Source: Antrihabitans auranticaus (lineage in GTDB: Bacteria > Actinomycetota > Actinomycetes > Mycobacteriales > Mycobacteriaceae). From it: a stretch of 64,000 bases of DNA. Where the stretch lies: NCBI RefSeq assembly GCF_016481275.1, contig NZ_JAEMNW010000005.1, forward strand, positions 248,001 to 312,000, written 5' to 3'. The notes beneath the pieces were generated by a model. It worked only from the letters and a program-made list of their open reading frames with translations. It made no database searches and was not told the DNA's origin. Each line of letters opens with the position of its first letter. Position 1 is the first letter of the stretch. The position numbers and the translations under genes were made by a program. This document shows, one piece after another, positions 1 through 64,000 of the stretch.

Positions 1-1
1 C

Positions 2-256
2 ACGCCCATGACAACGGGAGCGGAGGTCGATCCGCAACTCGCACAGGCACTGAGCCACTACCCGATTCCGATGAAGCGGGCGGGCCGAGCGGAGGAGGTT
101 GCGGCGCTGATCGAATTCCTGCTCGGAAGCGGCGCGTCACTGCTCTGCGGCAGCGTGATCTTTGCCGACGGCGGTACCGATGCACAGCTGCGCGGATCGG
201 ACTGGCCCGCAGCGTGGGCCCCGACCCCGGAGCGCCTCGCAGAACTCTTCCGCTAA
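2..256 (+). CDS. Short-chain dehydrogenase/reductase, C-terminal fragment
   Basis: The reading frame is already open at the left edge, so only the last 84 or so residues of the protein are present. The segment [16 protein letters not shown] followed by [12 protein letters not shown] is the typical end of a classical SDR: helix alphaG and the last strand, where the enzyme closes over NAD(P)H. The catalytic Ser/Tyr/Lys and the Rossmann Gly motif lie outside the window, so substrate and cofactor cannot be judged. Its stop (TAA, 254-256) meets the stop of truA on the other strand, so the two genes converge with a 4-base overlap and no room for a separate terminator. The family assignment is good; the function is unknown. 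Confidence 0.75.
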
Positions 257-1062
257 CTGCCGCAACAACCTTCGGTCAGCGGTGCGCGCGTATCGCGGGT
301 CGCCCGGTTACGCGCAGCCAAGTCAGCGTCCTCGGGATAGTCCACCCGGACAAGGCTGAGTCCGTGGGCCGGCGCAACGAGTACCGCACTGGATCGCGCA
401 CGCTCGTCGAGCAGCGAAGCCACCCAGTCCGGCGTGCGCCGCCCCTCCCCGACCGCCAGCACGGCACCGACGAGACTGCGCACCATCGACCAGCAGAAGG
501 CATCGGCGCTCACGTGCGCGTCGAGCCGATCACCCGAACGTTCCCACTCGAAACGTTGCAGCTCACGAACGGTAGTAGAACCCTCGCGACGCTTGCAGAA
601 CGCCGCAAAGTCGTGCAGACCGAGCAATCGATTCGACGCGGTCTGCATAGCGTCGACATCGAGGTCGCGCCGCCAGCCGACCACACTGCGCGCGGCCAAC
701 GGGTCCGCACCGTAGTTCGCAGTCGTCAGCCGGTAGCAGTAGTGCCGTCGGATCGCAGAAAAGCGGGCATCGAAATCGTTGTGCGCGAGGGACACTCGCG
801 TGATCCGAACATCCGCGGGCAGAAACTTTGCCATGCGATGCACGAGCTTGTCGAGGTCGTCGGGAGCGCGCGTCGTATCGAAGTGTGCGACCTGACCCTC
901 GGCGTGGACCCCCGCGTCGGTTCTGCCGGCGACTGTCAACTGCACTTCTTCGCGCAACACCTTGCTCAGGCGCTCTTCCAGGACGCCGCACACCGTGCGT
1001 AACCCGGGCTGCCGGGCCCAGCCGGAGAAATCCGTCCCGTCATAGGACACGCCCAGACGCAA
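253..1062 (-). CDS. truA: tRNA pseudouridine(38-40) synthase TruA
   Basis: TruA isomerises U38-U40 in the anticodon arm of many tRNAs. The protein begins [17 protein letters not shown] and contains [18 protein letters not shown], which carries the catalytic aspartate of the family; the C-terminal half has the expected YRLTTAN and DFAAFCKRR segments. No ATG or GTG lies at the right place. A TTG at 1062 gives 269 residues, a normal length, and GTG at 1050 is the alternative. The open frame runs further back into rplQ, but that part is only the shadow of rplQ. truA follows rplQ in the common actinobacterial order, with a strong hairpin between them that overlaps the region where the ribosome would load. 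Confidence 0.88.
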
Positions 1063-1070
1063 ACGAACAA

Positions 1071-1099
1071 GCCCGCTGCCCCCGGAGGGGACAGCGGGC
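1071..1099 (-). terminator. Hairpin between rplQ and truA (terminator or attenuator)
   Basis: Arms GCCCGCTG and CAGCGGGC pair perfectly around a second CCCC/GGGG stem. On the minus strand the hairpin begins 19 nt after the rplQ stop and is followed by the weakly T-rich CTTGTTCGTTTG. It ends 9 nt before the proposed truA TTG, and its G-run is the only plausible ribosome-binding sequence for truA. It may therefore end the alpha operon partially and also limit truA translation. The structure is seen directly; the role is inferred. Confidence 0.6.
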
Positions 1100-1117
1100 T
1101 CGTCGAATGCGATCGAC

Positions 1118-1873
1118 TCAGGCGTCGTCGTCAGCCTTCTCGCGCTGCGACGGGGGCAGCTGGTAACCAGCGGCCTCCGCGGCCTCGGCAGTTGCGAACC
1201 AGATCTCGGCAACGATCGAGTTGTAGAAGCGAGTGTCAGGCACGTGGTACAGCATCGAGTCGGCGTTGCCCTTGATCGGGAAACCCTCTGGCTGCGAACC
1301 GTCTTCGAGCGGTGCGTGGCTGCCTTCGGGCGCGGCAGTCTCGGCGGCAGACAGCGCCGACGATTCGTCCGTGACACCTTCGGCGACGGCGTCCGCGTTG
1401 GCGACCTCGGCGTCCGTGGCGGACGCAGCGACCTGTGCAACTACGTTGTCAGGCGTTTCGGTCGTCTTCTTCGACGCAGCAACACGAGTTGCGCGGCTGG
1501 CCTCCGAAGAAACGGTCTTCTCCTGGACGAGCTCGATGATCGCCATCGGAGCGTTGTCGCCCTTGCGCGGGATCGTCTTGATGATCCGCGTGTAGCCACC
1601 GTTGCGGTCCGCGAAAGACGGGCCGATCTCGGCGAACAACTTATGGACGACATCCTTGTTGCGGATGTCCTTCAGGACCTCGCGACGGTGCGCGAGGGTG
1701 CCTGCCTTGGCGTGGGTCACAAGCTTCTCGGCGTACGGGCGCAGCCGCTTCGCCTTCGACTCGGTCGTCGTGATCCGGTCGTGCTCGAACAGCGCGGTGG
1801 CCAGGTTGGCGAGGATCGCCTTCTGGTGCGACGCCGACCCGCCGAGACGGCGACCCTTTGTGGGCTTGGGCAT
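1118..1873 (-). CDS. rplQ: 50S ribosomal protein L17 with C-terminal sunset-like extension
   Basis: Residues 1 to about 120 are a standard L17 ([19 protein letters not shown], then [26 protein letters not shown]), which lies at the 50S exit-tunnel side. At 251 residues the protein is about twice the length of E. coli L17. An Ala/Glu/Asp-rich linker (about 125-195) leads to a compact tail at about 198-245 with the pattern [19 protein letters not shown], then [15 protein letters not shown]. This pattern (KGN, YHxP, WF.T.eeAe.AG) matches what I know as the actinobacterial 'sunset' domain, a small module also found in unrelated proteins. It is the last ribosomal gene of the alpha operon, 30 nt after rpoA. 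Start: ATG, with GGGAGAAAAGACAA upstream. Confidence 0.96.
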
Positions 1874-1903
1874 TTGTCTTTTCTCCCTATTAGGGCTGTA
1901 TCC

Positions 1904-2968
1904 CTACAGCTGTTCTGTCTCGGCGTAGTCCTGGTCGCTGCTGTCGGTGTCGTGGAACGAGCCCGAATCGGCGTCGTTCCAAGTACCGGTCGCGGCGTCG
2001 TATCCGGCGACACTTGCCGGATCGAAGGACGCTGGGCTGTCCTTGAGCGAGAGACCGAGCGAGTGCAGCTTGACCTTGACCTCGTCGATGGACTTCTGCC
2101 CGAAGTTGCGGATGTCGAGCAGATCGGACTCGGTGCGGGCGACGAGCTCACCCACGGTGTGCACGCCTTCACGCTTGAGGCAGTTGTACGAGCGGACCGT
2201 GAGGTCCAGGTCCTCGATCGGCAGGCCGAAGGAAGCGATGTGATCGGCCTCGGCGGGCGAGGGTCCGATCTCGATGCCTTCCGCCTCGACATTGAGCTCG
2301 CGTGCGAGACCGAACAGCTCGACCAGCGTCTTGCCCGCAGAAGCGAGGGCATCACGCGCGGTGATCGAGTTCTTGGTTTCGACGTCGAGGATCAGCTTGT
2401 CGAAGTCGGTGCGCTGCTCGACACGGGTTGCCTCGACCTTGTAGGTCACCTTCAGCACGGGCGAGTAGATCGAGTCGACCGGAATGCGGCCGATCTCGGC
2501 GCCCGACGCCTTGTTCTGGACGGCCGGGACGTAGCCGCGGCCACGCTCGACGACGAGCTCGATCTCGAGCTTGCCCTTGTCGTTCAGGGTCGCGATGTGC
2601 ATGTCCGGGTTGTGCACGGTCACACCGGCCGGGGGCACGATGTCGCCTGCGGTCACAGTGCCGGGGCCCTGCTTGCGGACGTACATGGTCACGGGCTCGT
2701 CTTCTTCCGAGCTCACGACCAGCGACTTGAGGTTCAGGATGACGTCGGTGACGTCTTCCTTCACGCCGGGAACAGTGGTGAATTCGTGCAGGACACCGTC
2801 GATGCGGATGCTGGTGACAGCGGCTCCGGGGATCGACGAAAGCAGGGTGCGGCGAAGCGAGTTGCCGAGGGTGTACCCGAAGCCAGGCTCGAGCGGCTCG
2901 ATCGTGAACTTCGAGCGGTTGTCAGCGATGACCTCTTCGGTCAGTGTGGGGCGCTGAGAAATGAGCAT
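1904..2968 (-). CDS. rpoA: DNA-directed RNA polymerase subunit alpha
   Basis: RpoA nucleates RNA polymerase assembly and contacts UP elements and activators. The N-terminal domain (about 1-230) shows [20 protein letters not shown], the dimerisation and beta-contact segment; the C-terminal domain (about 255-320) shows the helix-hairpin-helix region [18 protein letters not shown] and [13 protein letters not shown] charged acidic tail ([12 protein letters not shown]) ends the 354-residue protein, the usual length in this order. It lies between rpsD (123-nt gap holding a dispersed hairpin) and rplQ, as expected for an alpha operon. Confidence 0.98.
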
Positions 2969-3033
2969 GTGTGATTCCTTCTGTTGCGGACGTCCGCTAT
3001 TTGACGCCCAACGATTAGGCGCCTCCGGCGCCC

Positions 3034-3073
3034 GTGCGCGGTTGGAGAGTCCAGGGACTCGCTAACCGCGCAC
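3034..3073. repeat. Dispersed palindromic repeat, copy 1 (rpsD-rpoA gap)
   Basis: A 40-nt palindrome with arms starting GTGCGCGGTTGGAGAGTCC. It is nearly identical to a second copy at 28889-28928. Here it lies between two co-oriented genes of the alpha operon. It is flanked on one side by the inverted repeat GGCGCCTCCGGCGCC region (about 3019-3033) and on the other by GGCCGTAGGCC followed by TTTTCTTA. It could be a partial terminator, an mRNA-stabilising hairpin or a REP-like element. Two copies in 64 kb, both intergenic, argue for a genomic family. Confidence 0.75.
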
Positions 3074-3091
3074 AGGGCCGTAGGCCTTTTC

Positions 3092-3697
3092 TTACTTCGA
3101 GTAGTACTCGACGATCAGCTGTTCCTGCAGCGGCACATCGATCTGGGCACGCTCCGGCTCCTGGTGAACCAGGATCCGCAGCCGGCCCGGGATGACCTGC
3201 AACCAGCCGGGAACCGGGCGGTCGCCGACGGTCTCACGCGCAATCTGGAACGGCAGCGTCGCAAGCGACTTCTCGCGAACGTCGACGATGTCGTACTGCG
3301 AGACGCGGTAGGACGGAACGTCTACCTTCACATTGTTGACGGTGAAGTGGCCGTGGCTGACGAGCTGACGCGCCTGACGACGCGTGCGGGCCAGACCGGC
3401 CCGGTACACGACGTTGTCGAGACGGGTCTCGAGCAGACGAAGAAGGTTCTCGCCCGTCTTGCCCTTCTGCCGGTTCGCCTCTTTGTAGTACAGGGAGAAC
3501 TGCTTCTCCATGACGCCGTAGGTGAAGCGTGCCTTCTGCTTCTCCTGCAGCTGGAGCAGGTATTCGCTCTCCTTGATCCGCGCGCGGCCGTGCTGGCCGG
3601 GCGGGTAGGGACGCCGCTCGAATGCTTGGTCGCCTCCAACGAGGTCGACACGCAAACGACGCGACTTGCGGGTCATGGGTCCGGTATAACGAGCCAT
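3092..3697 (-). CDS. rpsD: 30S ribosomal protein S4
   Basis: S4 is a primary 16S rRNA-binding assembly protein. The start MARYTGPMTRKSRRLRVDL and the KQKARFTYGVMEKQF segment are characteristic. Residues about 92-155 form the S4 RNA-binding domain (RLDNVVYRAGLARTRRQARQ, then SHGHFTVNN). The 201-residue length is normal. The N-terminal region lacks the four-cysteine zinc knuckle seen in some S4 proteins, so it is the zinc-free form. It sits 18 nt after rpsK in the alpha operon. Confidence 0.98.
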   Translation of the reverse strand: MARYTGPMTRKSRRLRVDLVGGDQAFERRPYPPGQHGRARIKESEYLLQLQEKQKARFTYGVMEKQFSLYYKEANRQKGKTGENLLRLLETRLDNVVYRAGLARTRRQARQLVSHGHFTVNNVKVDVPSYRVSQYDIVDVREKSLATLPFQIARETVGDRPVPGWLQVIPGRLRILVHQEPERAQIDVPLQEQLIVEYYSK

Positions 3698-3715
3698 TGT
3701 TTAGTTTCCTTCCCG

Positions 3716-4129
3716 CTAGACGCGACGGCGCTTGGGCGGACGGCAGCCGTTGTGCGGCTGCGGAGTGACATCGGAAATCGTGCCGACTTCGAGTCCGGCA
3801 GCCTGCAGCGACCGGATCGCGGTCTCACGGCCGGAGCCGGGACCCTTGACGAAGACGTCGACCTTCTTGACGCCATGCTCCTGCGCCTTGCGGGCAGCGT
3901 TCTCGGCAGCGAGCTGCGCGGCGAACGGGGTCGACTTGCGCGAACCCTTGAAGCCGACGTGACCCGACGACGCCCACGAGATGACGTTGCCAGCCGGATC
4001 GGTGATCGAAACGATCGTGTTGTTGAAGGTGCTCTTGATGTGAGCGTTGCCGTGCGGGATGTTCTTCTTGTCCCTGCGGCGAGCCTTCTGGGTCTTCTTG
4101 GGACCGGATGCGCGTGACTTGGGTGGCAT
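3716..4129 (-). CDS. rpsK: 30S ribosomal protein S11
   Basis: S11 lies on the 30S platform near the E site. The sequence contains [20 protein letters not shown] and [20 protein letters not shown], both family hallmarks, and ends PPKRRRV. The 137-residue length is typical. Its ATG overlaps the TAA of rpsM by one base (TAATG), so translation is likely coupled. Confidence 0.98.
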
Positions 4130-4503
4130 TACTTCGCCTTCTTCTTGCCGGCAATGGTGCGCTTCGGGCCCTTACGGGTGCGCGCGTTCGTCTTGGTGCG
4201 CTGTCCACGTACGGGCAGCCCACGACGGTGGCGAAGTCCCTGGTAGCAGCCGATCTCGATCTTGCGACGGATGTCCGCCTGAACCTCGCGGCGGAGGTCA
4301 CCCTCGACCTTGAGCGATTCTTCGATGTACTCGCGGAGCTTCGCGAGGTCCTCATCGGACAGGTCCTTGGCGCGGACGTCCGCGCTGACACCTGTCGCGG
4401 TGAGAATTTCCTTGGAGCGGGTACGGCCGATGCCGTAGATGTAGGTCAGTGCGATTTCCAACCGCTTTTCGCGGGGGAGATCGACACCAGCAAGACGTGC
4501 CAT
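4129..4503 (-). CDS. rpsM: 30S ribosomal protein S13
   Basis: S13 lies in the 30S head and contacts the P-site tRNA and L5. The protein starts [20 protein letters not shown], shows the helix-turn-helix region [12 protein letters not shown], and has a Lys/Arg-rich C-terminal tail. The length is 124 residues. The frame is open upstream, but the ATG at 4503 matches the conserved N-terminus and follows CTACAAGAGAG. The 169 nt between rpmJ and this gene contain two GC-rich inverted repeats (CCCCGG/CCGGGG near 4565-4585 and CCGCA/TGCGG near 4592-4609) but no gene. Confidence 0.97.
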
Positions 4504-4672
4504 TAGGTTGCTGTGTCTCTCTTGTAGCGGAGGTCTGCTCCCAGCCCGTCCCCTCTTCTTGTGGGGCCCCGGCCTCCGGTCCGGGGGTAGTCCGCACACC
4601 TGCATGCGGATGGTGCTGGGAGGTCTTCTTTGGTGCCAAACCCGATCAAACGATCGATGCTCGTGCTCTAGG

Positions 4673-4786
4673 TCAGCCCTGACGCTGCTTATGGCGCAGG
4701 TTGTCGCAGATCACCATGACCCGCCCTTTACGGCGGATCACCTTGCACTTCTCGCAGATGGGCTTGACGCTCGGGTTGACCTTCAC
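4673..4786 (-). CDS. rpmJ: 50S ribosomal protein L36 (zinc-binding type)
   Basis: A 37-residue protein beginning with GTG: (M)[19 protein letters not shown], then [16 protein letters not shown]. Cys11, Cys14, Cys27 and His32 form the zinc ribbon of the C+ form of L36, which in actinobacteria can be exchanged for a zinc-free paralogue under zinc starvation. It lies between infA (77 nt upstream) and rpsM, its standard place. The short length makes it easy to miss, but the identity is clear. Confidence 0.96.
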
Positions 4787-4863
4787 GTCGTTCCAATCTG
4801 TGTCGACGTCCACCCCTGCGGATGGACATGTTTCTCCCAGGCCGATGACCTGAGAAGCATTGG

Positions 4864-5085
4864 TTACTTGTAGCGGTAAACGATGCGTCCACGCGAAAGG
4901 TCGTAGGGCGAAAGCTCAACGACCACCCGATCCTCGGGAAGGATGCGAATGTAGTGCTGCCGCATCTTTCCGCTGATGTGTGCGAGAACCTTGTGGCCGT
5001 TCTCCAACTCAATGCGGAACATCGCATTGGGCAGGGGTTCGACAACCCGACCCTCGACCTCGATGGCCCCGTCTTTCTTCGCCAT
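4864..5085 (-). CDS. infA: Translation initiation factor IF-1
   Basis: A 73-residue OB-fold protein, [20 protein letters not shown] to RGRIVYRYK, that binds the 30S A site during initiation. The ATG at 5085 is preceded by a strong Shine-Dalgarno sequence (GCGGAGGATATG). Longer in-frame starts upstream are not needed and are not conserved in the family. It heads the infA-rpmJ-rpsM-rpsK-rpsD-rpoA-rplQ group. The promoter must lie in the roughly 360 nt shared with the divergent dtd gene, where I could not fix a convincing -35/-10 pair. Confidence 0.98.
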
Positions 5086-5451
5086 ATCCTCCGCGATCCT
5101 GGCCCGAAAGCCCTGGTTGGTTGCACCGTATGCCGATACTGTGGTGCGCACACGAAGCCGCACCAGTTGTAAAAATTCGATCGCCCTGAGCTGGGCACAC
5201 GAACAACCGGCACGCACAGCGCACCGCCGACCTACTTTACCGGCATTTTCTCACCAGGCCAAATGGCCATGCTGCACGCTCGACGAGCGGTCGCCGGCGT
5301 GTCGTCGTTTCGTCGCAACGGCCTCGCCGAAAGGGCGGATATCGAGGCGCGGTCTCGGGCGATGCTCGGCCAACAGCCCGCTCGGCCCAGTGACGCCGCG
5401 CAGCTCGACGCACCCGATCGCGTTCATGCCCGCCGTGCGACGATTCCAGCC
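5086..5451. other. Divergent infA/dtd intergenic region
   Basis: About 366 nt without a supported gene. It must hold promoters for infA (leftward) and probably dtd (rightward). The near-palindrome GGCCAAATGGCC lies at about 5258-5269, and TAAAGT on the minus strand (about 5233-5238) is a possible -10 element without a good -35. An open frame continues upstream of dtd through this DNA, but that part shows no family similarity. Confidence 0.4.
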
Positions 5452-5889
5452 GTGCGAGTTCTGGTTCAGCGTGTGAGTGCGGCGTCCGTCACGGTCGACG
5501 GCGAGACAGTCGGCCGCATCGATCCGGCGCCCGGCGAGCAAGGTTTGGTCGCGTTGGTCGGCGTCACGCACACCGACACCCGGGAGACGGCCGCCAAGAT
5601 CGCCGGCAAGCTCTGGACATTGCGGATCCTCGACGACGCCCGATCGGCCGCCGATACCGGGGCACCGATACTCGTCGTCAGTCAGTTCACGCTGTACGCC
5701 GATACGGCAAAGGGTCGCCGACCGTCGTGGTCGGCCGCCGCACCCGGTCCGATCGCGGAACCGCTGGTCGCGCACTTCGCAGAGACACTCCGCGAACTCG
5801 GAGCGCAGGTGGAGACCGGGATCTTCGGCGCACACATGCAGGTCGGTCTGGTCAACGACGGACCGGTCACGGTGCTACTGGAAAGTTGA
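5452..5889 (+). CDS. dtd: D-aminoacyl-tRNA deacylase
   Basis: DTD hydrolyses D-amino acids (and Gly) mischarged on tRNA, for example D-Tyr-tRNA. Starting at GTG 5452 the protein is 145 residues, exactly the family length, and begins (M)[17 protein letters not shown]. The active-site motifs SQFTLYAD and [11 protein letters not shown] are both present. The reading frame is open for 63 codons upstream, but those residues do not match the family. It converges with map; the two stops are directly adjacent (5887-5889 and 5890-5892). Confidence 0.93.
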
Positions 5890-6690
5890 TCAGTCCGTGG
5901 GGCGAACGGTCAGGATGCGCGGACCGTTCTCGGTGACGGCTACGGTGTGCTCCCAATGCGCGGCACGCGTGCCGTCGGTGGTCACCACGGTCCAGTCGTC
6001 GTCGAGCACCTTGGTCTGCGTGGTCCCGAGGGTGAGCATCGGCTCGATCGCGAGCACCGATCCGACCACCAACTCCGGGCCCTTGCCCGCTGCGCCTTCG
6101 TTCGCGAGGAACGGTTCCATGTGCATTTCGCGGCCGATGCCGTGGCCGCCGTAACCGTCGACGATCCCGTACGTGCGGCCGTGCGCGGCCTCGGCTGCCC
6201 GAGTCCCCAGCTCGATCGCGTGCGAGACGTCGGTCAGCCGGTTGCCGGGCACCATCGCGGCCACACCGGCATCCATCGACAGCCGAGTTGCCTCGCTGAG
6301 CAACCGGTCCGCCTCGATGATCGAACCGACACCGTAGGTCCAGGCCGAGTCGCCGTGCCAGCCGTCGAGGATCGCACCGCAGTCGATCGACACCAGGTCG
6401 CCCTCGACAAGAACGTCGTCGGCCGACGGAATGCCATGAACCACTCGATCGTTCACCGACGAGCAGATCGAGCCGGTGAAGCCGTGGTAGCCCTTGAACG
6501 AGGGCACGGCACCGGCATCGCGGATGACCTGCTCGGCGATCGCGTCGAGTTCGAGGGTGGAAACTCCGGGACGGGTCGCATCGCGGACCGCAACGAGAGC
6601 GGCTCCCACGATCGCTCCGGCAGCGGCCATCGCGTCGAGCTCACCAGGTGTCCGGAACGGGACAACCTTGCGTTTGCGACCCAATCCCAT
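5890..6690 (-). CDS. map: Methionine aminopeptidase, type I
   Basis: Removes the N-terminal methionine from nascent proteins. The pita-bread fold and its metal site are visible: [18 protein letters not shown] gives the two aspartates, [15 protein letters not shown] the histidine, and LAIEPML and EHTVAVTE the two glutamates. At 266 residues it lacks the N-terminal SH3-binding/zinc extension that longer actinobacterial paralogues carry. It follows adk by 18 nt in the secY-adk-map operon. Confidence 0.96.
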
Positions 6691-6708
6691 AGTCGAATAC
6701 TTGCGCTG

Positions 6709-7254
6709 TCAGTGGCCGAGAGCGGCCAACGCGCGAGCGTTGACTTCCTCGACCTCACCGATGCCGTCGACCGTGACGACGAGGCCGTCGTAGTGCTTGA
6801 TCAGCGGTGCGGTCTCCTCGCTGTACACCCGGAGCCGGTTGCGGATCACGTCTTCGCTGTCGTCGGCGCGGCCACGGGCGAGCATGCGCTCGACCACGAC
6901 ATCTTCGTCGACAACCAGCGACAGCACCGCGTCGAGCTTGGTTCCGATGTTCTGCAAGATTCCTTCGAGCGCTTCGGCCTGACCGACCGTGCGCGGGAAG
7001 CCGTCGAGAACGAAGCCGTTCTCCGCATCCGGCTCGGCAACGCGGGCCTCGACCATACGGTTCGTGATCTCGCTCGGCACGAGGTCGCCCGCGTCGAGGA
7101 ACTTCTTGGCTTCGAGGCCGACCGGCGTTTCCTGGCTGATGTTGGCCCGGAAAAGGTCACCTGTGGAAATGTGCGGAACACCGAGCCGCTCGGAAATCAG
7201 GACGGCCTGCGTCCCCTTACCGGCACCGGGAGGTCCGAGCAGTACGAGTCTCAC
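6709..7254 (-). CDS. adk: Adenylate kinase
   Basis: Catalyses ATP + AMP = 2 ADP. The P-loop [10 protein letters not shown] is at residues 7-16, the AMP-binding region [10 protein letters not shown] follows, and the core motif DGFPRT is present. The protein is 181 residues with the short LID typical of actinobacterial Adk (no zinc-finger LID). It starts with GTG, which overlaps the TGA of secY in a GTGA arrangement, so translation is coupled to secY. Confidence 0.97.
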
Positions 7255-8558
7255 TTGAGGAACCCTTCATAATTGCGCTGCATAAGCTGGCTTTCGATCT
7301 GTTTGACGGTGTCGAGCGAAACGCTAACGAGAATCAGCACCGCGGCACCGCCGAACGTGCTGCTGACAGACGCGGAACCGGACATGAAGAAGTTCGGTAG
7401 TACCGCGACCAGCCCCAGGTAAATCGAGCCCGGCAGAGTAATTCGGCTCAACACGTAGCTCAAGTAATCGGCGGTCGGCCGACCTGGTCGGATTCCTGGG
7501 ATGAACCCACCGAACTTCTTCATCTCGTCGGCACGTTCCTCGGGATTGAACGTGATCGCCACGTAGAAGTACGTGAAGAAGACGATCAAGCCGAAGTAGA
7601 TGGCGATGTACACAGGGTTGCCCGGATTGACGAGGTACTGCTGGATCGCCTTCTGCCACCAACTCGGGTCAGCGGTGTTCGATGACGTGAGCTGCGCGAT
7701 GAGGTTCGGCAGGTACAGCAACGAGGACGCGAAGATCACTGGGATGACGCCCGCCTGGTTGACCTTCAACGGCAGGTACGTCGACGACCCGCCGTACATC
7801 TTCCGGCCGACCATGCGCTTCGCATACTGGACCGGAATTCGGCGCTGGCCCTGCTCGACGAACACGACGCCGGTGATGACCAGCAATGCCGCGACGCAGA
7901 CAACCGCGAAGATGAGCGCACCCTGGCCGTCGAGGATCGACTTGCCTTCGGTCGGCACACGGGAAGCGATACCCGCGAAGATCAGCAACGACATACCGTT
8001 GCCGACGCCCTTCTCCGTGATCTGCTCACCGAACCACATGACGAGTGCGGCACCAGCCGTCATCACGAGAACGATCGTGACCAGCCCGAAGATGCTGGTG
8101 TCGTTGATGATGTTGTCGCAGCCCTGGAGCAATTGACCGCGGGACGCGAGCGCAACGAGACCGGTCGCCTGCAGTACCGCGAGGGCGATCGACAGGTAGC
8201 GGGTGTACTGCGTCATCTTCGCCTGGCCGGACTGACCCTCCTTGCGGAGTTCCTCGAACCGCGGAATGACCACGGTGAGCAGCTGGACGATGATGCTCGC
8301 GGTGATGTACGGCATGATGCCGATCGCGAATACCGACAGCTGAAGCAGAGCGCCACCGGAGAACAGGTTGATCAACTGGTAGATGCCAGCGGAATCACCG
8401 CCGAGGTTATCGGAGATGCACTGTTTGACAGTGCCGTAATCGACACCTGGTGACGGCAGTGAAGCACCGAATCGGTACAAAGCCACAAGACCCAGCGTGA
8501 AGAGGATCTTCCGCCTCAAGTCCGGTGTCCTGAAGGCCGACGCGAAGGCGGAAAGCAC
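7251..8558 (-). CDS. secY: Protein translocase subunit SecY
   Basis: Central pore of the SecYEG translocon in the cytoplasmic membrane. The 435 residues contain about ten hydrophobic segments, beginning [20 protein letters not shown]. Conserved loops [20 protein letters not shown] (cytoplasmic loop between TM6 and TM7 in the family) and [11 protein letters not shown] are present. The GTG start at 8558 sits behind a perfect AGGAGG sequence. The 142-nt gap from rplO holds a long hairpin, so secY-adk-map may be a separate or attenuated transcript. Confidence 0.98.
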
Positions 8559-8649
8559 TAATCCTCCTGGCGGGCGACGCGGCTAGCTGGTTGGCCGCGT
8601 CTTGACAGACAACTCTTGAACTCTAACAGTGGCTCTGGTCTTACTTGCC

Positions 8650-8689
8650 GAATGGCCGTGCTGCAGCAACTGCTGCGGCACGGCCATTC
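8650..8689. terminator. Long hairpin between rplO and secY
   Basis: Outer arms GAATGGCCGTGC and GCACGGCCATTC pair perfectly; one wobble pair and six more base pairs (GCAGCA/TGCTGC) extend the stem to about 19 bp with a two-base loop. It starts about 11 nt after the rplO stop on the minus strand. No U-run follows on the minus strand (GGCAAGTAAG), so it is a poor intrinsic terminator by the usual rule. It may act as a processing or attenuation element. On the plus strand a perfect TTGACA lies upstream at 8602-8607. Confidence 0.55.
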
Positions 8690-8700
8690 GCGGGTACTAC

Positions 8701-9147
8701 CTACTTGCCCAGTTCAGTGGCCGTGCCACCGGCTGCGGCGATCTTTTCCTTCGCCGCACCCGAGAACTTGTCGGCGCTCACCTGGACTGCAACGGTGATT
8801 TCGCCCTCGCCCAGAACCTTCACGAGCTGGTTCTTACGAACCGCACCCGCTGCGACCAGTTCCGCGACGCCGATCGTTCCGCCCTTGGGGAACAGCGTCG
8901 CGATGTCGCCGACGTTGACGACCTGGTACTCGGTCCGGAACGGGTTCGTGAAGCCCTTGAGCTTCGGCAACCGCATGTGCAACGGCATCTGACCACCCTC
9001 GAAGGCGGCCGACACGTTCTTGCGAGCCTTGGTGCCCTTGGTACCACGGCCGGCGGTCTTACCCTTGGATCCTTCACCGCGACCGACGCGAGTCTTCTCG
9101 GTCTTGGCACCCGGCGCAGGCCGGAGATGATGCAACTTGATGGTCAT
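8701..9147 (-). CDS. rplO: 50S ribosomal protein L15
   Basis: Late-assembly 50S protein. The N-terminus [20 protein letters not shown], followed by [20 protein letters not shown], is the basic Gly-rich rRNA-binding tail of L15. The C-terminal part ([13 protein letters not shown] and onward) is the globular domain. The length is 148 residues. It follows rpmD by 2 nt. Confidence 0.97.
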
Positions 9148-9149
9148 TT

Positions 9150-9329
9150 TCAGACCTCCTCAACGGTTACGAGGTGGCGCACCGCGTTGATCAGGCCACG
9201 GTTCTGCGCATTGTCCTCGCGCGTAACCGTCTGCCGGATGCCCCGCAGCCCGAGGGTGCGAAGACTGTCGCGCTGATTCTGCTTTGCGCCGATCTTGCTT
9301 TTGACCTGGGTGATCTTGAGGTCAGCCAT
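9150..9329 (-). CDS. rpmD: 50S ribosomal protein L30
   Basis: A 59-residue protein ([20 protein letters not shown], ending HLVTVEEV) matching bacterial L30, including the [11 protein letters not shown] segment. The ATG at 9329 overlaps the end of rpsE by 8 nt (ATGGCTGA), indicating translational coupling. The frame is open upstream through rpsE, but that part is only a shadow. Confidence 0.95.
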
Positions 9330-9990
9330 GACTTGCAGCTCCTGCCTTCGCACGCGAGCGCAGCATGCCAGCCGGAGCGACGTCCTCGATCGGCAGACCG
9401 CGACGCGCGGCAACCTCTTCGGGACGCTGCAACTGCTTGAGAGCCGCAACGGTTGCGTGCACAACGTTGATCGCGTTGTCGCTTCCGAGGGACTTGGCGA
9501 GGATGTCGTGGATCCCCGCGCACTCCAGCACGGCACGAGCCGCACCACCGGCGATGACACCGGTACCCGGGCTGGCCGGACGGAGCATGACGACGCCGGC
9601 AGCGGCCTCGCCCTGAACAGGGTGCACGATGGTGCTGCCGATCATCGGGACGCGGAAGAAGCTCTTGCGAGCCTCCTCGACACCCTTCTGAATCGCCGCG
9701 GGAACTTCCTTCGCCTTGCCGTAGCCGACACCGACGAGGCCGTTGCCGTCACCGACGATCACGAGGGCGGTGAAGCTGAAGCGACGACCACCCTTCACGA
9801 CCTTCGACACACGGTTGATCGCGACAACGCGCTCGAGGTGGTTGCTCTTCTCGGCCTGACCACCGCGCTGGTCGCGACCGTCACGGCCACCACGGCCACC
9901 ACGGCCGTCGCGGCCGCCGTCGCCGCCTGCACTTGGTCCGTTTGCTCCGGCGGGTCCGCTTCCGCCGTCACGCCTTTGACGTCCCGGCAT
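9322..9990 (-). CDS. rpsE: 30S ribosomal protein S5
   Basis: S5 takes part in decoding accuracy and mRNA entry. Residues 1 to about 55 are a Gly/Arg/Asp-rich low-complexity extension ([20 protein letters not shown]) that is usual in Mycobacteriales S5. The double-stranded-RNA-binding-like domain follows ([20 protein letters not shown]), then the C-terminal domain with [19 protein letters not shown]. The length is 222 residues. It follows rplR in the spc group. Confidence 0.97.
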
Positions 9991-10036
9991 CAGACTGCCC
10001 TTCCGTTCGTGAACTGGATCTTGTTTGCGTAGGTCA

Positions 10037-10435
10037 TCAGAACTTCAACCCGCCTTCGCGAGCCGCGTCCGCGAGCGCCGCGATCCGGCCGTGGTAGCCG
10101 TGGCCGCCGTGGTCGAAAACCACGGTGTCGACGCCGGCAGCCTTCGCACGCTCGGCGATCAGCTGACCGACCTTCGCGCTGAGTGCTTTCTTGTCGCCCT
10201 CTGCTGCGCGGAGATCGGCTTCGATCGTCGACGCTGCGGCCAGCGTGCGGCCGGCGACGTCGTCGACCAACTGCACGTGGATGTGGCGCGACGAGCGGTG
10301 CACAACGAGACGCGGGCGTTCCGGGGTGCCGCTGATCTTCTTGCGCAGGCGGAAGTGCCGACGGGCCTTCGACAGCCGACGCGACGTGGACGCGTCCTTG
10401 CCGAGTGGGATGCGCTTCTTCTCTGTGGTGGTCAT
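10037..10435 (-). CDS. rplR: 50S ribosomal protein L18
   Basis: L18 binds 5S rRNA in the central protuberance. The protein runs [20 protein letters not shown] to [14 protein letters not shown], 132 residues, with the conserved [19 protein letters not shown]. The ATG at 10435 follows the rplF stop by one base and matches the family N-terminus; an earlier in-frame start inside rplF is not credible. Confidence 0.96.
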
Positions 10436-10436
10436 A

Positions 10437-10976
10437 TCACTTACCCGTCTTTCCGACCTTGCGACGGACAACTTCACCCTCGTAGCGAATGCCCTTGCCC
10501 TTGTACGGGTCCGGCTTCCGCAAGCGGTGGATGTTGGCCGCGAGCTGGCCGACCTTCTGCTTGTCGATTCCCGAGATCGAGAAGCGGGTGGGCGTCTCGA
10601 CAGTGAACGTGATGCCTTCGGGCGCCTCGATCGGAACCGGATGGCTGTAACCGAGCGCGAACTCGAGGTTGCTGCCCTTGAGCGCGACGCGGTAACCGAC
10701 GCCGTGAATCTCCATCTTGCGCGTGTAACCCTGGGTCACACCGATGATGAGGTTCTGCACGAGCGTGCGCGTCAAGCCGTGCAGCGCGCGGCTGCGACGC
10801 TCATCGTTCGGCCGAGTGACGGCCAGTTCGCCGTTCTCCGCTTTGGCGATGACGATGGGCTCGGCGACAGTGAGGCTGAGCGTGCCCTTGGGGCCCTTGA
10901 CCGAGACGTTCTGCCCGTCGATGTTGACGTCAACGCCCGCCGGGACAGCGATGGGGAGCTTTCCAATACGCGACAT
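10437..10976 (-). CDS. rplF: 50S ribosomal protein L6
   Basis: L6 lies near the factor-binding site of the 50S subunit. [20 protein letters not shown] and the C-terminal [16 protein letters not shown] are diagnostic. The two tandem L6 domains cover about residues 10-82 and 90-165. The length is 179 residues. It lies 12 nt after rpsH. Confidence 0.98.
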
Positions 10977-10988
10977 AGTGGTGGCCCC

Positions 10989-11387
10989 CTACCAGACGTA
11001 GGCGAGGACTTCCCCGCCCACCTTTTGATTGGCCGCTTGGCGGTCGGTGAGCAGGCCGGTCGACGTGGAGATGATCGCCACGCCGAGGCCACCCAGGACC
11101 TTGGGCAGATTGGTGGATTTTGCGTACACACGGAGACCGGGCTTGCTCACGCGGCGCACACCGGCGAGCGAGCGCTCACGGCTCGGGCCGTACTTGAGAT
11201 CGACGATGAGGGTCTTGCCGACCTCGGCATCTTCGGTGCGGTAGTCCGCGATGTAACCCTCACGCTTCAGGATCTCGGCGATGTTCGCCTTGATCTTGCT
11301 GTGCGGGAGCTTTACCTCGTCGTGGTACGCCGAGTTGGCGTTGCGCAGACGTGTCAGAAAGTCTGCGATCGGATCTGTCATGGTCAT
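10989..11387 (-). CDS. rpsH: 30S ribosomal protein S8
   Basis: S8 binds the central domain of 16S rRNA and in other bacteria represses spc translation. The protein starts [20 protein letters not shown] and contains [20 protein letters not shown] and [10 protein letters not shown]. Of two close ATG codons (11387 and 11381) the first has GAGG at better spacing. The length is 132 residues. It is the first gene of a separate sub-operon: a terminator follows rpsN upstream, and a promoter lies about 155 nt before this start. Confidence 0.97.
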
Positions 11388-11540
11388 GGTTCGACCTCGA
11401 CACCTTTCTCGCTGCGGTTCCCATGCAACACCGGCACGCCGGTCGTGGGCCTTCAGCAATTCGGCTGGGCCGCTCGACTGATGTCGAACGGCATGAGTTC
11501 GCGTCGCCAGCGGGCACAGCTGTGCCCGGGCAACCGCTCA

Positions 11541-11569
11541 AGTGTAGGCAACTGGCCGGTCAAGGCCAA
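11541..11569 (-). promoter_or_regulatory. Promoter of the rpsH-rplF-rplR-rpsE-rpmD-rplO group
   Basis: On the minus strand TTGGCC (11569-11564), a 17-bp spacer and TACACT (11546-11541) form a TANNNT-type promoter. The -10 element runs into the 17-nt stretch ACTTGAGCGGTTGCCCG (11543-11527). This stretch is identical to that at the rplN promoter (13277-13261). The predicted leader is about 150 nt. The elements are visible; promoter activity is inferred from position and from the duplication. Confidence 0.6.
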
Positions 11570-11628
11570 ATCGAGCGCAGTAGCGCCGCCGATTCGGTTG
11601 GGCGACAGTAGGTTTGCGAAAGCACGAA

Positions 11629-11660
11629 AGGGCGCGGACTCCACTCGGAGTCCGCGCCCT
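11629..11660 (-). terminator. Terminator after rpsN
   Basis: Perfect 14-bp stem (AGGGCGCGGACTCC with GGAGTCCGCGCCCT, four-base loop), followed on the minus strand by TTTCG. It lies 16 nt after the rpsN stop and upstream of the rpsH promoter, so it would end the rplN-rplX-rplE-rpsN transcript. The rest of the rpsN-rpsH gap (288 nt) holds only this terminator and the promoter region. Confidence 0.75.
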
Positions 11661-11675
11661 ATCGGAACTGCTCGG

Positions 11676-11861
11676 TTACCAGCTGCTCTTGTGCACGCCG
11701 GGCAGCTCGCCGCGGTGCGCCATTTCGCGCACGCAGATGCGGCAGAGCCCGAACTTGCGGAAGACAGCGTGCGGGCGACCGCAGCGCTGGCAACGCGTGT
11801 ACGCACGCACTGCGAACTTCGGCTTCTTGTTGGCCTTGTTGACCAGGGCTTTCTTCGCCAT
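11676..11861 (-). CDS. rpsN: 30S ribosomal protein S14, type Z (zinc-binding)
   Basis: A 61-residue short S14: [20 protein letters not shown] at the start, [10 protein letters not shown] at the end. Cys24/Cys27 (CQRC) and Cys40/Cys43 (CRIC) form the zinc site of the C+ form. It sits 2 nt after rplE, its usual place, and is the last gene before a strong hairpin. Confidence 0.97.
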
Positions 11862-11863
11862 GC

Positions 11864-12430
11864 TCAGTTCTCCTTGAACGGGAAGCCGAGGTGCTTGAGC
11901 AGGGCACGGCCTTCTTCGTTGTTGGTCGCGGTGGTCACAACGGTGATGTCCATGCCGCGTGGCCGATCGATCTTGTCGACGTCGATCTCGTGGAACATCG
12001 ACTGCTCGTTGAGGCCGAACGTGTAGTTGCCGTTGCCGTCGAACTGCTTCGGCGAGAGCCCACGGAAGTCCCTGATGCGGGGCAGCGCGACCGAAACGAG
12101 CCGGTCGAGGAACTCCCACATCCGGTCGCCGCGCAGCGTGACGCGCGCACCGATCGGCATGCCTTCGCGCAGCTTGAACTGTGCGATGGACTTGCGCGCC
12201 TTGCGGATCTCGGGCTTCTGGCCGGTGATCAGGGCCAGGTCGTTGACCGCGCCGTTGATCAGCTTCGCGTCACGGGCGGCGTCACCGACACCCATGTTGA
12301 CGACGACCTTGACCACGCCGGGGATCTGCATGACGTTGTCGAAGTTGAATTCTTTGTTCAGCGCGTCTTTGATCTCAGCGCGGTAGCGGAGCTTGAGCCG
12401 CGGTGCGACCTTGTTCTCGGTGGTAGTCAT
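11864..12430 (-). CDS. rplE: 50S ribosomal protein L5
   Basis: L5 binds 5S rRNA and contacts S13 across the subunit bridge. The sequence shows [39 protein letters not shown] and [17 protein letters not shown], all conserved. The ATG at 12430 gives 188 residues and follows the rplX stop by one base. An upstream extension inside rplX is rejected. Confidence 0.97.
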
Positions 12431-12431
12431 C

Positions 12432-12746
12432 TCAGATGTCCTTCCCGCTCTTACGGGAGATGCGGACCCGCTTGCCGGCTTCGTCGGTGCGGTAGCCCAC
12501 GCGAGTCGCGTTGCCGTCGGAGTCGACGATCGCAACGTTGGAGGCGTCGATCGGAGCCTCCTGCGTCACGATTCCACCCGACTGCGCGCCACGCTGGTTC
12601 GCAGAAACCGCGGTGTGCTTCTTGATCCGGTTCACGCCTTCGACGAGGACCTTGCCGGTCGCCGGGTAGGCCTGAATGACCTTGCCCTTTGCGCCCTTGT
12701 CCTTGCCCGAGATGACGAGAACGGTGTCACCCTTGTGCACCTTCAT
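12432..12746 (-). CDS. rplX: 50S ribosomal protein L24
   Basis: Assembly-initiating 50S protein with a KOW motif. It begins [20 protein letters not shown] and is 104 residues. The ATG at 12746 overlaps the rplN stop as TGATG and has GGAGG seven bases upstream; a GTG one codon earlier (12749) is possible but spaced worse from the GGAGG. Confidence 0.96.
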
Positions 12747-13117
12747 CACACGACCTCCGGTGCCAGCGAAACGATCTTCATGAACTTCTTGTCACGCAGC
12801 TCACGACCGACCGGTCCGAAGATGCGTGTGCCACGCGGGTCGTTGTCGTTGGCCTTGATGATGACCGCAGCGTTCTCGTCGAAACGGATGTAGCTGCCGT
12901 CCGGACGGCGGCGCTCCTTGACAGTGCGCACGATGACCGCCTTGACGACGTCACCCTTCTTGATGTTTGCGCCGGGGATGGCGTCCTTAACGGTGGCGAC
13001 GATGATGTCGCCGATCCCCGCATAGCGACGCGACGAACCACCGAGAACGCGGATGCAGAGAATCTCCTTGGCACCCGTGTTGTCGGCGACACGCAGTCGC
13101 GACTCCTGCTGAATCAC
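12746..13117 (-). CDS. rplN: 50S ribosomal protein L14
   Basis: L14 lies at the subunit interface. The protein runs (M)[20 protein letters not shown] to [13 protein letters not shown]; 123 residues is close to the invariant 122 of the family. It starts with GTG at 13117. It is the first gene of the rplN-rplX-rplE-rpsN transcript; its promoter lies about 160 nt upstream (13275-13304). Confidence 0.97.
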
Positions 13118-13274
13118 TTGTGACTCCTGGACCTGGATGGTGTTGCACGCCGGATTACCGACCCGACGGGCATGGTCATGCTGCCATCAGAACGCGCGCC
13201 TGCCTGCGGTTTTGTACACCACAGGGGGTTCGCGGCCGGATTGCGGGCATGGAACACCCGCGGGCAACCGCTCA

Positions 13275-13304
13275 AGTCTAGGTGAAAGCGCAGGTAGAAA
13301 CCAA
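13275..13304 (-). promoter_or_regulatory. Promoter of the rplN operon
   Basis: On the minus strand TTGGTT (13304-13299), an 18-bp spacer and TAGACT (13280-13275). The following ACTTGAGCGGTTGCCCG (13277-13261) is identical over 17 nt to the sequence at the rpsH promoter. The two also share GATTTGG around the -35. The matched layout supports both sites as true promoters with a common start region, possibly co-regulated by growth rate. Confidence 0.6.
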
Positions 13305-13384
13305 ATCAAGCCTGCGGGGGCACCGTTGGGGGCAATACCCCGAATGTGGAAGTAACGCCAGGCTTCATGATCAGATATGCTCAG

Positions 13385-13403
13385 TTAGGTTTACCTATCC
13401 AAA
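13385..13403 (+). promoter_or_regulatory. Possible IdeR/DtxR iron box upstream of the MTB12-like gene
   Basis: TTAGGTTTACCTATCCAAA matches the actinobacterial IdeR/DtxR consensus (TTAGGTTAGGCTAACCTAA) at 14 of 19 positions by eye. It lies 16 nt upstream of the ATG at 13420 and just downstream of a TATGCT (13376-13381) that could be a -10 element, so a bound repressor would cover the start site. No good -35 is visible. The match is suggestive, not proven. Confidence 0.4.
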
Positions 13404-13419
13404 CTGACTAGGAGTGTCC

Positions 13420-13836
13420 ATGATTCGCCGTCTCATCGCAGCACCGATGGCAGCTGCAGCGATTTTCGTAACGGCAGGGTCTGTAGCCGTCATCGCGGCG
13501 TCACCCGCCATCGCCGCTCCTGCCACCCCGAGTCCGGGCGAGTTGCAGGGCAAGCTGCAGTCCGCGCTGGCCGGCAATTCGGCCGAGCTGGAGTCGGGCA
13601 ATGCGAGTTCCCTCGGTGTCGTCAACCAGCGCATCGCAGCGATTCCGGGCTACTCGTGGGATATCTCGGGCCCGGTCAACAACGACGGCAGCACGCTTTC
13701 TGCGACGCTGCACAGCCGGCTCGGTTCCTACGACTACCCGGTGCTCCTGACCTGGGTCGACTCGGACGGCATGTGGAAGCTCTCGCAGGCGAGCGAGAAC
13801 GAGATCCTCGCTATCGCAAATCTGCAGTGGAACTGA
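13420..13836 (+). CDS. Secreted MTB12-like low-molecular-weight protein
   Basis: A 138-residue protein with a signal peptide (MIRRLIAAPMAAAAIFVTAG, cleavage near residue 32). The mature domain has the layout of the mycobacterial antigen MTB12/CFP-2: PSPGELQGKLQSAL, then a beta-rich SATLHSRLGSYDYPVLLTWV, and GMWKLSQASENEILAIA at the end. The molecular function of the family is unknown. The ATG at 13420 is preceded by TAGGAG; a GTG at 13414 falls inside that ribosome-binding site. It is the only plus-strand gene inside the ribosomal cluster, splitting rpsQ from rplN. A terminator follows directly. Confidence 0.8.
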   Translation: MIRRLIAAPMAAAAIFVTAGSVAVIAASPAIAAPATPSPGELQGKLQSALAGNSAELESGNASSLGVVNQRIAAIPGYSWDISGPVNNDGSTLSATLHSRLGSYDYPVLLTWVDSDGMWKLSQASENEILAIANLQWN

Positions 13837-13853
13837 CACACCGGTAGACACAC

Positions 13854-13890
13854 GAACGCCGCTCCCCCCCGGGAGCGGCGTTCTCCATTT
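13854..13890 (+). terminator. Terminator of the MTB12-like gene
   Basis: A 12-bp stem (GAACGCCGCTCC with GGAGCGGCGTTC) around a C-rich loop, followed by TCCATTT. It begins 17 nt after the stop codon. Confidence 0.75.
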
Positions 13891-13906
13891 CTACGCACGA
13901 ACGACA

Positions 13907-13936
13907 ACAGGCCCGCCCCCGAAGGGACGGGCCTGT
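13907..13936 (-). terminator. Terminator of the S10 operon after rpsQ
   Basis: Stem ACAGGCCCG(T/C)CCC with GGGACGGGCCTGT around GAA, located 14 nt after the rpsQ stop on the minus strand. TTGTCGTTCGT follows on that strand. Together with the terminator at 13854-13890 it insulates two converging transcripts. Confidence 0.7.
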
Positions 13937-13950
13937 CGACGTAGTGCTGC

Positions 13951-14232
13951 TTACTTCGCGCGCTCGAGCACCTCGACCAGACGCCAGCGCTTGGTGGCCG
14001 ACATCGGGCGGGTCTCCATCAGCTGGACGCGGTCGCCGATACCGGCGGTGCCAGCCTCGTCGTGCGCCTTCACCTTGGTGGTGCGACGGATGATCTTGCC
14101 GTAGAGCGGGTGCTTGACCCGGTCCTCGAGCTCGACCACGATGGTCTTTTCCATCTTGTCCGAGACCACGTAGCCGGTGCGAACCTTCCGGCGATTGCGC
14201 TCTGCTGTGCTCACTGCTTTGTCCTCACTCAT
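13951..14232 (-). CDS. rpsQ: 30S ribosomal protein S17
   Basis: Primary 16S rRNA-binding OB-fold protein. The sequence contains [39 protein letters not shown] and [20 protein letters not shown]. It has 93 residues with a short charged N-terminal extension. Its ATG overlaps the TGA of rpmC by 4 nt. It is the last gene of the S10 operon here. Confidence 0.97.
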
Positions 14233-14462
14233 GCGGCATCACCCGCGGGTCCGGTGGCCAAGCCGAGCTCACGCTCACGCATAACCGTGTAGATCCGTGC
14301 GATTTCGTGCCGGACGGTGCGCAGCCGACGGTTGTTGTCGAGCTGACCCGTTGCCATCTGGAAGCGCAGATTGAACAGCTCTTCCTTGGACTCACGGAGA
14401 CGTTCGACAAGCTCCTCTTCGGTGAGCTCGCGGAGCTCTGCGGCCGGTGTTCCAGTAGCCAT
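14229..14462 (-). CDS. rpmC: 50S ribosomal protein L29
   Basis: Two-helix protein at the exit tunnel that helps dock SRP and trigger factor. [20 protein letters not shown], then [20 protein letters not shown], are typical. The length is 77 residues. The ATG at 14462 overlaps the rplP TGA by one base. Confidence 0.96.
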
Positions 14463-14878
14463 CAGAACTGCTCCTCTCTCGTCACGATCCTGCACTTGCA
14501 CGGGAGCTTGTGCATCGCGCGGCGCAGAGCCTCACGAGCGGTCTCCTCGTTGGGGTATGTCATTTCGAACATCACGCGACCGGGCTTGACGTTCGCGACC
14601 CACCACTCCGGCGAACCCTTACCGGAACCCATGCGGGTCTCGGCAGGCTTCTTGGTGAGCGGGCGATCCGGGTAGATGTTGATCCAGATCTTGCCGCCAC
14701 GCTTGATGTGGCGCGTCATGGCGATACGAGCGGACTCGATCTGCCGGTTGGTGATGTAGGCCGGCTCGAGTGCCTGGATGCCGAAGTCACCGAACGTCAC
14801 CTGCGTGCCGCCCTTGGCCGCTCCCGAGCGGCTGGGGTGGTGCTGCTTGCGATGCTTGACTCTGCGAGGCATCAACAT
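14462..14878 (-). CDS. rplP: 50S ribosomal protein L16
   Basis: L16 helps organise the A-site tRNA region of the 50S. The start [20 protein letters not shown] corresponds to the usual [13 protein letters not shown]-terminus, so the first ATG (14878) is chosen over the one two codons later. [20 protein letters not shown] and [20 protein letters not shown] are conserved. The length is 138 residues. Confidence 0.97.
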
Positions 14879-14880
14879 GG

Positions 14881-16114
<1,234 letters not shown>

Positions 16115-16115
<1 letters not shown>

Positions 16116-16396
16116 TACCTGCGCTTCGCTTTCCGGTCGTCCTTGATGTGACCCTTGAACGTGCGGGTCGGTGCAAACTCACCGAGCTTGTGGCCGACCA
16201 TCGAGTCCGAGACGAACACCGGGACGTGCTTGCGGCCGTCGTGCACCGCAAACGTGTGTCCGATGAAATCCGGAATGATGGTCGAGCGGCGGGACCAGGT
16301 CTTGATGACCTGCTTGGTCCCCTTGTCGTTCTGAACGTCCACCTTCGCAAGGAGGTGGTCGTCGACGAACGGGCCCTTCTTCAGGCTGCGTGGCAT
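16115..16396 (-). CDS. rpsS: 30S ribosomal protein S19
   Basis: S19 forms a complex with S13 in the 30S head. [20 protein letters not shown] and [20 protein letters not shown], then [15 protein letters not shown], are diagnostic. The length is 93 residues. It lies 17 nt after rplB. Confidence 0.98.
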
Positions 16397-16413
16397 CCTT
16401 CACTCCCTCCTTG

Positions 16414-17253
16414 TTATCGCTTGTTCTTGCCAGTGCGGCGGCGGCGGACGATGAGCTTGTCGCTCGGACGGTTCGGCTTGCGGGTACGGCCTTCCGGCTG
16501 TCCCCACGGGCTGACCGGGTGGCGACCACCGGAGGTCTTGCCCTCACCACCACCGTGTGGGTGGTCGACCGGGTTCATGACGACACCACGGACGGTCGGG
16601 CGCTTGCCCTTCCAGCGCATGCGGCCGGCCTTGCCCCAGTTGATGTTCGACTGTTCGGCGTTGCCGACCTCGCCGACGGTTGCGCGGCAGCGCACGTCGA
16701 CGCGACGGATTTCGCCGGAGGGCATACGCAGGGTGGCGTAGGTGCCTTCCTTACCGAGCAGCTGCACACCGACGCCCGCCGAGCGGGCCATCTTCGCGCC
16801 ACCGCCCGGACGCAGTTCCACAGCGTGAATCGTGGTACCGGTCGGGATGTTGCGCAGCGGCAGGTTGTTACCCGGCTTGATGTCGGCGGTGGGGCCGGCC
16901 TCGATCGGGGAACCCTGCGCGATGCCCTTCGGCGCGATGATGTAGCGCTTCTCACCGTCGGCGAAGTGCAGCAGCGCGATGTTCGCTGTGCGGTTGGGGT
17001 CGTATTCGATGTGCGCAACCTTGGCCGGAATGCCGTCCTTGTCGTTGCGACGGAAATCGATCAAGCGGTATGCGCGCTTGTGGCCGCCACCCTTGTGCCG
17101 GGTGGTGATACGACCGTGTGCGTTACGTCCACCACGTCCGTGCAGCGGGCGGATGAGCGACTTCTCGGGCGTCGACCGAGTGATCTCGGCGAAGTCCGAA
17201 ACGCTCGCGCCACGACGGCCCGGGGTAGTCGGCTTGTACTTACGGATAGCCAT
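16414..17253 (-). CDS. rplB: 50S ribosomal protein L2
   Basis: L2 is needed for subunit association and peptidyl transferase activity. [20 protein letters not shown] at the start and [20 protein letters not shown] near the end, including the conserved histidine of the HPHGGG loop, identify it. The length is 279 residues. Confidence 0.98.
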
Positions 17254-17285
17254 GAGTTCTCTTCTACTTTCTGGAGTCCGGGCGC

Positions 17286-17600
17286 CTAGGCGACCGGCCC
17301 CCCGAAGATCTCGATGGGCTTGCTGTCGGCCGAGATGGTCACGAGCGCGCGCTTGGTGGCCTTACGCGTGCCGTAGCCGAAGCGGGTCCGCTTGCGCTTG
17401 CCCTGACGGTTGGCGGTGTTGACGCTGGTCACGGTCACGCCGAAGATCTTCTCGACGGCGATCTTGATCTGCGTCTTGTTCGATTCCGGGTGCACCAGGA
17501 AGGTGTAGGTGCCTTCTTCGATCAGTCCGTAGGACTTCTCGGAGATGACCGGAGCGAGCAGGATGTCGCGGGGATCGGTCTTTACGTTTGCGATGGTCAC
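17286..17600 (-). CDS. rplW: 50S ribosomal protein L23
   Basis: L23 is at the exit tunnel and docks trigger factor and [23 protein letters not shown] and [20 protein letters not shown] are conserved. The GTG at 17600 has AAGGAG eight bases upstream and gives 104 residues; another GTG at 17609 overlaps the rplD stop (GTGA) but sits on top of the ribosome-binding site. I prefer 17600. Confidence 0.93.
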
Positions 17601-17605
17601 CGCGG

Positions 17606-18295
17606 TCACTCCTTTTCTTCCTGTGCGGCCTCGGACGGACCGTGAACGAAGGCGTTGAGCGCTTCGACGCTGAACACGATGTCGTCGCTGTTGAGGACGT
17701 CGTACGTGTTGAGCTGATCGGGAGCGATCGGCAGCACGTTCTCGAGGTTCGCAACGCTCTTCCAAGCAGCGATGTCCTCGCGGCCGACGACGATGAGCAG
17801 CTTCTTACGGTCGCTCAGTTCGGCGAGGAACGACTTCGCCGACTTCGTGGACGGCGTCTGGCCGGCAACGAGTTCGGTGATGACGTGGATGCGCTCGTTG
17901 CGCGCCCGGTCCGAGAGGGCACCGCGCAGGGCGGCTGCCTTCATCTTCTTGGGGGTGCGCTGGCTGTAGTCACGCGGCTGCGGGCCGTGCACGACGCCAC
18001 CACCGGTGAACTGCGGGGCGCGGGTCGAGCCCTGACGGGCGCGGCCGGTTCCCTTCTGGCGGTACGGCTTGCGACCGCCACCGCTGACCTGTGCGCGCGT
18101 CTTCGTCGCGTGCGTGCCCTGGCGTGCGGCAGCGAGCTGCGCGACGACGACCTGGTGCATCAACGCGATGTTCGCGGTCACGTCGAAGATCTCGGCGGGG
18201 AGATCCACCGTGCCGTTCGTCTTGCCGCCCGGAGCCTTGACGTCAAGCGTCAGATTCGGCGACTTCGCGGTGCTGGATTTCTCCAAGCTGGTCAT
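17606..18295 (-). CDS. rplD: 50S ribosomal protein L4
   Basis: L4 lines the tunnel and in enteric bacteria also represses its own operon. [40 protein letters not shown] and [20 protein letters not shown] are conserved. The length is 229 residues. Its ATG overlaps the rplC TGA by 4 nt. Confidence 0.97.
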
Positions 18296-18957
18296 GCCCG
18301 TGCACCACCCTTCACTGCACTCTTGACGATCACGAGGCCGCCCTTGCGGCCGGGGATCGCACCCTTGATCAGCAGGAGACCGTTCTCGGCGTCCACCTTG
18401 TGGACCGAGAGGTTCTGCGTGGTGACGCGGTCGTTGCCCATCCGGCCGGACATGCGCGTGCCCTTGAACACGCGGCCCGGGGTAGCGCAGCCACCGATGG
18501 AACCGGGACGACGGTGCACAGCCTGCGCGCCGTGGCTGGCGCCCTGGCCCGCGAAGCCGTGCCGCTTCATGGTTCCGGCGAAGCCCTTGCCCTTGCTGGT
18601 GCCGGTGACGTCGACGTATGCGCCGTCCTCGAACACCTCGGCGGTGAGCTCCTGGCCGACCTCGAACGCGGAGGTGTCGGCGACGCGAAGCTCGACGACG
18701 TGGCGGCGAGGCGTGACGCCTGCCTTTTCGAACTGCCCGGTGACGGGCTTGTTCACCTTGCGCGGGTCGATGGCACCGAACGCGAGCTGCACGGCGTTGT
18801 AGCCGTCGCGCTCTTCGGTACGGATCTGGGTGACGACGTTCGGCCCAGCCTTGATCACGGTGACCGGGACGACCCGGTTCTTGTCATCGAAGACCTGAGT
18901 CATGCCGAGCTTGGTGCCCAGAATGCCTTTTGCTGGTCTGTTCTTGTTGTCAGTCAT
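18292..18957 (-). CDS. rplC: 50S ribosomal protein L3
   Basis: L3 starts 50S assembly near the peptidyl transferase centre. [20 protein letters not shown] and [20 protein letters not shown] are hallmarks. The ATG at 18957 gives 221 residues; a GTG at 18975 that overlaps the rpsJ stop is an alternative and would add six residues. Confidence 0.95.
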
Positions 18958-18971
18958 ATGCGTTCCCGAAC

Positions 18972-19277
18972 TCACTGGATATTCACGTCGACACTGGCCG
19001 GCAGATCGATGCGCATGAGCGCGTCGACCGTCTTCGGCGTCGGGTCGAGGATGTCGATGAGTCGCTTGTGTGTCCGCATCTCGAAGTGCTCGCGCGAATC
19101 CTTGTACTTGTGCGGCGAGCGAATGACGCAGTACACGTTCTTCTCGGTGGGCAACGGCACCGGGCCGACAACACGGGCGCCCGTACGGGTCACCGTCTCG
19201 ACGATCTTGCGCGCTGACGCATCGATCGCCTCGTGGTCGTAGGCCTTGAGCCTGATGCGGATCTTTTGTCCCGCCAC
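18972..19277 (-). CDS. rpsJ: 30S ribosomal protein S10
   Basis: S10 (NusE) acts in the ribosome and in transcription antitermination. The protein (M)[20 protein letters not shown] to [13 protein letters not shown] is 101 residues and starts with GTG at 19277 behind AAGAGGACAAATAGC. It is the first gene of the S10 operon. The 434 nt upstream hold the leader. Confidence 0.97.
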
Positions 19278-19711
19278 GCTATTTGTCCTCTTCTCGACGC
19301 TGCATTCTTGCTTCTCGTCTTCTCTGTCCCAAGCAATGCACCCGAACACACAACAGAACAAACGCATGGCGATCGGTTCGACCGATCCGCTGCCGCTGTT
19401 CATCTGTCAAAGGTTGTCCGGTCCACGCGGTCGGGCGTGTCGCCTTTCCGCACATTCTGCTGCCTCGGACTTTTCAGCCTCGGCCGTAGAAACGCATCCC
19501 GGACGCACCCGAAAACGAGTGCTGGGGTTACTGCTTGCTCTGCTTTTTGCTGCCTGTCCCCGGACCGGGCATTTTCAGCCTCCGCCGTACGACACGTGCC
19601 CTACCCGATCGAGGCCGCAACATAGCGCGTCCCGGTCAAGGCAACCTGAACAGTATGCCGCACACGGGTCGCGAGTTCAAATCTGCCCATCGCACCCTCT
19701 ATCTCACGTAA
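19278..19711 (-). promoter_or_regulatory. S10 operon leader/promoter region
   Basis: No supported gene. On the minus strand TTGACA (19410-19405) is a good -35 element, but the place for its -10 is GC-rich and occupied by the perfect inverted repeat GATCGGT-TCG-ACCGATC (19371-19387). An 18-nt direct repeat, TACGGC(C/G)GAGGCTGAAAA in minus-strand sense, occurs at 19471-19488 and 19572-19589. Where transcription starts cannot be settled by eye. The first part of the region may also serve the divergent thioesterase gene. Confidence 0.45.
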
Positions 19712-19727
19712 CTTACTTTGAAGTAAG
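19712..19727 (+). promoter_or_regulatory. Palindromic operator candidate before the thioesterase gene
   Basis: CTTACTTTGAAGTAAG is a perfect palindrome (7-nt arms, two-base centre) ending 9 nt before the ATG at 19737. Its right arm contains the likely ribosome-binding sequence AAGTAAGG. A dimeric repressor here would block transcription or translation initiation. The regulator is unknown. Confidence 0.5.
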
Positions 19728-19736
19728 GTAGCGGCC

Positions 19737-20213
19737 ATGAGCAACGACACCGCAGTTCTACGCAGTTGGAAGAAGCTTCCCGACAACCGGATCGGCCATG
19801 CGCTGTTCTCGCTGGGAGTCGTGGCAAAAGCGCCGTACTTCGGCACCGTCGTGCCGACGATTGTCGCCCTCGAACCGGGATACTGCGAGGTCAAGGCGCC
19901 GAAGTGGTTCGGAATTCACAACCACATCGGCACTTTTCACGCCATCGCGGCATGCAACCTCGCCGAGGTGGCAATGGGCGTTCTCTCCGAAGCGACGGTT
20001 CCGGGCACGCACCGCTGGATCCCGAAATCGATGAACGTTCAGTATTTGGCGAAGGCGAACTCCGGACTGCGCGCTGTCGCGAAGCTGGCCGAGCTGCCCG
20101 ACTTCACAGCCATCACCGAGGGCACCGACCTCATAATTCCGGTCGCGATCTACGACAACAACGGAACCGAGGTCGTCCACGCGGATATCACCACCTGGGT
20201 GACCCCGAAGTAG
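19737..20213 (+). CDS. Hotdog-fold thioesterase (DUF4442/PaaI-like)
   Basis: A 158-residue single-domain protein. The segment NHIGTFHAIAACNLAEVAMG is the long central helix of a hotdog fold, and VPGTHRWIPKSMNVQYLAKA leads into the beta-sheet, as in DUF4442-type thioesterases, which probably hydrolyse acyl-CoA thioesters. No specific substrate can be read. It lies 10 nt before the cyclase-like gene on the same strand, so the two are probably co-transcribed from the palindrome-bearing promoter region. Confidence 0.75.
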   Translation: MSNDTAVLRSWKKLPDNRIGHALFSLGVVAKAPYFGTVVPTIVALEPGYCEVKAPKWFGIHNHIGTFHAIAACNLAEVAMGVLSEATVPGTHRWIPKSMNVQYLAKANSGLRAVAKLAELPDFTAITEGTDLIIPVAIYDNNGTEVVHADITTWVTPK

Positions 20214-20223
20214 AGTCGGTTTT

Positions 20224-21381
20224 GTGAGTAATTCCCGCTACGACGTCTGCGTCGTCGGCCTCGGACCGACCGGCCGCGCACTCGCGTCTCGTTGCGCGAG
20301 CGCCGGCCTGAACGTCGCGGTCGTCGATCCGCGCCCCGACCGGCTGTGGGTTCCCACCTACTCGGCCTGGGTCGACGAACTTCCCGCGTGGTTGCCGAAT
20401 TCCGTTATCGCATCGCGGATCGAGGCCCCCACGGTCTGGACCAGCGTCGAGCGGCGCATCGAGCGTCCCTACGCCGTGCTCTCGAAAACCGAACTGTGGA
20501 AAGCCATGCCGCTCGACGGTGTGCACATCGAGGCCCAGCGCGCGACCGGTCTTACCGCACGCCGCGTCGACCTCGCCGACGGCGGCACTGTCGACGCCGA
20601 TGTCGTCATCGATGCCCGCGGGCTTCCACCGGTTGCCCAGCGGCCTGCCGCGAGTGCCCACGGAATCTTCGTCGACGCGGAGATCGCCGCGAAATTCGTG
20701 CCACCCGGTGAGGCTCTCCTGCTCGATTGGCGACCCGAGAACGGCGCCACGAACGACGAGCCGCCGTCCTTCCTCTATTCCGTGCCGATCGGCGACGGCA
20801 CGGTGATCTTCGAGGAAACGACGCTGGCGGTGCCCGGTGGCCTCACGCAGAAGGAACTGCGCAAGCGCTGTGTGACCCGCCTGGCCGCGCACGGGATCAC
20901 GGTCACCGGCGACGAACCGTTCGAGGGCTGTCACTACCCACTCGACCAGCCACCGCCGCGCCGTCGCCGCGCCGACGAGCCGATCCCGTTCGGCTCGCGC
21001 GGCGGCATGATGCATCCCTGCACCGGTTACAGCGTCGCGGACTCCCTGTTCCTGGCCGACACCGCCGTCGGGGCGCTGAAGTCCGGCACCGACCCGATCA
21101 AAGCGCTGTGGCCCGTAAAAGCCAGGCTTGTGTACTGGATGAGGATGCGCGGCGTCGCGGGCATGGGCAGACTGACGACCGAGCAGCTTTCGGCGATGTT
21201 CGACTCCTTCTTCACCGCATCCGATCGCGGCCAGCGCGCACTGCTTTCCGAGCATGCCGACGCAGTCGGACTCGGGACGGTCCTGGTCAACACGGTTGCC
21301 CACACCTGGCCGTTCCGGTGGCGATACGACCTCGTCGGGTGGACCAACCGCAACCGCTGGGCCGACTTCAAGGAAAGCTAG
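20224..21381 (+). CDS. Lycopene beta-cyclase family flavoprotein
   Basis: A 385-residue FAD-dependent protein. The N-terminal dinucleotide-binding motif is VCVVGLGPTGRALASRCASA, followed by RLWVPTYSAWVDELPAWL, which is typical of CrtL/CrtY lycopene cyclases. PFGSRGGMMHPCTGYSVADS is the family's second signature. Lycopene cyclases make beta or gamma rings on carotenoid ends without net redox change. No crtE/B/I genes lie in the window, so a carotenoid role is inferred from family only. It starts with GTG. It converges on the next gene with a 4-nt overlap of the stop codons. Confidence 0.82.
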   Translation: MSNSRYDVCVVGLGPTGRALASRCASAGLNVAVVDPRPDRLWVPTYSAWVDELPAWLPNSVIASRIEAPTVWTSVERRIERPYAVLSKTELWKAMPLDGVHIEAQRATGLTARRVDLADGGTVDADVVIDARGLPPVAQRPAASAHGIFVDAEIAAKFVPPGEALLLDWRPENGATNDEPPSFLYSVPIGDGTVIFEETTLAVPGGLTQKELRKRCVTRLAAHGITVTGDEPFEGCHYPLDQPPPRRRRADEPIPFGSRGGMMHPCTGYSVADSLFLADTAVGALKSGTDPIKALWPVKARLVYWMRMRGVAGMGRLTTEQLSAMFDSFFTASDRGQRALLSEHADAVGLGTVLVNTVAHTWPFRWRYDLVGWTNRNRWADFKES

Positions 21382-22430
21382 TCCGCGAGGTTTTCGACCC
21401 AGTACCGCCACAACACCGGGGCGTATTCGTCGAGCGGCGGCACACTGATGCCCGACCCCGCCAGCGCCGACTGCGTATGTGCCGAATCGAAATGGCACGT
21501 GAACTCGGTGTGCTCCATCGCCTCCGCCGGCACGCCGACGCCGGGGAGCACGCGACTCTGCAGCCCTGGGATCTTCATCGCCGCGCTCATCGCCTGCTTG
21601 GGCAGAGCTTGCTTGAGCCGCGGCGCTCCGGCTTGCCGCGCGAACGTTTCGAGCACGTCGACAGAGTTCTGCGACGTCGGATTCACGAGGTGGAACGCCG
21701 TGTTGTCGACACCCGGAACGTGCGCGATGTGATCCATCGCGGCTGCGACGAAATCGACCGGCACCAGGTTGGTCTCGCCCAGGTTGGGCACCAGCAGCGG
21801 GACCCGCCCAGGCAACCGGCCGGCCATCCGCAACAGGCGGAAGAAGTAATAGGGTCCGTCGATCTTGTCCATCTCGCCGGTCTGCGAGCTGCCGACCACG
21901 ATCGACGGACGGTAGACCCGCCATGGTCGGACGCATTCGTCGCGGACGATCTTCTCCGATTCGAACTTGGTCCTGTGATACGGGGACGGCAGTTCCTGGC
22001 CCTCGTCGAACATGTCCTCGGTGAACGTGCCTTCGTAGAGTCCAGCGGCGGCGACCGACGAGGTGTGGTGAAAACCCTGTACGCCCAACGAATTCGCGAC
22101 TTCCACGGCGTGCGTCGTACCGCCGTTGTTGAGCAACTCGTTGACCTCGTCCGACGCCGTGATGTCATAGATCGCGGCGAGGTGGAACATGTGGTCGATC
22201 TCGCCGCGATGCTCGTCGATCCACTGTGGGTCGATGCCAAGCGCAGGTTTCGACAGATCGCCCGCGACGGGCTTGACCCGATCACCCGCACCCCAGGTCG
22301 CTGCCCGTTTGGCGAGCTTGCCTTCGGAGCCTGCGCGAACGAGAACATGCACATCGCCTTCGCGCCGGAGCAGCTCCGGCACCAGAAACCGCCCGATGAA
22401 TCCCGTAGCCCCCGTCACGAAATACGCCAT
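21378..22430 (-). CDS. Extended SDR, fatty-acyl-reductase-like (N-terminal domain only)
   Basis: A 350-residue NAD(P)-binding protein starting MAYFVTGATGFIGRFLVPEL, with the Rossmann GxTGFIG motif and an active-site YHRTKFESEK (Tyr-x3-Lys). The middle (GDLSKPALG, DHMFHLAAIYD, RPSIVVG) resembles the male-sterility/thioester-reductase type of extended SDR, as in bacterial fatty-acyl-CoA reductases. Those enzymes (about 650 residues) carry a second C-terminal SDR domain that is absent here. It may reduce an acyl thioester or act as a plain epimerase/dehydrogenase. A TTG two codons upstream is an alternative start. The 168 nt to the next gene hold nothing I can name. Confidence 0.75.
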   Translation of the reverse strand: MAYFVTGATGFIGRFLVPELLRREGDVHVLVRAGSEGKLAKRAATWGAGDRVKPVAGDLSKPALGIDPQWIDEHRGEIDHMFHLAAIYDITASDEVNELLNNGGTTHAVEVANSLGVQGFHHTSSVAAAGLYEGTFTEDMFDEGQELPSPYHRTKFESEKIVRDECVRPWRVYRPSIVVGSSQTGEMDKIDGPYYFFRLLRMAGRLPGRVPLLVPNLGETNLVPVDFVAAAMDHIAHVPGVDNTAFHLVNPTSQNSVDVLETFARQAGAPRLKQALPKQAMSAAMKIPGLQSRVLPGVGVPAEAMEHTEFTCHFDSAHTQSALAGSGISVPPLDEYAPVLWRYWVENLAD

Positions 22431-22598
22431 CGGCAAAGCGTAACGACCGCCGCGGGTTGCCGTCGCGGGTTCAACGAGCCGCGCAAGATCGTTATCGACG
22501 CAACCCTGAAAAGTGATGCGAACTCCCCCGCATCGGCAGCCACCGGGCCGCGCGGCAGCGAAAATCCTTGCAGCAGGACAAATTACGGAGACATAGAC

Positions 22599-24161
22599 CT
22601 ACTGAGAGCCCTGCAGCTCCTTACGCAGCACGTGTTTGAGTACCTTGCCGCTGGCGTTGCGGGGCAGCTCGGTTACCACCACGAGGCTCTTCGGGTGCTT
22701 GTACCGGGCGAGGCTTTCGTTCAGGAACGGTTCGAGATCGCCGAGGGTCAGGTTGTCTGCTGCCAGCGCAACAACGGCGACAGGGACTTCGCCCCACTTG
22801 TCGTCGGGCCTGCCGATGACCGCGGCCTCGCGGATCTTCGGATGCGCGAACAGGACATTCTCGACCTCGGCGCAGTAGATGTTCTCGCCGCCCGAAATGA
22901 TCATGTCCTTCTTACGATCGACGACGTACACGAAGCCCTCGGCGTCCTGCCGGACCAGGTCGCCGGAGTGGAACCAGCCACCTTCGAAGGCCTCGGCGGT
23001 AGCTTCCGGCTTGTTCCAGTAGCCCTGCATCATGGTCGGGCCGCGGTAGACGATCTCGCCGATCTCGCCTTGGGCGACGTCGTCGCCGTTGTCGTCGACG
23101 ATCCTGGTCATGATCGTCGGGATCGGCTTGCCGACCGAACCGATCTTCCGGACCGCATCTTTACCTTCGAGCACACACGTGATGGGTGACATCTCCGTCT
23201 GTCCGAACACCGCAACGTTGAGCGCGTCTGGGAACGTGTCCGCCATCGCCTGCAGGACAGTATCGGAGGCGGGAGCAGCACCCCAACTGATGACACGCAG
23301 TGCCAGATTCCGCTGCGAAACAGTCGGATCGGCACAAATGACCTGCCACTGCGCGGGCACGAGGAATACCGACGTGGCGCGCTCGGCCTCCCACGCGTCG
23401 AGCGTTTCCGTCGCGTTGAACGCACCGAGCGGATGAATGACGGTCTTCGTGCCGATCTGGATGTTGGGCGCGATGCTGCCGAGCCCGGCAATGTGGAAGA
23501 GCGGTGCCGCGCAGAAGTAGATGCTGTCCGGTTCGGTCTGCAGAGCCCGAATACATGTGAAAGCCTGCGCCTGCATGTTTGCGTGCGACAGGATCGCGCC
23601 CTTCGGGCTTCCGGTCGTTCCCGAGGTGTACATGATCAGCGCCGGGGTGTCCTCCGGAATGTCCAGGGGCGCATGGGCACTGCCCGCCTCCGCAATCAGT
23701 GCCTCGTAGGCGAGCGCGGCACCGATCTGCTCGTCGCCGAGGACGATTGTCAACGCCAGCGCCGGAACCTGACCGGCAACTGCCGCCATGAGCGGCGCGA
23801 GCGGCTGATCGGTGATCACGACCTTCGCGGCGCTGTCGGTGACGATGTAACCGAGTTCCGGCGGGGTGAGGCGGAAGTTCACTGGAACTGCGATAGCACC
23901 GAGTGCATTGATCGCGAGCACGGACTCGATGTACTCGGTGTGATTGAGCATGACGATCAGCACGCGGTCGCCGTGGCCGACCCCGCGCCGTGCCAATGCG
24001 TCTGCCAGCGCTTCGGAACGATCGTTGAGTTGCTGCCAGGTTGTGTCCTTGCCGCTGTAGCGGAAGGCCACCTCATCGGGCCGCATCATGGCGTGCACCG
24101 CAACCTGGTTGTTCCAGTGATTGCGGCGCGAGCGCAGCGGTTGGGCGAGTGAGTCGGTCAC
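22599..24161 (-). CDS. fadD5: Fatty-acyl-CoA ligase, FadD5-like
   Basis: A 520-residue AMP-forming ligase: fatty acid + ATP + CoA to acyl-CoA. Motifs in order are IMYTSGTTGSPKGAILSHAN (ATP loop), GQTEMSPITCV, GGWFHSGDLV, VVDRKKDMIISGGENIYCAE (hinge) and NASGKVLKHVL with the catalytic Lys. The N-terminal WNNQVAVHAMMRPDEVAFR and the AAPLFHIAGLGS region resemble mycobacterial FadD5, which lies beside the mce1 operon; no mce genes are present here. It forms a tight group with the enoyl-CoA hydratase gene (15 nt apart) and the flavoprotein gene. Confidence 0.85.
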   Translation of the reverse strand: MTDSLAQPLRSRRNHWNNQVAVHAMMRPDEVAFRYSGKDTTWQQLNDRSEALADALARRGVGHGDRVLIVMLNHTEYIESVLAINALGAIAVPVNFRLTPPELGYIVTDSAAKVVITDQPLAPLMAAVAGQVPALALTIVLGDEQIGAALAYEALIAEAGSAHAPLDIPEDTPALIMYTSGTTGSPKGAILSHANMQAQAFTCIRALQTEPDSIYFCAAPLFHIAGLGSIAPNIQIGTKTVIHPLGAFNATETLDAWEAERATSVFLVPAQWQVICADPTVSQRNLALRVISWGAAPASDTVLQAMADTFPDALNVAVFGQTEMSPITCVLEGKDAVRKIGSVGKPIPTIMTRIVDDNGDDVAQGEIGEIVYRGPTMMQGYWNKPEATAEAFEGGWFHSGDLVRQDAEGFVYVVDRKKDMIISGGENIYCAEVENVLFAHPKIREAAVIGRPDDKWGEVPVAVVALAADNLTLGDLEPFLNESLARYKHPKSLVVVTELPRNASGKVLKHVLRKELQGSQ

Positions 24162-24176
24162 GACGGTCTCCCTGCG

Positions 24177-24977
24177 TTATTCGGCGAATACGGCTTTGCG
24201 CTTGGTCAGCATCGCCATGGCACCCTCGGCGAAGTCGGGCGATTGCAGCAACTCGATCTGCCCGACCTTCTCGGCGGCCAGCGAACCATCGAGCTGCGTC
24301 AGCGTTGCGCTGTTCAGCGCGGCCTTGGTGAGTTCGAGCGCGCGCCGCGGACCGTTGGCGATCTTTTCCGCCGCAGCCTCGACCTTGGCGTCGAGATCCT
24401 CGTCCGACAACACGTCGTTGATGAGGTTCGCGTCTTTCGCGGCCTGCGCCGACAGCCGTTCGCCGAGCAGCGCCATCTCGTTTGCCAGCGGGCGTCCTGC
24501 CGCGGCCGCAATCATCGCGGCAGCACCGCCGTCCGGCATCAGCCCGATGTTGATGAAGGCCAGCAGCAGGTAGGCATCCGCACTGGCGTAGACGAGGTCC
24601 GCAGCGAGAGCAAGGCCCACGCCCACGCCGGCCGCAGCGCCCTTGACGCGCGCAATGACCGGAACCGGGCAGTCGACGATCGCCTTGACCACGCGGTTAG
24701 CCGCGTCCATGGTCATTTCCGGCGTCACGCCCCTGGCAGCCGCTTCGGCCGACGCGGCGAGGTCGGCGCCGGTGCAGAAGGCTTTCCCTTCACCGGTCAA
24801 CACCACTGCGCGAACCGACGGATCGTTCGCGACTGCGAGAAAGGTGTCGCCGAGGCCGACCATGGTGTCGTAGTCGAGCGCGTTCATCCGCTTCGGCTTG
24901 GTGATCGTGATGCGTAGGACGCGACCGTCATGGACGGCGGTGAAGCCTTGTGCAACAGCGGTTTCGGTGTTCGTCAT
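24177..24977 (-). CDS. Enoyl-CoA hydratase/isomerase (crotonase family)
   Basis: A 266-residue crotonase. GEGKAFCTGADLAASAE forms the first oxyanion-hole segment, and PVPVIARVKGAAAGVGVGLA the second. INIGLMPDGGAAAMI covers the active-site loop, where a hydratase normally has Glu; here the region reads Pro-Asp, so the exact reaction (hydratase, isomerase or hydrolase) is open. The stop of the next gene upstream (TGA at 24979-24981) is one base from this ATG. Likely works on acyl-CoA made by the neighbouring ligase. Confidence 0.85.
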   Translation of the reverse strand: MTNTETAVAQGFTAVHDGRVLRITITKPKRMNALDYDTMVGLGDTFLAVANDPSVRAVVLTGEGKAFCTGADLAASAEAAARGVTPEMTMDAANRVVKAIVDCPVPVIARVKGAAAGVGVGLALAADLVYASADAYLLLAFINIGLMPDGGAAAMIAAAAGRPLANEMALLGERLSAQAAKDANLINDVLSDEDLDAKVEAAAEKIANGPRRALELTKAALNSATLTQLDGSLAAEKVGQIELLQSPDFAEGAMAMLTKRKAVFAE

Positions 24978-24978
24978 G

Positions 24979-25977
<999 letters not shown>

Positions 25978-26048
25978 CTACTCCCTTGTCGCGGGCAGCA
26001 TTGCCCGAACGGCTTGGTCTCAACGCGAATCATGGTTAACTTATGGAA

Positions 26049-26065
26049 GACATTGGCCAACTGTC
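26049..26065. promoter_or_regulatory. Operator candidate between the flavoprotein and TetR genes
   Basis: GACATTGGCCAACTGTC is an imperfect inverted repeat centred on the perfect octamer TTGGCCAA (26053-26060), 31 nt upstream of the TetR start. Divergent promoters of a TetR regulator and its target group are a usual place for such a site. Inferred only. Confidence 0.35.
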
Positions 26066-26096
26066 AACTGTGCCGGTCACGATCGAGGAGGCGACG

Positions 26097-27368
26097 ATGA
26101 CAGCCGAACGCAACGGGCGCGAGGGCGACGCGGGCGCGACCCCGGTACGCCGGCGTCCCCGCGACCGCAAAGCCCAGATCGTCAAGATCGCCGCCGCCGC
26201 CTTCGGGGAACGCGGCTACTACTCTGTCGGGGTCGACGAGATCGCCGCCGAGGTCGGTATCTCGGGTCCCGCGCTGTACCGCCATTTCCCGAACAAATAT
26301 GCGCTCCTCGTTGCAGTGGCCGACAACGTCGTCAACGCCCTGCTCGATGCGACCGCCGCGGCCGCAGAACTGCCGGCGCCGAGCGACCAGCTGTACGAAA
26401 CACTGCGGACGATCACCAGCGTGACCATCGAGAATCGCCGCGGTGGCGGGATCTACCGCTGGGAAGGCCACTACCTCGACCCCGCCGACCGAGCGCGGAT
26501 TCGCGAGCTGTGGGACGAAGTAAATCTGCGGGTCGCGCGCCCGCTACGGGCACTTCGGCCGCAGCTCGACGATGCCTCGATCGCAACGCTCGCAGCCGCG
26601 GCACTGAGTGTCATAGCCAGCATCACCGCACATCGGCTCGCACTCGGCACGCGCCGAACCGAGGTGCTGATCTGCGATATGGCGACTGCCGTCCTCGGCG
26701 CCGACCTCCCGCCTGTGGGCACGGGCAGTGCCGACGAACAGAAACCGGACCGCGGTTTGGCGGTTCTCGCGAAGCGCGAAGTGCTCATCGCGACCGCGCT
26801 CGAGTTCATCCACACTCGCGGGTACCACGAAGCGAGTATCGAGGACATCGGCGCCGCGGCCGGGATGAACGCATCCAGCGTCTACCGGCACTTTTCGAGC
26901 AAGGCCGAACTGCTCGCAGCGGTGTTCTACCGCGCGTCCGAGCGCGTTGCCGTCGTGATTGCCGACGCGCTCGCCGAGTCGGACAGCCCGGTGGACGCGC
27001 TGCAGAATCTCGCCCGGCGGTACGTCGCCACGGCGTTCAGCCACCCGTCGCTGATGTCCGTCTACTACGTCGAGTTCGGCAACCTGCCGCCACACGAGCG
27101 CAAGAACTTGCGTTTACTTCAGCGCCAGCACGTCGACCAGTGGGCGCATCTGGTGACGAGCGAGATTCCAGAGTTGTCCCAGCTCGAAGCTCGCTTCCGG
27201 GTGCATGCCGCCCTCGGCCTCGTGCTGGACATCGGCCGGCTGGTCAGATTCGACACGAACCCCGAGATCCTCGAGCGGGTCTCGCACCTGATGCTCACCG
27301 TTCTCCTCGCTGCCGACCGGTCGGCTGTAGCCATCGACACCCAGCTCGTTCCCAACGACAACAAGTAA
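26097..27368 (+). CDS. Tandem TetR-family transcriptional regulator (two HTH domains)
   Basis: A 423-residue protein made of two TetR repeats. The first DNA-binding domain is at about 22-75 (KIAAAAFGERGYYSVGVDEI, then GISGPALYRHFPNKYALL), and the second at about 223-280 (ATALEFIHTRGYHEASIEDI, then GMNASSVYRHFSSKAELL). Each is followed by a helical ligand/dimerisation segment. Both recognition helices end in the YRHF motif. The ATG at 26097 is chosen because GAGGAG lies 7 nt upstream. The gene is divergent from the acyl-CoA group and 8 nt upstream of an aldehyde dehydrogenase gene, so it probably controls both. Confidence 0.88.
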   Translation: MTAERNGREGDAGATPVRRRPRDRKAQIVKIAAAAFGERGYYSVGVDEIAAEVGISGPALYRHFPNKYALLVAVADNVVNALLDATAAAAELPAPSDQLYETLRTITSVTIENRRGGGIYRWEGHYLDPADRARIRELWDEVNLRVARPLRALRPQLDDASIATLAAAALSVIASITAHRLALGTRRTEVLICDMATAVLGADLPPVGTGSADEQKPDRGLAVLAKREVLIATALEFIHTRGYHEASIEDIGAAAGMNASSVYRHFSSKAELLAAVFYRASERVAVVIADALAESDSPVDALQNLARRYVATAFSHPSLMSVYYVEFGNLPPHERKNLRLLQRQHVDQWAHLVTSEIPELSQLEARFRVHAALGLVLDIGRLVRFDTNPEILERVSHLMLTVLLAADRSAVAIDTQLVPNDNK

Positions 27369-27376
27369 GGATCGCT

Positions 27377-28882
27377 ATGACAGCCTCAACGACTGCGGTT
27401 GCTACCGCGCAGACACTGACCTCCGTAAACCCCGCGACAGGAGCGGAGATCGCGGAATGGCCCGTCCATGACGAGGTCGCGGTCGCCGACATCGTCGCGC
27501 GCGCCCGCGTCGCGGCAAGCGTATGGCGCGACCTCGGTATCGACGGTCGCCGAAAGGCTTTGCTGCGCTGGAACTCCTACCTCGTCAACCATGCCGACGA
27601 ACTGTGCGAGTTGATCCATATCGAGAACGGCAAGACAACCGAGGACGCCTTTCTCGAGCTCGTCCTGGCCGTCGAGCACACCGACTGGGCGGCGAAGAAC
27701 GCCAAGAAGGCGCTCGCGCCGGAGAAGGTATCCCCCGGCATGCTGATGGCCAACTTCGAAGCGATCATCGAGCAGCGCCCGCTCGGCGTCGTCGGCGTCA
27801 TCGGTCCGTGGAACTATCCGATCTACACCCCGAACGGTTCGATCGCGTACGCACTTGCCGCCGGCAACGCCGTCGTGTTCAAGCCGAGCGAACACACCAC
27901 CTCGGTCGGCAACTACTTCGCCGACGCATTCGCGAAGGCCAACCCAGACCTGCCGCTGGGGATTTTCACGACGGTGAACGGGTTCGGCGCGACCGGCGGC
28001 GCCCTCGTCAAGTCGGGCGTAGACAAGATCGCATTCACGGGGTCGACCGCGACGGGCAAGCGGATCGCTGCCGTCGCAGCGGAAACATTGACTCCGGTCG
28101 TGCTCGAGTGCGGCGGTAAGGACGCGGCGATCGTCGCCGAAGACGCCAACATCGCGGCCGCGGCAGATGCGATCGCGTGGTCGTCGATGGCCAACAGTGG
28201 CCAGACCTGCGTGGGAACCGAGCGGGTGTACGTCGTCGATACCGTCGCCGACGAATTCATCGCGGCGCTGAAGGCCAAGCTCTCGACCGTCAAGCCTGGC
28301 TCCGACGCCAAGGCCACCTACGGACCGATGACCATGCCCAGCCAGATCGACGTGGTCCGTAGCCACATCGCCGACGCGCTCGAGAAGGGTGGCCGCGCTG
28401 TCCTCGGTGGCCTGGAATCGATCAAGGCGCCGTTCATCGAGCCGGTCATTCTGGTCGATGTCCCCGAAGACTCGCTCGCGGTCGCCGAAGAGACGTTCGG
28501 CCCGACGGTTACCGTTCGGTCCGTCAAGAGTGTCGACGAAGCCGTCGAACTGGCGAATGCGTCGAAGTACGCCCTTGCGTCCTCGGTCTTCTCCAAAGGC
28601 CAGGGTATGGAGATCGCCCGGCAACTGCGGGCGGGCGCGACGTCGGTGAACTCGGTGCTGGCATTCGCAGCGATTTCGGGGTTGCCCTTCGGCGGGGTCG
28701 GCGATTCCGGAGTCGGCCGGATCCATGGCAAGTACGGCATCCGGGAATTCACGCGCGCGCACTCGATTGCACGGCAGCGCTTCGCAATTCCCGGAATGGA
28801 ACTGCTCTCGTTCAGCCGTAAGGCATCGACGGTTGCCATCATCCGCCGCGTGATCGGCTTGCGGCACGGCCGGCACAAGTAG
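27377..28882 (+). CDS. Aldehyde dehydrogenase, succinic-semialdehyde-dehydrogenase type
   Basis: A 501-residue NAD(P)-dependent ALDH. VIGPWNYPIYTPNGSIAYAL forms the cofactor/substrate wall, ITFTGST-type FTGSTATGKRIAAVAAETL follows, the general-base Glu is E244 (VLECGGKDA) and the nucleophile is Cys278 (NSGQTCVGTERVYV). A hydrophobic/basic C-terminal tail (VAIIRRVIGLRHGRHK) suggests membrane association, as in fatty aldehyde dehydrogenases. The ATG at 27377 has AAGGATCG upstream and follows the TetR stop by 8 nt; the open frame upstream of it is a shadow of tetR. Likely oxidises aldehydes to acids, perhaps from lipid turnover. Confidence 0.9.
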   Translation: MTASTTAVATAQTLTSVNPATGAEIAEWPVHDEVAVADIVARARVAASVWRDLGIDGRRKALLRWNSYLVNHADELCELIHIENGKTTEDAFLELVLAVEHTDWAAKNAKKALAPEKVSPGMLMANFEAIIEQRPLGVVGVIGPWNYPIYTPNGSIAYALAAGNAVVFKPSEHTTSVGNYFADAFAKANPDLPLGIFTTVNGFGATGGALVKSGVDKIAFTGSTATGKRIAAVAAETLTPVVLECGGKDAAIVAEDANIAAAADAIAWSSMANSGQTCVGTERVYVVDTVADEFIAALKAKLSTVKPGSDAKATYGPMTMPSQIDVVRSHIADALEKGGRAVLGGLESIKAPFIEPVILVDVPEDSLAVAEETFGPTVTVRSVKSVDEAVELANASKYALASSVFSKGQGMEIARQLRAGATSVNSVLAFAAISGLPFGGVGDSGVGRIHGKYGIREFTRAHSIARQRFAIPGMELLSFSRKASTVAIIRRVIGLRHGRHK

Positions 28883-28888
28883 AACCGT

Positions 28889-28928
28889 GTGCGCGGTTGG
28901 AGAGTCCATGGACTCTTCAACCGCGCAC
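28889..28928. terminator. Bidirectional hairpin, copy 2 of the dispersed palindromic repeat
   Basis: A 40-nt palindrome: 19-bp stem with one G-T wobble and a two-base loop, arms starting GTGCGCGGTTGGAGAGTCC. It fills the gap between two converging genes, 7 nt after the aldehyde dehydrogenase stop and 5 nt before the next stop. It differs from copy 1 (3034-3073) only in the loop and three bases of the right arm. It probably ends both transcripts. Confidence 0.75.
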
Positions 28929-28933
28929 GGGCT

Positions 28934-30712
28934 TTATGCGTACAGCGCTTCGATCTGCTCTGAGTAGCGCTCGTTGATGGGCTTGCGGCGCAGCTTCATC
29001 GTCGGCGTCAACACGTCACTGCCGGGTTCCCAGAAGTCCGGCACGATCTTGTACTTCTTGATCTGCTCGACCTGCGAGAGCTTGGCATTCGCCTGCTCGA
29101 CGGCATTGTCGACGATTGCGAGCAGCTCCGGATGTGCGGCGAGGACGGCCGCGTCTTCGGAAACGCCGAGCTTCTCGGCGAACACCTTCGCATTGTCCGG
29201 GTCGAGCGCGATGAGGGCGACGTTGTACTTGCGGTTGTCGCCGATCGCGACTGCCTGGCCGATCAGCGGCGAGAAGGCCTTCACCCAGTTCTCGATGTTC
29301 GACGGCGACATGTTCTTACCGCCGGCGTTGATGATGAGTTCCTTCTTGCGATCGACGATCTTCAAGAAGCCCTCGGAGTCGAGTTCTCCGACGTCACCGG
29401 TGTGCAGCCAGCCGTCCGAGTCGATCGCTTCGGCGGTCTGCTCGGGCTTGTTCAGGTAGCCCTTCATGAGGATCGGCCCACGGACCAGGACCTCGCCGTC
29501 GTCTTCGGCAATCTTGATCTCGACGCCTGGAACCGGCGCGCCGACCGTTCCCACCCGGATCTTGCCGGGCGGGCTGATCGTCACAAGACCCGACAGCTCC
29601 GACATTCCCCACGCGTCGCTGACCGGAATTCCGACGCCGTTGAAGAACCGCACGACGTCTGCCGAGATCGGTGCTGCGCCCGAGAGTGCCAGTTTCGCGA
29701 CATCCAGACCGAGCGCGGCACGCAGCTTGGAGAGCACGAGCTTGTCCGCGAGACCCGCCTGCACATTCAGTGCGAACCCGACCGGCTTGCCGTCCAACTT
29801 GGCGTCGGACGCCTCACGGCCGACTGCGACCGCCCACCCTGCGAGCTTCGCCTTCACACCCGTAGCCTCGGCGAGCTTGACGTCGATACCGGCCTTGACC
29901 TTCTGCCAAACCTGCGGAACAGCACCGAAGATGGTGGGCCTGACCTCGACAACGGTCGCGAGGAAGTCCTTGCGATCCGCGACCGTAGTGACCTGCGTGC
30001 CGACGACCTCCTGGGTGTACAGGCCCGCCCAGCGGTCCGCGATATGGGCGGCGGGCAGAAACGAGATCAAGCGGTCGTCCGGGGTTGCCTGCATGAGCAA
30101 CTCGGTGCCGTTCACCATCGCGAGCATGTTCTTGTGGGTGAGCTGGACACCCTTCGGGCTGCCGGTTGTGCCCGAGGTGTAGATCAGCGTCAGCACGTCA
30201 TCGGGCTCTACCGCCCGCCAGGCTGCGTCGAAGTCGAAGTCCGCAGCGCCCGAAGCGGCAACCGAATCGAGGGTGACGGTCCCTTCGGGGTTTCCGTCGA
30301 TGCACACGACGTGCTCGACAGCAGTGCCCTCCTTGCCTTTCAGAATCTTCTCGACGAACTGCGCTTCGGCAATGACGACAGTGTTGCCGGAGTCGCCGAA
30401 GTAGTAGTTCATCTGCTCGGGAGCGGACGTGTTGTAGATCGAGAACGGCGTCGCACCGAGATGCTGGAGGGCAACATCGATGACGAAGAACTCGGGCCGG
30501 TTGACCATCATCAACGCGACCTTGTCGCCTCGGTTCACCCCGAGGGCAGCGAAGCCGGCCGCGAGTGTGCGAACCTGGGCGTCCCACTGCGCGAAGGTGA
30601 TCGAGACGGCATCGCCGGCGGTCCGCACGGCGATCTGGTTCGGACGGCGCTTGACGGTCGCTTGAAATGCCGCGCACATGGTCGATGACGCTGAGGCAAA
30701 AGTTTCGGGCAT
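28934..30712 (-). CDS. Long-chain acyl-CoA synthetase (FadD15/FadD11-like)
   Basis: A 592-residue AMP-forming synthetase of the long eukaryote-like type. Motifs are LTLIYTSGTTGSPKGVQLTH, SFLPAAHIADRWAGLY, SDAWGMSELSGLVTISPPGK, DGWLHTGDVGELDSEGFLKI and VDRKKELIINAGGKNMSPSN; the C-terminal part ends LTPTMKLRRKPINERYSEQI, which contains the catalytic Lys region. It activates long-chain fatty acids to acyl-CoA. Promoter elements and a palindrome lie 49 to 77 nt upstream. Confidence 0.9.
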   Translation of the reverse strand: MPETFASASSTMCAAFQATVKRRPNQIAVRTAGDAVSITFAQWDAQVRTLAAGFAALGVNRGDKVALMMVNRPEFFVIDVALQHLGATPFSIYNTSAPEQMNYYFGDSGNTVVIAEAQFVEKILKGKEGTAVEHVVCIDGNPEGTVTLDSVAASGAADFDFDAAWRAVEPDDVLTLIYTSGTTGSPKGVQLTHKNMLAMVNGTELLMQATPDDRLISFLPAAHIADRWAGLYTQEVVGTQVTTVADRKDFLATVVEVRPTIFGAVPQVWQKVKAGIDVKLAEATGVKAKLAGWAVAVGREASDAKLDGKPVGFALNVQAGLADKLVLSKLRAALGLDVAKLALSGAAPISADVVRFFNGVGIPVSDAWGMSELSGLVTISPPGKIRVGTVGAPVPGVEIKIAEDDGEVLVRGPILMKGYLNKPEQTAEAIDSDGWLHTGDVGELDSEGFLKIVDRKKELIINAGGKNMSPSNIENWVKAFSPLIGQAVAIGDNRKYNVALIALDPDNAKVFAEKLGVSEDAAVLAAHPELLAIVDNAVEQANAKLSQVEQIKKYKIVPDFWEPGSDVLTPTMKLRRKPINERYSEQIEALYA

Positions 30713-30760
30713 GTACTGACTCCACGGATTGGGCAGCTTGATTGTGCTGCGACAAATCGG

Positions 30761-30789
30761 ACATTAACACCATGGTGTGACGGTGCCAA
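30761..30789 (-). promoter_or_regulatory. Promoter with operator palindrome for the acyl-CoA synthetase gene
   Basis: On the minus strand TTGGCA (30789-30784), a 17-bp spacer and TAATGT (30766-30761). The spacer contains the perfect 12-bp palindrome ACACCATGGTGT (30767-30778) abutting the -10 element. A repressor bound there would block RNA polymerase. The upstream alpha/beta hydrolase gene ends at 30817, so the site is free-standing. Confidence 0.5.
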
Positions 30790-30816
30790 CACCATCGAAA
30801 ACGGTCGAGCCGGTGG

Positions 30817-31599
30817 CTACTCGCGCAGGAGGATACGCGCGCAGATGTCCGGTTCGTCGGAAAACGGCAGATGCCCGGCACCTGGGATCGTCACGTGGTC
30901 GGCGTGCGGCAACGCACGCTTGGCACGCGCGGACTGCGTTCGGTGAATGAGCAGGACATCTCTGCTCCCCCAGGCGATCACGACTGGAACCTTGGCCAAT
31001 TCCTCGCCGGCGGAGAAGTTGTACGTCGAGAAACTTCGCAGCACGTCCTCGAAATCGGTTGCGGCAACGAGCCCTTCGACATCCCCGCGGCGCTGCGCGA
31101 TGGTTACGCGACTCGGATGACCGTAGAAGCCGGCCAGCGCCGAACGGACAACGGTGGTATCGGCGTACTTGATCATCTGCTCGCCGAGGCGTCGAACGGC
31201 CTGCCGAACGGTGATCAGCATCCCCTGGGCCAACAGCCGCTCCGGCGTATTCCAGAAACCGATAGGCGAGAAGGCGACGGCGCGACCGGCGACGCCACGT
31301 CGCGCGAGTTCGAGTGCGATCCCGCCGCCCATCGAACTTCCACCGACATCCGGCCGATCGAGCCCGAGTTCCTTGATCAGATTCTCGACGCGATCGATCA
31401 ACGGCTCGACGCCCGACGCACCCATCGACGGGCTGGCACCGAAACCCGGGAGGTCGACCGCAATGACGTCGCGCTGTGCGGCGAGCCGGTCGACGATCGG
31501 GTCCCATACCTCTTTGCGGCTACCGATTCCGTGCACGAGAACGAGCGGCTTGCCCGACCCGGTCCGCGAGTAGACCGTTCCGTCAGCTGTCTCCGGCAT
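30817..31599 (-). CDS. Alpha/beta hydrolase
   Basis: A 260-residue hydrolase. LVLVHGIGSRKEVWDPIVDR carries the oxyanion-hole HG motif, GGSSMGGGIALELARRG the nucleophile elbow (Ser89), AWGSRDVLLIHRTQ the acid Asp, and PGAGHLPFSDEP the catalytic His. The triad is complete. No signal peptide is seen, so it acts in the cytoplasm. The substrate is unknown; the neighbours suggest an ester or thioester of lipid metabolism. Confidence 0.82.
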   Translation of the reverse strand: MPETADGTVYSRTGSGKPLVLVHGIGSRKEVWDPIVDRLAAQRDVIAVDLPGFGASPSMGASGVEPLIDRVENLIKELGLDRPDVGGSSMGGGIALELARRGVAGRAVAFSPIGFWNTPERLLAQGMLITVRQAVRRLGEQMIKYADTTVVRSALAGFYGHPSRVTIAQRRGDVEGLVAATDFEDVLRSFSTYNFSAGEELAKVPVVIAWGSRDVLLIHRTQSARAKRALPHADHVTIPGAGHLPFSDEPDICARILLRE

Positions 31600-31690
31600 G
31601 GATTGTCCTTCGTCCGGGGCTGCACATCGTTATGCAGCACCGCGTCAGATTATTCGGCTCGAAGCCGCTATTGGCAAGTCGCCAACACTT

Positions 31691-33202
31691 CTACCGCGCG
31701 TGCCTGATCTTGAATACCGATTTGGCGATCCGAATACGTCGGGGCTTGCGGTCGAGCGTGTACAGATTCAACCAACCGCGCCGCTTCTGCCGGGTGACAG
31801 CCTTCGACCGCGAGAACTCCCGCAACCCGTCGGCACCGTTGACACGGCCGAAGCCCGAATCACCGACGCCGCCGAACGGGAGAGCCGGGACCGCCGCGAA
31901 CCCGCCGACCGAGTTGATCGTCACGACGCCGGCCCGCAAGCGCTCGGCTGCCCAGGTCGCTGTTCGGGTGTCCCTGGTGAAGATCGACGATCCCAACCCG
32001 TAGGACGTACCGTTCGCATGCGTAATCGCTTCGTCCAGATCGCGCACCTTGTTGACGGCCACGACCGGACCGAAAGTCTCCTCGATCATCAGCCGGCAGT
32101 CGTCGGGAACGTCGGCAAGAACGATCGGCGCGATATACGGCTCCCGTATCGAATCCAGTCCGCCCACAACCGCTTTCGCTCCACGAGCGAGCGCGTCTCG
32201 AACATGCTCGCGGACGATCTCGATCTGCGCATCCTGGGTCATCGGTCCGTACGACGCGCCACGGTCTGCGCCCGATCGCAATGAGCGAGCCTTGTCGGCG
32301 ACGAGCGAAAGGAACTCGTCGTAGACCGATTCCGCGACGTAGATCCGCTCGATACCGATACAGGTCTGACCGGCGTTGCCCATGGCGCCGAAGATCGCAG
32401 CGTCCGCCGCGTCGTCCAGTTTGGCGTCGACGTGCACAAGCATCGCGTCGTTGCCACCGCTTTCGATGACGAGCGGCGTCAGCGACTCAGCGCACACCGC
32501 CATGACTTTCCTGGCGGTGGACGGCGTTCCGGTGAACGAAATCTTGTCCACCCGCGACCGGCACAGTGCGGCACCGGTCGACTCGTCGCCGGTGACGACT
32601 TGCAATACAGGCTGGTTGGGCGCGAGCGTCCGCCAACTCTCCGCGAGCCACATCCCGACAGCGGGTGTGAGGTCACTCGGCTTGAAAACGACCGCGTTTC
32701 CGGCCGCCATCGCGTGCGCAATCGTCGTCACCGGCGAAAATACGGGGTAGTTCCATGGGCCGATGACACCCACGACACCGAGCGGCTCGTAACCGAGCGA
32801 GCACGCCTGATTCCAGCCGAACAGCCCGGACTTCACCTTGTGCCGATCGAGGACCTTGCCCGCATGTCGCGCAGCCCAGTCGAGTTGCTCGACTGCCAGC
32901 ATCGCTTCGACCAGCGCATCGTCGTGGGGCTTGCCCGTCTCCTGCACGACGATGTCAACGAGATCACCGATCCGGCGAGCGAGGTGCTTCTTCCAATCGA
33001 GCAGCCAGCGCTTCCGACCACTGGTTCCAAGCCCCGCCCACCACTTCTGCGCCGACCGCGCCTCCCGCAGCGTCCGAGTCAGCTCGTCGGCGCCGAAGAT
33101 TGCGAAATCACCGGCCACTTCGCCGGTTCGTGGATCGAAGGAGGTCAGTACTCGCGGCCGAGCACGCAGCCGCGGCAAAGAGTTCTGCGCCGCTTCCGTC
33201 AT
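31691..33202 (-). CDS. Aldehyde dehydrogenase, second paralogue
   Basis: A 503-residue ALDH: VIGPWNYPVFSPVTTIAHAM, base Glu247 (LVIESGGNDA) and nucleophile Cys281 (NAGQTCIGIERIYVAE). The C-terminus LNLYTLDRKPRRIRIAKSVF is basic and hydrophobic, much like the paralogue at 27377-28882, so both may be membrane-associated fatty-aldehyde or semialdehyde dehydrogenases. The ATG at 33202 follows GGGAGGGAGCCC; a longer in-frame start upstream lacks a ribosome-binding site. The 91 nt after it hold two small stem-loops (about 31619-31637 and 31655-31667). Confidence 0.88.
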   Translation of the reverse strand: MTEAAQNSLPRLRARPRVLTSFDPRTGEVAGDFAIFGADELTRTLREARSAQKWWAGLGTSGRKRWLLDWKKHLARRIGDLVDIVVQETGKPHDDALVEAMLAVEQLDWAARHAGKVLDRHKVKSGLFGWNQACSLGYEPLGVVGVIGPWNYPVFSPVTTIAHAMAAGNAVVFKPSDLTPAVGMWLAESWRTLAPNQPVLQVVTGDESTGAALCRSRVDKISFTGTPSTARKVMAVCAESLTPLVIESGGNDAMLVHVDAKLDDAADAAIFGAMGNAGQTCIGIERIYVAESVYDEFLSLVADKARSLRSGADRGASYGPMTQDAQIEIVREHVRDALARGAKAVVGGLDSIREPYIAPIVLADVPDDCRLMIEETFGPVVAVNKVRDLDEAITHANGTSYGLGSSIFTRDTRTATWAAERLRAGVVTINSVGGFAAVPALPFGGVGDSGFGRVNGADGLREFSRSKAVTRQKRRGWLNLYTLDRKPRRIRIAKSVFKIRHAR

Positions 33203-33357
33203 GGGCTCCCTCCCGGTGATGACGGGTCCACAGTAGTTGTGCTTCGCGGCTGCCGACAAGCGCGCTGCCACAGCGGCGAAAACAGCAACCGAAAGGTATA
33301 TCGGTCTTCCGCGCCAACCGTTTCCGCGATCTTGCGCACAGTGATGCGCCGCGCAAG

Positions 33358-34704
33358 CTACCAGAATTTCGCTGTCAGTCCGTAGCGGTCGAGAACCGCT
33401 TTCAGGTCCGCCGCGAGCTCGTCGCGGGTCCGCGGATTCGGTGGATGGAAGGCCGCGACCCGAAGCGACACGGTGTCACCGACCTCCATGATCGCCATCG
33501 TGAGAGTGCCGCCGGTCGTGCCGACACGGGGCGGTGTCTCGAGCGGCCGATTGATCAATCCGATCGTCATGGCCGCAGGACTACCCCCGTCGAGCCGTGC
33601 GATCGCCGAGTCGAATTCACCGCAGATCGCGCATGCCGCGCTCAGGTAGTCGATATTCGTGAACCGCGCAACCATTCTGGCGAAACGCCGCCTCGGCGTG
33701 ACCATGTTGACGGCGAGCATCCGGGCCTCGCTGGTCGGGCGCCCGGCCAGCTCCTTCAAGGTCGTCCGCAGCAGTGCGCGCACCGGGCGAAGATCAGCCG
33801 TTCGATCGAGCGCGGGATCGAGGTCGAGCGCGATGCCGGTGACGGCGTTGGCCCGCAGGTCCGTCTCGTCGCCCCTGATGCTTACCGGAACCCGAACCCG
33901 AGTGAGGCCGGTCTTGGTGGTGCGGCCGAGCACAGCCGCGAGATCGGCGAGGACTGCGACAGCCAGCACGGACGACGTTCCACCTCGCGACTCAGCGGCG
34001 GCCGTCCAGGCGCCGCGCGCGATAATTGCTGAGGTTCGTGGGAGCACGAAGGAGTCCGGCACCGTGACGGTGCGCTCCGCCAAGGGTTCGTCCGCAGTCG
34101 CCGGGCCGATCGGTGCGGGTACCGGTGCCTGGTCGGAGCGTGCCTGAGCAATCCGCATCCGCGCGACGCGGCCGAGTTGCCGAACCGACCACACGACCTC
34201 GTCGGCGAACCGAAGCGGCTTCCCGCCCTTGTCGAACGCCGGAAACTCGACGCCGCGACCCGCGGCGGCATCGGATAGTGCACGGCTCAGGAATTGCGCG
34301 TCCGCGATTGCATGCGAGGTCAGGAGCGAGACAGCAGTGCCGCCGTCGTCCAGGCGAGTCACCGCCAGCCGCATCGCCGGACCGCCGTACACCTCGATCG
34401 GGTCTGCCGCGCGCGCTGCAATCCAATCTTCCAGGTCGGCACGCGGGAGGACCTCTGTTGCGACCGAAAGCGGCGCGAAGTGTCCGTTGGCAGTCCACCG
34501 ATCGCCCGCGGCGCCGAGCACCGGCCGAACGGCGACACGGCCGAGAACGCCGCGACGGAGGGCCTCGTCGAACTCCCGAAGTCGATCGATGTCGACGGCC
34601 CGATCGAAGAGCCAGTTCGTGTGGATCGCGCTGACCCCGACCGCGACCTGCGAGCGCGCCATCAGCGAGTCGATCTCCGCCAGGCGGCGCTCCGGCCTAT
34701 CCAT
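33358..34704 (-). CDS. Condensation-superfamily acyltransferase (WS/DGAT- or PapA-like)
   Basis: A 448-residue protein with the layout of a CoA-dependent acyltransferase/NRPS condensation fold. Near residue 131 it reads TSHAIADAQ: the HxxxD catalytic core is kept, but the first His of the usual HHxxxDG is Ser and the Gly is Ala. A DDGGTAVSLL strand precedes it and ATRVRVPVSIRG-type RVRVPVSIRGDETDLRANAV occupies the place of the DFGWG-like region. PapA proteins acylate glycolipids and polyketides; WS/DGATs make storage lipids. It is not fused to carrier domains. Context (sulfotransferase, Drr exporter, NRPS) favours tailoring of an envelope lipid or peptide. Confidence 0.65.
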   Translation of the reverse strand: MDRPERRLAEIDSLMARSQVAVGVSAIHTNWLFDRAVDIDRLREFDEALRRGVLGRVAVRPVLGAAGDRWTANGHFAPLSVATEVLPRADLEDWIAARAADPIEVYGGPAMRLAVTRLDDGGTAVSLLTSHAIADAQFLSRALSDAAAGRGVEFPAFDKGGKPLRFADEVVWSVRQLGRVARMRIAQARSDQAPVPAPIGPATADEPLAERTVTVPDSFVLPRTSAIIARGAWTAAAESRGGTSSVLAVAVLADLAAVLGRTTKTGLTRVRVPVSIRGDETDLRANAVTGIALDLDPALDRTADLRPVRALLRTTLKELAGRPTSEARMLAVNMVTPRRRFARMVARFTNIDYLSAACAICGEFDSAIARLDGGSPAAMTIGLINRPLETPPRVGTTGGTLTMAIMEVGDTVSLRVAAFHPPNPRTRDELAADLKAVLDRYGLTAKFW

Positions 34705-34890
34705 CGGCTGTCGTGTCTACGTAATCGCTTCCGCCGCAACCATATTCACGTCCACGCCGGTCGCGGATTCGACGCACCGTATGCCACCTCTGTTCGACGC
34801 CTTCGACAGGCGGGCGCTAGCGCCGCCCAGCCCAGGTTCCGGTCGCCACAGTAGTTGCGATCAGGGAAAGACGCCAAGAAGGTAGTGCGG

Positions 34891-35850
34891 TCAGCGATCC
34901 CAGCCGAGATCTCGGCCGAGGACGTCGTACAACTTCTCGTTCCACGGCTTGTAGAACTCGTAGAGCCGCGCGCGCGATGCGTCGTCGGCCGGCGGGAACT
35001 CCAGCGGATTCTTGTTCAGCACGCCGTGTGGATCCGGCTCCACGGGCGGGACGCCCAGGAACTCGTGAATCCCGCGGACGGTCTTGCCGATGTCGTCGAA
35101 GAAATCCTCGGCCTTGACGACGAGGACGTTCTCGCGGCCGAATTTGTCCAGCCAGCGCTTGGTCGAATTGACGTAGATACCGGTCGCCAGCATGGGGACC
35201 GTCGGCAGGGAGGTCGGCGGCGTCGGCGAAGGGAACATTTCCAGTGCGAGGTCGACGTATTGCTCGAACGACTGCATGTACGGGCTGAACCACCCGTATT
35301 TTCCGCCGAGGAACATGTCCCACTTGTAATGCGAGTAGGCCCGCTTGACCGGGTCGCGCAACATCAGCACGATCTTCGCGTCCGGGCGTGCCGCGTGGTA
35401 GTTGTCGATCAGGTCCAGGTTGTGGATGAGCGGATCGAAATGCCCGCTCAAGGCGTAACCGGTCTTCCTCCGGACCAGGTCCATCTCTTTCACCGTGGGG
35501 TAGTAGATCTTCCACGCTTCGGTGTTCGAGTGACCGATCTCCTTGGTCAACGGTGCCAAAATGCTGGGGTGTTGCATGAGGTAGCTGGCCAGGTCTGTGG
35601 TTCCGCTCTTGAGAGCGCCGATACAGGCGAAGTCGGGCAGCGTTCGCGGCCCACCGAACGCCCGCAGCTTCTGCCGGATCGGCGGAACCGCGCCGAAGTA
35701 GTGCGGCAGCGTCAGATAACGAATGCCGAGCGGGATGCTGCGAATCTTGTGAGCCAGGCCGGACCTGTGGTGAAAGCGAGCGAGCTGCCACTCCTCGAAT
35801 ACCTCGTACCCGGCGGTGTACCTTCGCACGTCGTTCGCCTTGGGTGCCAT
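34891..35850 (-). CDS. PAPS-dependent sulfotransferase
   Basis: A 319-residue cytosolic sulfotransferase of the heparan-sulfate-sulfotransferase-like type. The 5'-phosphosulfate loop is CIGALKSGTTDLASYL (about 76-91), and the 3'-phosphate-binding segment is VLMLRDPVKRAYSHYKWD (about 161-178), with the conserved Arg and Ser. It transfers sulfate from PAPS to a hydroxyl of a lipid, sugar or peptide. No PAPS-synthesis gene is in the window. The 186 nt up to the acyltransferase gene show no gene. Actinobacterial sulfotransferases often modify envelope glycolipids or secondary metabolites. Confidence 0.85.
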   Translation of the reverse strand: MAPKANDVRRYTAGYEVFEEWQLARFHHRSGLAHKIRSIPLGIRYLTLPHYFGAVPPIRQKLRAFGGPRTLPDFACIGALKSGTTDLASYLMQHPSILAPLTKEIGHSNTEAWKIYYPTVKEMDLVRRKTGYALSGHFDPLIHNLDLIDNYHAARPDAKIVLMLRDPVKRAYSHYKWDMFLGGKYGWFSPYMQSFEQYVDLALEMFPSPTPPTSLPTVPMLATGIYVNSTKRWLDKFGRENVLVVKAEDFFDDIGKTVRGIHEFLGVPPVEPDPHGVLNKNPLEFPPADDASRARLYEFYKPWNEKLYDVLGRDLGWDR

Positions 35851-36169
35851 ACGGGGCCCACCATCCGTTTCACGGGTTGTCTGGTTGCTCGTCCGAATCG
35901 AAGTCCGTCGATGTGGTGATCGACTCTGCGCCGACCTACTGGTTCATCTGGCGAGGGGCTGCCCCGCGATGCACTGGGACACCTTACAGTAAGAGACGCT
36001 CCGCCGCCCTGTTCGATTTCCCACTCCGCCACGCCGTCAAACCCCGATTCCGGCACATCGAGTGGCAGCTCGAGCGGCTGGAAATCCGCTCGGCGTGACC
36101 CGCCGGGTAACATCGATCCGTCGGGGCGAGATCAACTTCGGGGAATCCGCACACAACGTTGGAGAGTTG
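35851..36169. promoter_or_regulatory. Divergent sulfotransferase/ABC exporter region
   Basis: About 320 nt between divergent starts, without a supported gene. It contains the perfect palindrome CTTACAGTAAG (35983-35993). Its TTAC...GTAA half-sites are also found in the palindrome at 19712-19727. TACAGT inside it has the TANNNT form. No clear -35 elements were found for either gene. Confidence 0.4.
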
Positions 36170-37147
36170 ATGCCAAGTACGCAAGCCGCCACCAGCGACG
36201 ACCCGGCGGTTTACGTAGAGGACGTGCACAAATCTTTCGGTGACGTCCATGCCCTCCGCGGCATCAGCTTCGCTGCTGCGCGCGGGACCGTGCTCGGAGT
36301 GCTCGGTCCGAACGGCGCCGGCAAGACGACGACCGTCAAGGTGCTCTCGACGCTGCTGCGACCCGACAGCGGGCGCGCGGTTGTCGCCGGCTACGACGTC
36401 GCGACGGAAGCTCCGCAGGTACGCCGGTCGATCATGATGACCGGCCAGAACGCCGCGCTCGACCAGAACCTTTCCGGTCGCGCCAATCTCGAGCTCTTCG
36501 CACGGCTGATGGGCATGGACCGCAAGTCTGCTCGTCAGCGCGCCGACGAACTGCTCGAACTCTTCGACCTCACCGGCCCGGGTCGCCGACCGGTCGGCAG
36601 CTATTCGGGCGGAATGCGGCGCCGCGTCGACCTCGCCTGCGGACTGGTCGTCCGCCCGGAGGTCGTGTTTCTCGACGAGCCGACGACCGGACTCGACCCG
36701 CGCAGCCGCCAAGGCGTGTGGCGCCTCATCGCGGCACTCAAGGACCAGGGCATCACGGTTCTGCTGACCACCCAGTATCTCGAGGAAGCCGACATCCTCA
36801 GCGACAAGATCATCGTCGTCGACAAGGGAACCGTCGTTGCCGAGGGCACTGCCGACCAGTTGAAAGCGCGGACCGGCGGCAGCTACTGCGAGGTCGTGCC
36901 GATGGATCCCGCACAGATCGGCGCCGTCGCGACGGCGCTGGGCGACCTCGTTCCCGCCGTCGTCCTTGCCGAAGCTACCGAGCACGACCGCTTGTCCATT
37001 CCCGCGACGCAGGGATCCGCGACGCTGACCGAGGCCCTGCGCCGACTCGATGCAGCGGGCATCGAGCTGGCGGATATCGGGCTGCGGCGACCGTCGCTCG
37101 ATGACGTCTTCCTCGTGCTCACCGGCCACTCGGGTTCACATTCATGA
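36170..37147 (+). CDS. DrrA-type ABC exporter ATP-binding protein
   Basis: A 325-residue nucleotide-binding subunit. Walker A GPNGAGKTTTVK, signature YSGGMRRRVDLACGLV, Walker B VVFLDEPTTGLDPRSR and the switch region LLTTQYLEEADILSDKI are all present; the RRRVDLA signature and C-terminal extension are typical of the daunorubicin-resistance DrrA family. It powers export of a lipid or secondary metabolite by the two permeases that follow. The ATG at 36170 has GGAGAG upstream. Its stop overlaps the next start by 4 nt (ATGA). Confidence 0.93.
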   Translation: MPSTQAATSDDPAVYVEDVHKSFGDVHALRGISFAAARGTVLGVLGPNGAGKTTTVKVLSTLLRPDSGRAVVAGYDVATEAPQVRRSIMMTGQNAALDQNLSGRANLELFARLMGMDRKSARQRADELLELFDLTGPGRRPVGSYSGGMRRRVDLACGLVVRPEVVFLDEPTTGLDPRSRQGVWRLIAALKDQGITVLLTTQYLEEADILSDKIIVVDKGTVVAEGTADQLKARTGGSYCEVVPMDPAQIGAVATALGDLVPAVVLAEATEHDRLSIPATQGSATLTEALRRLDAAGIELADIGLRRPSLDDVFLVLTGHSGSHS

Positions 37148-37947
37148 CGTCCGCCGTATTCGGGCCGAGCACAGCGGGCGGCCGCAGGGTGGAACCGTCC
37201 AGCTTCAGTCAGTGGACGGTTCTCACGAAGCGCGTGATGTGGAACCTGATCAATACCGGTCAGATGTTCGTCGCGATCGTCACTCCGATCATCTTCACCG
37301 CAGGTTTCTATCTGCCGCTGAAATACGTCATGGGATTTCGCGGCATCGACTACGCACAGTTCGTGATGCCGATCATTGCGTTGCAGACGATGGGCTTCAC
37401 GATGATGTCCAACGCGCAGATAGCCGCGTTCGAAACCCTCAACGGCCTCAACAGCAGGCTGCAGACGATGCCCATCTCGAGGCTGGTCCCGCTCGCGGCC
37501 CGGATCGCCGGCGGCATGATTCGATCTGCGGTGTCGCTCAGTGTCGCGATCTTGTTCGGGTTCCTCATCGGTTTCCGTTTCGAGGCCGGTCTCGCGCAGG
37601 GCGTGCTGTTCATCGTCTTCACCTTCGCAGTGGGCACAGCACTTTCGCTCGGTGCGGATGCGCTCGGCGTGCTGACCAAGAGCCCTGAGTCGCTCAGTCA
37701 GGCGCTCGCGCTGCCGACGCTGATTTTCGGCATGCTTTCGACGGGTTTCGTGCCGGAAACCGGATTTCCGGAATGGGTGCGCCCGTTCGTCCGGAATCAG
37801 CCGATCTCCCAGTTCGCCGTTTCCATGCAGGACATGACGACCGACGGAGTGACCTTCGCGGTGTTCTGGCCGGCTCTCGCGTGGCTGTGCGGCCTCTTGG
37901 TCGCGTTCGTGCCGCTTGCGATCTGGGCAAGCGGAAGGCGCGAGTGA
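37144..37947 (+). CDS. DrrB-type ABC-2 exporter permease
   Basis: A 267-residue membrane protein with about six hydrophobic segments (for example MFVAIVTPIIFTAGFYLPL, VMPIIALQTMGFTMMS, GVLFIVFTFAVGTALSL). The ABC-2 signature region LPTLIFGMLSTGFVPETGFP is visible. It starts at an ATG overlapping the DrrA-like stop and its own stop overlaps the next ATG (TGATG), so all three genes are translationally coupled. Confidence 0.9.
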   Translation: MTSAVFGPSTAGGRRVEPSSFSQWTVLTKRVMWNLINTGQMFVAIVTPIIFTAGFYLPLKYVMGFRGIDYAQFVMPIIALQTMGFTMMSNAQIAAFETLNGLNSRLQTMPISRLVPLAARIAGGMIRSAVSLSVAILFGFLIGFRFEAGLAQGVLFIVFTFAVGTALSLGADALGVLTKSPESLSQALALPTLIFGMLSTGFVPETGFPEWVRPFVRNQPISQFAVSMQDMTTDGVTFAVFWPALAWLCGLLVAFVPLAIWASGRRE

Positions 37948-38813
37948 TGGCGATCCCGATGAAGCCGGAGTCAGAAGAACAGGTCTATGCCGGTCAGGAC
38001 CTGCGACTGCCCGCAGTCGATCACACGAACCACGAAGGGTCGCTTGCGGCACTCGTTCGAGACAGCACGATTCAGGCCGAACGGGTGCTCCGGCTGTGGC
38101 TCAACGATTCCGCAACCACCATTCAGGCGATCCTGTACCCCGCCCTGACACTGCTTATGTTGTGGATCACCCTGGGCAACTCCATTACCGGCGCGACCGG
38201 AATGCCCAGCGTCTACGGGACCGTGCCGATGATCACGCTCATCGCGGCGATGTCCGGCTCGATCGTCAGCGCACTCGGCCTCAACCAGGAAATCCGCTCG
38301 GGCTTGGTCGGGCGCTTCTGGACGATGCCGATCAACAGGGCCGCAGGGTTGATCGGCCGCATGTTCGCCGAGGCGATCCGCATCACAATCACCACCGGCG
38401 CGATCATCCTCGTCGGTTTGGCTATCGACTTCCGTTTCGAGCAGGGAGCGATGGCCGCGATCGCGCTTTTCGGGCTGCCGGTGATCTTCGGGATGGGCTT
38501 CGCGGTTGCCGTGACCGCACTGGCGACGATTTCCGACGGAGCCGTTCTGGTCAGCCTCGTAGGCCTGGTCACGAGCCTGCTGATGTTCTTCAACACCGGC
38601 TTCGTGCCGATTTTCGCCTACCCGTCGTGGCTGCAGGACGTGGTCGCAAACCAGCCGATGTCGTGTGCGATCGACGCGATGCGCGGGCTGTCCCTGGGCG
38701 GTCCAGTTGCTGAGCCCCTGCTCAAAACTGTCGCGTGGTCATTCGGAATGGTTGCCGCTTTCATATACCCTGCAGTACGGGGCTATCGACGGGCCGCGGA
38801 AAATTCCGGCTGA
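37947..38813 (+). CDS. DrrC-type ABC-2 exporter permease
   Basis: A 288-residue partner permease: a soluble N-terminal stretch of about 50 residues, then six hydrophobic segments (ILYPALTLLMLWITLG and onward) and the ABC-2 motif SLLMFFNTGFVPIFAYPSWL. It is homologous to the preceding permease, as DrrB/DrrC and the PDIM exporter pair of mycobacteria are. A GTG one codon earlier (37944) is an alternative start. Expected cargo: an envelope lipid, lipopeptide or antibiotic-like compound. Confidence 0.9.
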   Translation: MAIPMKPESEEQVYAGQDLRLPAVDHTNHEGSLAALVRDSTIQAERVLRLWLNDSATTIQAILYPALTLLMLWITLGNSITGATGMPSVYGTVPMITLIAAMSGSIVSALGLNQEIRSGLVGRFWTMPINRAAGLIGRMFAEAIRITITTGAIILVGLAIDFRFEQGAMAAIALFGLPVIFGMGFAVAVTALATISDGAVLVSLVGLVTSLLMFFNTGFVPIFAYPSWLQDVVANQPMSCAIDAMRGLSLGGPVAEPLLKTVAWSFGMVAAFIYPAVRGYRRAAENSG

Positions 38814-38925
38814 TTGAGCCCCGCACGGTGTGGGTAGTCTCGCCGACGCGGCGAATTGCTCACCCGACTCGAGCGGCACCGAAAGCCGCGCCAGTCGATT
38901 GCGACCGGAACGTTATGGTATCGTT

Positions 38926-38954
38926 TTGGCCACTTTTCGCAACACTGGTACCGT
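38926..38954 (+). promoter_or_regulatory. Promoter candidate for the secreted lipase gene
   Basis: TTGGCC (38926-38931), 17-bp spacer, TACCGT (38949-38954). The element has the same -35 and spacing as the rpsH promoter in this window. It lies 85 nt upstream of the lipase ATG. The gap 38814-39039 shows nothing else I can name. Confidence 0.45.
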
Positions 38955-39039
38955 GGGACCCATGGGCCACACATTTCGGCGGCCATACGCTGGGCGTCGC
39001 GAGTAATTCAGGGCACGCGACCTGGCGAGGAGGGCAAGG

Positions 39040-39972
39040 ATGAGGACAGCTCGTGTGACAGCGGCGGCCGGCATGGCCGCCATTCTCATGTTGGGCGCTG
39101 GATCCCAGGCAGCAAACGCGGACGACTCGGACGAGCCCGTACCCGGGTACAACCTCATGGGACCGCCCCCGCCGGGCGTCAACGACTGGAACTGCAAGCC
39201 GAGCGCCGCACATCCACGGCCTGTGGTTCTGGTGCACGGCACCGGCTCCAGCATGCAGTCGGCCTTCTCGCTGCTCGGGCCGCAACTCGCGGAAGCCGGA
39301 TACTGCGCGTTCGCGCCCAACTACGGCGGACTACCACCGTGGTGGGACGCGGCGCAGGTCGTGTGGGGCGTGGCAGACATCCGCGAATCGGCCGCGCAGT
39401 TGGCCACATTCGTCGACGCAGTTCTCGCGCACACGGGCGCAAGCCAGGTCGATATCGTCGGCCACTCCCAGGGCGGCACGATGTCGCGGCAGTACCTGAA
39501 GTTCAACGGCGGTGCCGATGCCGGCGACCCGGCACGGAACAAGGTCCGGTCTCTCATTGCGCTGGGACCGACCAACCACGGGACCACGTTCAACGGCATG
39601 CAGCAGCTCTTCCGGTTCTTCATCCAGATGGGCATGCCTGCCGACCTCACCTCCCGCGTCGTGTTCGGCATCGCGGGCCGGCAGCAGCTGGTCGGTTCGA
39701 AGCTGATCAGCGATCTCAACTCGACCGGTGAAACCTTGCCCGGCGTCGACTACACCGTGATCGCAACGAAGTTCGACGAGGTCGTCACTCCGCCGCAGAA
39801 CGCGTTCCTGTCGCCCGACGGACCCGGCGAGGTCCACAACGTCTGGGTGCAGGACGGCTGCGAGACCAACCGGGTCCCGCACGAGAACCTCCTGGGTGAC
39901 GATCGGTCCCGTTACCTCGTCATGGTGTCGCTGGACCCGGCCTACGCGGACGCGCATCCCGCACCCTGCTAG
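39040..39972 (+). CDS. Secreted lipase/esterase (alpha/beta hydrolase)
   Basis: A 310-residue exported protein with a signal peptide (MRTARVTAAAGMAAILMLGA, cleavage near residue 27 at ANA-DD). VVLVHGTGSSMQSAFSLLGP carries the oxyanion-hole motif, VDIVGHSQGGTMSRQYL the nucleophile Ser143, and the C-terminal part VPHENLLGD may contain the catalytic His. Three or four cysteines suggest disulfides. The layout matches bacterial lipase class 2 / EstA. It probably hydrolyses extracellular or cell-wall lipid esters. A strong terminator follows. Confidence 0.87.
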   Translation: MRTARVTAAAGMAAILMLGAGSQAANADDSDEPVPGYNLMGPPPPGVNDWNCKPSAAHPRPVVLVHGTGSSMQSAFSLLGPQLAEAGYCAFAPNYGGLPPWWDAAQVVWGVADIRESAAQLATFVDAVLAHTGASQVDIVGHSQGGTMSRQYLKFNGGADAGDPARNKVRSLIALGPTNHGTTFNGMQQLFRFFIQMGMPADLTSRVVFGIAGRQQLVGSKLISDLNSTGETLPGVDYTVIATKFDEVVTPPQNAFLSPDGPGEVHNVWVQDGCETNRVPHENLLGDDRSRYLVMVSLDPAYADAHPAPC

Positions 39973-39975
39973 ACC

Positions 39976-40018
39976 AAACCCGCTCGAACAAACCCGGCTC
40001 GAACAAACCCGCTGGCTA
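39976..40018. repeat. Short tandem repeat after the lipase stop
   Basis: Units AAACCCGCTCGAAC (39976-39989), AAACCCGGCTCGAAC (39990-40004) and a partial AAACCCGCT (40005-40013), flanked on both sides by GCTAGAC; the left flank contains the lipase TAG. It looks like slippage duplication of the gene end. Confidence 0.7.
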
Positions 40019-40022
40019 GACG

Positions 40023-40061
40023 AAAAAAAACTCCGGAGCACCAGGTGCTCCGGAGTTTTTT
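40023..40061. terminator. Bidirectional rho-independent terminator
   Basis: Perfect stem ACTCCGGAGCACC/GGTGCTCCGGAGT with an A-run on one side and TTTTTT on the other. It separates the converging lipase (plus) and mycolyltransferase-like (minus) genes and is the clearest intrinsic terminator in the window. Confidence 0.93.
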
Positions 40062-40072
40062 GTCGCTATCGG

Positions 40073-41128
40073 CTAGATGCCGAGGCCACCGGCGAGTACC
40101 GGCCACGACGCCTTGAAGTCGTCCTGCCAGTAGCCCCACGAGTGGGTGCCGGCCGGGCGGAAGTTGTACGTCGCGGGGATCCCCAGCTGGTTCAGGCGGT
40201 TCTGCAGGTTGCGCGTGCAGAAGTTCGTACCTGCCTCGATCACGCCACCGATGACGATCTGGTTCGCCAGACCCGTCGGGCCGGGCAGCGCGTACGGGTT
40301 GTCCAGCACGTCGTACTGGCCGGGCAGACCGTTGCCGGTCGAGATGTAGAGAGCCAGACCACGCAGCTTGTCGGCGTGCACGTAGGGATCGTTCTCGACC
40401 CACGCCGGGTCGTTGGGCGCGCCGTACATGTTCTCCACGTCACCGCCACCCCAGGTCTCGACGGTCAGCGTGATGAACTGCTGCCCGATCGGGTCGCTGG
40501 TCTGCGCGCAACCGCTGTATGACGCGACGGCTTTGTAGAGGCCCTGGGCCGACTCTGCGAGCTGCAGTACGGAGGTGCCCGACGACGAAAGTCCGGCAAT
40601 CGCGTTCACGCCGTTGGTGCCGAGTCCGGCATCGATGATGGGCGGCAGTTCCTGCGTCAGGAAGGTCTTCCATTTGTTGAGTCCCAGAACCGGGTCTGCC
40701 CGCTTCCAGTCCGTGTAGTAACTCCACGGTCCACCGACCGGCGAAACGACGTTGACCGGCTTGTCGGACAGGAACTGCAATGCGTCGGTCTTCAGCCGCC
40801 ACTGTGCGTTGTCGACGCCACCGCCCGCACCGTTGAGCAGGTACAGGGTCGGCTGCGGAACACTCGTGTTCGCCGGGCGCTGGACCTGAACCGGGATCGG
40901 TCGCATCATCGATGCCGAGTAGACGTAGATGACAAGGGTGCGGTCGTTGACGATCTCGACCGAATCGACGTATGAACCGTTCGGCGAAGTTGCGTTCTGC
41001 AGCAGCGCACCCGACGAGATGATCGGATCGGCGGCCGCAGTTCCCGACCCAGCAACTGCAACGACGAGGGCCACGCTCAGAGCGACGAAACCTCGCAGCA
41101 GGGTCGGCATTCGGGACGATCGGCGCAT
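40073..41128 (-). CDS. Secreted esterase of the antigen 85 / mycolyltransferase family
   Basis: A 351-residue exported protein with a signal peptide (cleavage near residue 33, TAAA-DP). The fold is the alpha/beta hydrolase of the Ag85 group: PTLYLLNGAGGGVDNAQW, the nucleophile elbow IAGLSSSGTSVL (Ser180) and the C-terminal GTHSWGYWQDDF that supplies the catalytic His. Family members move mycolic acids onto trehalose or arabinogalactan; Ag85 proper has GLSMA at the Ser, so substrate use may differ. Its presence points to a mycolic-acid-bearing envelope. Start ATG with TGGAGC upstream. Confidence 0.85.
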   Translation of the reverse strand: MRRSSRMPTLLRGFVALSVALVVAVAGSGTAAADPIISSGALLQNATSPNGSYVDSVEIVNDRTLVIYVYSASMMRPIPVQVQRPANTSVPQPTLYLLNGAGGGVDNAQWRLKTDALQFLSDKPVNVVSPVGGPWSYYTDWKRADPVLGLNKWKTFLTQELPPIIDAGLGTNGVNAIAGLSSSGTSVLQLAESAQGLYKAVASYSGCAQTSDPIGQQFITLTVETWGGGDVENMYGAPNDPAWVENDPYVHADKLRGLALYISTGNGLPGQYDVLDNPYALPGPTGLANQIVIGGVIEAGTNFCTRNLQNRLNQLGIPATYNFRPAGTHSWGYWQDDFKASWPVLAGGLGI

Positions 41129-41263
41129 AAGTGCTCCATATCTAGTTCTAGACGATTCGATGCACGGATACCGCTGCGCATCCTATCTTCCGGGCGGCGA
41201 GCCGGCCCGGCACCGCAACACGGGGTGATCAGAAAGTGACCCCGCATCATGATCGACAGCAAG

Positions 41264-44200
41264 TTACCTGACGTTACCCTCCGCGGCCAAGATCGGTCCG
41301 ATCAGGGACAGGGCGTCCGGGCCCAGCAGTTCGCTGTGCCGAGCGGGGACAGGATGGTTGACGACCGCGCCGCTCACATATGGCTGCCAGGTCAGCGCAG
41401 CGTCCTCCGCGCTCGGATGCTCGACCTCCGCACTGACGAAAACCAGGTCACCGGCGAAGGTCTCCGGCCGGTAGGTCGTCGACAACCGCGCGGACCGCAC
41501 CGCCGTCGCGAACAACCGCTGGACCTGGCCGATCGTCACCGACGCGTCCGCGCCGAGCGAGTCGAGCAGTCGGCGCGCTTGATCGTCGGTCAGTTCGGTC
41601 AGCGTGGCGGCGCTCGCCTCGGTGATGCCCGCCGCGAGCAGGGTGTCCGCCAGTTCGCTGCTGAAGACGTCGAGGTCGATGGCGTGGACGCTGTCGAGCA
41701 TGACGAGCGACGAAACCTCGGCGCCGAGCGCCTGCAGTCGCACAGCCATGGCGTGAGCAATGACACCACCGAGCGACCAGCCGAGCAGCCGGTACGGACC
41801 ACTCGGCCGGACCGCGCGAATCTCGTCCACATAGCGCTCGGCAATCGCGTCGATCGATTCGGGCGACCACTCTGCGTCGACCAGCGCCGGTGACTGGACG
41901 CCGTAGACGGCGAGGCCGTCGGGAACGAACTGCGCAATCGACGTGTACATCCAGGCCAAGCCCATCAGCGGATGAATACAGAACACCGCGTCGTCCGCGT
42001 CCGGAGTACGGATCGGCAGCACGACGCCGAGGCCTCCCGCCGCCGCAGCCGGGCTCGGTGCGGTCAGCTGCTGCGCGACATCGGCGACGGTGCGATACGC
42101 GAACAGCCACTGCAGTTGGAACTCCGCGGGTCGACCGTCCGGCAGGGTCAGGTCGCGCAGCCGGGCCGCAACTCGCGCAGCCGACAGCGAGTTTCCGCCG
42201 AGCGCGAAGAAATCGTCGTCGAGTCCGATCCGCTCGATGTCCAGGACATCCGCGATGACTGCCGCAACGGCCTGTTCGACGTCGGTTTCCGGCTCCCGGA
42301 AAGGCCGGTCGCTGACGAACTCCGGCGCGGGCAGGCCCTTTCGGTCCAGCTTGCCGTTCGGCGTCAACGGCAGTTCGTCGAGCGTGACGATCGCGTCGGG
42401 GACCATATAGCCGGTGAGGAACTCGCCGACCGCGGTCCGGACTTCGGCCGGATCGACACTCGCGCCGGACTGCGGAACCACATAGCCGACGAGCCGATCC
42501 TCCACACCCGCATCGGAGCGCACGACTGCGACCGCATGCGCCACACCGGCGCACCCAGCGAGGGCAGCCTCGATCTCACCGAGTTCGATGCGGAACCCGC
42601 GCAGCTGCACCTGCAGGTCACTGCGGCCCGCGTACTCGAGCTGGCCGTCTGCGTTCCAGCGTGCGAGATCGCCTGTGCGATACATCCGGTCGCCGCCGCC
42701 GAACGGGTTCGCGACGAACCGAACAGCCGCGAGGTCCGGGCGGCCGAGATACCCCCGCGACAGTTGCCGACCGGTCACGTAGACCTCGCCGGGCACGCCG
42801 ACCGGCACCGGGCGCAGCCGCGAATCGAGCACGTACACACTCAACCCGGGCAGCCCGCGGCCGATGATGCTCGCCGCGTCGTTCGCCAGCTCGGCGTTCA
42901 GACCGAGGAAGGAGACGTGGACCGTCGTCTCGGTGATGCCGTACATGTTGACCAGGCGCGGTGTTGCCGGTCTGCGCTCGTACCAGTCACGCAACCGCCG
43001 CAGATCCAGTGCCTCGCCGCCGAAAACGACGTGTCGCAAAGCCAATTCGGCTTGCTGGCTACGCGCCCGGTCTGCTTCGGCCAGCTGGTAGAACGCCGCG
43101 GGCGTCTGGTTGAGGAACGTCACCTGTTCGCGGACGAGGAGTTCCAGGAAGTCCTGCGGTGTCCGCGTCGTGAAGTAGTCGACGATCACGAGCCTGCCGC
43201 CGTAGGCAAGCGCGCCCCAGAGCTCCCACACCGAGAAGTCGAAGGCATAGCTGTGAAAGAGCGTCCATACGTCGGAGTCGTCGAAGCCGAACAGTGGCTG
43301 GCTGTTTCGAAGCAGTTCGACGACGTTGCGATGGGTGACGCCGACGCCCTTCGGCCGACCCGTCGAACCCGACGTGTAGATGATGTAGGCGAGGTTGTCC
43401 GGACGCAGCGGCGCGGTCCGGTCCGAGTCGGCCACCGGCTCGCCCGACGCGGTGTCGCTGTCGTCATCGATTCGGAGCACCGGCAATGTCGTGGCAGGGA
43501 AGTCGCCGAGATCGTCAGAGGTCGACACCACGCACACGGGCGCCGAGTCCGCGAGAATGAATTCCAGTCGGCTTGCGGGATGGGTGATGTCGAGTGGAAC
43601 GTATGCCGCGCCAGCCTGCAGGACGCCGAGCACGCCGACGACGAGGTCGGCAGATCTGCCGAGCGCAAGGGCAACCCGGTCATCCGGCCCGACACCGGCG
43701 CGAATCAGTCTGCGCGCCAGCCTGTTCGCACGCTCGCTCAGTTCGCCGTAGCTGATCCGATCGGCACCGTCCACCAGCGCGACCGCGCCGGGGCTTGCCG
43801 AAACCCACGATCGGAAAAGGTCGAGCAACGTCGCTTCGGTCTGCTCGCTGCCCGGGTTCTGCCACTCCTGTAGCAGTAACGTCCGTTCCGCGGATTCGAC
43901 GACGTCGATATCACCGACCGGCGCCTCGGGCCGGGCAATCATCTGCGCCAACACGTTTCGATACCGGCGTGCCAACAGCTCGATCGCCTGCCCGTCGAAA
44001 AGCTCGGTCAGGTAGGTCATGCGCAGCTTGAGTGTGGAGTCGAGCTGAGCAATCACCGTTACCGGGTAATGCGTCGCATCCGCGGATTCGACACTGGCGA
44101 GACTCATTCCGTCGATCGAGCTCGCGCCTGCAGCAATTCCCTCGGCGTCGATCGGGTAGGACTCGAACACGAAGAGAGTGTCGAACTGTGCACCCGCACC

Positions 44201-47200
44201 GGCGACTGCGTTGATGTCTGCCAGCCGGACCAAGTGGTGCCCGAGCAGCGAGGCCTGGCTCGCCTGCAACTCTTCGAGCACGGTCGCGACGGAATCGGCT
44301 GCGCTACAACGTACCCGAACGGGCAGCGTGTTGATGAAGAGTCCAACCATGTCTTCGACGCCCGGCAGTTCCGGTGGGCGGCCGGACACTGTGGTGCCGA
44401 AGACGACGTCTTCGTCGCCGGTCAGCTTGCCGAGGAGCACACCCCACGCAGCCTGGACGACGTTGTTGACCGTCACCCCGGTCTGCGCGGCGAAGCGCGA
44501 CAGCTCCGCGGTCTCGGCCTCGTCGAGTCCGAACCTGTATTCACCGGAGATCGAGGTGATCTGCCGGGCACGGTCGGCGGGCGCCAGCAATGTCGGCTCG
44601 TCCACGCCCGCAAGGGCTTTGCGCCACGCGGCCATCGACTCGTCGGCGTCCTGACGCGACACCCACTCGAGGAAGTTCCGGTACGAACGCGGCGCGGGCA
44701 ATACCGACGCGTCGCCGCGCGTTGCGTAGAGCACCAACAGGTCCTTCATCAGCAACGGCATCGACCAGCCGTCCAGTAGGACGTGATGGTTCGTGATGAT
44801 CAGCCGGAACCGGCCGGGGGCAAGCGTCACGAATCGGAAGCGCAGCAGCGGCGGGGCGGTGAGGTCGAAACGCCGCGACCGCTCCGTCTCCGCAAGCCGT
44901 TGCACGGCCGCATCCGAATCCGACGAACTGGTCAGATCCGTTTCCGCCCAGTCGATGTCGACGTGGTCGAGTACGACCTGAACCGGCTCACCTGCATAGT
45001 TGGTCAGGAACGCGGTCCGCAGGTTCGGGTAGCGATCGAGCACGGCCTGTGCTGCCGCGCGCAGCCGCAACGTGTCGACAGTGCCGTCGAGTCCGACCGT
45101 AACCTGCGCGGTGTAGACGTCCACCGACGTCGCCGCGAGCATGGCGTGGAAGTACATGCCGGCCTGCAGCGGAGACAGCGGCCAGACGTCCGTCATGGCG
45201 GGGTAGTGCGCCTCCCATGCGTCGACGTCGCGCTGAGTCGAGGACACGAGCGGAAGATCCGACGGTGTCAGACCACCGGCACCCGGCTGTGCAACGTGGT
45301 CGACCAACGCGCGCAATGCCGCGATCCAGTGCTCCGCCAGTTCGTTGACGTCGGCACGTTCGAGCAGGGTCGTCGGGAAGCCGAAGTTCGCGCTCAATTG
45401 GCCGCCGACCACGATCGCATTGATGTCGAGTGCCGTCATCGCGGGCATGTCGGGGTCAGGCGTGCCGCTGAGGTCGCCCAGGTCACCTGCCGGGATCCAC
45501 CCGATGTCGGCGAAGCCCGCCGGCACGTCGTCGGCAGAAATTCGGCCGAGGTAGTTGAATGTGATCTGCCCACCTGCCATTGCACCGAGTTCGGTTGCGG
45601 TGTCGGGGTTCAGATAACGCAGCAACCCGTAGCCGACGCCACGCTCGGGCACTGCTGCCAACTGCTCCTTGACCGCCTTCACTGCCGCACCGGCGGCGGG
45701 CCCCGACGCAAAGGCGTCGTCTAGGTCGATCCCCGCGAGGTCGAGCCGGACCGGGAAGATGCTCGTGAACCAGCCGACGGTCCGCGCGAGGTCAGCGCCT
45801 GGAACCAGACCCTCTTCCCTGCCGTGCCCTTCGAGACTGAGCAGCGTCGACGACTCGGCTATCCCCCGATCGCGGCGCCAGCGCGAAACCGCAAGTGCGA
45901 GTGCGGCAAGCAGACCGTCGTTGACGCCGCCGTGGAACAACTTCGGCACCGTCGTGAGCAACTGCTCTGTGACGTCCGCGGGGATGCTGACCGCGATCTT
46001 CTCGACCGCTATCGCGAGATCGATTGCGGGATCGAACGGCCGGTCACCCAGTGCCGGGTCGGCGCCCGCGAGCGTGGCTCGCCAGAACGGCAGTTGCGCA
46101 ACGAGATCGGGTGCGACCGCGCGCTCCACGAGGGCGTGGGCCCAGCGGCGCATCGAGGTGCCGACCGCCGGAAGCGCGACGTTCTGCCCGTGCGAAAGCT
46201 GCCCCCACGCGGCAATGAAGTCGGGTATCAGGATCCGCCACGAGACCCCGTCGACCACCAAGTGGTGGGCAACGACGACAAGCCGGCCGGACCGCGTCGG
46301 AGACCCGACGGGATCGAGCCAGACGAACTGCAGCACAACACCGTTTGCAGGATCGAGCCGCCCGAGGGCGGCATCCTGCGCGCTGACAGCAAGGGCGGCG
46401 ACGGCGGCAGTGTCCAGGGCTGCGTCGAACTCGAGACGGGTGACCAACGCGTCGACGTCGACACTGCCGGCCGGCTCGGTCACAAGCAACCAATCGTCCT
46501 CGACGCGTGTGAGTTTCGCTCGCAGCACGTCGTGGCGGTCGATTACGGCGGCGACGGTCTGTACCAGCAGGGAGCGCTCGATGCCGATCGGCAATTCCAG
46601 CGCGACCGACTGATTGTAGCGGTCGAACCCGCCGCCGCGACCGACCATGAACGAGACGATCGGCGGCAGCGGCATCGGCCCTACGCCGCCACCTTCGAGC
46701 TCGACCAATTCCACAGGTGCAGCGCCGGATTCGGCGTGCAGCTGTGCGGCCTCGGCGAGCCCGGCAACAGTCTTGCGTTCGAAGACGTCCCGGGGCGTGA
46801 ACACGACGCCGCGCGACTTCGCCCGCGACACAAGCTGAATCGACACGATGCTGTCGCCACCGAGTGCGAAGAACGAGTCGTCGGCCCCTACCGTCTCCAG
46901 GCCGAGAACCTCGGCGAACACGCTTGCAATCGACTTTTCCAGCTCGGTTTCCGGTGCCCGGGATGCCAGCGAACCCACGAAGCTGGGCGCGGGCAGGGCA
47001 CGTCGATCCAGCTTGCCGTTTGCGGTCAGCGGCAGTTCGGCGAGCACGACCAATACGTCCGGAACCATGTAGTCGGTCAGGAAGCCGGACACGAAGTCCG
47101 ACACCGCAGTGGTGTCGACGGCGCCCCCGGAACGTGGCACGACGTAGCCGACCAACCGCTCGCCGGTGCGCTCGTCGCTACGGACGATCGCAACGGCATC

Positions 47201-50200
47201 CGCGACCGACTCGTGCCGCAGCAACGCCGCCTCGATTTCGCCCAGTTCGATTCGGAAGCCGCGCAATTGCACCTGGGAGTCGCTGCGGCCGGCGTATTCG
47301 AGCTGACCGTCGGAGTTCCAGCGGCCGATGTCGCCGGTGCGGTACATCAGCGCGCCCGGTGCGCCATACGGGTCGGCGACGAACCGGCCCGCCGACAGCC
47401 CAGGACGACGCAGATAGCCGCGCGCCAACTGACCGCCGACCACGTACATCTCCCCCGCGACGCCGATCGGAACCGGATGCAACCGCTGATCGAGCACGTA
47501 CACGCCCAGACCCGGAATTGCACGGCCGATGACGCTCGCGGCACCGCTTGCCGCCGCCGCGGAATCCAGCGCCGAATGGCTGACATGGACGGTGGTTTCG
47601 GTGATGCCGTACATGTTGACCAGCTGCGGGGTGTCGTCCGCGTGCCGTTCGTACCAGCTCTGCAGACGCCGAAGTTCGAGCGCTTCACCACCGAATACGA
47701 CGTACCGCAGTGCGAGTTCCCCGGCGGTCTCCGGTTCGTCGGTCAGGGCGACGCGATCTGCCTCGGCGAGCTGATAGAACGCCGACGGTGTCTGGTTGAG
47801 TACGGTTACCCGTTCTCGCACAAGCAGTTCCCGGAACTCATCGGGCGACCGCGTCGTGAAGTAATCGACGACGACCAGTGCGCCGCCGTGCAGCAGCGGA
47901 CCCCACAGCTCCCACACCGAGAAATCGAAGGCGTAGGAGTGGAACAGCGTCCAGACGTCCGATTCGCCGAAGCCGAACTTGCTCTCGGTATGCGCGAACA
48001 GGCGCACCACGTTTCGGTGCGGGATCAGCACCCCCTTGGGGCGACCGGTCGAGCCCGAGGTGTAGATCACGTACGCAGCGTTTTCGGGCCGCAGCTTGCC
48101 GTTGCGATCGGCATCTGTGACGGGTGCATCGTCGAACGTCTCGGTGTCGCCGACATCGACCACCGGCAGCTCCGCACCCAGACCCGCAGCAGCATCGCCC
48201 TGGGTCATCAGGCAGACCGGTCGGGCGTCGGAGAGCATGAACTCCAGCCGTTCCCGCGGATAGGTCACGTCGATCGGCAGGTAGGCGCCGCCCGCCTTCA
48301 ACACTGCGAGCAGTGCCACGACCAACTCGACCGATCGCGGCAACGCGACGGCGACCAGCGCCTCGGGACCGACGCCCTGCGCAATCAGCTTGCGCGCCAG
48401 CCGGTTCGCGCGCGCATCGAGCTCACCGTAGTTGATCCGGAGCTCGCCGTGCACGAGTGCATCCGACGTAGCGGATCGCCTGACCCGCTCGTCGAACAGT
48501 TGCACCAGAGTCGCGTCGGCAGCGGTGAGCACCGGATCGTTCCATTCGAACAGCACCTGCGCGCGGTCCGCGTCGCCGAGCAACGCGATGTCGCCGGTCG
48601 GCACGGCCGCGTCGCGCACGGCCGCGGCAAGGATCGCCTGGAATCTGTCCACGAATTCGGCGACCGTCGATTCGTCGAACAGTTCGGTCGCATAGGTGAC
48701 CACGCCGAGCAGACCGGCCGGCGCACCGTCTTCGGATGTGTTCTCCGACAACGTGAACTGCAGATCGAACTTGGCCAGATCGATGTCGAATTCGACGCTC
48801 GACACCGTCAGCCCCGGCAGTTCGAGTGCGGCGCGCGCCATGTTCTGGAACGTGAGCATGACCTGGAACAAGGGGTGCCGCGCTTGCGAGCGTTCGGGAT
48901 CGAGGATCTCGACGAGGCGCTCGAAAGGCAGGTCGGCGTTGCCGAACGCACCGATGTCGGTTGCCCGTGCGCGCGTGAGCAATTCGGCGAACGACTCATG
49001 CGGATTGACGTCGGTGCGCAACACGAGTGTGTTGACGAACATCCCGATCAGGCTGTCCAACTGTTCTTCGCCACGCCCGGCGACGGGTGTTCCGATCGCA
49101 ACGTCGGTGGTGTTCGCGGTCCGGGCGAGCAGCACCGCGAGCGCGGCGTGCACAGCCATGAACAGCGTCGAATTGTGTTCGCGGGCAAGCTCGGCAAGCC
49201 CGCCGTGGACCTCCGCTGCGACGGTGAACGAGAAGTTGCCACCGCGATTTCCTGCGATCTGCGGGCGTGGCCGGTCGGTGGGCAGTTCCAGTTCCTGCGG
49301 GAGGCCGGACAGCGTCGTGCGCCAGTAGTCGATCTGCTTCGCGATCAGGGAATTCGCGTCCTGCTCGGAACCGAGTGCTTCGCGTTGCCAGAGTGCGAAA
49401 TCGGCGTACTGCACGGCAAGCGGCGGCCAGTTCGGCTCCGCGCCGTGGCGCTGCGCCTCGTAGGCGACGACCAGGTCCCTGGTCAGCGGGCCCATCGAGA
49501 AGCCGTCACCGCTGATGTGGTGGACCACCACGGTGAGCACATGCTCGTGCGGCGACACCTCGAACAACCGGACGCGAACCGGGATCTCCGACGTGACGTC
49601 GAAGCCACGGAAAGCGAAGTCGCTCACCGCAGCTACAACGGCGTCGGCCGGCACGACGACGGGTGTCAGGTCGGGAACCACGTCCGCGCCCGTACGGATC
49701 TGCTGATACGGCTTGCCGTCTTGCTCGGGGAACACGGTGCGCAGGGATTCGTGCCGCCAGATCACGTCGCCGACGGCAGCTTGCAGTGCAGCGACGTTCA
49801 GGTCACCGGTCAGCCGGATCGCAACCGGCAGGTTGTTGACTGCCGAGTCGGGGTCGAGGCGGTTGAGGAACCACATGCGCTGCTGTGCCAACGACAGTGG
49901 GATCTGCGCGGGCCGGACACGCGGCGCCAGCAACGTCCCGGGTCCGGCATCGGAATGCGCCTCGACGCGTGCGGCGAGTGTCTGCACGGTCGATGCTTCG
50001 AACAGCGTGCGTACGGGGATGCGGGTACCGAGCGCCGCCCCCAGTCGCGCTACCGCCTGCGTCGCGACGAGCGAGTTTCCGCCCAGTGCGAAGAAGTCGT
50101 CGTCGAGACCGACCCGCGCCCCGCCGAGCAGATCTGCGAAGACTCCGGCAACGATCTCTTCGACAGGCGTTGTCGGAGCACGGAATTCGCGCTGCTCGAA

Positions 50201-53200
50201 GGTCGGCTCCGGCAGCGCCTTGCGGTCGAGTTTGCCGGACGAGTTCAGAGGAAACTCGTCGAGCACCACGACCGCAGCGGGGACCATATACGTCGGTAGG
50301 CGGCCGTCGAGCCAGGACACCAGTTCGTCCCCTGCCACAGTCGCACCCGGACCAGGTACGACATAGGAAACCAACTGGTCGCCGGTGACGGTCTGCTGCA
50401 CGACCGCGACTGCCTGCTGCACCGCGGTGTGCCCGAGCAGCGCGGTCTCGATCTCGCCGAGTTCGATCCGCTGGCCGCGGAACTTCACCTGGAAGTCGGT
50501 GCGCCCGATGTACTCCAAGATGCCGTCCCGGCTCCACCGGACCAGGTCACCGGTGCGATACATCCGATCGCCGGAGCCACTGTAGGGATTCGCGACGAAC
50601 CGGTCGGCGGACAGGTCCGGCCGCGTGACATAGCCGCGAGCAAGTTGCACGCCCGCGAGATACAGCTCACCGGGTACGCCGTCGGGAACGGGCTGCAGAC
50701 GACTGTCGAGCACGTATACCGCGCTGTTCCATTCGGGGCGGCCGATGGCGACGATCGGTTCGCGAGTCTGCCGCTCCCCCACACGCGCGGGCCAATAGGT
50801 GATCGAGACCGCAGCCTCGGTCGGACCGTAAAGATTGTGCAGGCCCGCGGAACTCACGGCCGCGAACGCGGAAACAGTCTCCGGTGGCAGCGCCTCACCG
50901 ATGACGAAAACGTGGCGCAGCGACCGCAATTGTGCCGCGTCGACCTGTCCCGCAAAGACGGCCAGCATCGAGGGTACGAAATCGGTGATCGTAACGTGTT
51001 GTGCGGCAATGGTGTCGGCGAGGTAGAGCGGATCACGGTGGCCGTCGGGTGTGGCGACAACCAGGGTGGCGCCGACGCGCAGGGGCATGAAGTAACCCCA
51101 CAGTGACACGTCGAAGGTCGTGGCGGTCTTCTGCAGATAGACGTCCGACGCGTCCAACCGGTACTCGGACTGCATCCAGGCGACCTGGTTCGCGATCGCA
51201 CTGTGCGGAACCGCAACGCCTTTCGGGCGACCGGTCGAGCCGGACGTGAAGATCGCGTACGCGGGATGATCACCGCGAAGAACGGCCCGCCGCTCGTCGG
51301 CTCGGAGCGCGGCAGCAGAGTACGGAGACAGGTCGACGGCATCGATCTCGATGACCGCTCCCGATTCGGCGGCAAAGCCGTCCCGGGTCGTGCTCAATAT
51401 GCATGCCGGCTGTGCGGTGTCGAGGACGTGCGCGATGCGCTCGGCCGGGTGATCGGGATCGATCGGCACGTACGCGCCGCCTGCACGCACGACCGCGTAC
51501 ATCCCGACCACGAGGTCGATCGATCGTCGCATGGCGAGGGCCACAAGCGATTCCGGTCCGACACCGTTCGATATCAGCAGCCGGGCAACCTGATTGACGC
51601 GCGCATCGAACTCGCCATAGGTCAGCTGGTCACCCTCGAATACGACCGCAGGCGCATCGGGTGTCCGCAAGACTTGCGCGTCGAATCCGGCGAGGAGGTA
51701 CTCGTCGGAGACGTCGAAGTCGGTGGCATTGCGTTCGATCAGGAGTTCGCGACGTTCACTCGCATCGAGCAGGTCGATGTCACCGACCGGACGGTCCGAG
51801 TTGGCCGCGACGGCCGAGAGCAGCTGCAACAACCGACCGGCGAGCAACCGTATGGAAGAGTCGTCGAAAAGATCTGTGGCATAGGTGAACAACGCGCCGA
51901 GACTGCCTGGCGAATCGTGCTCCGGGACCGAAATCGTCAGCTGCAGATCGAACTTCGCGAGTACGCCGTCGAACTCGACGGCTTCCACGCGCAGTCCCGG
52001 CAGTTCGAGCTCGGCAGTGCCCATGTTCTGGAAGAACAGCGCCACCTGGAACAACGGGTGATGGGCGGTGGAGCGGACCGGGTCGAGCACCTCCACGAGT
52101 CGCTCGAAAGGCATGTCCGCATGCGTGAAGGCGGCGAGGTCGTCGTCGCGAACCGCTACCAGGAGGTCGGTGAACGACAGCCCCGGATCGACATCGGTCC
52201 GCAGTACGAGGGTGTTGACGAACATGCCGACGAGGTCGTCGAGTGCTTCCTCGCCACGACCCGCGATCGGCGTACCGATCGTGACATCCGTTGTGGCAGA
52301 AACTCGTCCGAGTACGGCAGCGAAGGCCGCGTGGACCACCATGAACAACGACGCCTCGTGATTGCGGCCGAGTTCCTCGAGCGCTTTGCGCAGCGTGTCG
52401 TCGATGACGAATTCGTAGGTCGCACCCGCGTTGGACCCGACCACCGGGCGGGGCCGGTCCAGCGGGAGGTCGATCCGGTCGGGCAGGCCGTCGAGCCGCT
52501 GTCGCCAGTAGGTCAGCTGCTGCGCCGCAAGCGAATTCGGGTTGCTCTCCGCACCGAGCAGGGTGCGTTGCCACAGTGTGTAATCCGCGTATTGCACCGG
52601 CAGTGCCGGCAGGTCCGGTTTGCTACCGCCGAGCCGTGCCAGATAGCTGCCGACCAGGTCGCGCACCATCGGCACCAGTGACGCACCGTCGGCGGCAATG
52701 TGGTGGACAACGATTGCCAGCACGTGTTCTGCCGGACCGACCGCGAGCAGGGCGATCCGCAGCGGGACAGCCGCGGTGACGTCGAAGCCGCGCATCGCGA
52801 AGTCCGTTATCCAGCCGATCAACTCGCTCTCGGCGACCGGCACCGCCGCCAACTCGCTGACGACGTCCGCGGTCGGGAGTACGACCTGGTGACCGATGCC
52901 GCCGTCTTCGGGGTACACGGTTCGCAGCGACTCGTGCCGCTCGATGACATCGCGGACCGCGGCACCGAGGACCGCGGGATCCAGTTCAGAGACCAGCCGA
53001 ATCGCGAAGGGGATGTTGTTCAGTGCCGATGCCGTGTCGAAGCGGTTGAGGAACCACATTCGTTGCTGCGCCAGCGACAACGGAATGTTCTCCGGTCGCG
53101 TCTGCGGTGTGAGGCGTGGCCGACCGCCTTCGCCACGCAATACTTCGACGGCCGTAGCAAGAGCCGACACCGTGCTGGACTCGAATACAAAGCGAGCAGG

Positions 53201-54970
53201 GACGCGCGCATCCAGCTCGGCACCGAGTCGCGCGGCGACTTTCGTTGCGATCAGCGAGTTTCCGCCGAGATCGAAGAAGTCGTCGTCGCGTCCGACCCGC
53301 TCGACGGACAGCACCTGCGAGAAGACGCGGGCAACCAACTCTTCGGCGGCGTTCGCGGGCGGACTGTATTCGCGAACCTCGAAGACAGGTTCCGGCAACG
53401 CATCCCGATCGAGCTTGCCGACCGGGGTCAACGGGATCTTGTCGAGCACCATGAGAACCGTGGGCACCATGTGGACGGGCAACATCCTGCCCACGAACTC
53501 GAGCACCTCGTCGGTGTCGAGGACACGATTCTCGTCGGGCAGCACGTAGGCGACGAGAGCGGTGGTACCGGAAGACGTTTCGCGTCCGATCGTCACGGCA
53601 AAGGCAATGTCGGGATGCGCTGTCAACGCGGCGTCGATCTCGCCGGGCTCGATGCGGAACCCGCGAATCTTCAACTGCGAGTCGTTGCGTCCGACGAACT
53701 CCACTTCGCCGGAATCCCGTAGCCGCACAATGTCTCCGGTGCGGTACATGCGCTCGCCGGGCTCTGCGGCGTACGGATTCGCGACGAAACGCTGGGTCGT
53801 CAACGCGCGCCGCTCGTGGTAACCGCGCGCAAGTTGCAGACCTGACAGATACAGCTCCCCGGCCACTCCGACCGGCACCCGCTGCAGGCGGGCGTCGAGG
53901 ACGAGTGCGGTCATGTTCCGGATCGCCGGACCGATCGTGATCGCCTCGCCGGGCTGCAGCGGATCACTGATGTTGGTCATGATGGTCGTCTCGGTCGGCC
54001 CGTAGCCGTTGAAGAACTCCCGGCCGTGCGCCCAGCGGTTGACCAGTTCAGGCGGGCAGGCTTCGCCACCGACGCAGACCACACGGAACTCGTCGAGACC
54101 CGCTGGATCCACCGACGCCAACGCCGCAGGTGTCACGAAGCCATGGGTGACACGCTGGGCAGCCACGATCGACGCCAGCTCGGCGCCGCCGTAGATTCCC
54201 GGCGGCACGATAACCATCGTCGAGCCGGCGGCAACCGCGAGCAGGAGTTCGAGGACAGACGCATCGAAACTCGGCGACGCGAAATGCAGCGTCCGTGCCT
54301 CTGCCGTCAGGCGATAGCGCTCGCGCTGTTCGGTGCAAAAGTTCGAGAGACCGGATTGCGTCACGACGACACCCTTGGGCAGGCCCGTCGAACCGGACGT
54401 GTAGATCACGTACGCGACGTTCTCGGCGCGCAGCGGCCGGACGCGGTCTGCGTACGAAACGGGTTCGGACGACACGTCCGCCAATTCACTCTCGATCCCC
54501 GCGCCGTCGATGACCAGCCATTCGACGTCGTTCGCCGACACCCGTTCGAGCGCAGCGGCAATGGTCACGCCGATCACGACGCGGGAGTCGCCGACCATGT
54601 GCGCGATGCGATCGGGCGGGTAGTTCGGGTCGACCGGCACGAAGCCCGCACCGGTCTTCGCGACCGCCCAGACAGCGAGGACGGATTCGATCGATCGCGG
54701 AATACCGACCGCGACAAGATCTTCGGGGCCGAGGCCACGGCCGATGAGCACGCGGGCGAGCCGCGACGACTGCGCATCCAGCTCGGCGTAACTGATCTCG
54801 CGACCGTCGAACGAGATGGCGATGCCGGTGGGGTTCATCTCGACTGCGGCGTTCAGCAGGCTCGGCAGCGGCGCGAACGGGTTGCGCCGCTTACGTTCTG
54901 CACCGCGGGCACTCGCGCGCCGTGGCCGCACCGGGCGCGCCGTTTCGTTCGGCTCGTCCCTATCGGTCAT
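41264..54970 (-). CDS. Non-ribosomal peptide synthetase A: A-T-C-A-T-C-A-T-E-C-A-T-TE
   Basis: A 4568-residue terminal NRPS. Approximate domains: A1 30-525, T1 (Ser572), C2 620-1060 (HHIAADG), A2 1075-1590, T2 (Ser1633), C3 1680-2110 (HHISGDG), A3 2145-2660, T3 (Ser2707, GGDSI form that precedes epimerases), E3 2760-3190 (HHLVVDG, EGHGRE, FNYLGRI), C4 3215-3660 (HHVLLDG, DCL-type SPLQAGMYFHAML), A4 3705-4215, T4 (Ser4261), thioesterase about 4310-4568 (GWSLGG, Ser4399; ARHSEL His). Codes read by eye: A1 DALFCGGIM (unassigned), A2 DVWDFILVS (unassigned), A3 and A4 DFWNVGMVH (Thr). It starts directly with an A domain; the matching C domain is on the preceding protein. Product end: X-X-D-Thr-Thr, then release or cyclisation. 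Confidence 0.95.
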   Translation of the reverse strand: MTDRDEPNETARPVRPRRASARGAERKRRNPFAPLPSLLNAAVEMNPTGIAISFDGREISYAELDAQSSRLARVLIGRGLGPEDLVAVGIPRSIESVLAVWAVAKTGAGFVPVDPNYPPDRIAHMVGDSRVVIGVTIAAALERVSANDVEWLVIDGAGIESELADVSSEPVSYADRVRPLRAENVAYVIYTSGSTGLPKGVVVTQSGLSNFCTEQRERYRLTAEARTLHFASPSFDASVLELLLAVAAGSTMVIVPPGIYGGAELASIVAAQRVTHGFVTPAALASVDPAGLDEFRVVCVGGEACPPELVNRWAHGREFFNGYGPTETTIMTNISDPLQPGEAITIGPAIRNMTALVLDARLQRVPVGVAGELYLSGLQLARGYHERRALTTQRFVANPYAAEPGERMYRTGDIVRLRDSGEVEFVGRNDSQLKIRGFRIEPGEIDAALTAHPDIAFAVTIGRETSSGTTALVAYVLPDENRVLDTDEVLEFVGRMLPVHMVPTVLMVLDKIPLTPVGKLDRDALPEPVFEVREYSPPANAAEELVARVFSQVLSVERVGRDDDFFDLGGNSLIATKVAARLGAELDARVPARFVFESSTVSALATAVEVLRGEGGRPRLTPQTRPENIPLSLAQQRMWFLNRFDTASALNNIPFAIRLVSELDPAVLGAAVRDVIERHESLRTVYPEDGGIGHQVVLPTADVVSELAAVPVAESELIGWITDFAMRGFDVTAAVPLRIALLAVGPAEHVLAIVVHHIAADGASLVPMVRDLVGSYLARLGGSKPDLPALPVQYADYTLWQRTLLGAESNPNSLAAQQLTYWRQRLDGLPDRIDLPLDRPRPVVGSNAGATYEFVIDDTLRKALEELGRNHEASLFMVVHAAFAAVLGRVSATTDVTIGTPIAGRGEEALDDLVGMFVNTLVLRTDVDPGLSFTDLLVAVRDDDLAAFTHADMPFERLVEVLDPVRSTAHHPLFQVALFFQNMGTAELELPGLRVEAVEFDGVLAKFDLQLTISVPEHDSPGSLGALFTYATDLFDDSSIRLLAGRLLQLLSAVAANSDRPVGDIDLLDASERRELLIERNATDFDVSDEYLLAGFDAQVLRTPDAPAVVFEGDQLTYGEFDARVNQVARLLISNGVGPESLVALAMRRSIDLVVGMYAVVRAGGAYVPIDPDHPAERIAHVLDTAQPACILSTTRDGFAAESGAVIEIDAVDLSPYSAAALRADERRAVLRGDHPAYAIFTSGSTGRPKGVAVPHSAIANQVAWMQSEYRLDASDVYLQKTATTFDVSLWGYFMPLRVGATLVVATPDGHRDPLYLADTIAAQHVTITDFVPSMLAVFAGQVDAAQLRSLRHVFVIGEALPPETVSAFAAVSSAGLHNLYGPTEAAVSITYWPARVGERQTREPIVAIGRPEWNSAVYVLDSRLQPVPDGVPGELYLAGVQLARGYVTRPDLSADRFVANPYSGSGDRMYRTGDLVRWSRDGILEYIGRTDFQVKFRGQRIELGEIETALLGHTAVQQAVAVVQQTVTGDQLVSYVVPGPGATVAGDELVSWLDGRLPTYMVPAAVVVLDEFPLNSSGKLDRKALPEPTFEQREFRAPTTPVEEIVAGVFADLLGGARVGLDDDFFALGGNSLVATQAVARLGAALGTRIPVRTLFEASTVQTLAARVEAHSDAGPGTLLAPRVRPAQIPLSLAQQRMWFLNRLDPDSAVNNLPVAIRLTGDLNVAALQAAVGDVIWRHESLRTVFPEQDGKPYQQIRTGADVVPDLTPVVVPADAVVAAVSDFAFRGFDVTSEIPVRVRLFEVSPHEHVLTVVVHHISGDGFSMGPLTRDLVVAYEAQRHGAEPNWPPLAVQYADFALWQREALGSEQDANSLIAKQIDYWRTTLSGLPQELELPTDRPRPQIAGNRGGNFSFTVAAEVHGGLAELAREHNSTLFMAVHAALAVLLARTANTTDVAIGTPVAGRGEEQLDSLIGMFVNTLVLRTDVNPHESFAELLTRARATDIGAFGNADLPFERLVEILDPERSQARHPLFQVMLTFQNMARAALELPGLTVSSVEFDIDLAKFDLQFTLSENTSEDGAPAGLLGVVTYATELFDESTVAEFVDRFQAILAAAVRDAAVPTGDIALLGDADRAQVLFEWNDPVLTAADATLVQLFDERVRRSATSDALVHGELRINYGELDARANRLARKLIAQGVGPEALVAVALPRSVELVVALLAVLKAGGAYLPIDVTYPRERLEFMLSDARPVCLMTQGDAAAGLGAELPVVDVGDTETFDDAPVTDADRNGKLRPENAAYVIYTSGSTGRPKGVLIPHRNVVRLFAHTESKFGFGESDVWTLFHSYAFDFSVWELWGPLLHGGALVVVDYFTTRSPDEFRELLVRERVTVLNQTPSAFYQLAEADRVALTDEPETAGELALRYVVFGGEALELRRLQSWYERHADDTPQLVNMYGITETTVHVSHSALDSAAAASGAASVIGRAIPGLGVYVLDQRLHPVPIGVAGEMYVVGGQLARGYLRRPGLSAGRFVADPYGAPGALMYRTGDIGRWNSDGQLEYAGRSDSQVQLRGFRIELGEIEAALLRHESVADAVAIVRSDERTGERLVGYVVPRSGGAVDTTAVSDFVSGFLTDYMVPDVLVVLAELPLTANGKLDRRALPAPSFVGSLASRAPETELEKSIASVFAEVLGLETVGADDSFFALGGDSIVSIQLVSRAKSRGVVFTPRDVFERKTVAGLAEAAQLHAESGAAPVELVELEGGGVGPMPLPPIVSFMVGRGGGFDRYNQSVALELPIGIERSLLVQTVAAVIDRHDVLRAKLTRVEDDWLLVTEPAGSVDVDALVTRLEFDAALDTAAVAALAVSAQDAALGRLDPANGVVLQFVWLDPVGSPTRSGRLVVVAHHLVVDGVSWRILIPDFIAAWGQLSHGQNVALPAVGTSMRRWAHALVERAVAPDLVAQLPFWRATLAGADPALGDRPFDPAIDLAIAVEKIAVSIPADVTEQLLTTVPKLFHGGVNDGLLAALALAVSRWRRDRGIAESSTLLSLEGHGREEGLVPGADLARTVGWFTSIFPVRLDLAGIDLDDAFASGPAAGAAVKAVKEQLAAVPERGVGYGLLRYLNPDTATELGAMAGGQITFNYLGRISADDVPAGFADIGWIPAGDLGDLSGTPDPDMPAMTALDINAIVVGGQLSANFGFPTTLLERADVNELAEHWIAALRALVDHVAQPGAGGLTPSDLPLVSSTQRDVDAWEAHYPAMTDVWPLSPLQAGMYFHAMLAATSVDVYTAQVTVGLDGTVDTLRLRAAAQAVLDRYPNLRTAFLTNYAGEPVQVVLDHVDIDWAETDLTSSSDSDAAVQRLAETERSRRFDLTAPPLLRFRFVTLAPGRFRLIITNHHVLLDGWSMPLLMKDLLVLYATRGDASVLPAPRSYRNFLEWVSRQDADESMAAWRKALAGVDEPTLLAPADRARQITSISGEYRFGLDEAETAELSRFAAQTGVTVNNVVQAAWGVLLGKLTGDEDVVFGTTVSGRPPELPGVEDMVGLFINTLPVRVRCSAADSVATVLEELQASQASLLGHHLVRLADINAVAGAGAQFDTLFVFESYPIDAEGIAAGASSIDGMSLASVESADATHYPVTVIAQLDSTLKLRMTYLTELFDGQAIELLARRYRNVLAQMIARPEAPVGDIDVVESAERTLLLQEWQNPGSEQTEATLLDLFRSWVSASPGAVALVDGADRISYGELSERANRLARRLIRAGVGPDDRVALALGRSADLVVGVLGVLQAGAAYVPLDITHPASRLEFILADSAPVCVVSTSDDLGDFPATTLPVLRIDDDSDTASGEPVADSDRTAPLRPDNLAYIIYTSGSTGRPKGVGVTHRNVVELLRNSQPLFGFDDSDVWTLFHSYAFDFSVWELWGALAYGGRLVIVDYFTTRTPQDFLELLVREQVTFLNQTPAAFYQLAEADRARSQQAELALRHVVFGGEALDLRRLRDWYERRPATPRLVNMYGITETTVHVSFLGLNAELANDAASIIGRGLPGLSVYVLDSRLRPVPVGVPGEVYVTGRQLSRGYLGRPDLAAVRFVANPFGGGDRMYRTGDLARWNADGQLEYAGRSDLQVQLRGFRIELGEIEAALAGCAGVAHAVAVVRSDAGVEDRLVGYVVPQSGASVDPAEVRTAVGEFLTGYMVPDAIVTLDELPLTPNGKLDRKGLPAPEFVSDRPFREPETDVEQAVAAVIADVLDIERIGLDDDFFALGGNSLSAARVAARLRDLTLPDGRPAEFQLQWLFAYRTVADVAQQLTAPSPAAAAGGLGVVLPIRTPDADDAVFCIHPLMGLAWMYTSIAQFVPDGLAVYGVQSPALVDAEWSPESIDAIAERYVDEIRAVRPSGPYRLLGWSLGGVIAHAMAVRLQALGAEVSSLVMLDSVHAIDLDVFSSELADTLLAAGITEASAATLTELTDDQARRLLDSLGADASVTIGQVQRLFATAVRSARLSTTYRPETFAGDLVFVSAEVEHPSAEDAALTWQPYVSGAVVNHPVPARHSELLGPDALSLIGPILAAEGNVR

Positions 54971-55026
54971 CGAGCGACCACTCCCTCAGCGTGAGCTACT
55001 GCCACGATCTTGTCCGCACAAAGCAT
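54967..55026 (-). CDS. 19-residue coupling ORF between the two NRPS genes
   Basis: MLCADKIVAVAHAEGVVAR. Its ATG overlaps the NRPS-B stop (TGATG) and its TGA overlaps the NRPS-A start (ATGA), so the three frames are chained without a gap. The GAGGGAG that should serve NRPS-A lies inside it. It has no similarity I recognise; it could be a leader peptide that hands ribosomes from one NRPS to the next, or a chance frame. Confidence 0.4.
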   Translation of the reverse strand: MLCADKIVAVAHAEGVVAR

Positions 55027-58000
55027 CAGCCATCCTCCGCGTCCGGGGGCGCCGCGGCCTGCATCGAGTCGAGCGTCGCGACCACACGGTCGTCGAACCA
55101 GGCCTCCCCGGCTGGAAGCGGACCGTCGACGACAACAGCCGCGACCAGCTCGAGAGCCTCGGGATCGAGCGCGGCGAGCGATTCGGAGGCGGCAACGAGC
55201 ATCGTGACCTCTGCCTGATCGAGTGCATCGGCGTCCGCGTCCCGTCCGACGAGCACAGCGGTTGCCCCGGACGTGCCTGCTAGGACCAGTTCGACCAGTC
55301 CGGCGAGCCCACCTGGTTCGCCCACGAATGCCGTACGCGATTCGTAGTCGACGAAGGTCCGTTCCCGGACCTCGTCGACTAGCCGCGAAAGCTCGACAAC
55401 CGTCAGCATCGTCCCGGCCGGCGAGACGTAAGCCGGGTCGGTCAGTTGTAGCGCGCGCACGCGGTCGGCGTAGGTGACCGGCCGGGCCGAGAGCGCAGCG
55501 ATGCCGGCCGCGGCCTCGGGGTCGTCGAGCACCAGCCACTGCACTGCACCGAGCCCCGGTGCTGCGGCCAGGCCGGCGACGTCAGCTGCCGTTGTGATAC
55601 CGATTCGCGGGACTTCGGCCGTGAAGGCGGCAGGATTTCGCGGATCGACCGGGACAACGGCAGCGCCGGCCTTCAGCACTGCCCAGAAGGCGATCGATGC
55701 CTCGACCGTGTGCGCGAGCGCGACGAGCACCCCGTCGCCGGGACCCGCACCGAGGTCGATGACCGCGCGACCGACCTGCGAGGAGCGCGCATCGAGCACC
55801 CTGTACGCGGTCTCGTCGTCGTCGACACTCAAAGCCGGTGCCTCGGGGTCGCCCTCGACGGCAGCGGTGAGTTGCTGCACGAGCGCCGCCGCCCCGACCG
55901 ATTCGCTGCGCACCGTTGCCGCAGGTTGCTGCGCCACCTCCATGCGCTGGCGTTCGGCCTCGTCGAGCACGTCGATGTCACCGACCACGACTGCCGAATC
56001 GGCAGCAACTGCTTCGAGAATCCTGCCGAAGCGCCGCGCGAAACCTTGGACCGTCGACTCGTCGAAAAGATCTGTGGCGTAGGTGAACACACCCGCAAAG
56101 CCGGCAGGCGCGCCGTCGGCTGCGTGGCGTGCTTCCAGGGTCAACTGCAGATCGAACTTCGCAACCGCCTCGCCCGCGTCGAGTGCCTGCACTGTCAACC
56201 CTGGCAACTCGATGCGCGCGGGCTCCAGGTTCTGGAATGTCAGCGCAACCTGGAACAGTGGGTTGCGTGACCGTGAGCGTGCCGGTTGCACGGCATCGAC
56301 CACAGACTCGAACGGGATGTCCGCGTTGGCGAACGCCGAGAGGTCGACCTCGCGGGTGCGCTGCACCAGGTCGGCGAACGCCGCTTCCGGCGCCACGTCG
56401 GTGCGCAGCACCAAGGTGTTGACGAACATGCCGACCAAATCGTCGAGTGCGCGCTCGCCACGGCCCGCGATCGGCGAGCCGATGGCGATGTCGGAGCTTC
56501 CGGACAGACGCGACAGTAGTACGGCGAGCGCGGCGTGGACGACCATGAACAGCGACGCATTGTGCTCGCGGGCAATACGATCCAGCCCCGTGTGCGCGGC
56601 AGCCGAGACGTCGAACTGCAGCATCGCTCCGCGCATCGACTGCACTGCCGGCCTCGGCCGGTCCGCGGGCAGATCGAGTTGTTCGGGCACACCGGACAGG
56701 GCCTTGGTCCAGAATTCCAACTGGCGGGCCGCGAGCGAATCCGGATCGTCGACCGTGCCGACTGTGTCACGTTGCCACAGCGTGTAATCCGCGTACTGGA
56801 TCTCCAGCGGCGACCACGCCGGTGCGCCACCGCCGGCACGGGCGGCGTACGCGATCATCATGTCCCGCACGAGCGGAGCCATCGATGCACCGTCGGAAGC
56901 GATGTGATGGACGACGAGCGTCAGCACCAGATCGTTCTCGCCCAGCGCGAAGAGCCCGACCCGCAGCGGCGGCTCCTCGGTGACGTCGAAGCCCCGCGAA
57001 ACCAGGCCGACGACCTGCTCCATCAGCTCCGCTTCGGCGACGGCCACCGGCGTGAGGTCGAGGTCGACCTGTGCGGCAGGCAAAATCTCCTGATGCGGGG
57101 TGTCGCCTGCGACCGGGTACCTGGTTCGCAGCGCCTCGTGCCGCTCGACGACGTCGCCGAATGCCAGCCGCAGCGCGTCGGTGTCCATCGCACCGGTGAG
57201 GCGGATGGCAAACGGAATGTTGTAGGTCGCGGCCTCGGGATCGGCCTGATTGATCACCCACATGCGTTGCTGCGCAAGCGAAAGCGGTATGAGCGCCGGG
57301 CGCTCCGCCGGTATCAGGGCAGCGCGGCGCGGACCGCCGGTCGCGGCGCCCACCCGTGCGGCAAGCGCGGAGACCGTCGATGCCTCGAAGATTTCGCGGA
57401 CACCGATCGACGCGTCGAGCGCATCGTTCAAGCGGGCGACCGCACGCGTAGCGATCAGCGAGTTGCCGCCGAGGGCAAAGAAGTCGTCGTCGAGTCCGAC
57501 CTGCGCAACGCCGAGCAACTCGGCGAACACGTCGGCGACGGCCTGCTCGATCGGCGTGCCGGGCTCACGGAACGCGGCACTGCTCGTGTACTCCGGCGCG
57601 GGAAGTGCCTTGCGATCCAGCTTGCCGTTGGGAGTCAACGGCAGCTCGTCCAGCCGCATGACGGCGTCCGGAAGCATGTAGGCCACAAGGAAGTCCGCGG
57701 CGAACGTGCGAACCTCGGCTGCCTCGACAGTCGAGCCGGACTCGGCCACGACGTAGCCGACGAGGCGGTCGCCGAACTGATCGTCGCTGCGCACGGATGC
57801 GACAGCTTGCGCGACACCGGGATAGCGCAGTAGCGCGGCTTCGATCTCGCCGAGTTCGATTCGGAAACCGCGCAACTGGACCTGCTGGTCGCTGCGGCCC
57901 GCGTACTCGAGTTGACCGTCGCGGTTCCAGCGCGCCACGTCGCCGGTGCGGTACATCCGCGCACCGGGCGCACCGAACGGGTCGGCGACGAAGCGTGCAG

Positions 58001-61000
58001 AGGCGAGGTCGGGGCGCCCGACATAGCCCCGCGAGAGCTGCTTGCCACTGACGTAGACCTCGCCGGGCACACCCACCGGTACCGGCCGCAGGCGCGAATC
58101 CAGCACATAGGTCGCGAGACCCGGCAGACCACGACCGATGACGCTGCCCGCCGCACTCTCGGCGAGCGCACTGTCGAGCGCGAGATAGGACACGTGCACC
58201 GTGGTCTCGGTGATGCCGTACATGTTGACGAGCTGCGGCTGCTGCGGATGCCGCTCGTACCAGCGTCGCAACTGCCGCAAGTCGAGTGCCTCACCGCCGA
58301 AGATCACGTACCGCAACGCAAGCCGCTCCGCAGTTCCGGAAGCGCGGTCCGCCTCGGCAAGCTGATAGAACGCCGACGGCGTCTGGTTGAGGACCGTAAC
58401 CTGCTCGCGGACAAGCAGTTCGAGGAATTGCTCCGGAGATCGCGACGTAAGGTAGTCGACGATCACGACCGTGCCGCCGTGGACGAGCGCGCCCCACGTC
58501 TCCCACACGGAGAAATCGAAGGCGAACGAGTGGAACATGGTCCACACGTCGTTTTCGTCGAAGCCGAAGTGGCCCTGCGTGTTTGCCAAAAGCTCGACCG
58601 CGTTGCGGTGTGTGACAGCAACACCCTTGGGCCGTCCGGTCGAGCCGGACGTGTAGATCACGTAGGCGATGTTGTCCGCACGTAGCGCCGCATGGGACAC
58701 CGCTGAATCGTCGAGTTCTGCCACATCGGCGCCGTCGAGAACCACGACCGGAATATCACCGACAGGCAGCAGTTCACATTCGGCCGCGGTCGTCAGCACG
58801 CAGATCGGTGCGGCATCGCCGAGGATGTAGGTCAACCGATCTGCCGGGTACGTCACGTCCAGCGGCACGTACCCACCGCCGGCCTTCTGCGTCGCCAGCA
58901 TCGCAACGATCTGGTCGGGTCCACGTTCGGTCCCGATCGCGACCAGAGACTCCGGCCCGACACCCACGGCGATCAGCTTGCGGGCGAGCTTGTTCGCGCG
59001 CGCATCGAGTTCGCCGTAGCTGAGCTCGGCGGTGCCGAAACGCAGCGCTACCGAGTCGCCCCGCCGACCGGCCTGAGCTTCGAAGAGACCGATCAAGGTG
59101 CCGTCGCCGACGTCGGCTCCTGGCGTGTTCCACGCCGTGAGCAGCAACGCCCGTTCGGCCGGCGTCGTGAAGTCCAGGTCGCCGACCGCGCGGGTCGCGT
59201 CTGTTGCGGCGGCGTCGAGAATGCGCACGAGTCGCTCCGCGAACCCGGCGACGGTCGCCTCGTCGAAAAGGTCTGTGGCGTAGGTGAAGAACGCGGCAAG
59301 CCCGTCGGTCGTCGAGGGATCGTCGGCGACAGTGAGCTGGAGGTCGAACTTCGCCAACGGCACATCGAAATCGACTGCGCTGACGGCTAGTTCGGGCAGT
59401 TCCAGCCGCTGCTGGGTCATGTTCTGGAACGTCAGCGCCACCTGGAACAACGGCGTGCGAGCCGTCGACCGCACCGGATTCAGCACCTCGACGAGGCGCT
59501 CGAACGGCAGGTCGGCGTGCCCGAACGCCGCAACATCGATATCGCGCACGTCGCCGAGCAGGTCCACGAAGGAGCGATCGGGTTCTATCTCGGTGCGCAA
59601 TACGAGTGTGTTGACGAACATGCCGATCAGGTCGTCGAGCGCGGCCTCACCGCGCCCCGCGATCGGGGTACCGACTGCGATGTCCGTCGTGTTCGAAAGC
59701 CTGGACAGCAGGACCGCCAGTGCCGAGTGCACGACCATGAACAACGTGACGTTGTGCCGGGCCGCCAAGTCCTGCAGACGCTTTCGCAGCGCGGCATCGA
59801 TCGCGAAGACGACGTTCGCACCGCGGTTCGACGCGACTGCGGGACGCGCGTGATCGGTCGGCAGGTCGAGCTGGTCCGGCAACCCGCGCAGGGTCTCGCG
59901 CCAGAACGACTCCTGCTGGGACAGCAGTGATTCCGGGTCGTCGGCCGAGCCGAAGACCGTGCGCTGCCACAGCGTGTAGTCCGCGTATTGCACAGCAAGC
60001 GGCGACCAGTCCGGTCGCTCACCGCGCGCACGCTCGATGTAGGCCGCCATCATGTCGCGCGTCAGCGGTCCCATGGAGAAGCCGTCCGCGCTGATGTGGT
60101 GCACCACGAAGGCAAGTACGTACTCGTCGGCGGTGAGCTGGAAAAGCTTGACTCGTAACGGCGGAGCGGCGGCGACATCGAATCCACCCGCTACGAACGC
60201 ACCGAGAAGAGCCGGAAGCTGCTCGGCCGAGCAAGGTTCCACGTCCACGGCGGGGATCGCATCCGGACCGGACACGACGACCTGCCAGCCCTCGCCATCG
60301 ATCTCCGGGTAGCGGGTGCGCAGGATCTCGTGCCGCTCGACGAGGTCGGTGACCGCCGCACGCAGAGCATCCAGGTCGATTCGTCCGGTCAGCTTGACCG
60401 CGACTGGGATGTTGTAAAGCGGCGACTCCGGTGCAAAGCGGTTGAGGAACCACATCCGCTGCTGCGCCATCGAGAGGGGAACGCGGTCCGGGCGACGCTG
60501 TGGGACCAGGGCAGCCCGGCCGCGGGCACCGACGTGGGATTCCAGCCGGGCCGCGAGCCCGGCCACTGTGGGCGCCTCGAACACCAAGCGGACCGGAACC
60601 TGCGCGTCGGTCGCCGCTCCGAGTCGTGCGGTTACCTGAGTGGCAGAGATCGACGTGCCGCCGAGTTCGAAGAAGTTGTCGTCCAAGCCGACTCGTTCGA
60701 CGTCGAGTACCGCGGCGAAGGTCTCCGCGACCATTTCCTCGATCGGCGTGCTGGGCGGACGATAGGTCTTCGCCTCGAACACCGGTTGTGGCAGCGCTTT
60801 TCGATCCAGTTTGCCACTCGGGTTCAACGGCATCGCGTCGATGACGAGGACAGTCGACGGCACCATGTACGACGGCAACTTCTGTGCCGCACCGGCAATC
60901 ACGGCAGCGGCTTCGACCGACTCCCCCGAACCGGGAACGACGTATCCGACGAGTTGGTCGCCCGTGCGATCGCCGCGGTGCACGACGGCGACCGCTGCGG

Positions 61001-64000
61001 TGACACCCGGGTACGACGCAAGGACCGTCTCGATCTCTCCGAGCTCGATACGCTGCCCGCGTAGCTTGACCTGGAAGTCGGTGCGGCCCAAGTACTCCAG
61101 CGCACCACGTTCGTTCCAGCGCACTAGGTCGCCGGTACGGTACATGCGGTCGCCCGCGTTGCCGTACGGGTTCGCGACGAACCGTTCCGCAGACAGACCC
61201 GATTGGGCGTCGTAGCCACGCGCCAACTGCGCGCCGGCCATGTAGAGCTCACCTGCAAGGCCCACGGGCACCGGCCGCAACCGCTCGTCGAGCACCAACG
61301 CCGCGGAGTTCCAGACCGGTCCGCCGATGGGCACCGGTCCTGCGCTGTCCGGGTCGACCGGCGTCGCGGTCGCGTGCACCGTGTATTCGGTCGGGCCGTA
61401 CAAGTTGAACAGTTCCGCCGAACTGACCCGGTGGAATGCGGCAACGGTGGGACCGGTCAGCGCCTCGCCTGCGACGAGCAGCGCGCGCAGCGAATCGACG
61501 GCGCCCGGCCGGATACCACCGGCGAACACCGACAGCATCGACGGCACGAACGACGTGATCGTCACCCGTTCGGCCGCAATGACGTCGGCGAGGTACGCCG
61601 GGTCCCGGTGCCCGTCGGGCGTCGCGATGACCAGGCGGGCGCCCGCGACGAGGGTGCCGAACAGTTCCCACACCGAGACGTCGAACGTTGCGGGGGTCTT
61701 CAGCAACACAGCATCGTCCGGGCCCAGCCCGTATTCGGCTACGAGCCAGCGGACTTGGTTGACAACTGCGCTGTGCCGCACGACGACGCCCTTGGGACGA
61801 CCCGTCGACCCCGACGTGAACAACACGTACGCGGCGTTTTCGGGACGAAGCGGCGCAAGGCGTTCGGCGTCCGACACCGGGGTCGCCTGGAAGTCGGAAA
61901 GGTCCAGCTCGTCGACGAGTTCGACCGAGTCGGCAGCGAAACCGTCCCCCCGCGTGGACAGGACGACGAGCGGCGCCGCCATCTCCAGCACGTACTCGGT
62001 GCGCTCCGCCGGGTGATCCGGATCGACAGCGACGTACGCGCCGCCTGCCTCGAGCACTGCATACATCGAGACGAGGAGGTCCAGGGAGCGGCGCATCGCA
62101 AGGCCGACCCGGACCTCCGGTCCGACGCCCTGCGCGATCAGCCAGTGCGCCAACCGGTGTACCCGCTCACCGAACTCGCGATAGCTCAGCTGCACTCCGA
62201 CGCCGGGCACGGTCACAGCAACGGCATGCGGTGTACGCGTCAGGCTTTCGGCGAGCACGCCTGTCAAGGTCTGCGGTCCCTCGATGACGGCTGCGGTCGC
62301 GTTCCAGTCGTGCAGGACCCGTTGCCGCTCGGCGTCGTCGAGCAGGTCGATATCGGCGACCGGCAACTCGGGATCGGCGACGACAGTCGAGATGACCCGA
62401 GTCAGTTTGCCTGCCAGATCGGCAATTTCGGCCTCGTCGAAGATCTCTCGCAGGAACTGCAGGGTTATCTCGACCCGCGCGGCCACCACGGCAAGCACGG
62501 TCAGCGGATAGTGCGTCACCGTCGTGAGGTCGACACCGGTGATCTGCATGCCTTCGATGACGCTCGCCGCCGCGATACCAGCGGTGTCGACCGGGTAGGA
62601 CTCGTACACGAACAGCGTGTCGAATTCCGCGCCCGGACCCGCGTCGGCAACGATGTCGGCGAGACCGAGGTAGTGATGCCCGAGCAGGGTCGCCTGTTCG
62701 GACTGCACGCGCGACAACAGTTGCGAGACAGAATCTCCCGCATCGACGCGCACCCGCACCGGGACCGTGTTGATGAAGAGGCCGACCATGGACTCGACGC
62801 CGGTCAGCTCCGGTGGGCGGCCCGACACGGTGGCGCCGAAAACGACGTCGTCGCGGCCGACAAGTCGTCCGAGCAGAATCGCCCACGCGCACTGCAGGAC
62901 GGTGTTGACGGTGACGCCGGTCGCGACTGCGAACTGCTTGAGCGCTGCGGTGAGTGCCTCGTCGAGTTCGAACGTGTGCTCGCCGGACAGCGCCGTGATG
63001 ACGCGGCTCGAATCGCGCTGAGCCAGCAGCGTCGGCTCGCTGACACCTGCCAGCGATTCCCGCCACGCGAGCCGGCCCTGCGCCTCGTCTTGTTCCGAAA
63101 GCCATTCCAGGTAGCGGCGATACGGGCGAACAGGCTCGAGCACACTGCGATCGCCGCCGGTCGCGTACAGCACCAGTAGGTCTTTCATGAGCAACGGCAT
63201 CGACCAGCCGTCGAGCAGGATGTGGTGGTTGGTGACCACCAGTCGGTAGCGGCTACCGCCGAGCGCAGCCAGGATGAACCGCATGAGCGGTGGCTGCGCC
63301 ATGTCGAATCGGTTGCGCCGGTCCGCTTCCAGCAACGCGTCGAAGGCGGCGTCCGGATCCGGTTCGCCGCTCAGATCGACGTCGGTCCACGGGATCTCGA
63401 CGGATTCGAGCACGACCTGAACTGCCGCACCGGCAGCGTCGGTGACGAACGCGGTGCGCAAATTCGCGTACCGGTCGAGTACCGCCTGGCCTGCGCCGCG
63501 TAGTCGGTCAGCGTCGATGGAACCTTCGACCGCGAGCACGACCTGGGAGGTGTAGACGTCGAGCGATGTGCTCGCCAGTAACGAGTGGAAGAAGAACCCG
63601 GACTGCAGCGGGGACAGCGACCACACATCGGAGAGGGCCGGGAAGTGCGCTTCCCAGGCGTCGATATCGGGCTGCCCGACGTCGACCAACGGCAGGTCGG
63701 ACGGCGTCCGGCCGCCACCGTCAGCGGAACGGGCGTGCTGGACAACAGCGTCCAGCACCGACACCCACAGGTCGGCGAGCTCTTGCACATCGTCGCGCTC
63801 GAGGAGGCCACGCGGAAACGCGAACGTCGCGGACAATTCGCGGTCGGTGAAGATCGTGTTGATATCGACGACGGCGAGCGCGGGCATGTCGGCGTCGGCG
63901 CGCGCGGGAAGATCACCGAGATCGCCCGCGGGCGTCCACCCGAGATCGCGGACCCCTTCCGGCAACTCTCCAGCGGAGATCCTGCCGAGGTAGTTGAAAC
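55026..64000 (-). CDS. Non-ribosomal peptide synthetase B (partial): E-C-A-T-C-A-T-C-A*
   Basis: The frame is open past the right edge; the first visible residues (FNYLGRI) are the end of an epimerisation domain. Then come a DCL-type C (SPLQSGFFFHSLL, HHILLDG; about 63680-62400), A (about 62290-60750), T (GGTS, Ser codon 60653-60651), LCL-type C (HHISADG; about 60500-59200), A (about 59100-57600), T (GGNS, Ser codon 57461-57459), LCL-type C (HHIASDG; about 57310-55990), and a degenerate A-like tail (55029-55890). Codes by eye: first A DVWSLALVH (unassigned), second A DFWNIGMVH (Thr). In-window contribution: after a D-residue, X-Thr, with the last C serving the A1-T1 of NRPS-A. No MbtH-like protein is in the window. 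Confidence 0.95.
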   Translation of the reverse strand, partial: FNYLGRISAGELPEGVRDLGWTPAGDLGDLPARADADMPALAVVDINTIFTDRELSATFAFPRGLLERDDVQELADLWVSVLDAVVQHARSADGGGRTPSDLPLVDVGQPDIDAWEAHFPALSDVWSLSPLQSGFFFHSLLASTSLDVYTSQVVLAVEGSIDADRLRGAGQAVLDRYANLRTAFVTDAAGAAVQVVLESVEIPWTDVDLSGEPDPDAAFDALLEADRRNRFDMAQPPLMRFILAALGGSRYRLVVTNHHILLDGWSMPLLMKDLLVLYATGGDRSVLEPVRPYRRYLEWLSEQDEAQGRLAWRESLAGVSEPTLLAQRDSSRVITALSGEHTFELDEALTAALKQFAVATGVTVNTVLQCAWAILLGRLVGRDDVVFGATVSGRPPELTGVESMVGLFINTVPVRVRVDAGDSVSQLLSRVQSEQATLLGHHYLGLADIVADAGPGAEFDTLFVYESYPVDTAGIAAASVIEGMQITGVDLTTVTHYPLTVLAVVAARVEITLQFLREIFDEAEIADLAGKLTRVISTVVADPELPVADIDLLDDAERQRVLHDWNATAAVIEGPQTLTGVLAESLTRTPHAVAVTVPGVGVQLSYREFGERVHRLAHWLIAQGVGPEVRVGLAMRRSLDLLVSMYAVLEAGGAYVAVDPDHPAERTEYVLEMAAPLVVLSTRGDGFAADSVELVDELDLSDFQATPVSDAERLAPLRPENAAYVLFTSGSTGRPKGVVVRHSAVVNQVRWLVAEYGLGPDDAVLLKTPATFDVSVWELFGTLVAGARLVIATPDGHRDPAYLADVIAAERVTITSFVPSMLSVFAGGIRPGAVDSLRALLVAGEALTGPTVAAFHRVSSAELFNLYGPTEYTVHATATPVDPDSAGPVPIGGPVWNSAALVLDERLRPVPVGLAGELYMAGAQLARGYDAQSGLSAERFVANPYGNAGDRMYRTGDLVRWNERGALEYLGRTDFQVKLRGQRIELGEIETVLASYPGVTAAVAVVHRGDRTGDQLVGYVVPGSGESVEAAAVIAGAAQKLPSYMVPSTVLVIDAMPLNPSGKLDRKALPQPVFEAKTYRPPSTPIEEMVAETFAAVLDVERVGLDDNFFELGGTSISATQVTARLGAATDAQVPVRLVFEAPTVAGLAARLESHVGARGRAALVPQRRPDRVPLSMAQQRMWFLNRFAPESPLYNIPVAVKLTGRIDLDALRAAVTDLVERHEILRTRYPEIDGEGWQVVVSGPDAIPAVDVEPCSAEQLPALLGAFVAGGFDVAAAPPLRVKLFQLTADEYVLAFVVHHISADGFSMGPLTRDMMAAYIERARGERPDWSPLAVQYADYTLWQRTVFGSADDPESLLSQQESFWRETLRGLPDQLDLPTDHARPAVASNRGANVVFAIDAALRKRLQDLAARHNVTLFMVVHSALAVLLSRLSNTTDIAVGTPIAGRGEAALDDLIGMFVNTLVLRTEIEPDRSFVDLLGDVRDIDVAAFGHADLPFERLVEVLNPVRSTARTPLFQVALTFQNMTQQRLELPELAVSAVDFDVPLAKFDLQLTVADDPSTTDGLAAFFTYATDLFDEATVAGFAERLVRILDAAATDATRAVGDLDFTTPAERALLLTAWNTPGADVGDGTLIGLFEAQAGRRGDSVALRFGTAELSYGELDARANKLARKLIAVGVGPESLVAIGTERGPDQIVAMLATQKAGGGYVPLDVTYPADRLTYILGDAAPICVLTTAAECELLPVGDIPVVVLDGADVAELDDSAVSHAALRADNIAYVIYTSGSTGRPKGVAVTHRNAVELLANTQGHFGFDENDVWTMFHSFAFDFSVWETWGALVHGGTVVIVDYLTSRSPEQFLELLVREQVTVLNQTPSAFYQLAEADRASGTAERLALRYVIFGGEALDLRQLRRWYERHPQQPQLVNMYGITETTVHVSYLALDSALAESAAGSVIGRGLPGLATYVLDSRLRPVPVGVPGEVYVSGKQLSRGYVGRPDLASARFVADPFGAPGARMYRTGDVARWNRDGQLEYAGRSDQQVQLRGFRIELGEIEAALLRYPGVAQAVASVRSDDQFGDRLVGYVVAESGSTVEAAEVRTFAADFLVAYMLPDAVMRLDELPLTPNGKLDRKALPAPEYTSSAAFREPGTPIEQAVADVFAELLGVAQVGLDDDFFALGGNSLIATRAVARLNDALDASIGVREIFEASTVSALAARVGAATGGPRRAALIPAERPALIPLSLAQQRMWVINQADPEAATYNIPFAIRLTGAMDTDALRLAFGDVVERHEALRTRYPVAGDTPHQEILPAAQVDLDLTPVAVAEAELMEQVVGLVSRGFDVTEEPPLRVGLFALGENDLVLTLVVHHIASDGASMAPLVRDMMIAYAARAGGGAPAWSPLEIQYADYTLWQRDTVGTVDDPDSLAARQLEFWTKALSGVPEQLDLPADRPRPAVQSMRGAMLQFDVSAAAHTGLDRIAREHNASLFMVVHAALAVLLSRLSGSSDIAIGSPIAGRGERALDDLVGMFVNTLVLRTDVAPEAAFADLVQRTREVDLSAFANADIPFESVVDAVQPARSRSRNPLFQVALTFQNLEPARIELPGLTVQALDAGEAVAKFDLQLTLEARHAADGAPAGFAGVFTYATDLFDESTVQGFARRFGRILEAVAADSAVVVGDIDVLDEAERQRMEVAQQPAATVRSESVGAAALVQQLTAAVEGDPEAPALSVDDDETAYRVLDARSSQVGRAVIDLGAGPGDGVLVALAHTVEASIAFWAVLKAGAAVVPVDPRNPAAFTAEVPRIGITTAADVAGLAAAPGLGAVQWLVLDDPEAAAGIAALSARPVTYADRVRALQLTDPAYVSPAGTMLTVVELSRLVDEVRERTFVDYESRTAFVGEPGGLAGLVELVLAGTSGATAVLVGRDADADALDQAEVTMLVAASESLAALDPEALELVAAVVVDGPLPAGEAWFDDRVVATLDSMQAAAPPDAEDG
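55029..55890 (-). other. Decayed, truncated adenylation domain at the C-terminus of NRPS-B
   Basis: About 285 residues that align by eye with the first half of A1 in NRPS-A: WLVLDDPEAAAGIAALSARP and VTYADRVRALQL match WLVIDGAG...SSEP and VSYADRVRPLRA. The ATP-loop motif (TSGSTGxPKG) is replaced by YVSPAGTMLTV. The region ends before the GYGPTE, TGD, hinge and catalytic-Lys motifs, and no carrier domain follows. It cannot adenylate an amino acid by known mechanism. It may be a relic of a C|A split or a docking segment. Confidence 0.8.

Follow-up and report, generated by a model that had tools for sequence, protein, structure and literature searches.

The C-terminal tail of NRPS-B in the 64,000-nucleotide window analysed here, which lies in an Antrihabitans-type genome (Mycobacteriales), is hereafter called A*. 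It is probably a docking domain that arose from an inactivated adenylation (A) domain and reconstitutes a C / A-T module from two separate proteins. The upstream subunit closes with C-A*, and the downstream subunit opens with an Arg-rich tail followed by A1-T1. In the proposed mechanism, A*, a compact, acidic half of an A core with alpha/beta structure and no ATP site, would bind the core of A1 with the assistance of the Arg-rich tail, and A1-T1 would thus be held beside the upstream C domain, allowing the module to work between the two proteins. Subunit order would be maintained by distinct A*/A1 classes from one junction to the next, which in Nocardia could also let the products of distant genes meet. 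A docking or A-binding role for the tail had been suggested in the first-pass annotation and now appears likely, although it is by inference that we propose the binding of A* to A1, the delivery of T1 to the C domain and the specificity of the classes.

The split of the module between NRPS-B and NRPS-A, as originally annotated from the sequence, is confirmed (Table 1) and recurs in about 100 loci. The A1 domain of NRPS-A contains the A3, A7 and A10 motifs and is followed by a carrier, with no C domain ahead of it. A* is homologous to the first half of an adenylation core and aligns with it through the 'VTHxF...LDDLxVVV' stretch, whereas the elements of functional adenylation, namely the A3 ATP loop (SGTTGxPK), the A5-A10 motifs and the C-terminal subdomain, are absent, and no carrier follows; the A-derived nature of the tail and these losses had also been recognized correctly. 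Among the full A domains in the window, A* is, as previously noted, closest to A1 of NRPS-A (37% identity over 274 residues, 1e-35), but it is equally similar to A1 of NRPS-B outside the window and by identity slightly closer (38%) to the A* of the upstream junction. That next junction, likewise outside the window (C20:319818-320741 / 319678), has the same C-A* / A-first layout, and the A* tails at both junctions give partial Pfam AMP-binding matches and are 37-39% identical to A1 domains. The arrangement is consequently not unique, as it had been taken to be, recurring both within the same assembly line and in at least seven genera.

Table 1 Features of the split module at the NRPS-B/NRPS-A junction.
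Feature	Position	Strand	Remarks
NRPS-B, upstream subunit	55026..64000	-	Stop at 55026; extends beyond the window
NRPS-B, whole frame	C20:303026-319678		~5550 aa; A-T-E ... C-A*
Final C domain of NRPS-B, giving the split module its C half	55941..57290 (approximate, Pfam Condensation)	-	HHIASDG intact
A* and linker, C-terminal tail of NRPS-B up to the stop codon	55029..55925	-	299 aa; proposed docking domain
Intergenic gap NRPS-B/NRPS-A	54971..55025	-	55 bases; frames not continuous
NRPS-A, downstream subunit	41264..54970	-	4568 aa; four A and four C-type domains and a terminal thioesterase; begins A-T
Arg-rich N-terminal tail of NRPS-A, MTDRDEPNETARPVRPRRASARGAERKRRNPFAPLPSLL	54860..54970	-	Proposed accessory docking element
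A1 of NRPS-A, complete adenylation domain	53395..54860	-	Proposed A* partner; Pfam core 53816-54850
T1 of NRPS-A, carrier half of the split module	53156..53370	-	GGNSL

A search for the same junction in related genomes, suggested in the first-pass annotation, yielded 101 A* tails with 85 different sequences from at least seven genera including Nocardia and Rhodococcus, and the layout is shared by every one of the other three Antrihabitans genomes and by about 90 further loci. Every one of the 101 tails terminates within 38 residues of the stop codon, and the A3 ATP-loop motif is kept in none of those scoring above 200 bits. In 92 of the 101 cases A* is adjoined by an A-first gene, whose product mostly carries an Arg-rich tail, so that the facing termini of consecutive subunits hold a conserved pair, as is general for NRPS docking; in one relative (L099) about 9 kb and one other gene separate A* from the A-first gene, which is on the opposite strand. 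The flanking catalytic domains are largely intact, with HHxxxDG present in 71 of the 81 C domains upstream of A* and with A3-A10 and a carrier in most of the A1 domains that follow. Outside the family, no A* was found among 399 genomes sampled across the order at an E-value of 1e-70. Among 346 genomes sampled across the phylum at an E-value of 1e-45, the sole match outside the family (163 bits) scores as full A domains do, and the absence holds at these thresholds.

The Arg-rich tail ahead of A1 bears an RxRPxRxxRxR motif. Such tails are found also on A-first subunits that follow thioesterase-ended genes or have no neighboring NRPS, and the tail is therefore not diagnostic of an adjacent A*. 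In Hoyosella the tail is absent, which further weakens the case for it as the sole and specific docking signal.

In phylogenetic trees with 34 and 43 A* sequences, all A* fall on one side of a single branch (SH-aLRT 100 and 97, respectively), and no A* groups with the A1 that follows it. Based on these trees, A* arose once and anciently, not by local duplication, and the junction was then inherited. This contradicts an origin from A1 of NRPS-A by partial duplication when one gene was broken in two, which had been the initial interpretation. Furthermore, the classes of A* match those of their partner A1 domains on the tree.

In Nocardia, a second class of A*, class I, terminates a giant NRPS of typically ~14,600 residues in 87 of 98 genomes and is present in one copy in all but one of the 87. 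The likely class-I A1 partner lies 1.45-2.1 Mb from the A* gene. As predicted, class-I A* was found in 17 of 17 Nocardia genomes picked because they had either class-I A1 or A* on its own, although five of these had been picked for that very A*. The broader proposition, that pseudo-A domains constitute a docking class with at least two classes in one assembly line, acting within a module and joining subunits about 1.7 Mb apart in most Nocardia, stands at roughly even odds. If it is true, two separately annotated Nocardia clusters would form one assembly line, and the giant NRPS of most Nocardia genomes would make one peptide together with a far-off chromosomal NRPS. The most serious alternative, which is possible though somewhat less than probable, is that the two NRPSs in Nocardia belong to separate pathways and that A* there does something else. 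Such an interpretation would agree with the distance between the genes, with the presence of class-I A1 in all 98 genomes, including the 11 that have no class-I A*, and with the nitronate monooxygenase gene located directly upstream of class-I A1; in a published survey (PMC7413640), moreover, GCF 6, a conserved NRPS family that includes a nitropropane dioxygenase, is listed as a separate pathway. It is less easily reconciled with the adjacent or nearly adjacent position of the same pair in Antrihabitans, Aldersonia and Nocardia G959, with the retention of A* in the 87 genomes with no other acceptor alongside where this was looked at, and with the fact that the genomes without class-I A* include ones whose next junction has lost C or A1 motifs. 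One Nocardia clade (L097, L133, L180 and L203) with both a dead C and a dead A1 domain could be read as a case of pure docking, but that reading was downgraded because genomes of this clade also have no class-I A* and the pathway may have changed.

Structure prediction, likewise proposed in the initial annotation, suggests a folded A* and its contact with A1 but leaves its placement relative to the C domain unsure. An AlphaFold2 model of the N. elegans A* joined to A1 by a read-through linker, a single construct with 27 sequences and no control pair, reached a pTM of 0.85 with the linker disordered, which, set against a rough estimate of 0.55 for unplaced domains, suggests that A* and A1 make a defined contact. 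In NRPS structures, such as that of SrfA-C, the C and A cores usually share a common platform, and A*, being always fused to a C domain, might accordingly be a leftover core that steadies the C-terminal face of the last C without any part in recognizing the next subunit. In the model of C-A* the A* region indeed folds well (pLDDT mostly >90), however, the canonical platform is not reproduced, as superposing both domains on known C-A structures gives no better than 18-20 Å rmsd, in a model with unsure domain placement (pTM 0.66). Together with the predicted A*-A1 contact, the co-occurrence of A* with an A-first partner and the tracking of partner classes, this makes a purely structural cap unlikely. 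A further argument against it comes from N. pneumoniae and N. amamiensis, where the downstream subunit opens with the Arg-rich tail and a second dead A half, followed by a full ordinary A domain, which is taken as support for docking being kept where A1 lost catalysis.

The ratio of nonsynonymous to synonymous change, another check that had been called for, indicates purifying selection on A*, with a median dN/dS of 0.25 (0.10-0.42) compared to 0.17 for C and 0.12 for A1 in 82 close comparisons, not all of which are independent. The constraint on A* is thus weaker than on its neighboring domains, and this, along with the loss of every second-half catalytic motif, is what might be expected of a functionless, decaying remnant of a broken module. 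Such an origin is nevertheless very improbable, as about 100 open frames of similar length from at least seven genera form one clade and A* is retained even beside unlinked partners; a neutral relic is excluded by dN/dS values far below 1. An assembly or sequencing error that divided one gene has a negligible chance of being the explanation, because the same layout occurs at two junctions of the line, throughout the genus and in about 100 loci from independent assemblies, one of them with the partner on the other strand.

Docking domains determine which NRPS proteins cooperate and serve as tools for engineering. Like the COM domains of TycA/TycB and SrfA-B/SrfA-C (reviewed in PMC9113145), A* and its partner pair the C-terminal end of an upstream subunit with the N-terminal end of the one that follows, and such pairs are believed to set the order of subunits. 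COM domains, however, connect E to C, using a short helix C-terminal to an E or T domain on one side and, on the other, an N-terminal element ahead of C and a hand on that domain, whereas here a folded, 285-residue pseudo-A would connect C to A inside a module, the donor ending in C-A* and the acceptor starting with an Arg-rich tail and A. In the docking of NRPS and PKS-NRPS by beta-hairpins and short linear motifs, one side is a short charged peptide, a part that the Arg-rich tail may play here. That system has an acidic motif at the upstream C-terminus and a hairpin ahead of a C or similar domain. In the present case, though, the motif is N-terminal and precedes an A domain, the downstream subunit opens with neither a C domain nor a hairpin, and the part of receptor would fall to a dead A domain, modelled as folded, at the upstream end. 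Docking within rather than between modules is known from the split modules of trans-AT PKS, which belong to another enzyme class and use four-helix bundles or DHD domains, small helical elements or motifs that bind a catalytic domain, and not the relic of one. None of the NRPS docking types in the review occupies a C / A position (PMC9113145), and no description of A*-type docking was found in a full-text search of an open-access library; the class seems not to be on record. A*/A1 pairing would offer a sequence rule for matching subunits where gene order fails, in a family with many unexplored peptides, and in the docking interpretation A* would clearly exemplify the conversion of a catalytic domain into a connector.

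The solved structures closest to A* in sequence are those of ordinary A domains, LgrA and TycA among them. A* resembles A domains in sequence and, over the first half of the core, also in predicted fold. In addition to its missing motifs and subdomain, it differs from them in always forming the end of the protein and in its strongly acidic character, with a charge of -8.8 per 100 residues in A* compared to -3.1 in A1.

The window spans C20:248001-312000 of a 6.5 Mb genome rich in NRPS genes. Three of them, NC, NB and NA, follow one another on the minus strand. NB terminates with an intact C domain and a 299-residue stretch similar to the beginning of an A domain (A*), from which the ATP loop, the A5-A10 motifs and a carrier are all missing. 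In NA, an arginine-rich tail leads into a complete A domain (A1) and a T domain. The first-pass annotation, which had NB ending in such a C-A* and NA opening with a complete A-T and no C domain, was thus correct on both counts. Only 55 bases lie between the two genes, whose reading frames are not continuous. The NC/NB junction, located beyond the window, has the same form, with a C-A* end followed by an arginine-rich tail, A and T. The best-supported reading is that A* is a docking domain derived from an inactivated A domain, which serves a module split between C and A-T.

NRPS genes of the line, neighboring genes and A*-related features in other loci
Feature	Position	Strand	Length	Description
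NC		minus	at least 10,020 aa	interrupted by contig end; ends C-A*
NB (NRPS-B)		minus	about 5550 aa	starts Arg tail-A-T, ends C-A*
NA (NRPS-A)		minus	4568 aa	starts Arg tail-A-T; terminal thioesterase
Putative esterase	window 40073-41128	minus		directly after thioesterase-ended NA; possible tailoring gene
Sulfotransferase	window 34891-35850	minus		farther past NA; possible tailoring gene
Short frames, same genome (G000), outside window	C12:277646-277942; C12:289598-289891; C18:405569-405793		139-189 aa	loose A-domain fragments; similarity to the AMP-binding profile is limited to its first hundred positions
Hoyosella upstream subunit	L162:3-3389	plus		ends in A'
N. pneumoniae, N. amamiensis downstream subunits	L174 from 4456; L166 from 4484	plus		second dead A half
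N. altamirensis class-I A1	L152 from 3198	plus		degenerate
Downstream N-terminal tail	L272 from 3327	minus		repeat array ahead of A1
N. altamirensis class-I A* copies	C15:182918-183682; C74:49588-50346; C21:13049-13813			genome G885 (G964 in genus-wide search)

The C-A*/A-T junction, which the first-pass annotation had proposed to seek in related genomes, clearly recurs. A* is found at these junctions in all three other Antrihabitans genomes. Across the family, 201 genomes searched with a profile and a scan of named genomes together yielded about 100 such tails, the hosts being Antrihabitans, Aldersonia, Nocardia, Rhodococcus, Prescottella, their relatives and further genera. For each A* counted, the upstream frame stops within 38 residues past it, and an A-first gene lies directly downstream in 92 of 101 cases; the other nine are two long-gap Antrihabitans cases, one with the partner gene on the opposite strand (L099), five class-I Nocardia cases and two truncated copies. 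At the thresholds applied, order-wide (399 genomes, E 1e-70) and phylum-wide (346 genomes) samples revealed no A* beyond the family; the single match beyond it at E 1e-45 in the phylum-wide sample (G785, 163 bits) scored at the level of a full A domain.

A* is acidic, with a net charge per 100 residues of -8.8 versus -3.1 for A1, and contains a conserved VEDDPEAPA stretch, while the A-first partner usually carries RxRPxRxxRxR ahead of LPQL, or, in L272, an RPER-type repeat array (APRPERAPRPERASRPER...). HHxxxDG is intact in 71 of 81 upstream C domains and the majority of A1 domains retain all core motifs and the T domain; with these motifs mostly kept, the divided module seems capable of functioning. 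In an AlphaFold2 model of C-A* (mean pLDDT 89.9), A* folds as a compact alpha/beta domain, as the first-pass annotation had suggested checking, although its position relative to C is unsure (pTM 0.66). The usual C:A platform is not reproduced in this model of unsure placement: superposing both domains on known C-A structures gives an rmsd of 18-20 Å. Alternatively, A* might cap the C domain structurally. A second model, of Nocardia elegans A* and A1 joined by read-through of stop codons, reached a pTM of 0.85 from 27 paired sequences and a single construct, although the linker of about 55 residues is disordered; by our rough estimate, a pair of such domains lacking a defined contact would be expected to give about 0.55. 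The A1 in this model matches solved A cores at 1.6 Å.

In trees of the shared region every A* falls in a single clade (SH-aLRT 100 with 34 rows, 97 with 43 rows) and never groups with its adjoining A1, which rules out repeated local duplication as the source of the junctions and contradicts the earlier proposal of a partial duplication from A1 when the gene broke. The A1 domains are part of a wider subfamily whose members also occur inside proteins, and the A1 type alone is therefore no marker. Nonsynonymous-to-synonymous ratios, another suggested check (Nei-Gojobori, own script; 82 close, partly non-independent comparisons), have medians of 0.25 for A*, 0.17 for C and 0.12 for A1; A* is thus constrained, more weakly than C and A1, yet far from neutral. 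A possible earlier stage of A* is the longer degenerate A' of about 400 aa in Hoyosella, which ends the upstream subunit at a comparable junction, has lost the ATP loop, is missing the C-terminal subdomain and is sister to A* on a long branch; its downstream A-first gene has no arginine-rich tail.

The NC/NB and NB/NA junctions have different A* and A1 classes (I and II), and these are concordant across the tree with the sole exception of L067. In many Nocardia, class-I A1 opens a gene without a neighboring NRPS, and class-I A* ends a gene, often one whose frame runs to about 14,600 aa, without a neighboring A-first gene. If class-I A* and A1 are partners, they would be expected to co-occur. 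All 17 genomes picked for a lone A1 or lone A* have class-I A* (itself the pick reason in five); genus-wide, class-I A1 is present in 98 of 98 genomes and class-I A* in 87, as a single copy in all but one. N. altamirensis has three copies; about 150 bases after one of them (L265) comes an A-first gene. In Antrihabitans, Aldersonia and one Nocardia (G959) the two are immediate or close neighbors; in 13 near-complete Nocardia genomes they lie 1.45-2.1 Mb apart, as circular distances computed from rounded genome sizes. The two Nocardia genes might belong to separate pathways; we infer instead that they form one assembly line. A survey of Nocardia regards GCF 6, a conserved NRPS family that includes a nitropropane dioxygenase, as a single pathway (PMC7413640). 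In G937 the class-I A1 gene is immediately preceded by a nitronate monooxygenase gene; close to the giant NRPS that ends in class-I A* there is an asparagine synthase gene.

The downstream subunits of N. pneumoniae and N. amamiensis open with an arginine-rich tail and a second dead A half, after which comes a full ordinary A domain; here the putative docking half is distinct from the catalytic A domain. In a Nocardia clade (L097, L133, L180, L203, L205) the C domain before A* lacks HHxxxDG and the A1 after it lacks the ATP loop, A8 and a carrier, followed in the first three by an extended disordered segment and a C-like domain; both ends persist and the proteins remain under purifying selection. 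As these genomes also lack class-I A*, the clade carries less weight as a case of docking without catalysis, and its pathway may have changed. A* differs in place and form from the known NRPS docking types COM, PAX and beta-hairpin (PMC9113145), and full-text searches of an open-access library turned up no description of A*-type docking. The class-I A1 of N. altamirensis in L152 has a broken ATP loop and a deleted A8-A9 region and retains its T domain; another A domain may supply this module.
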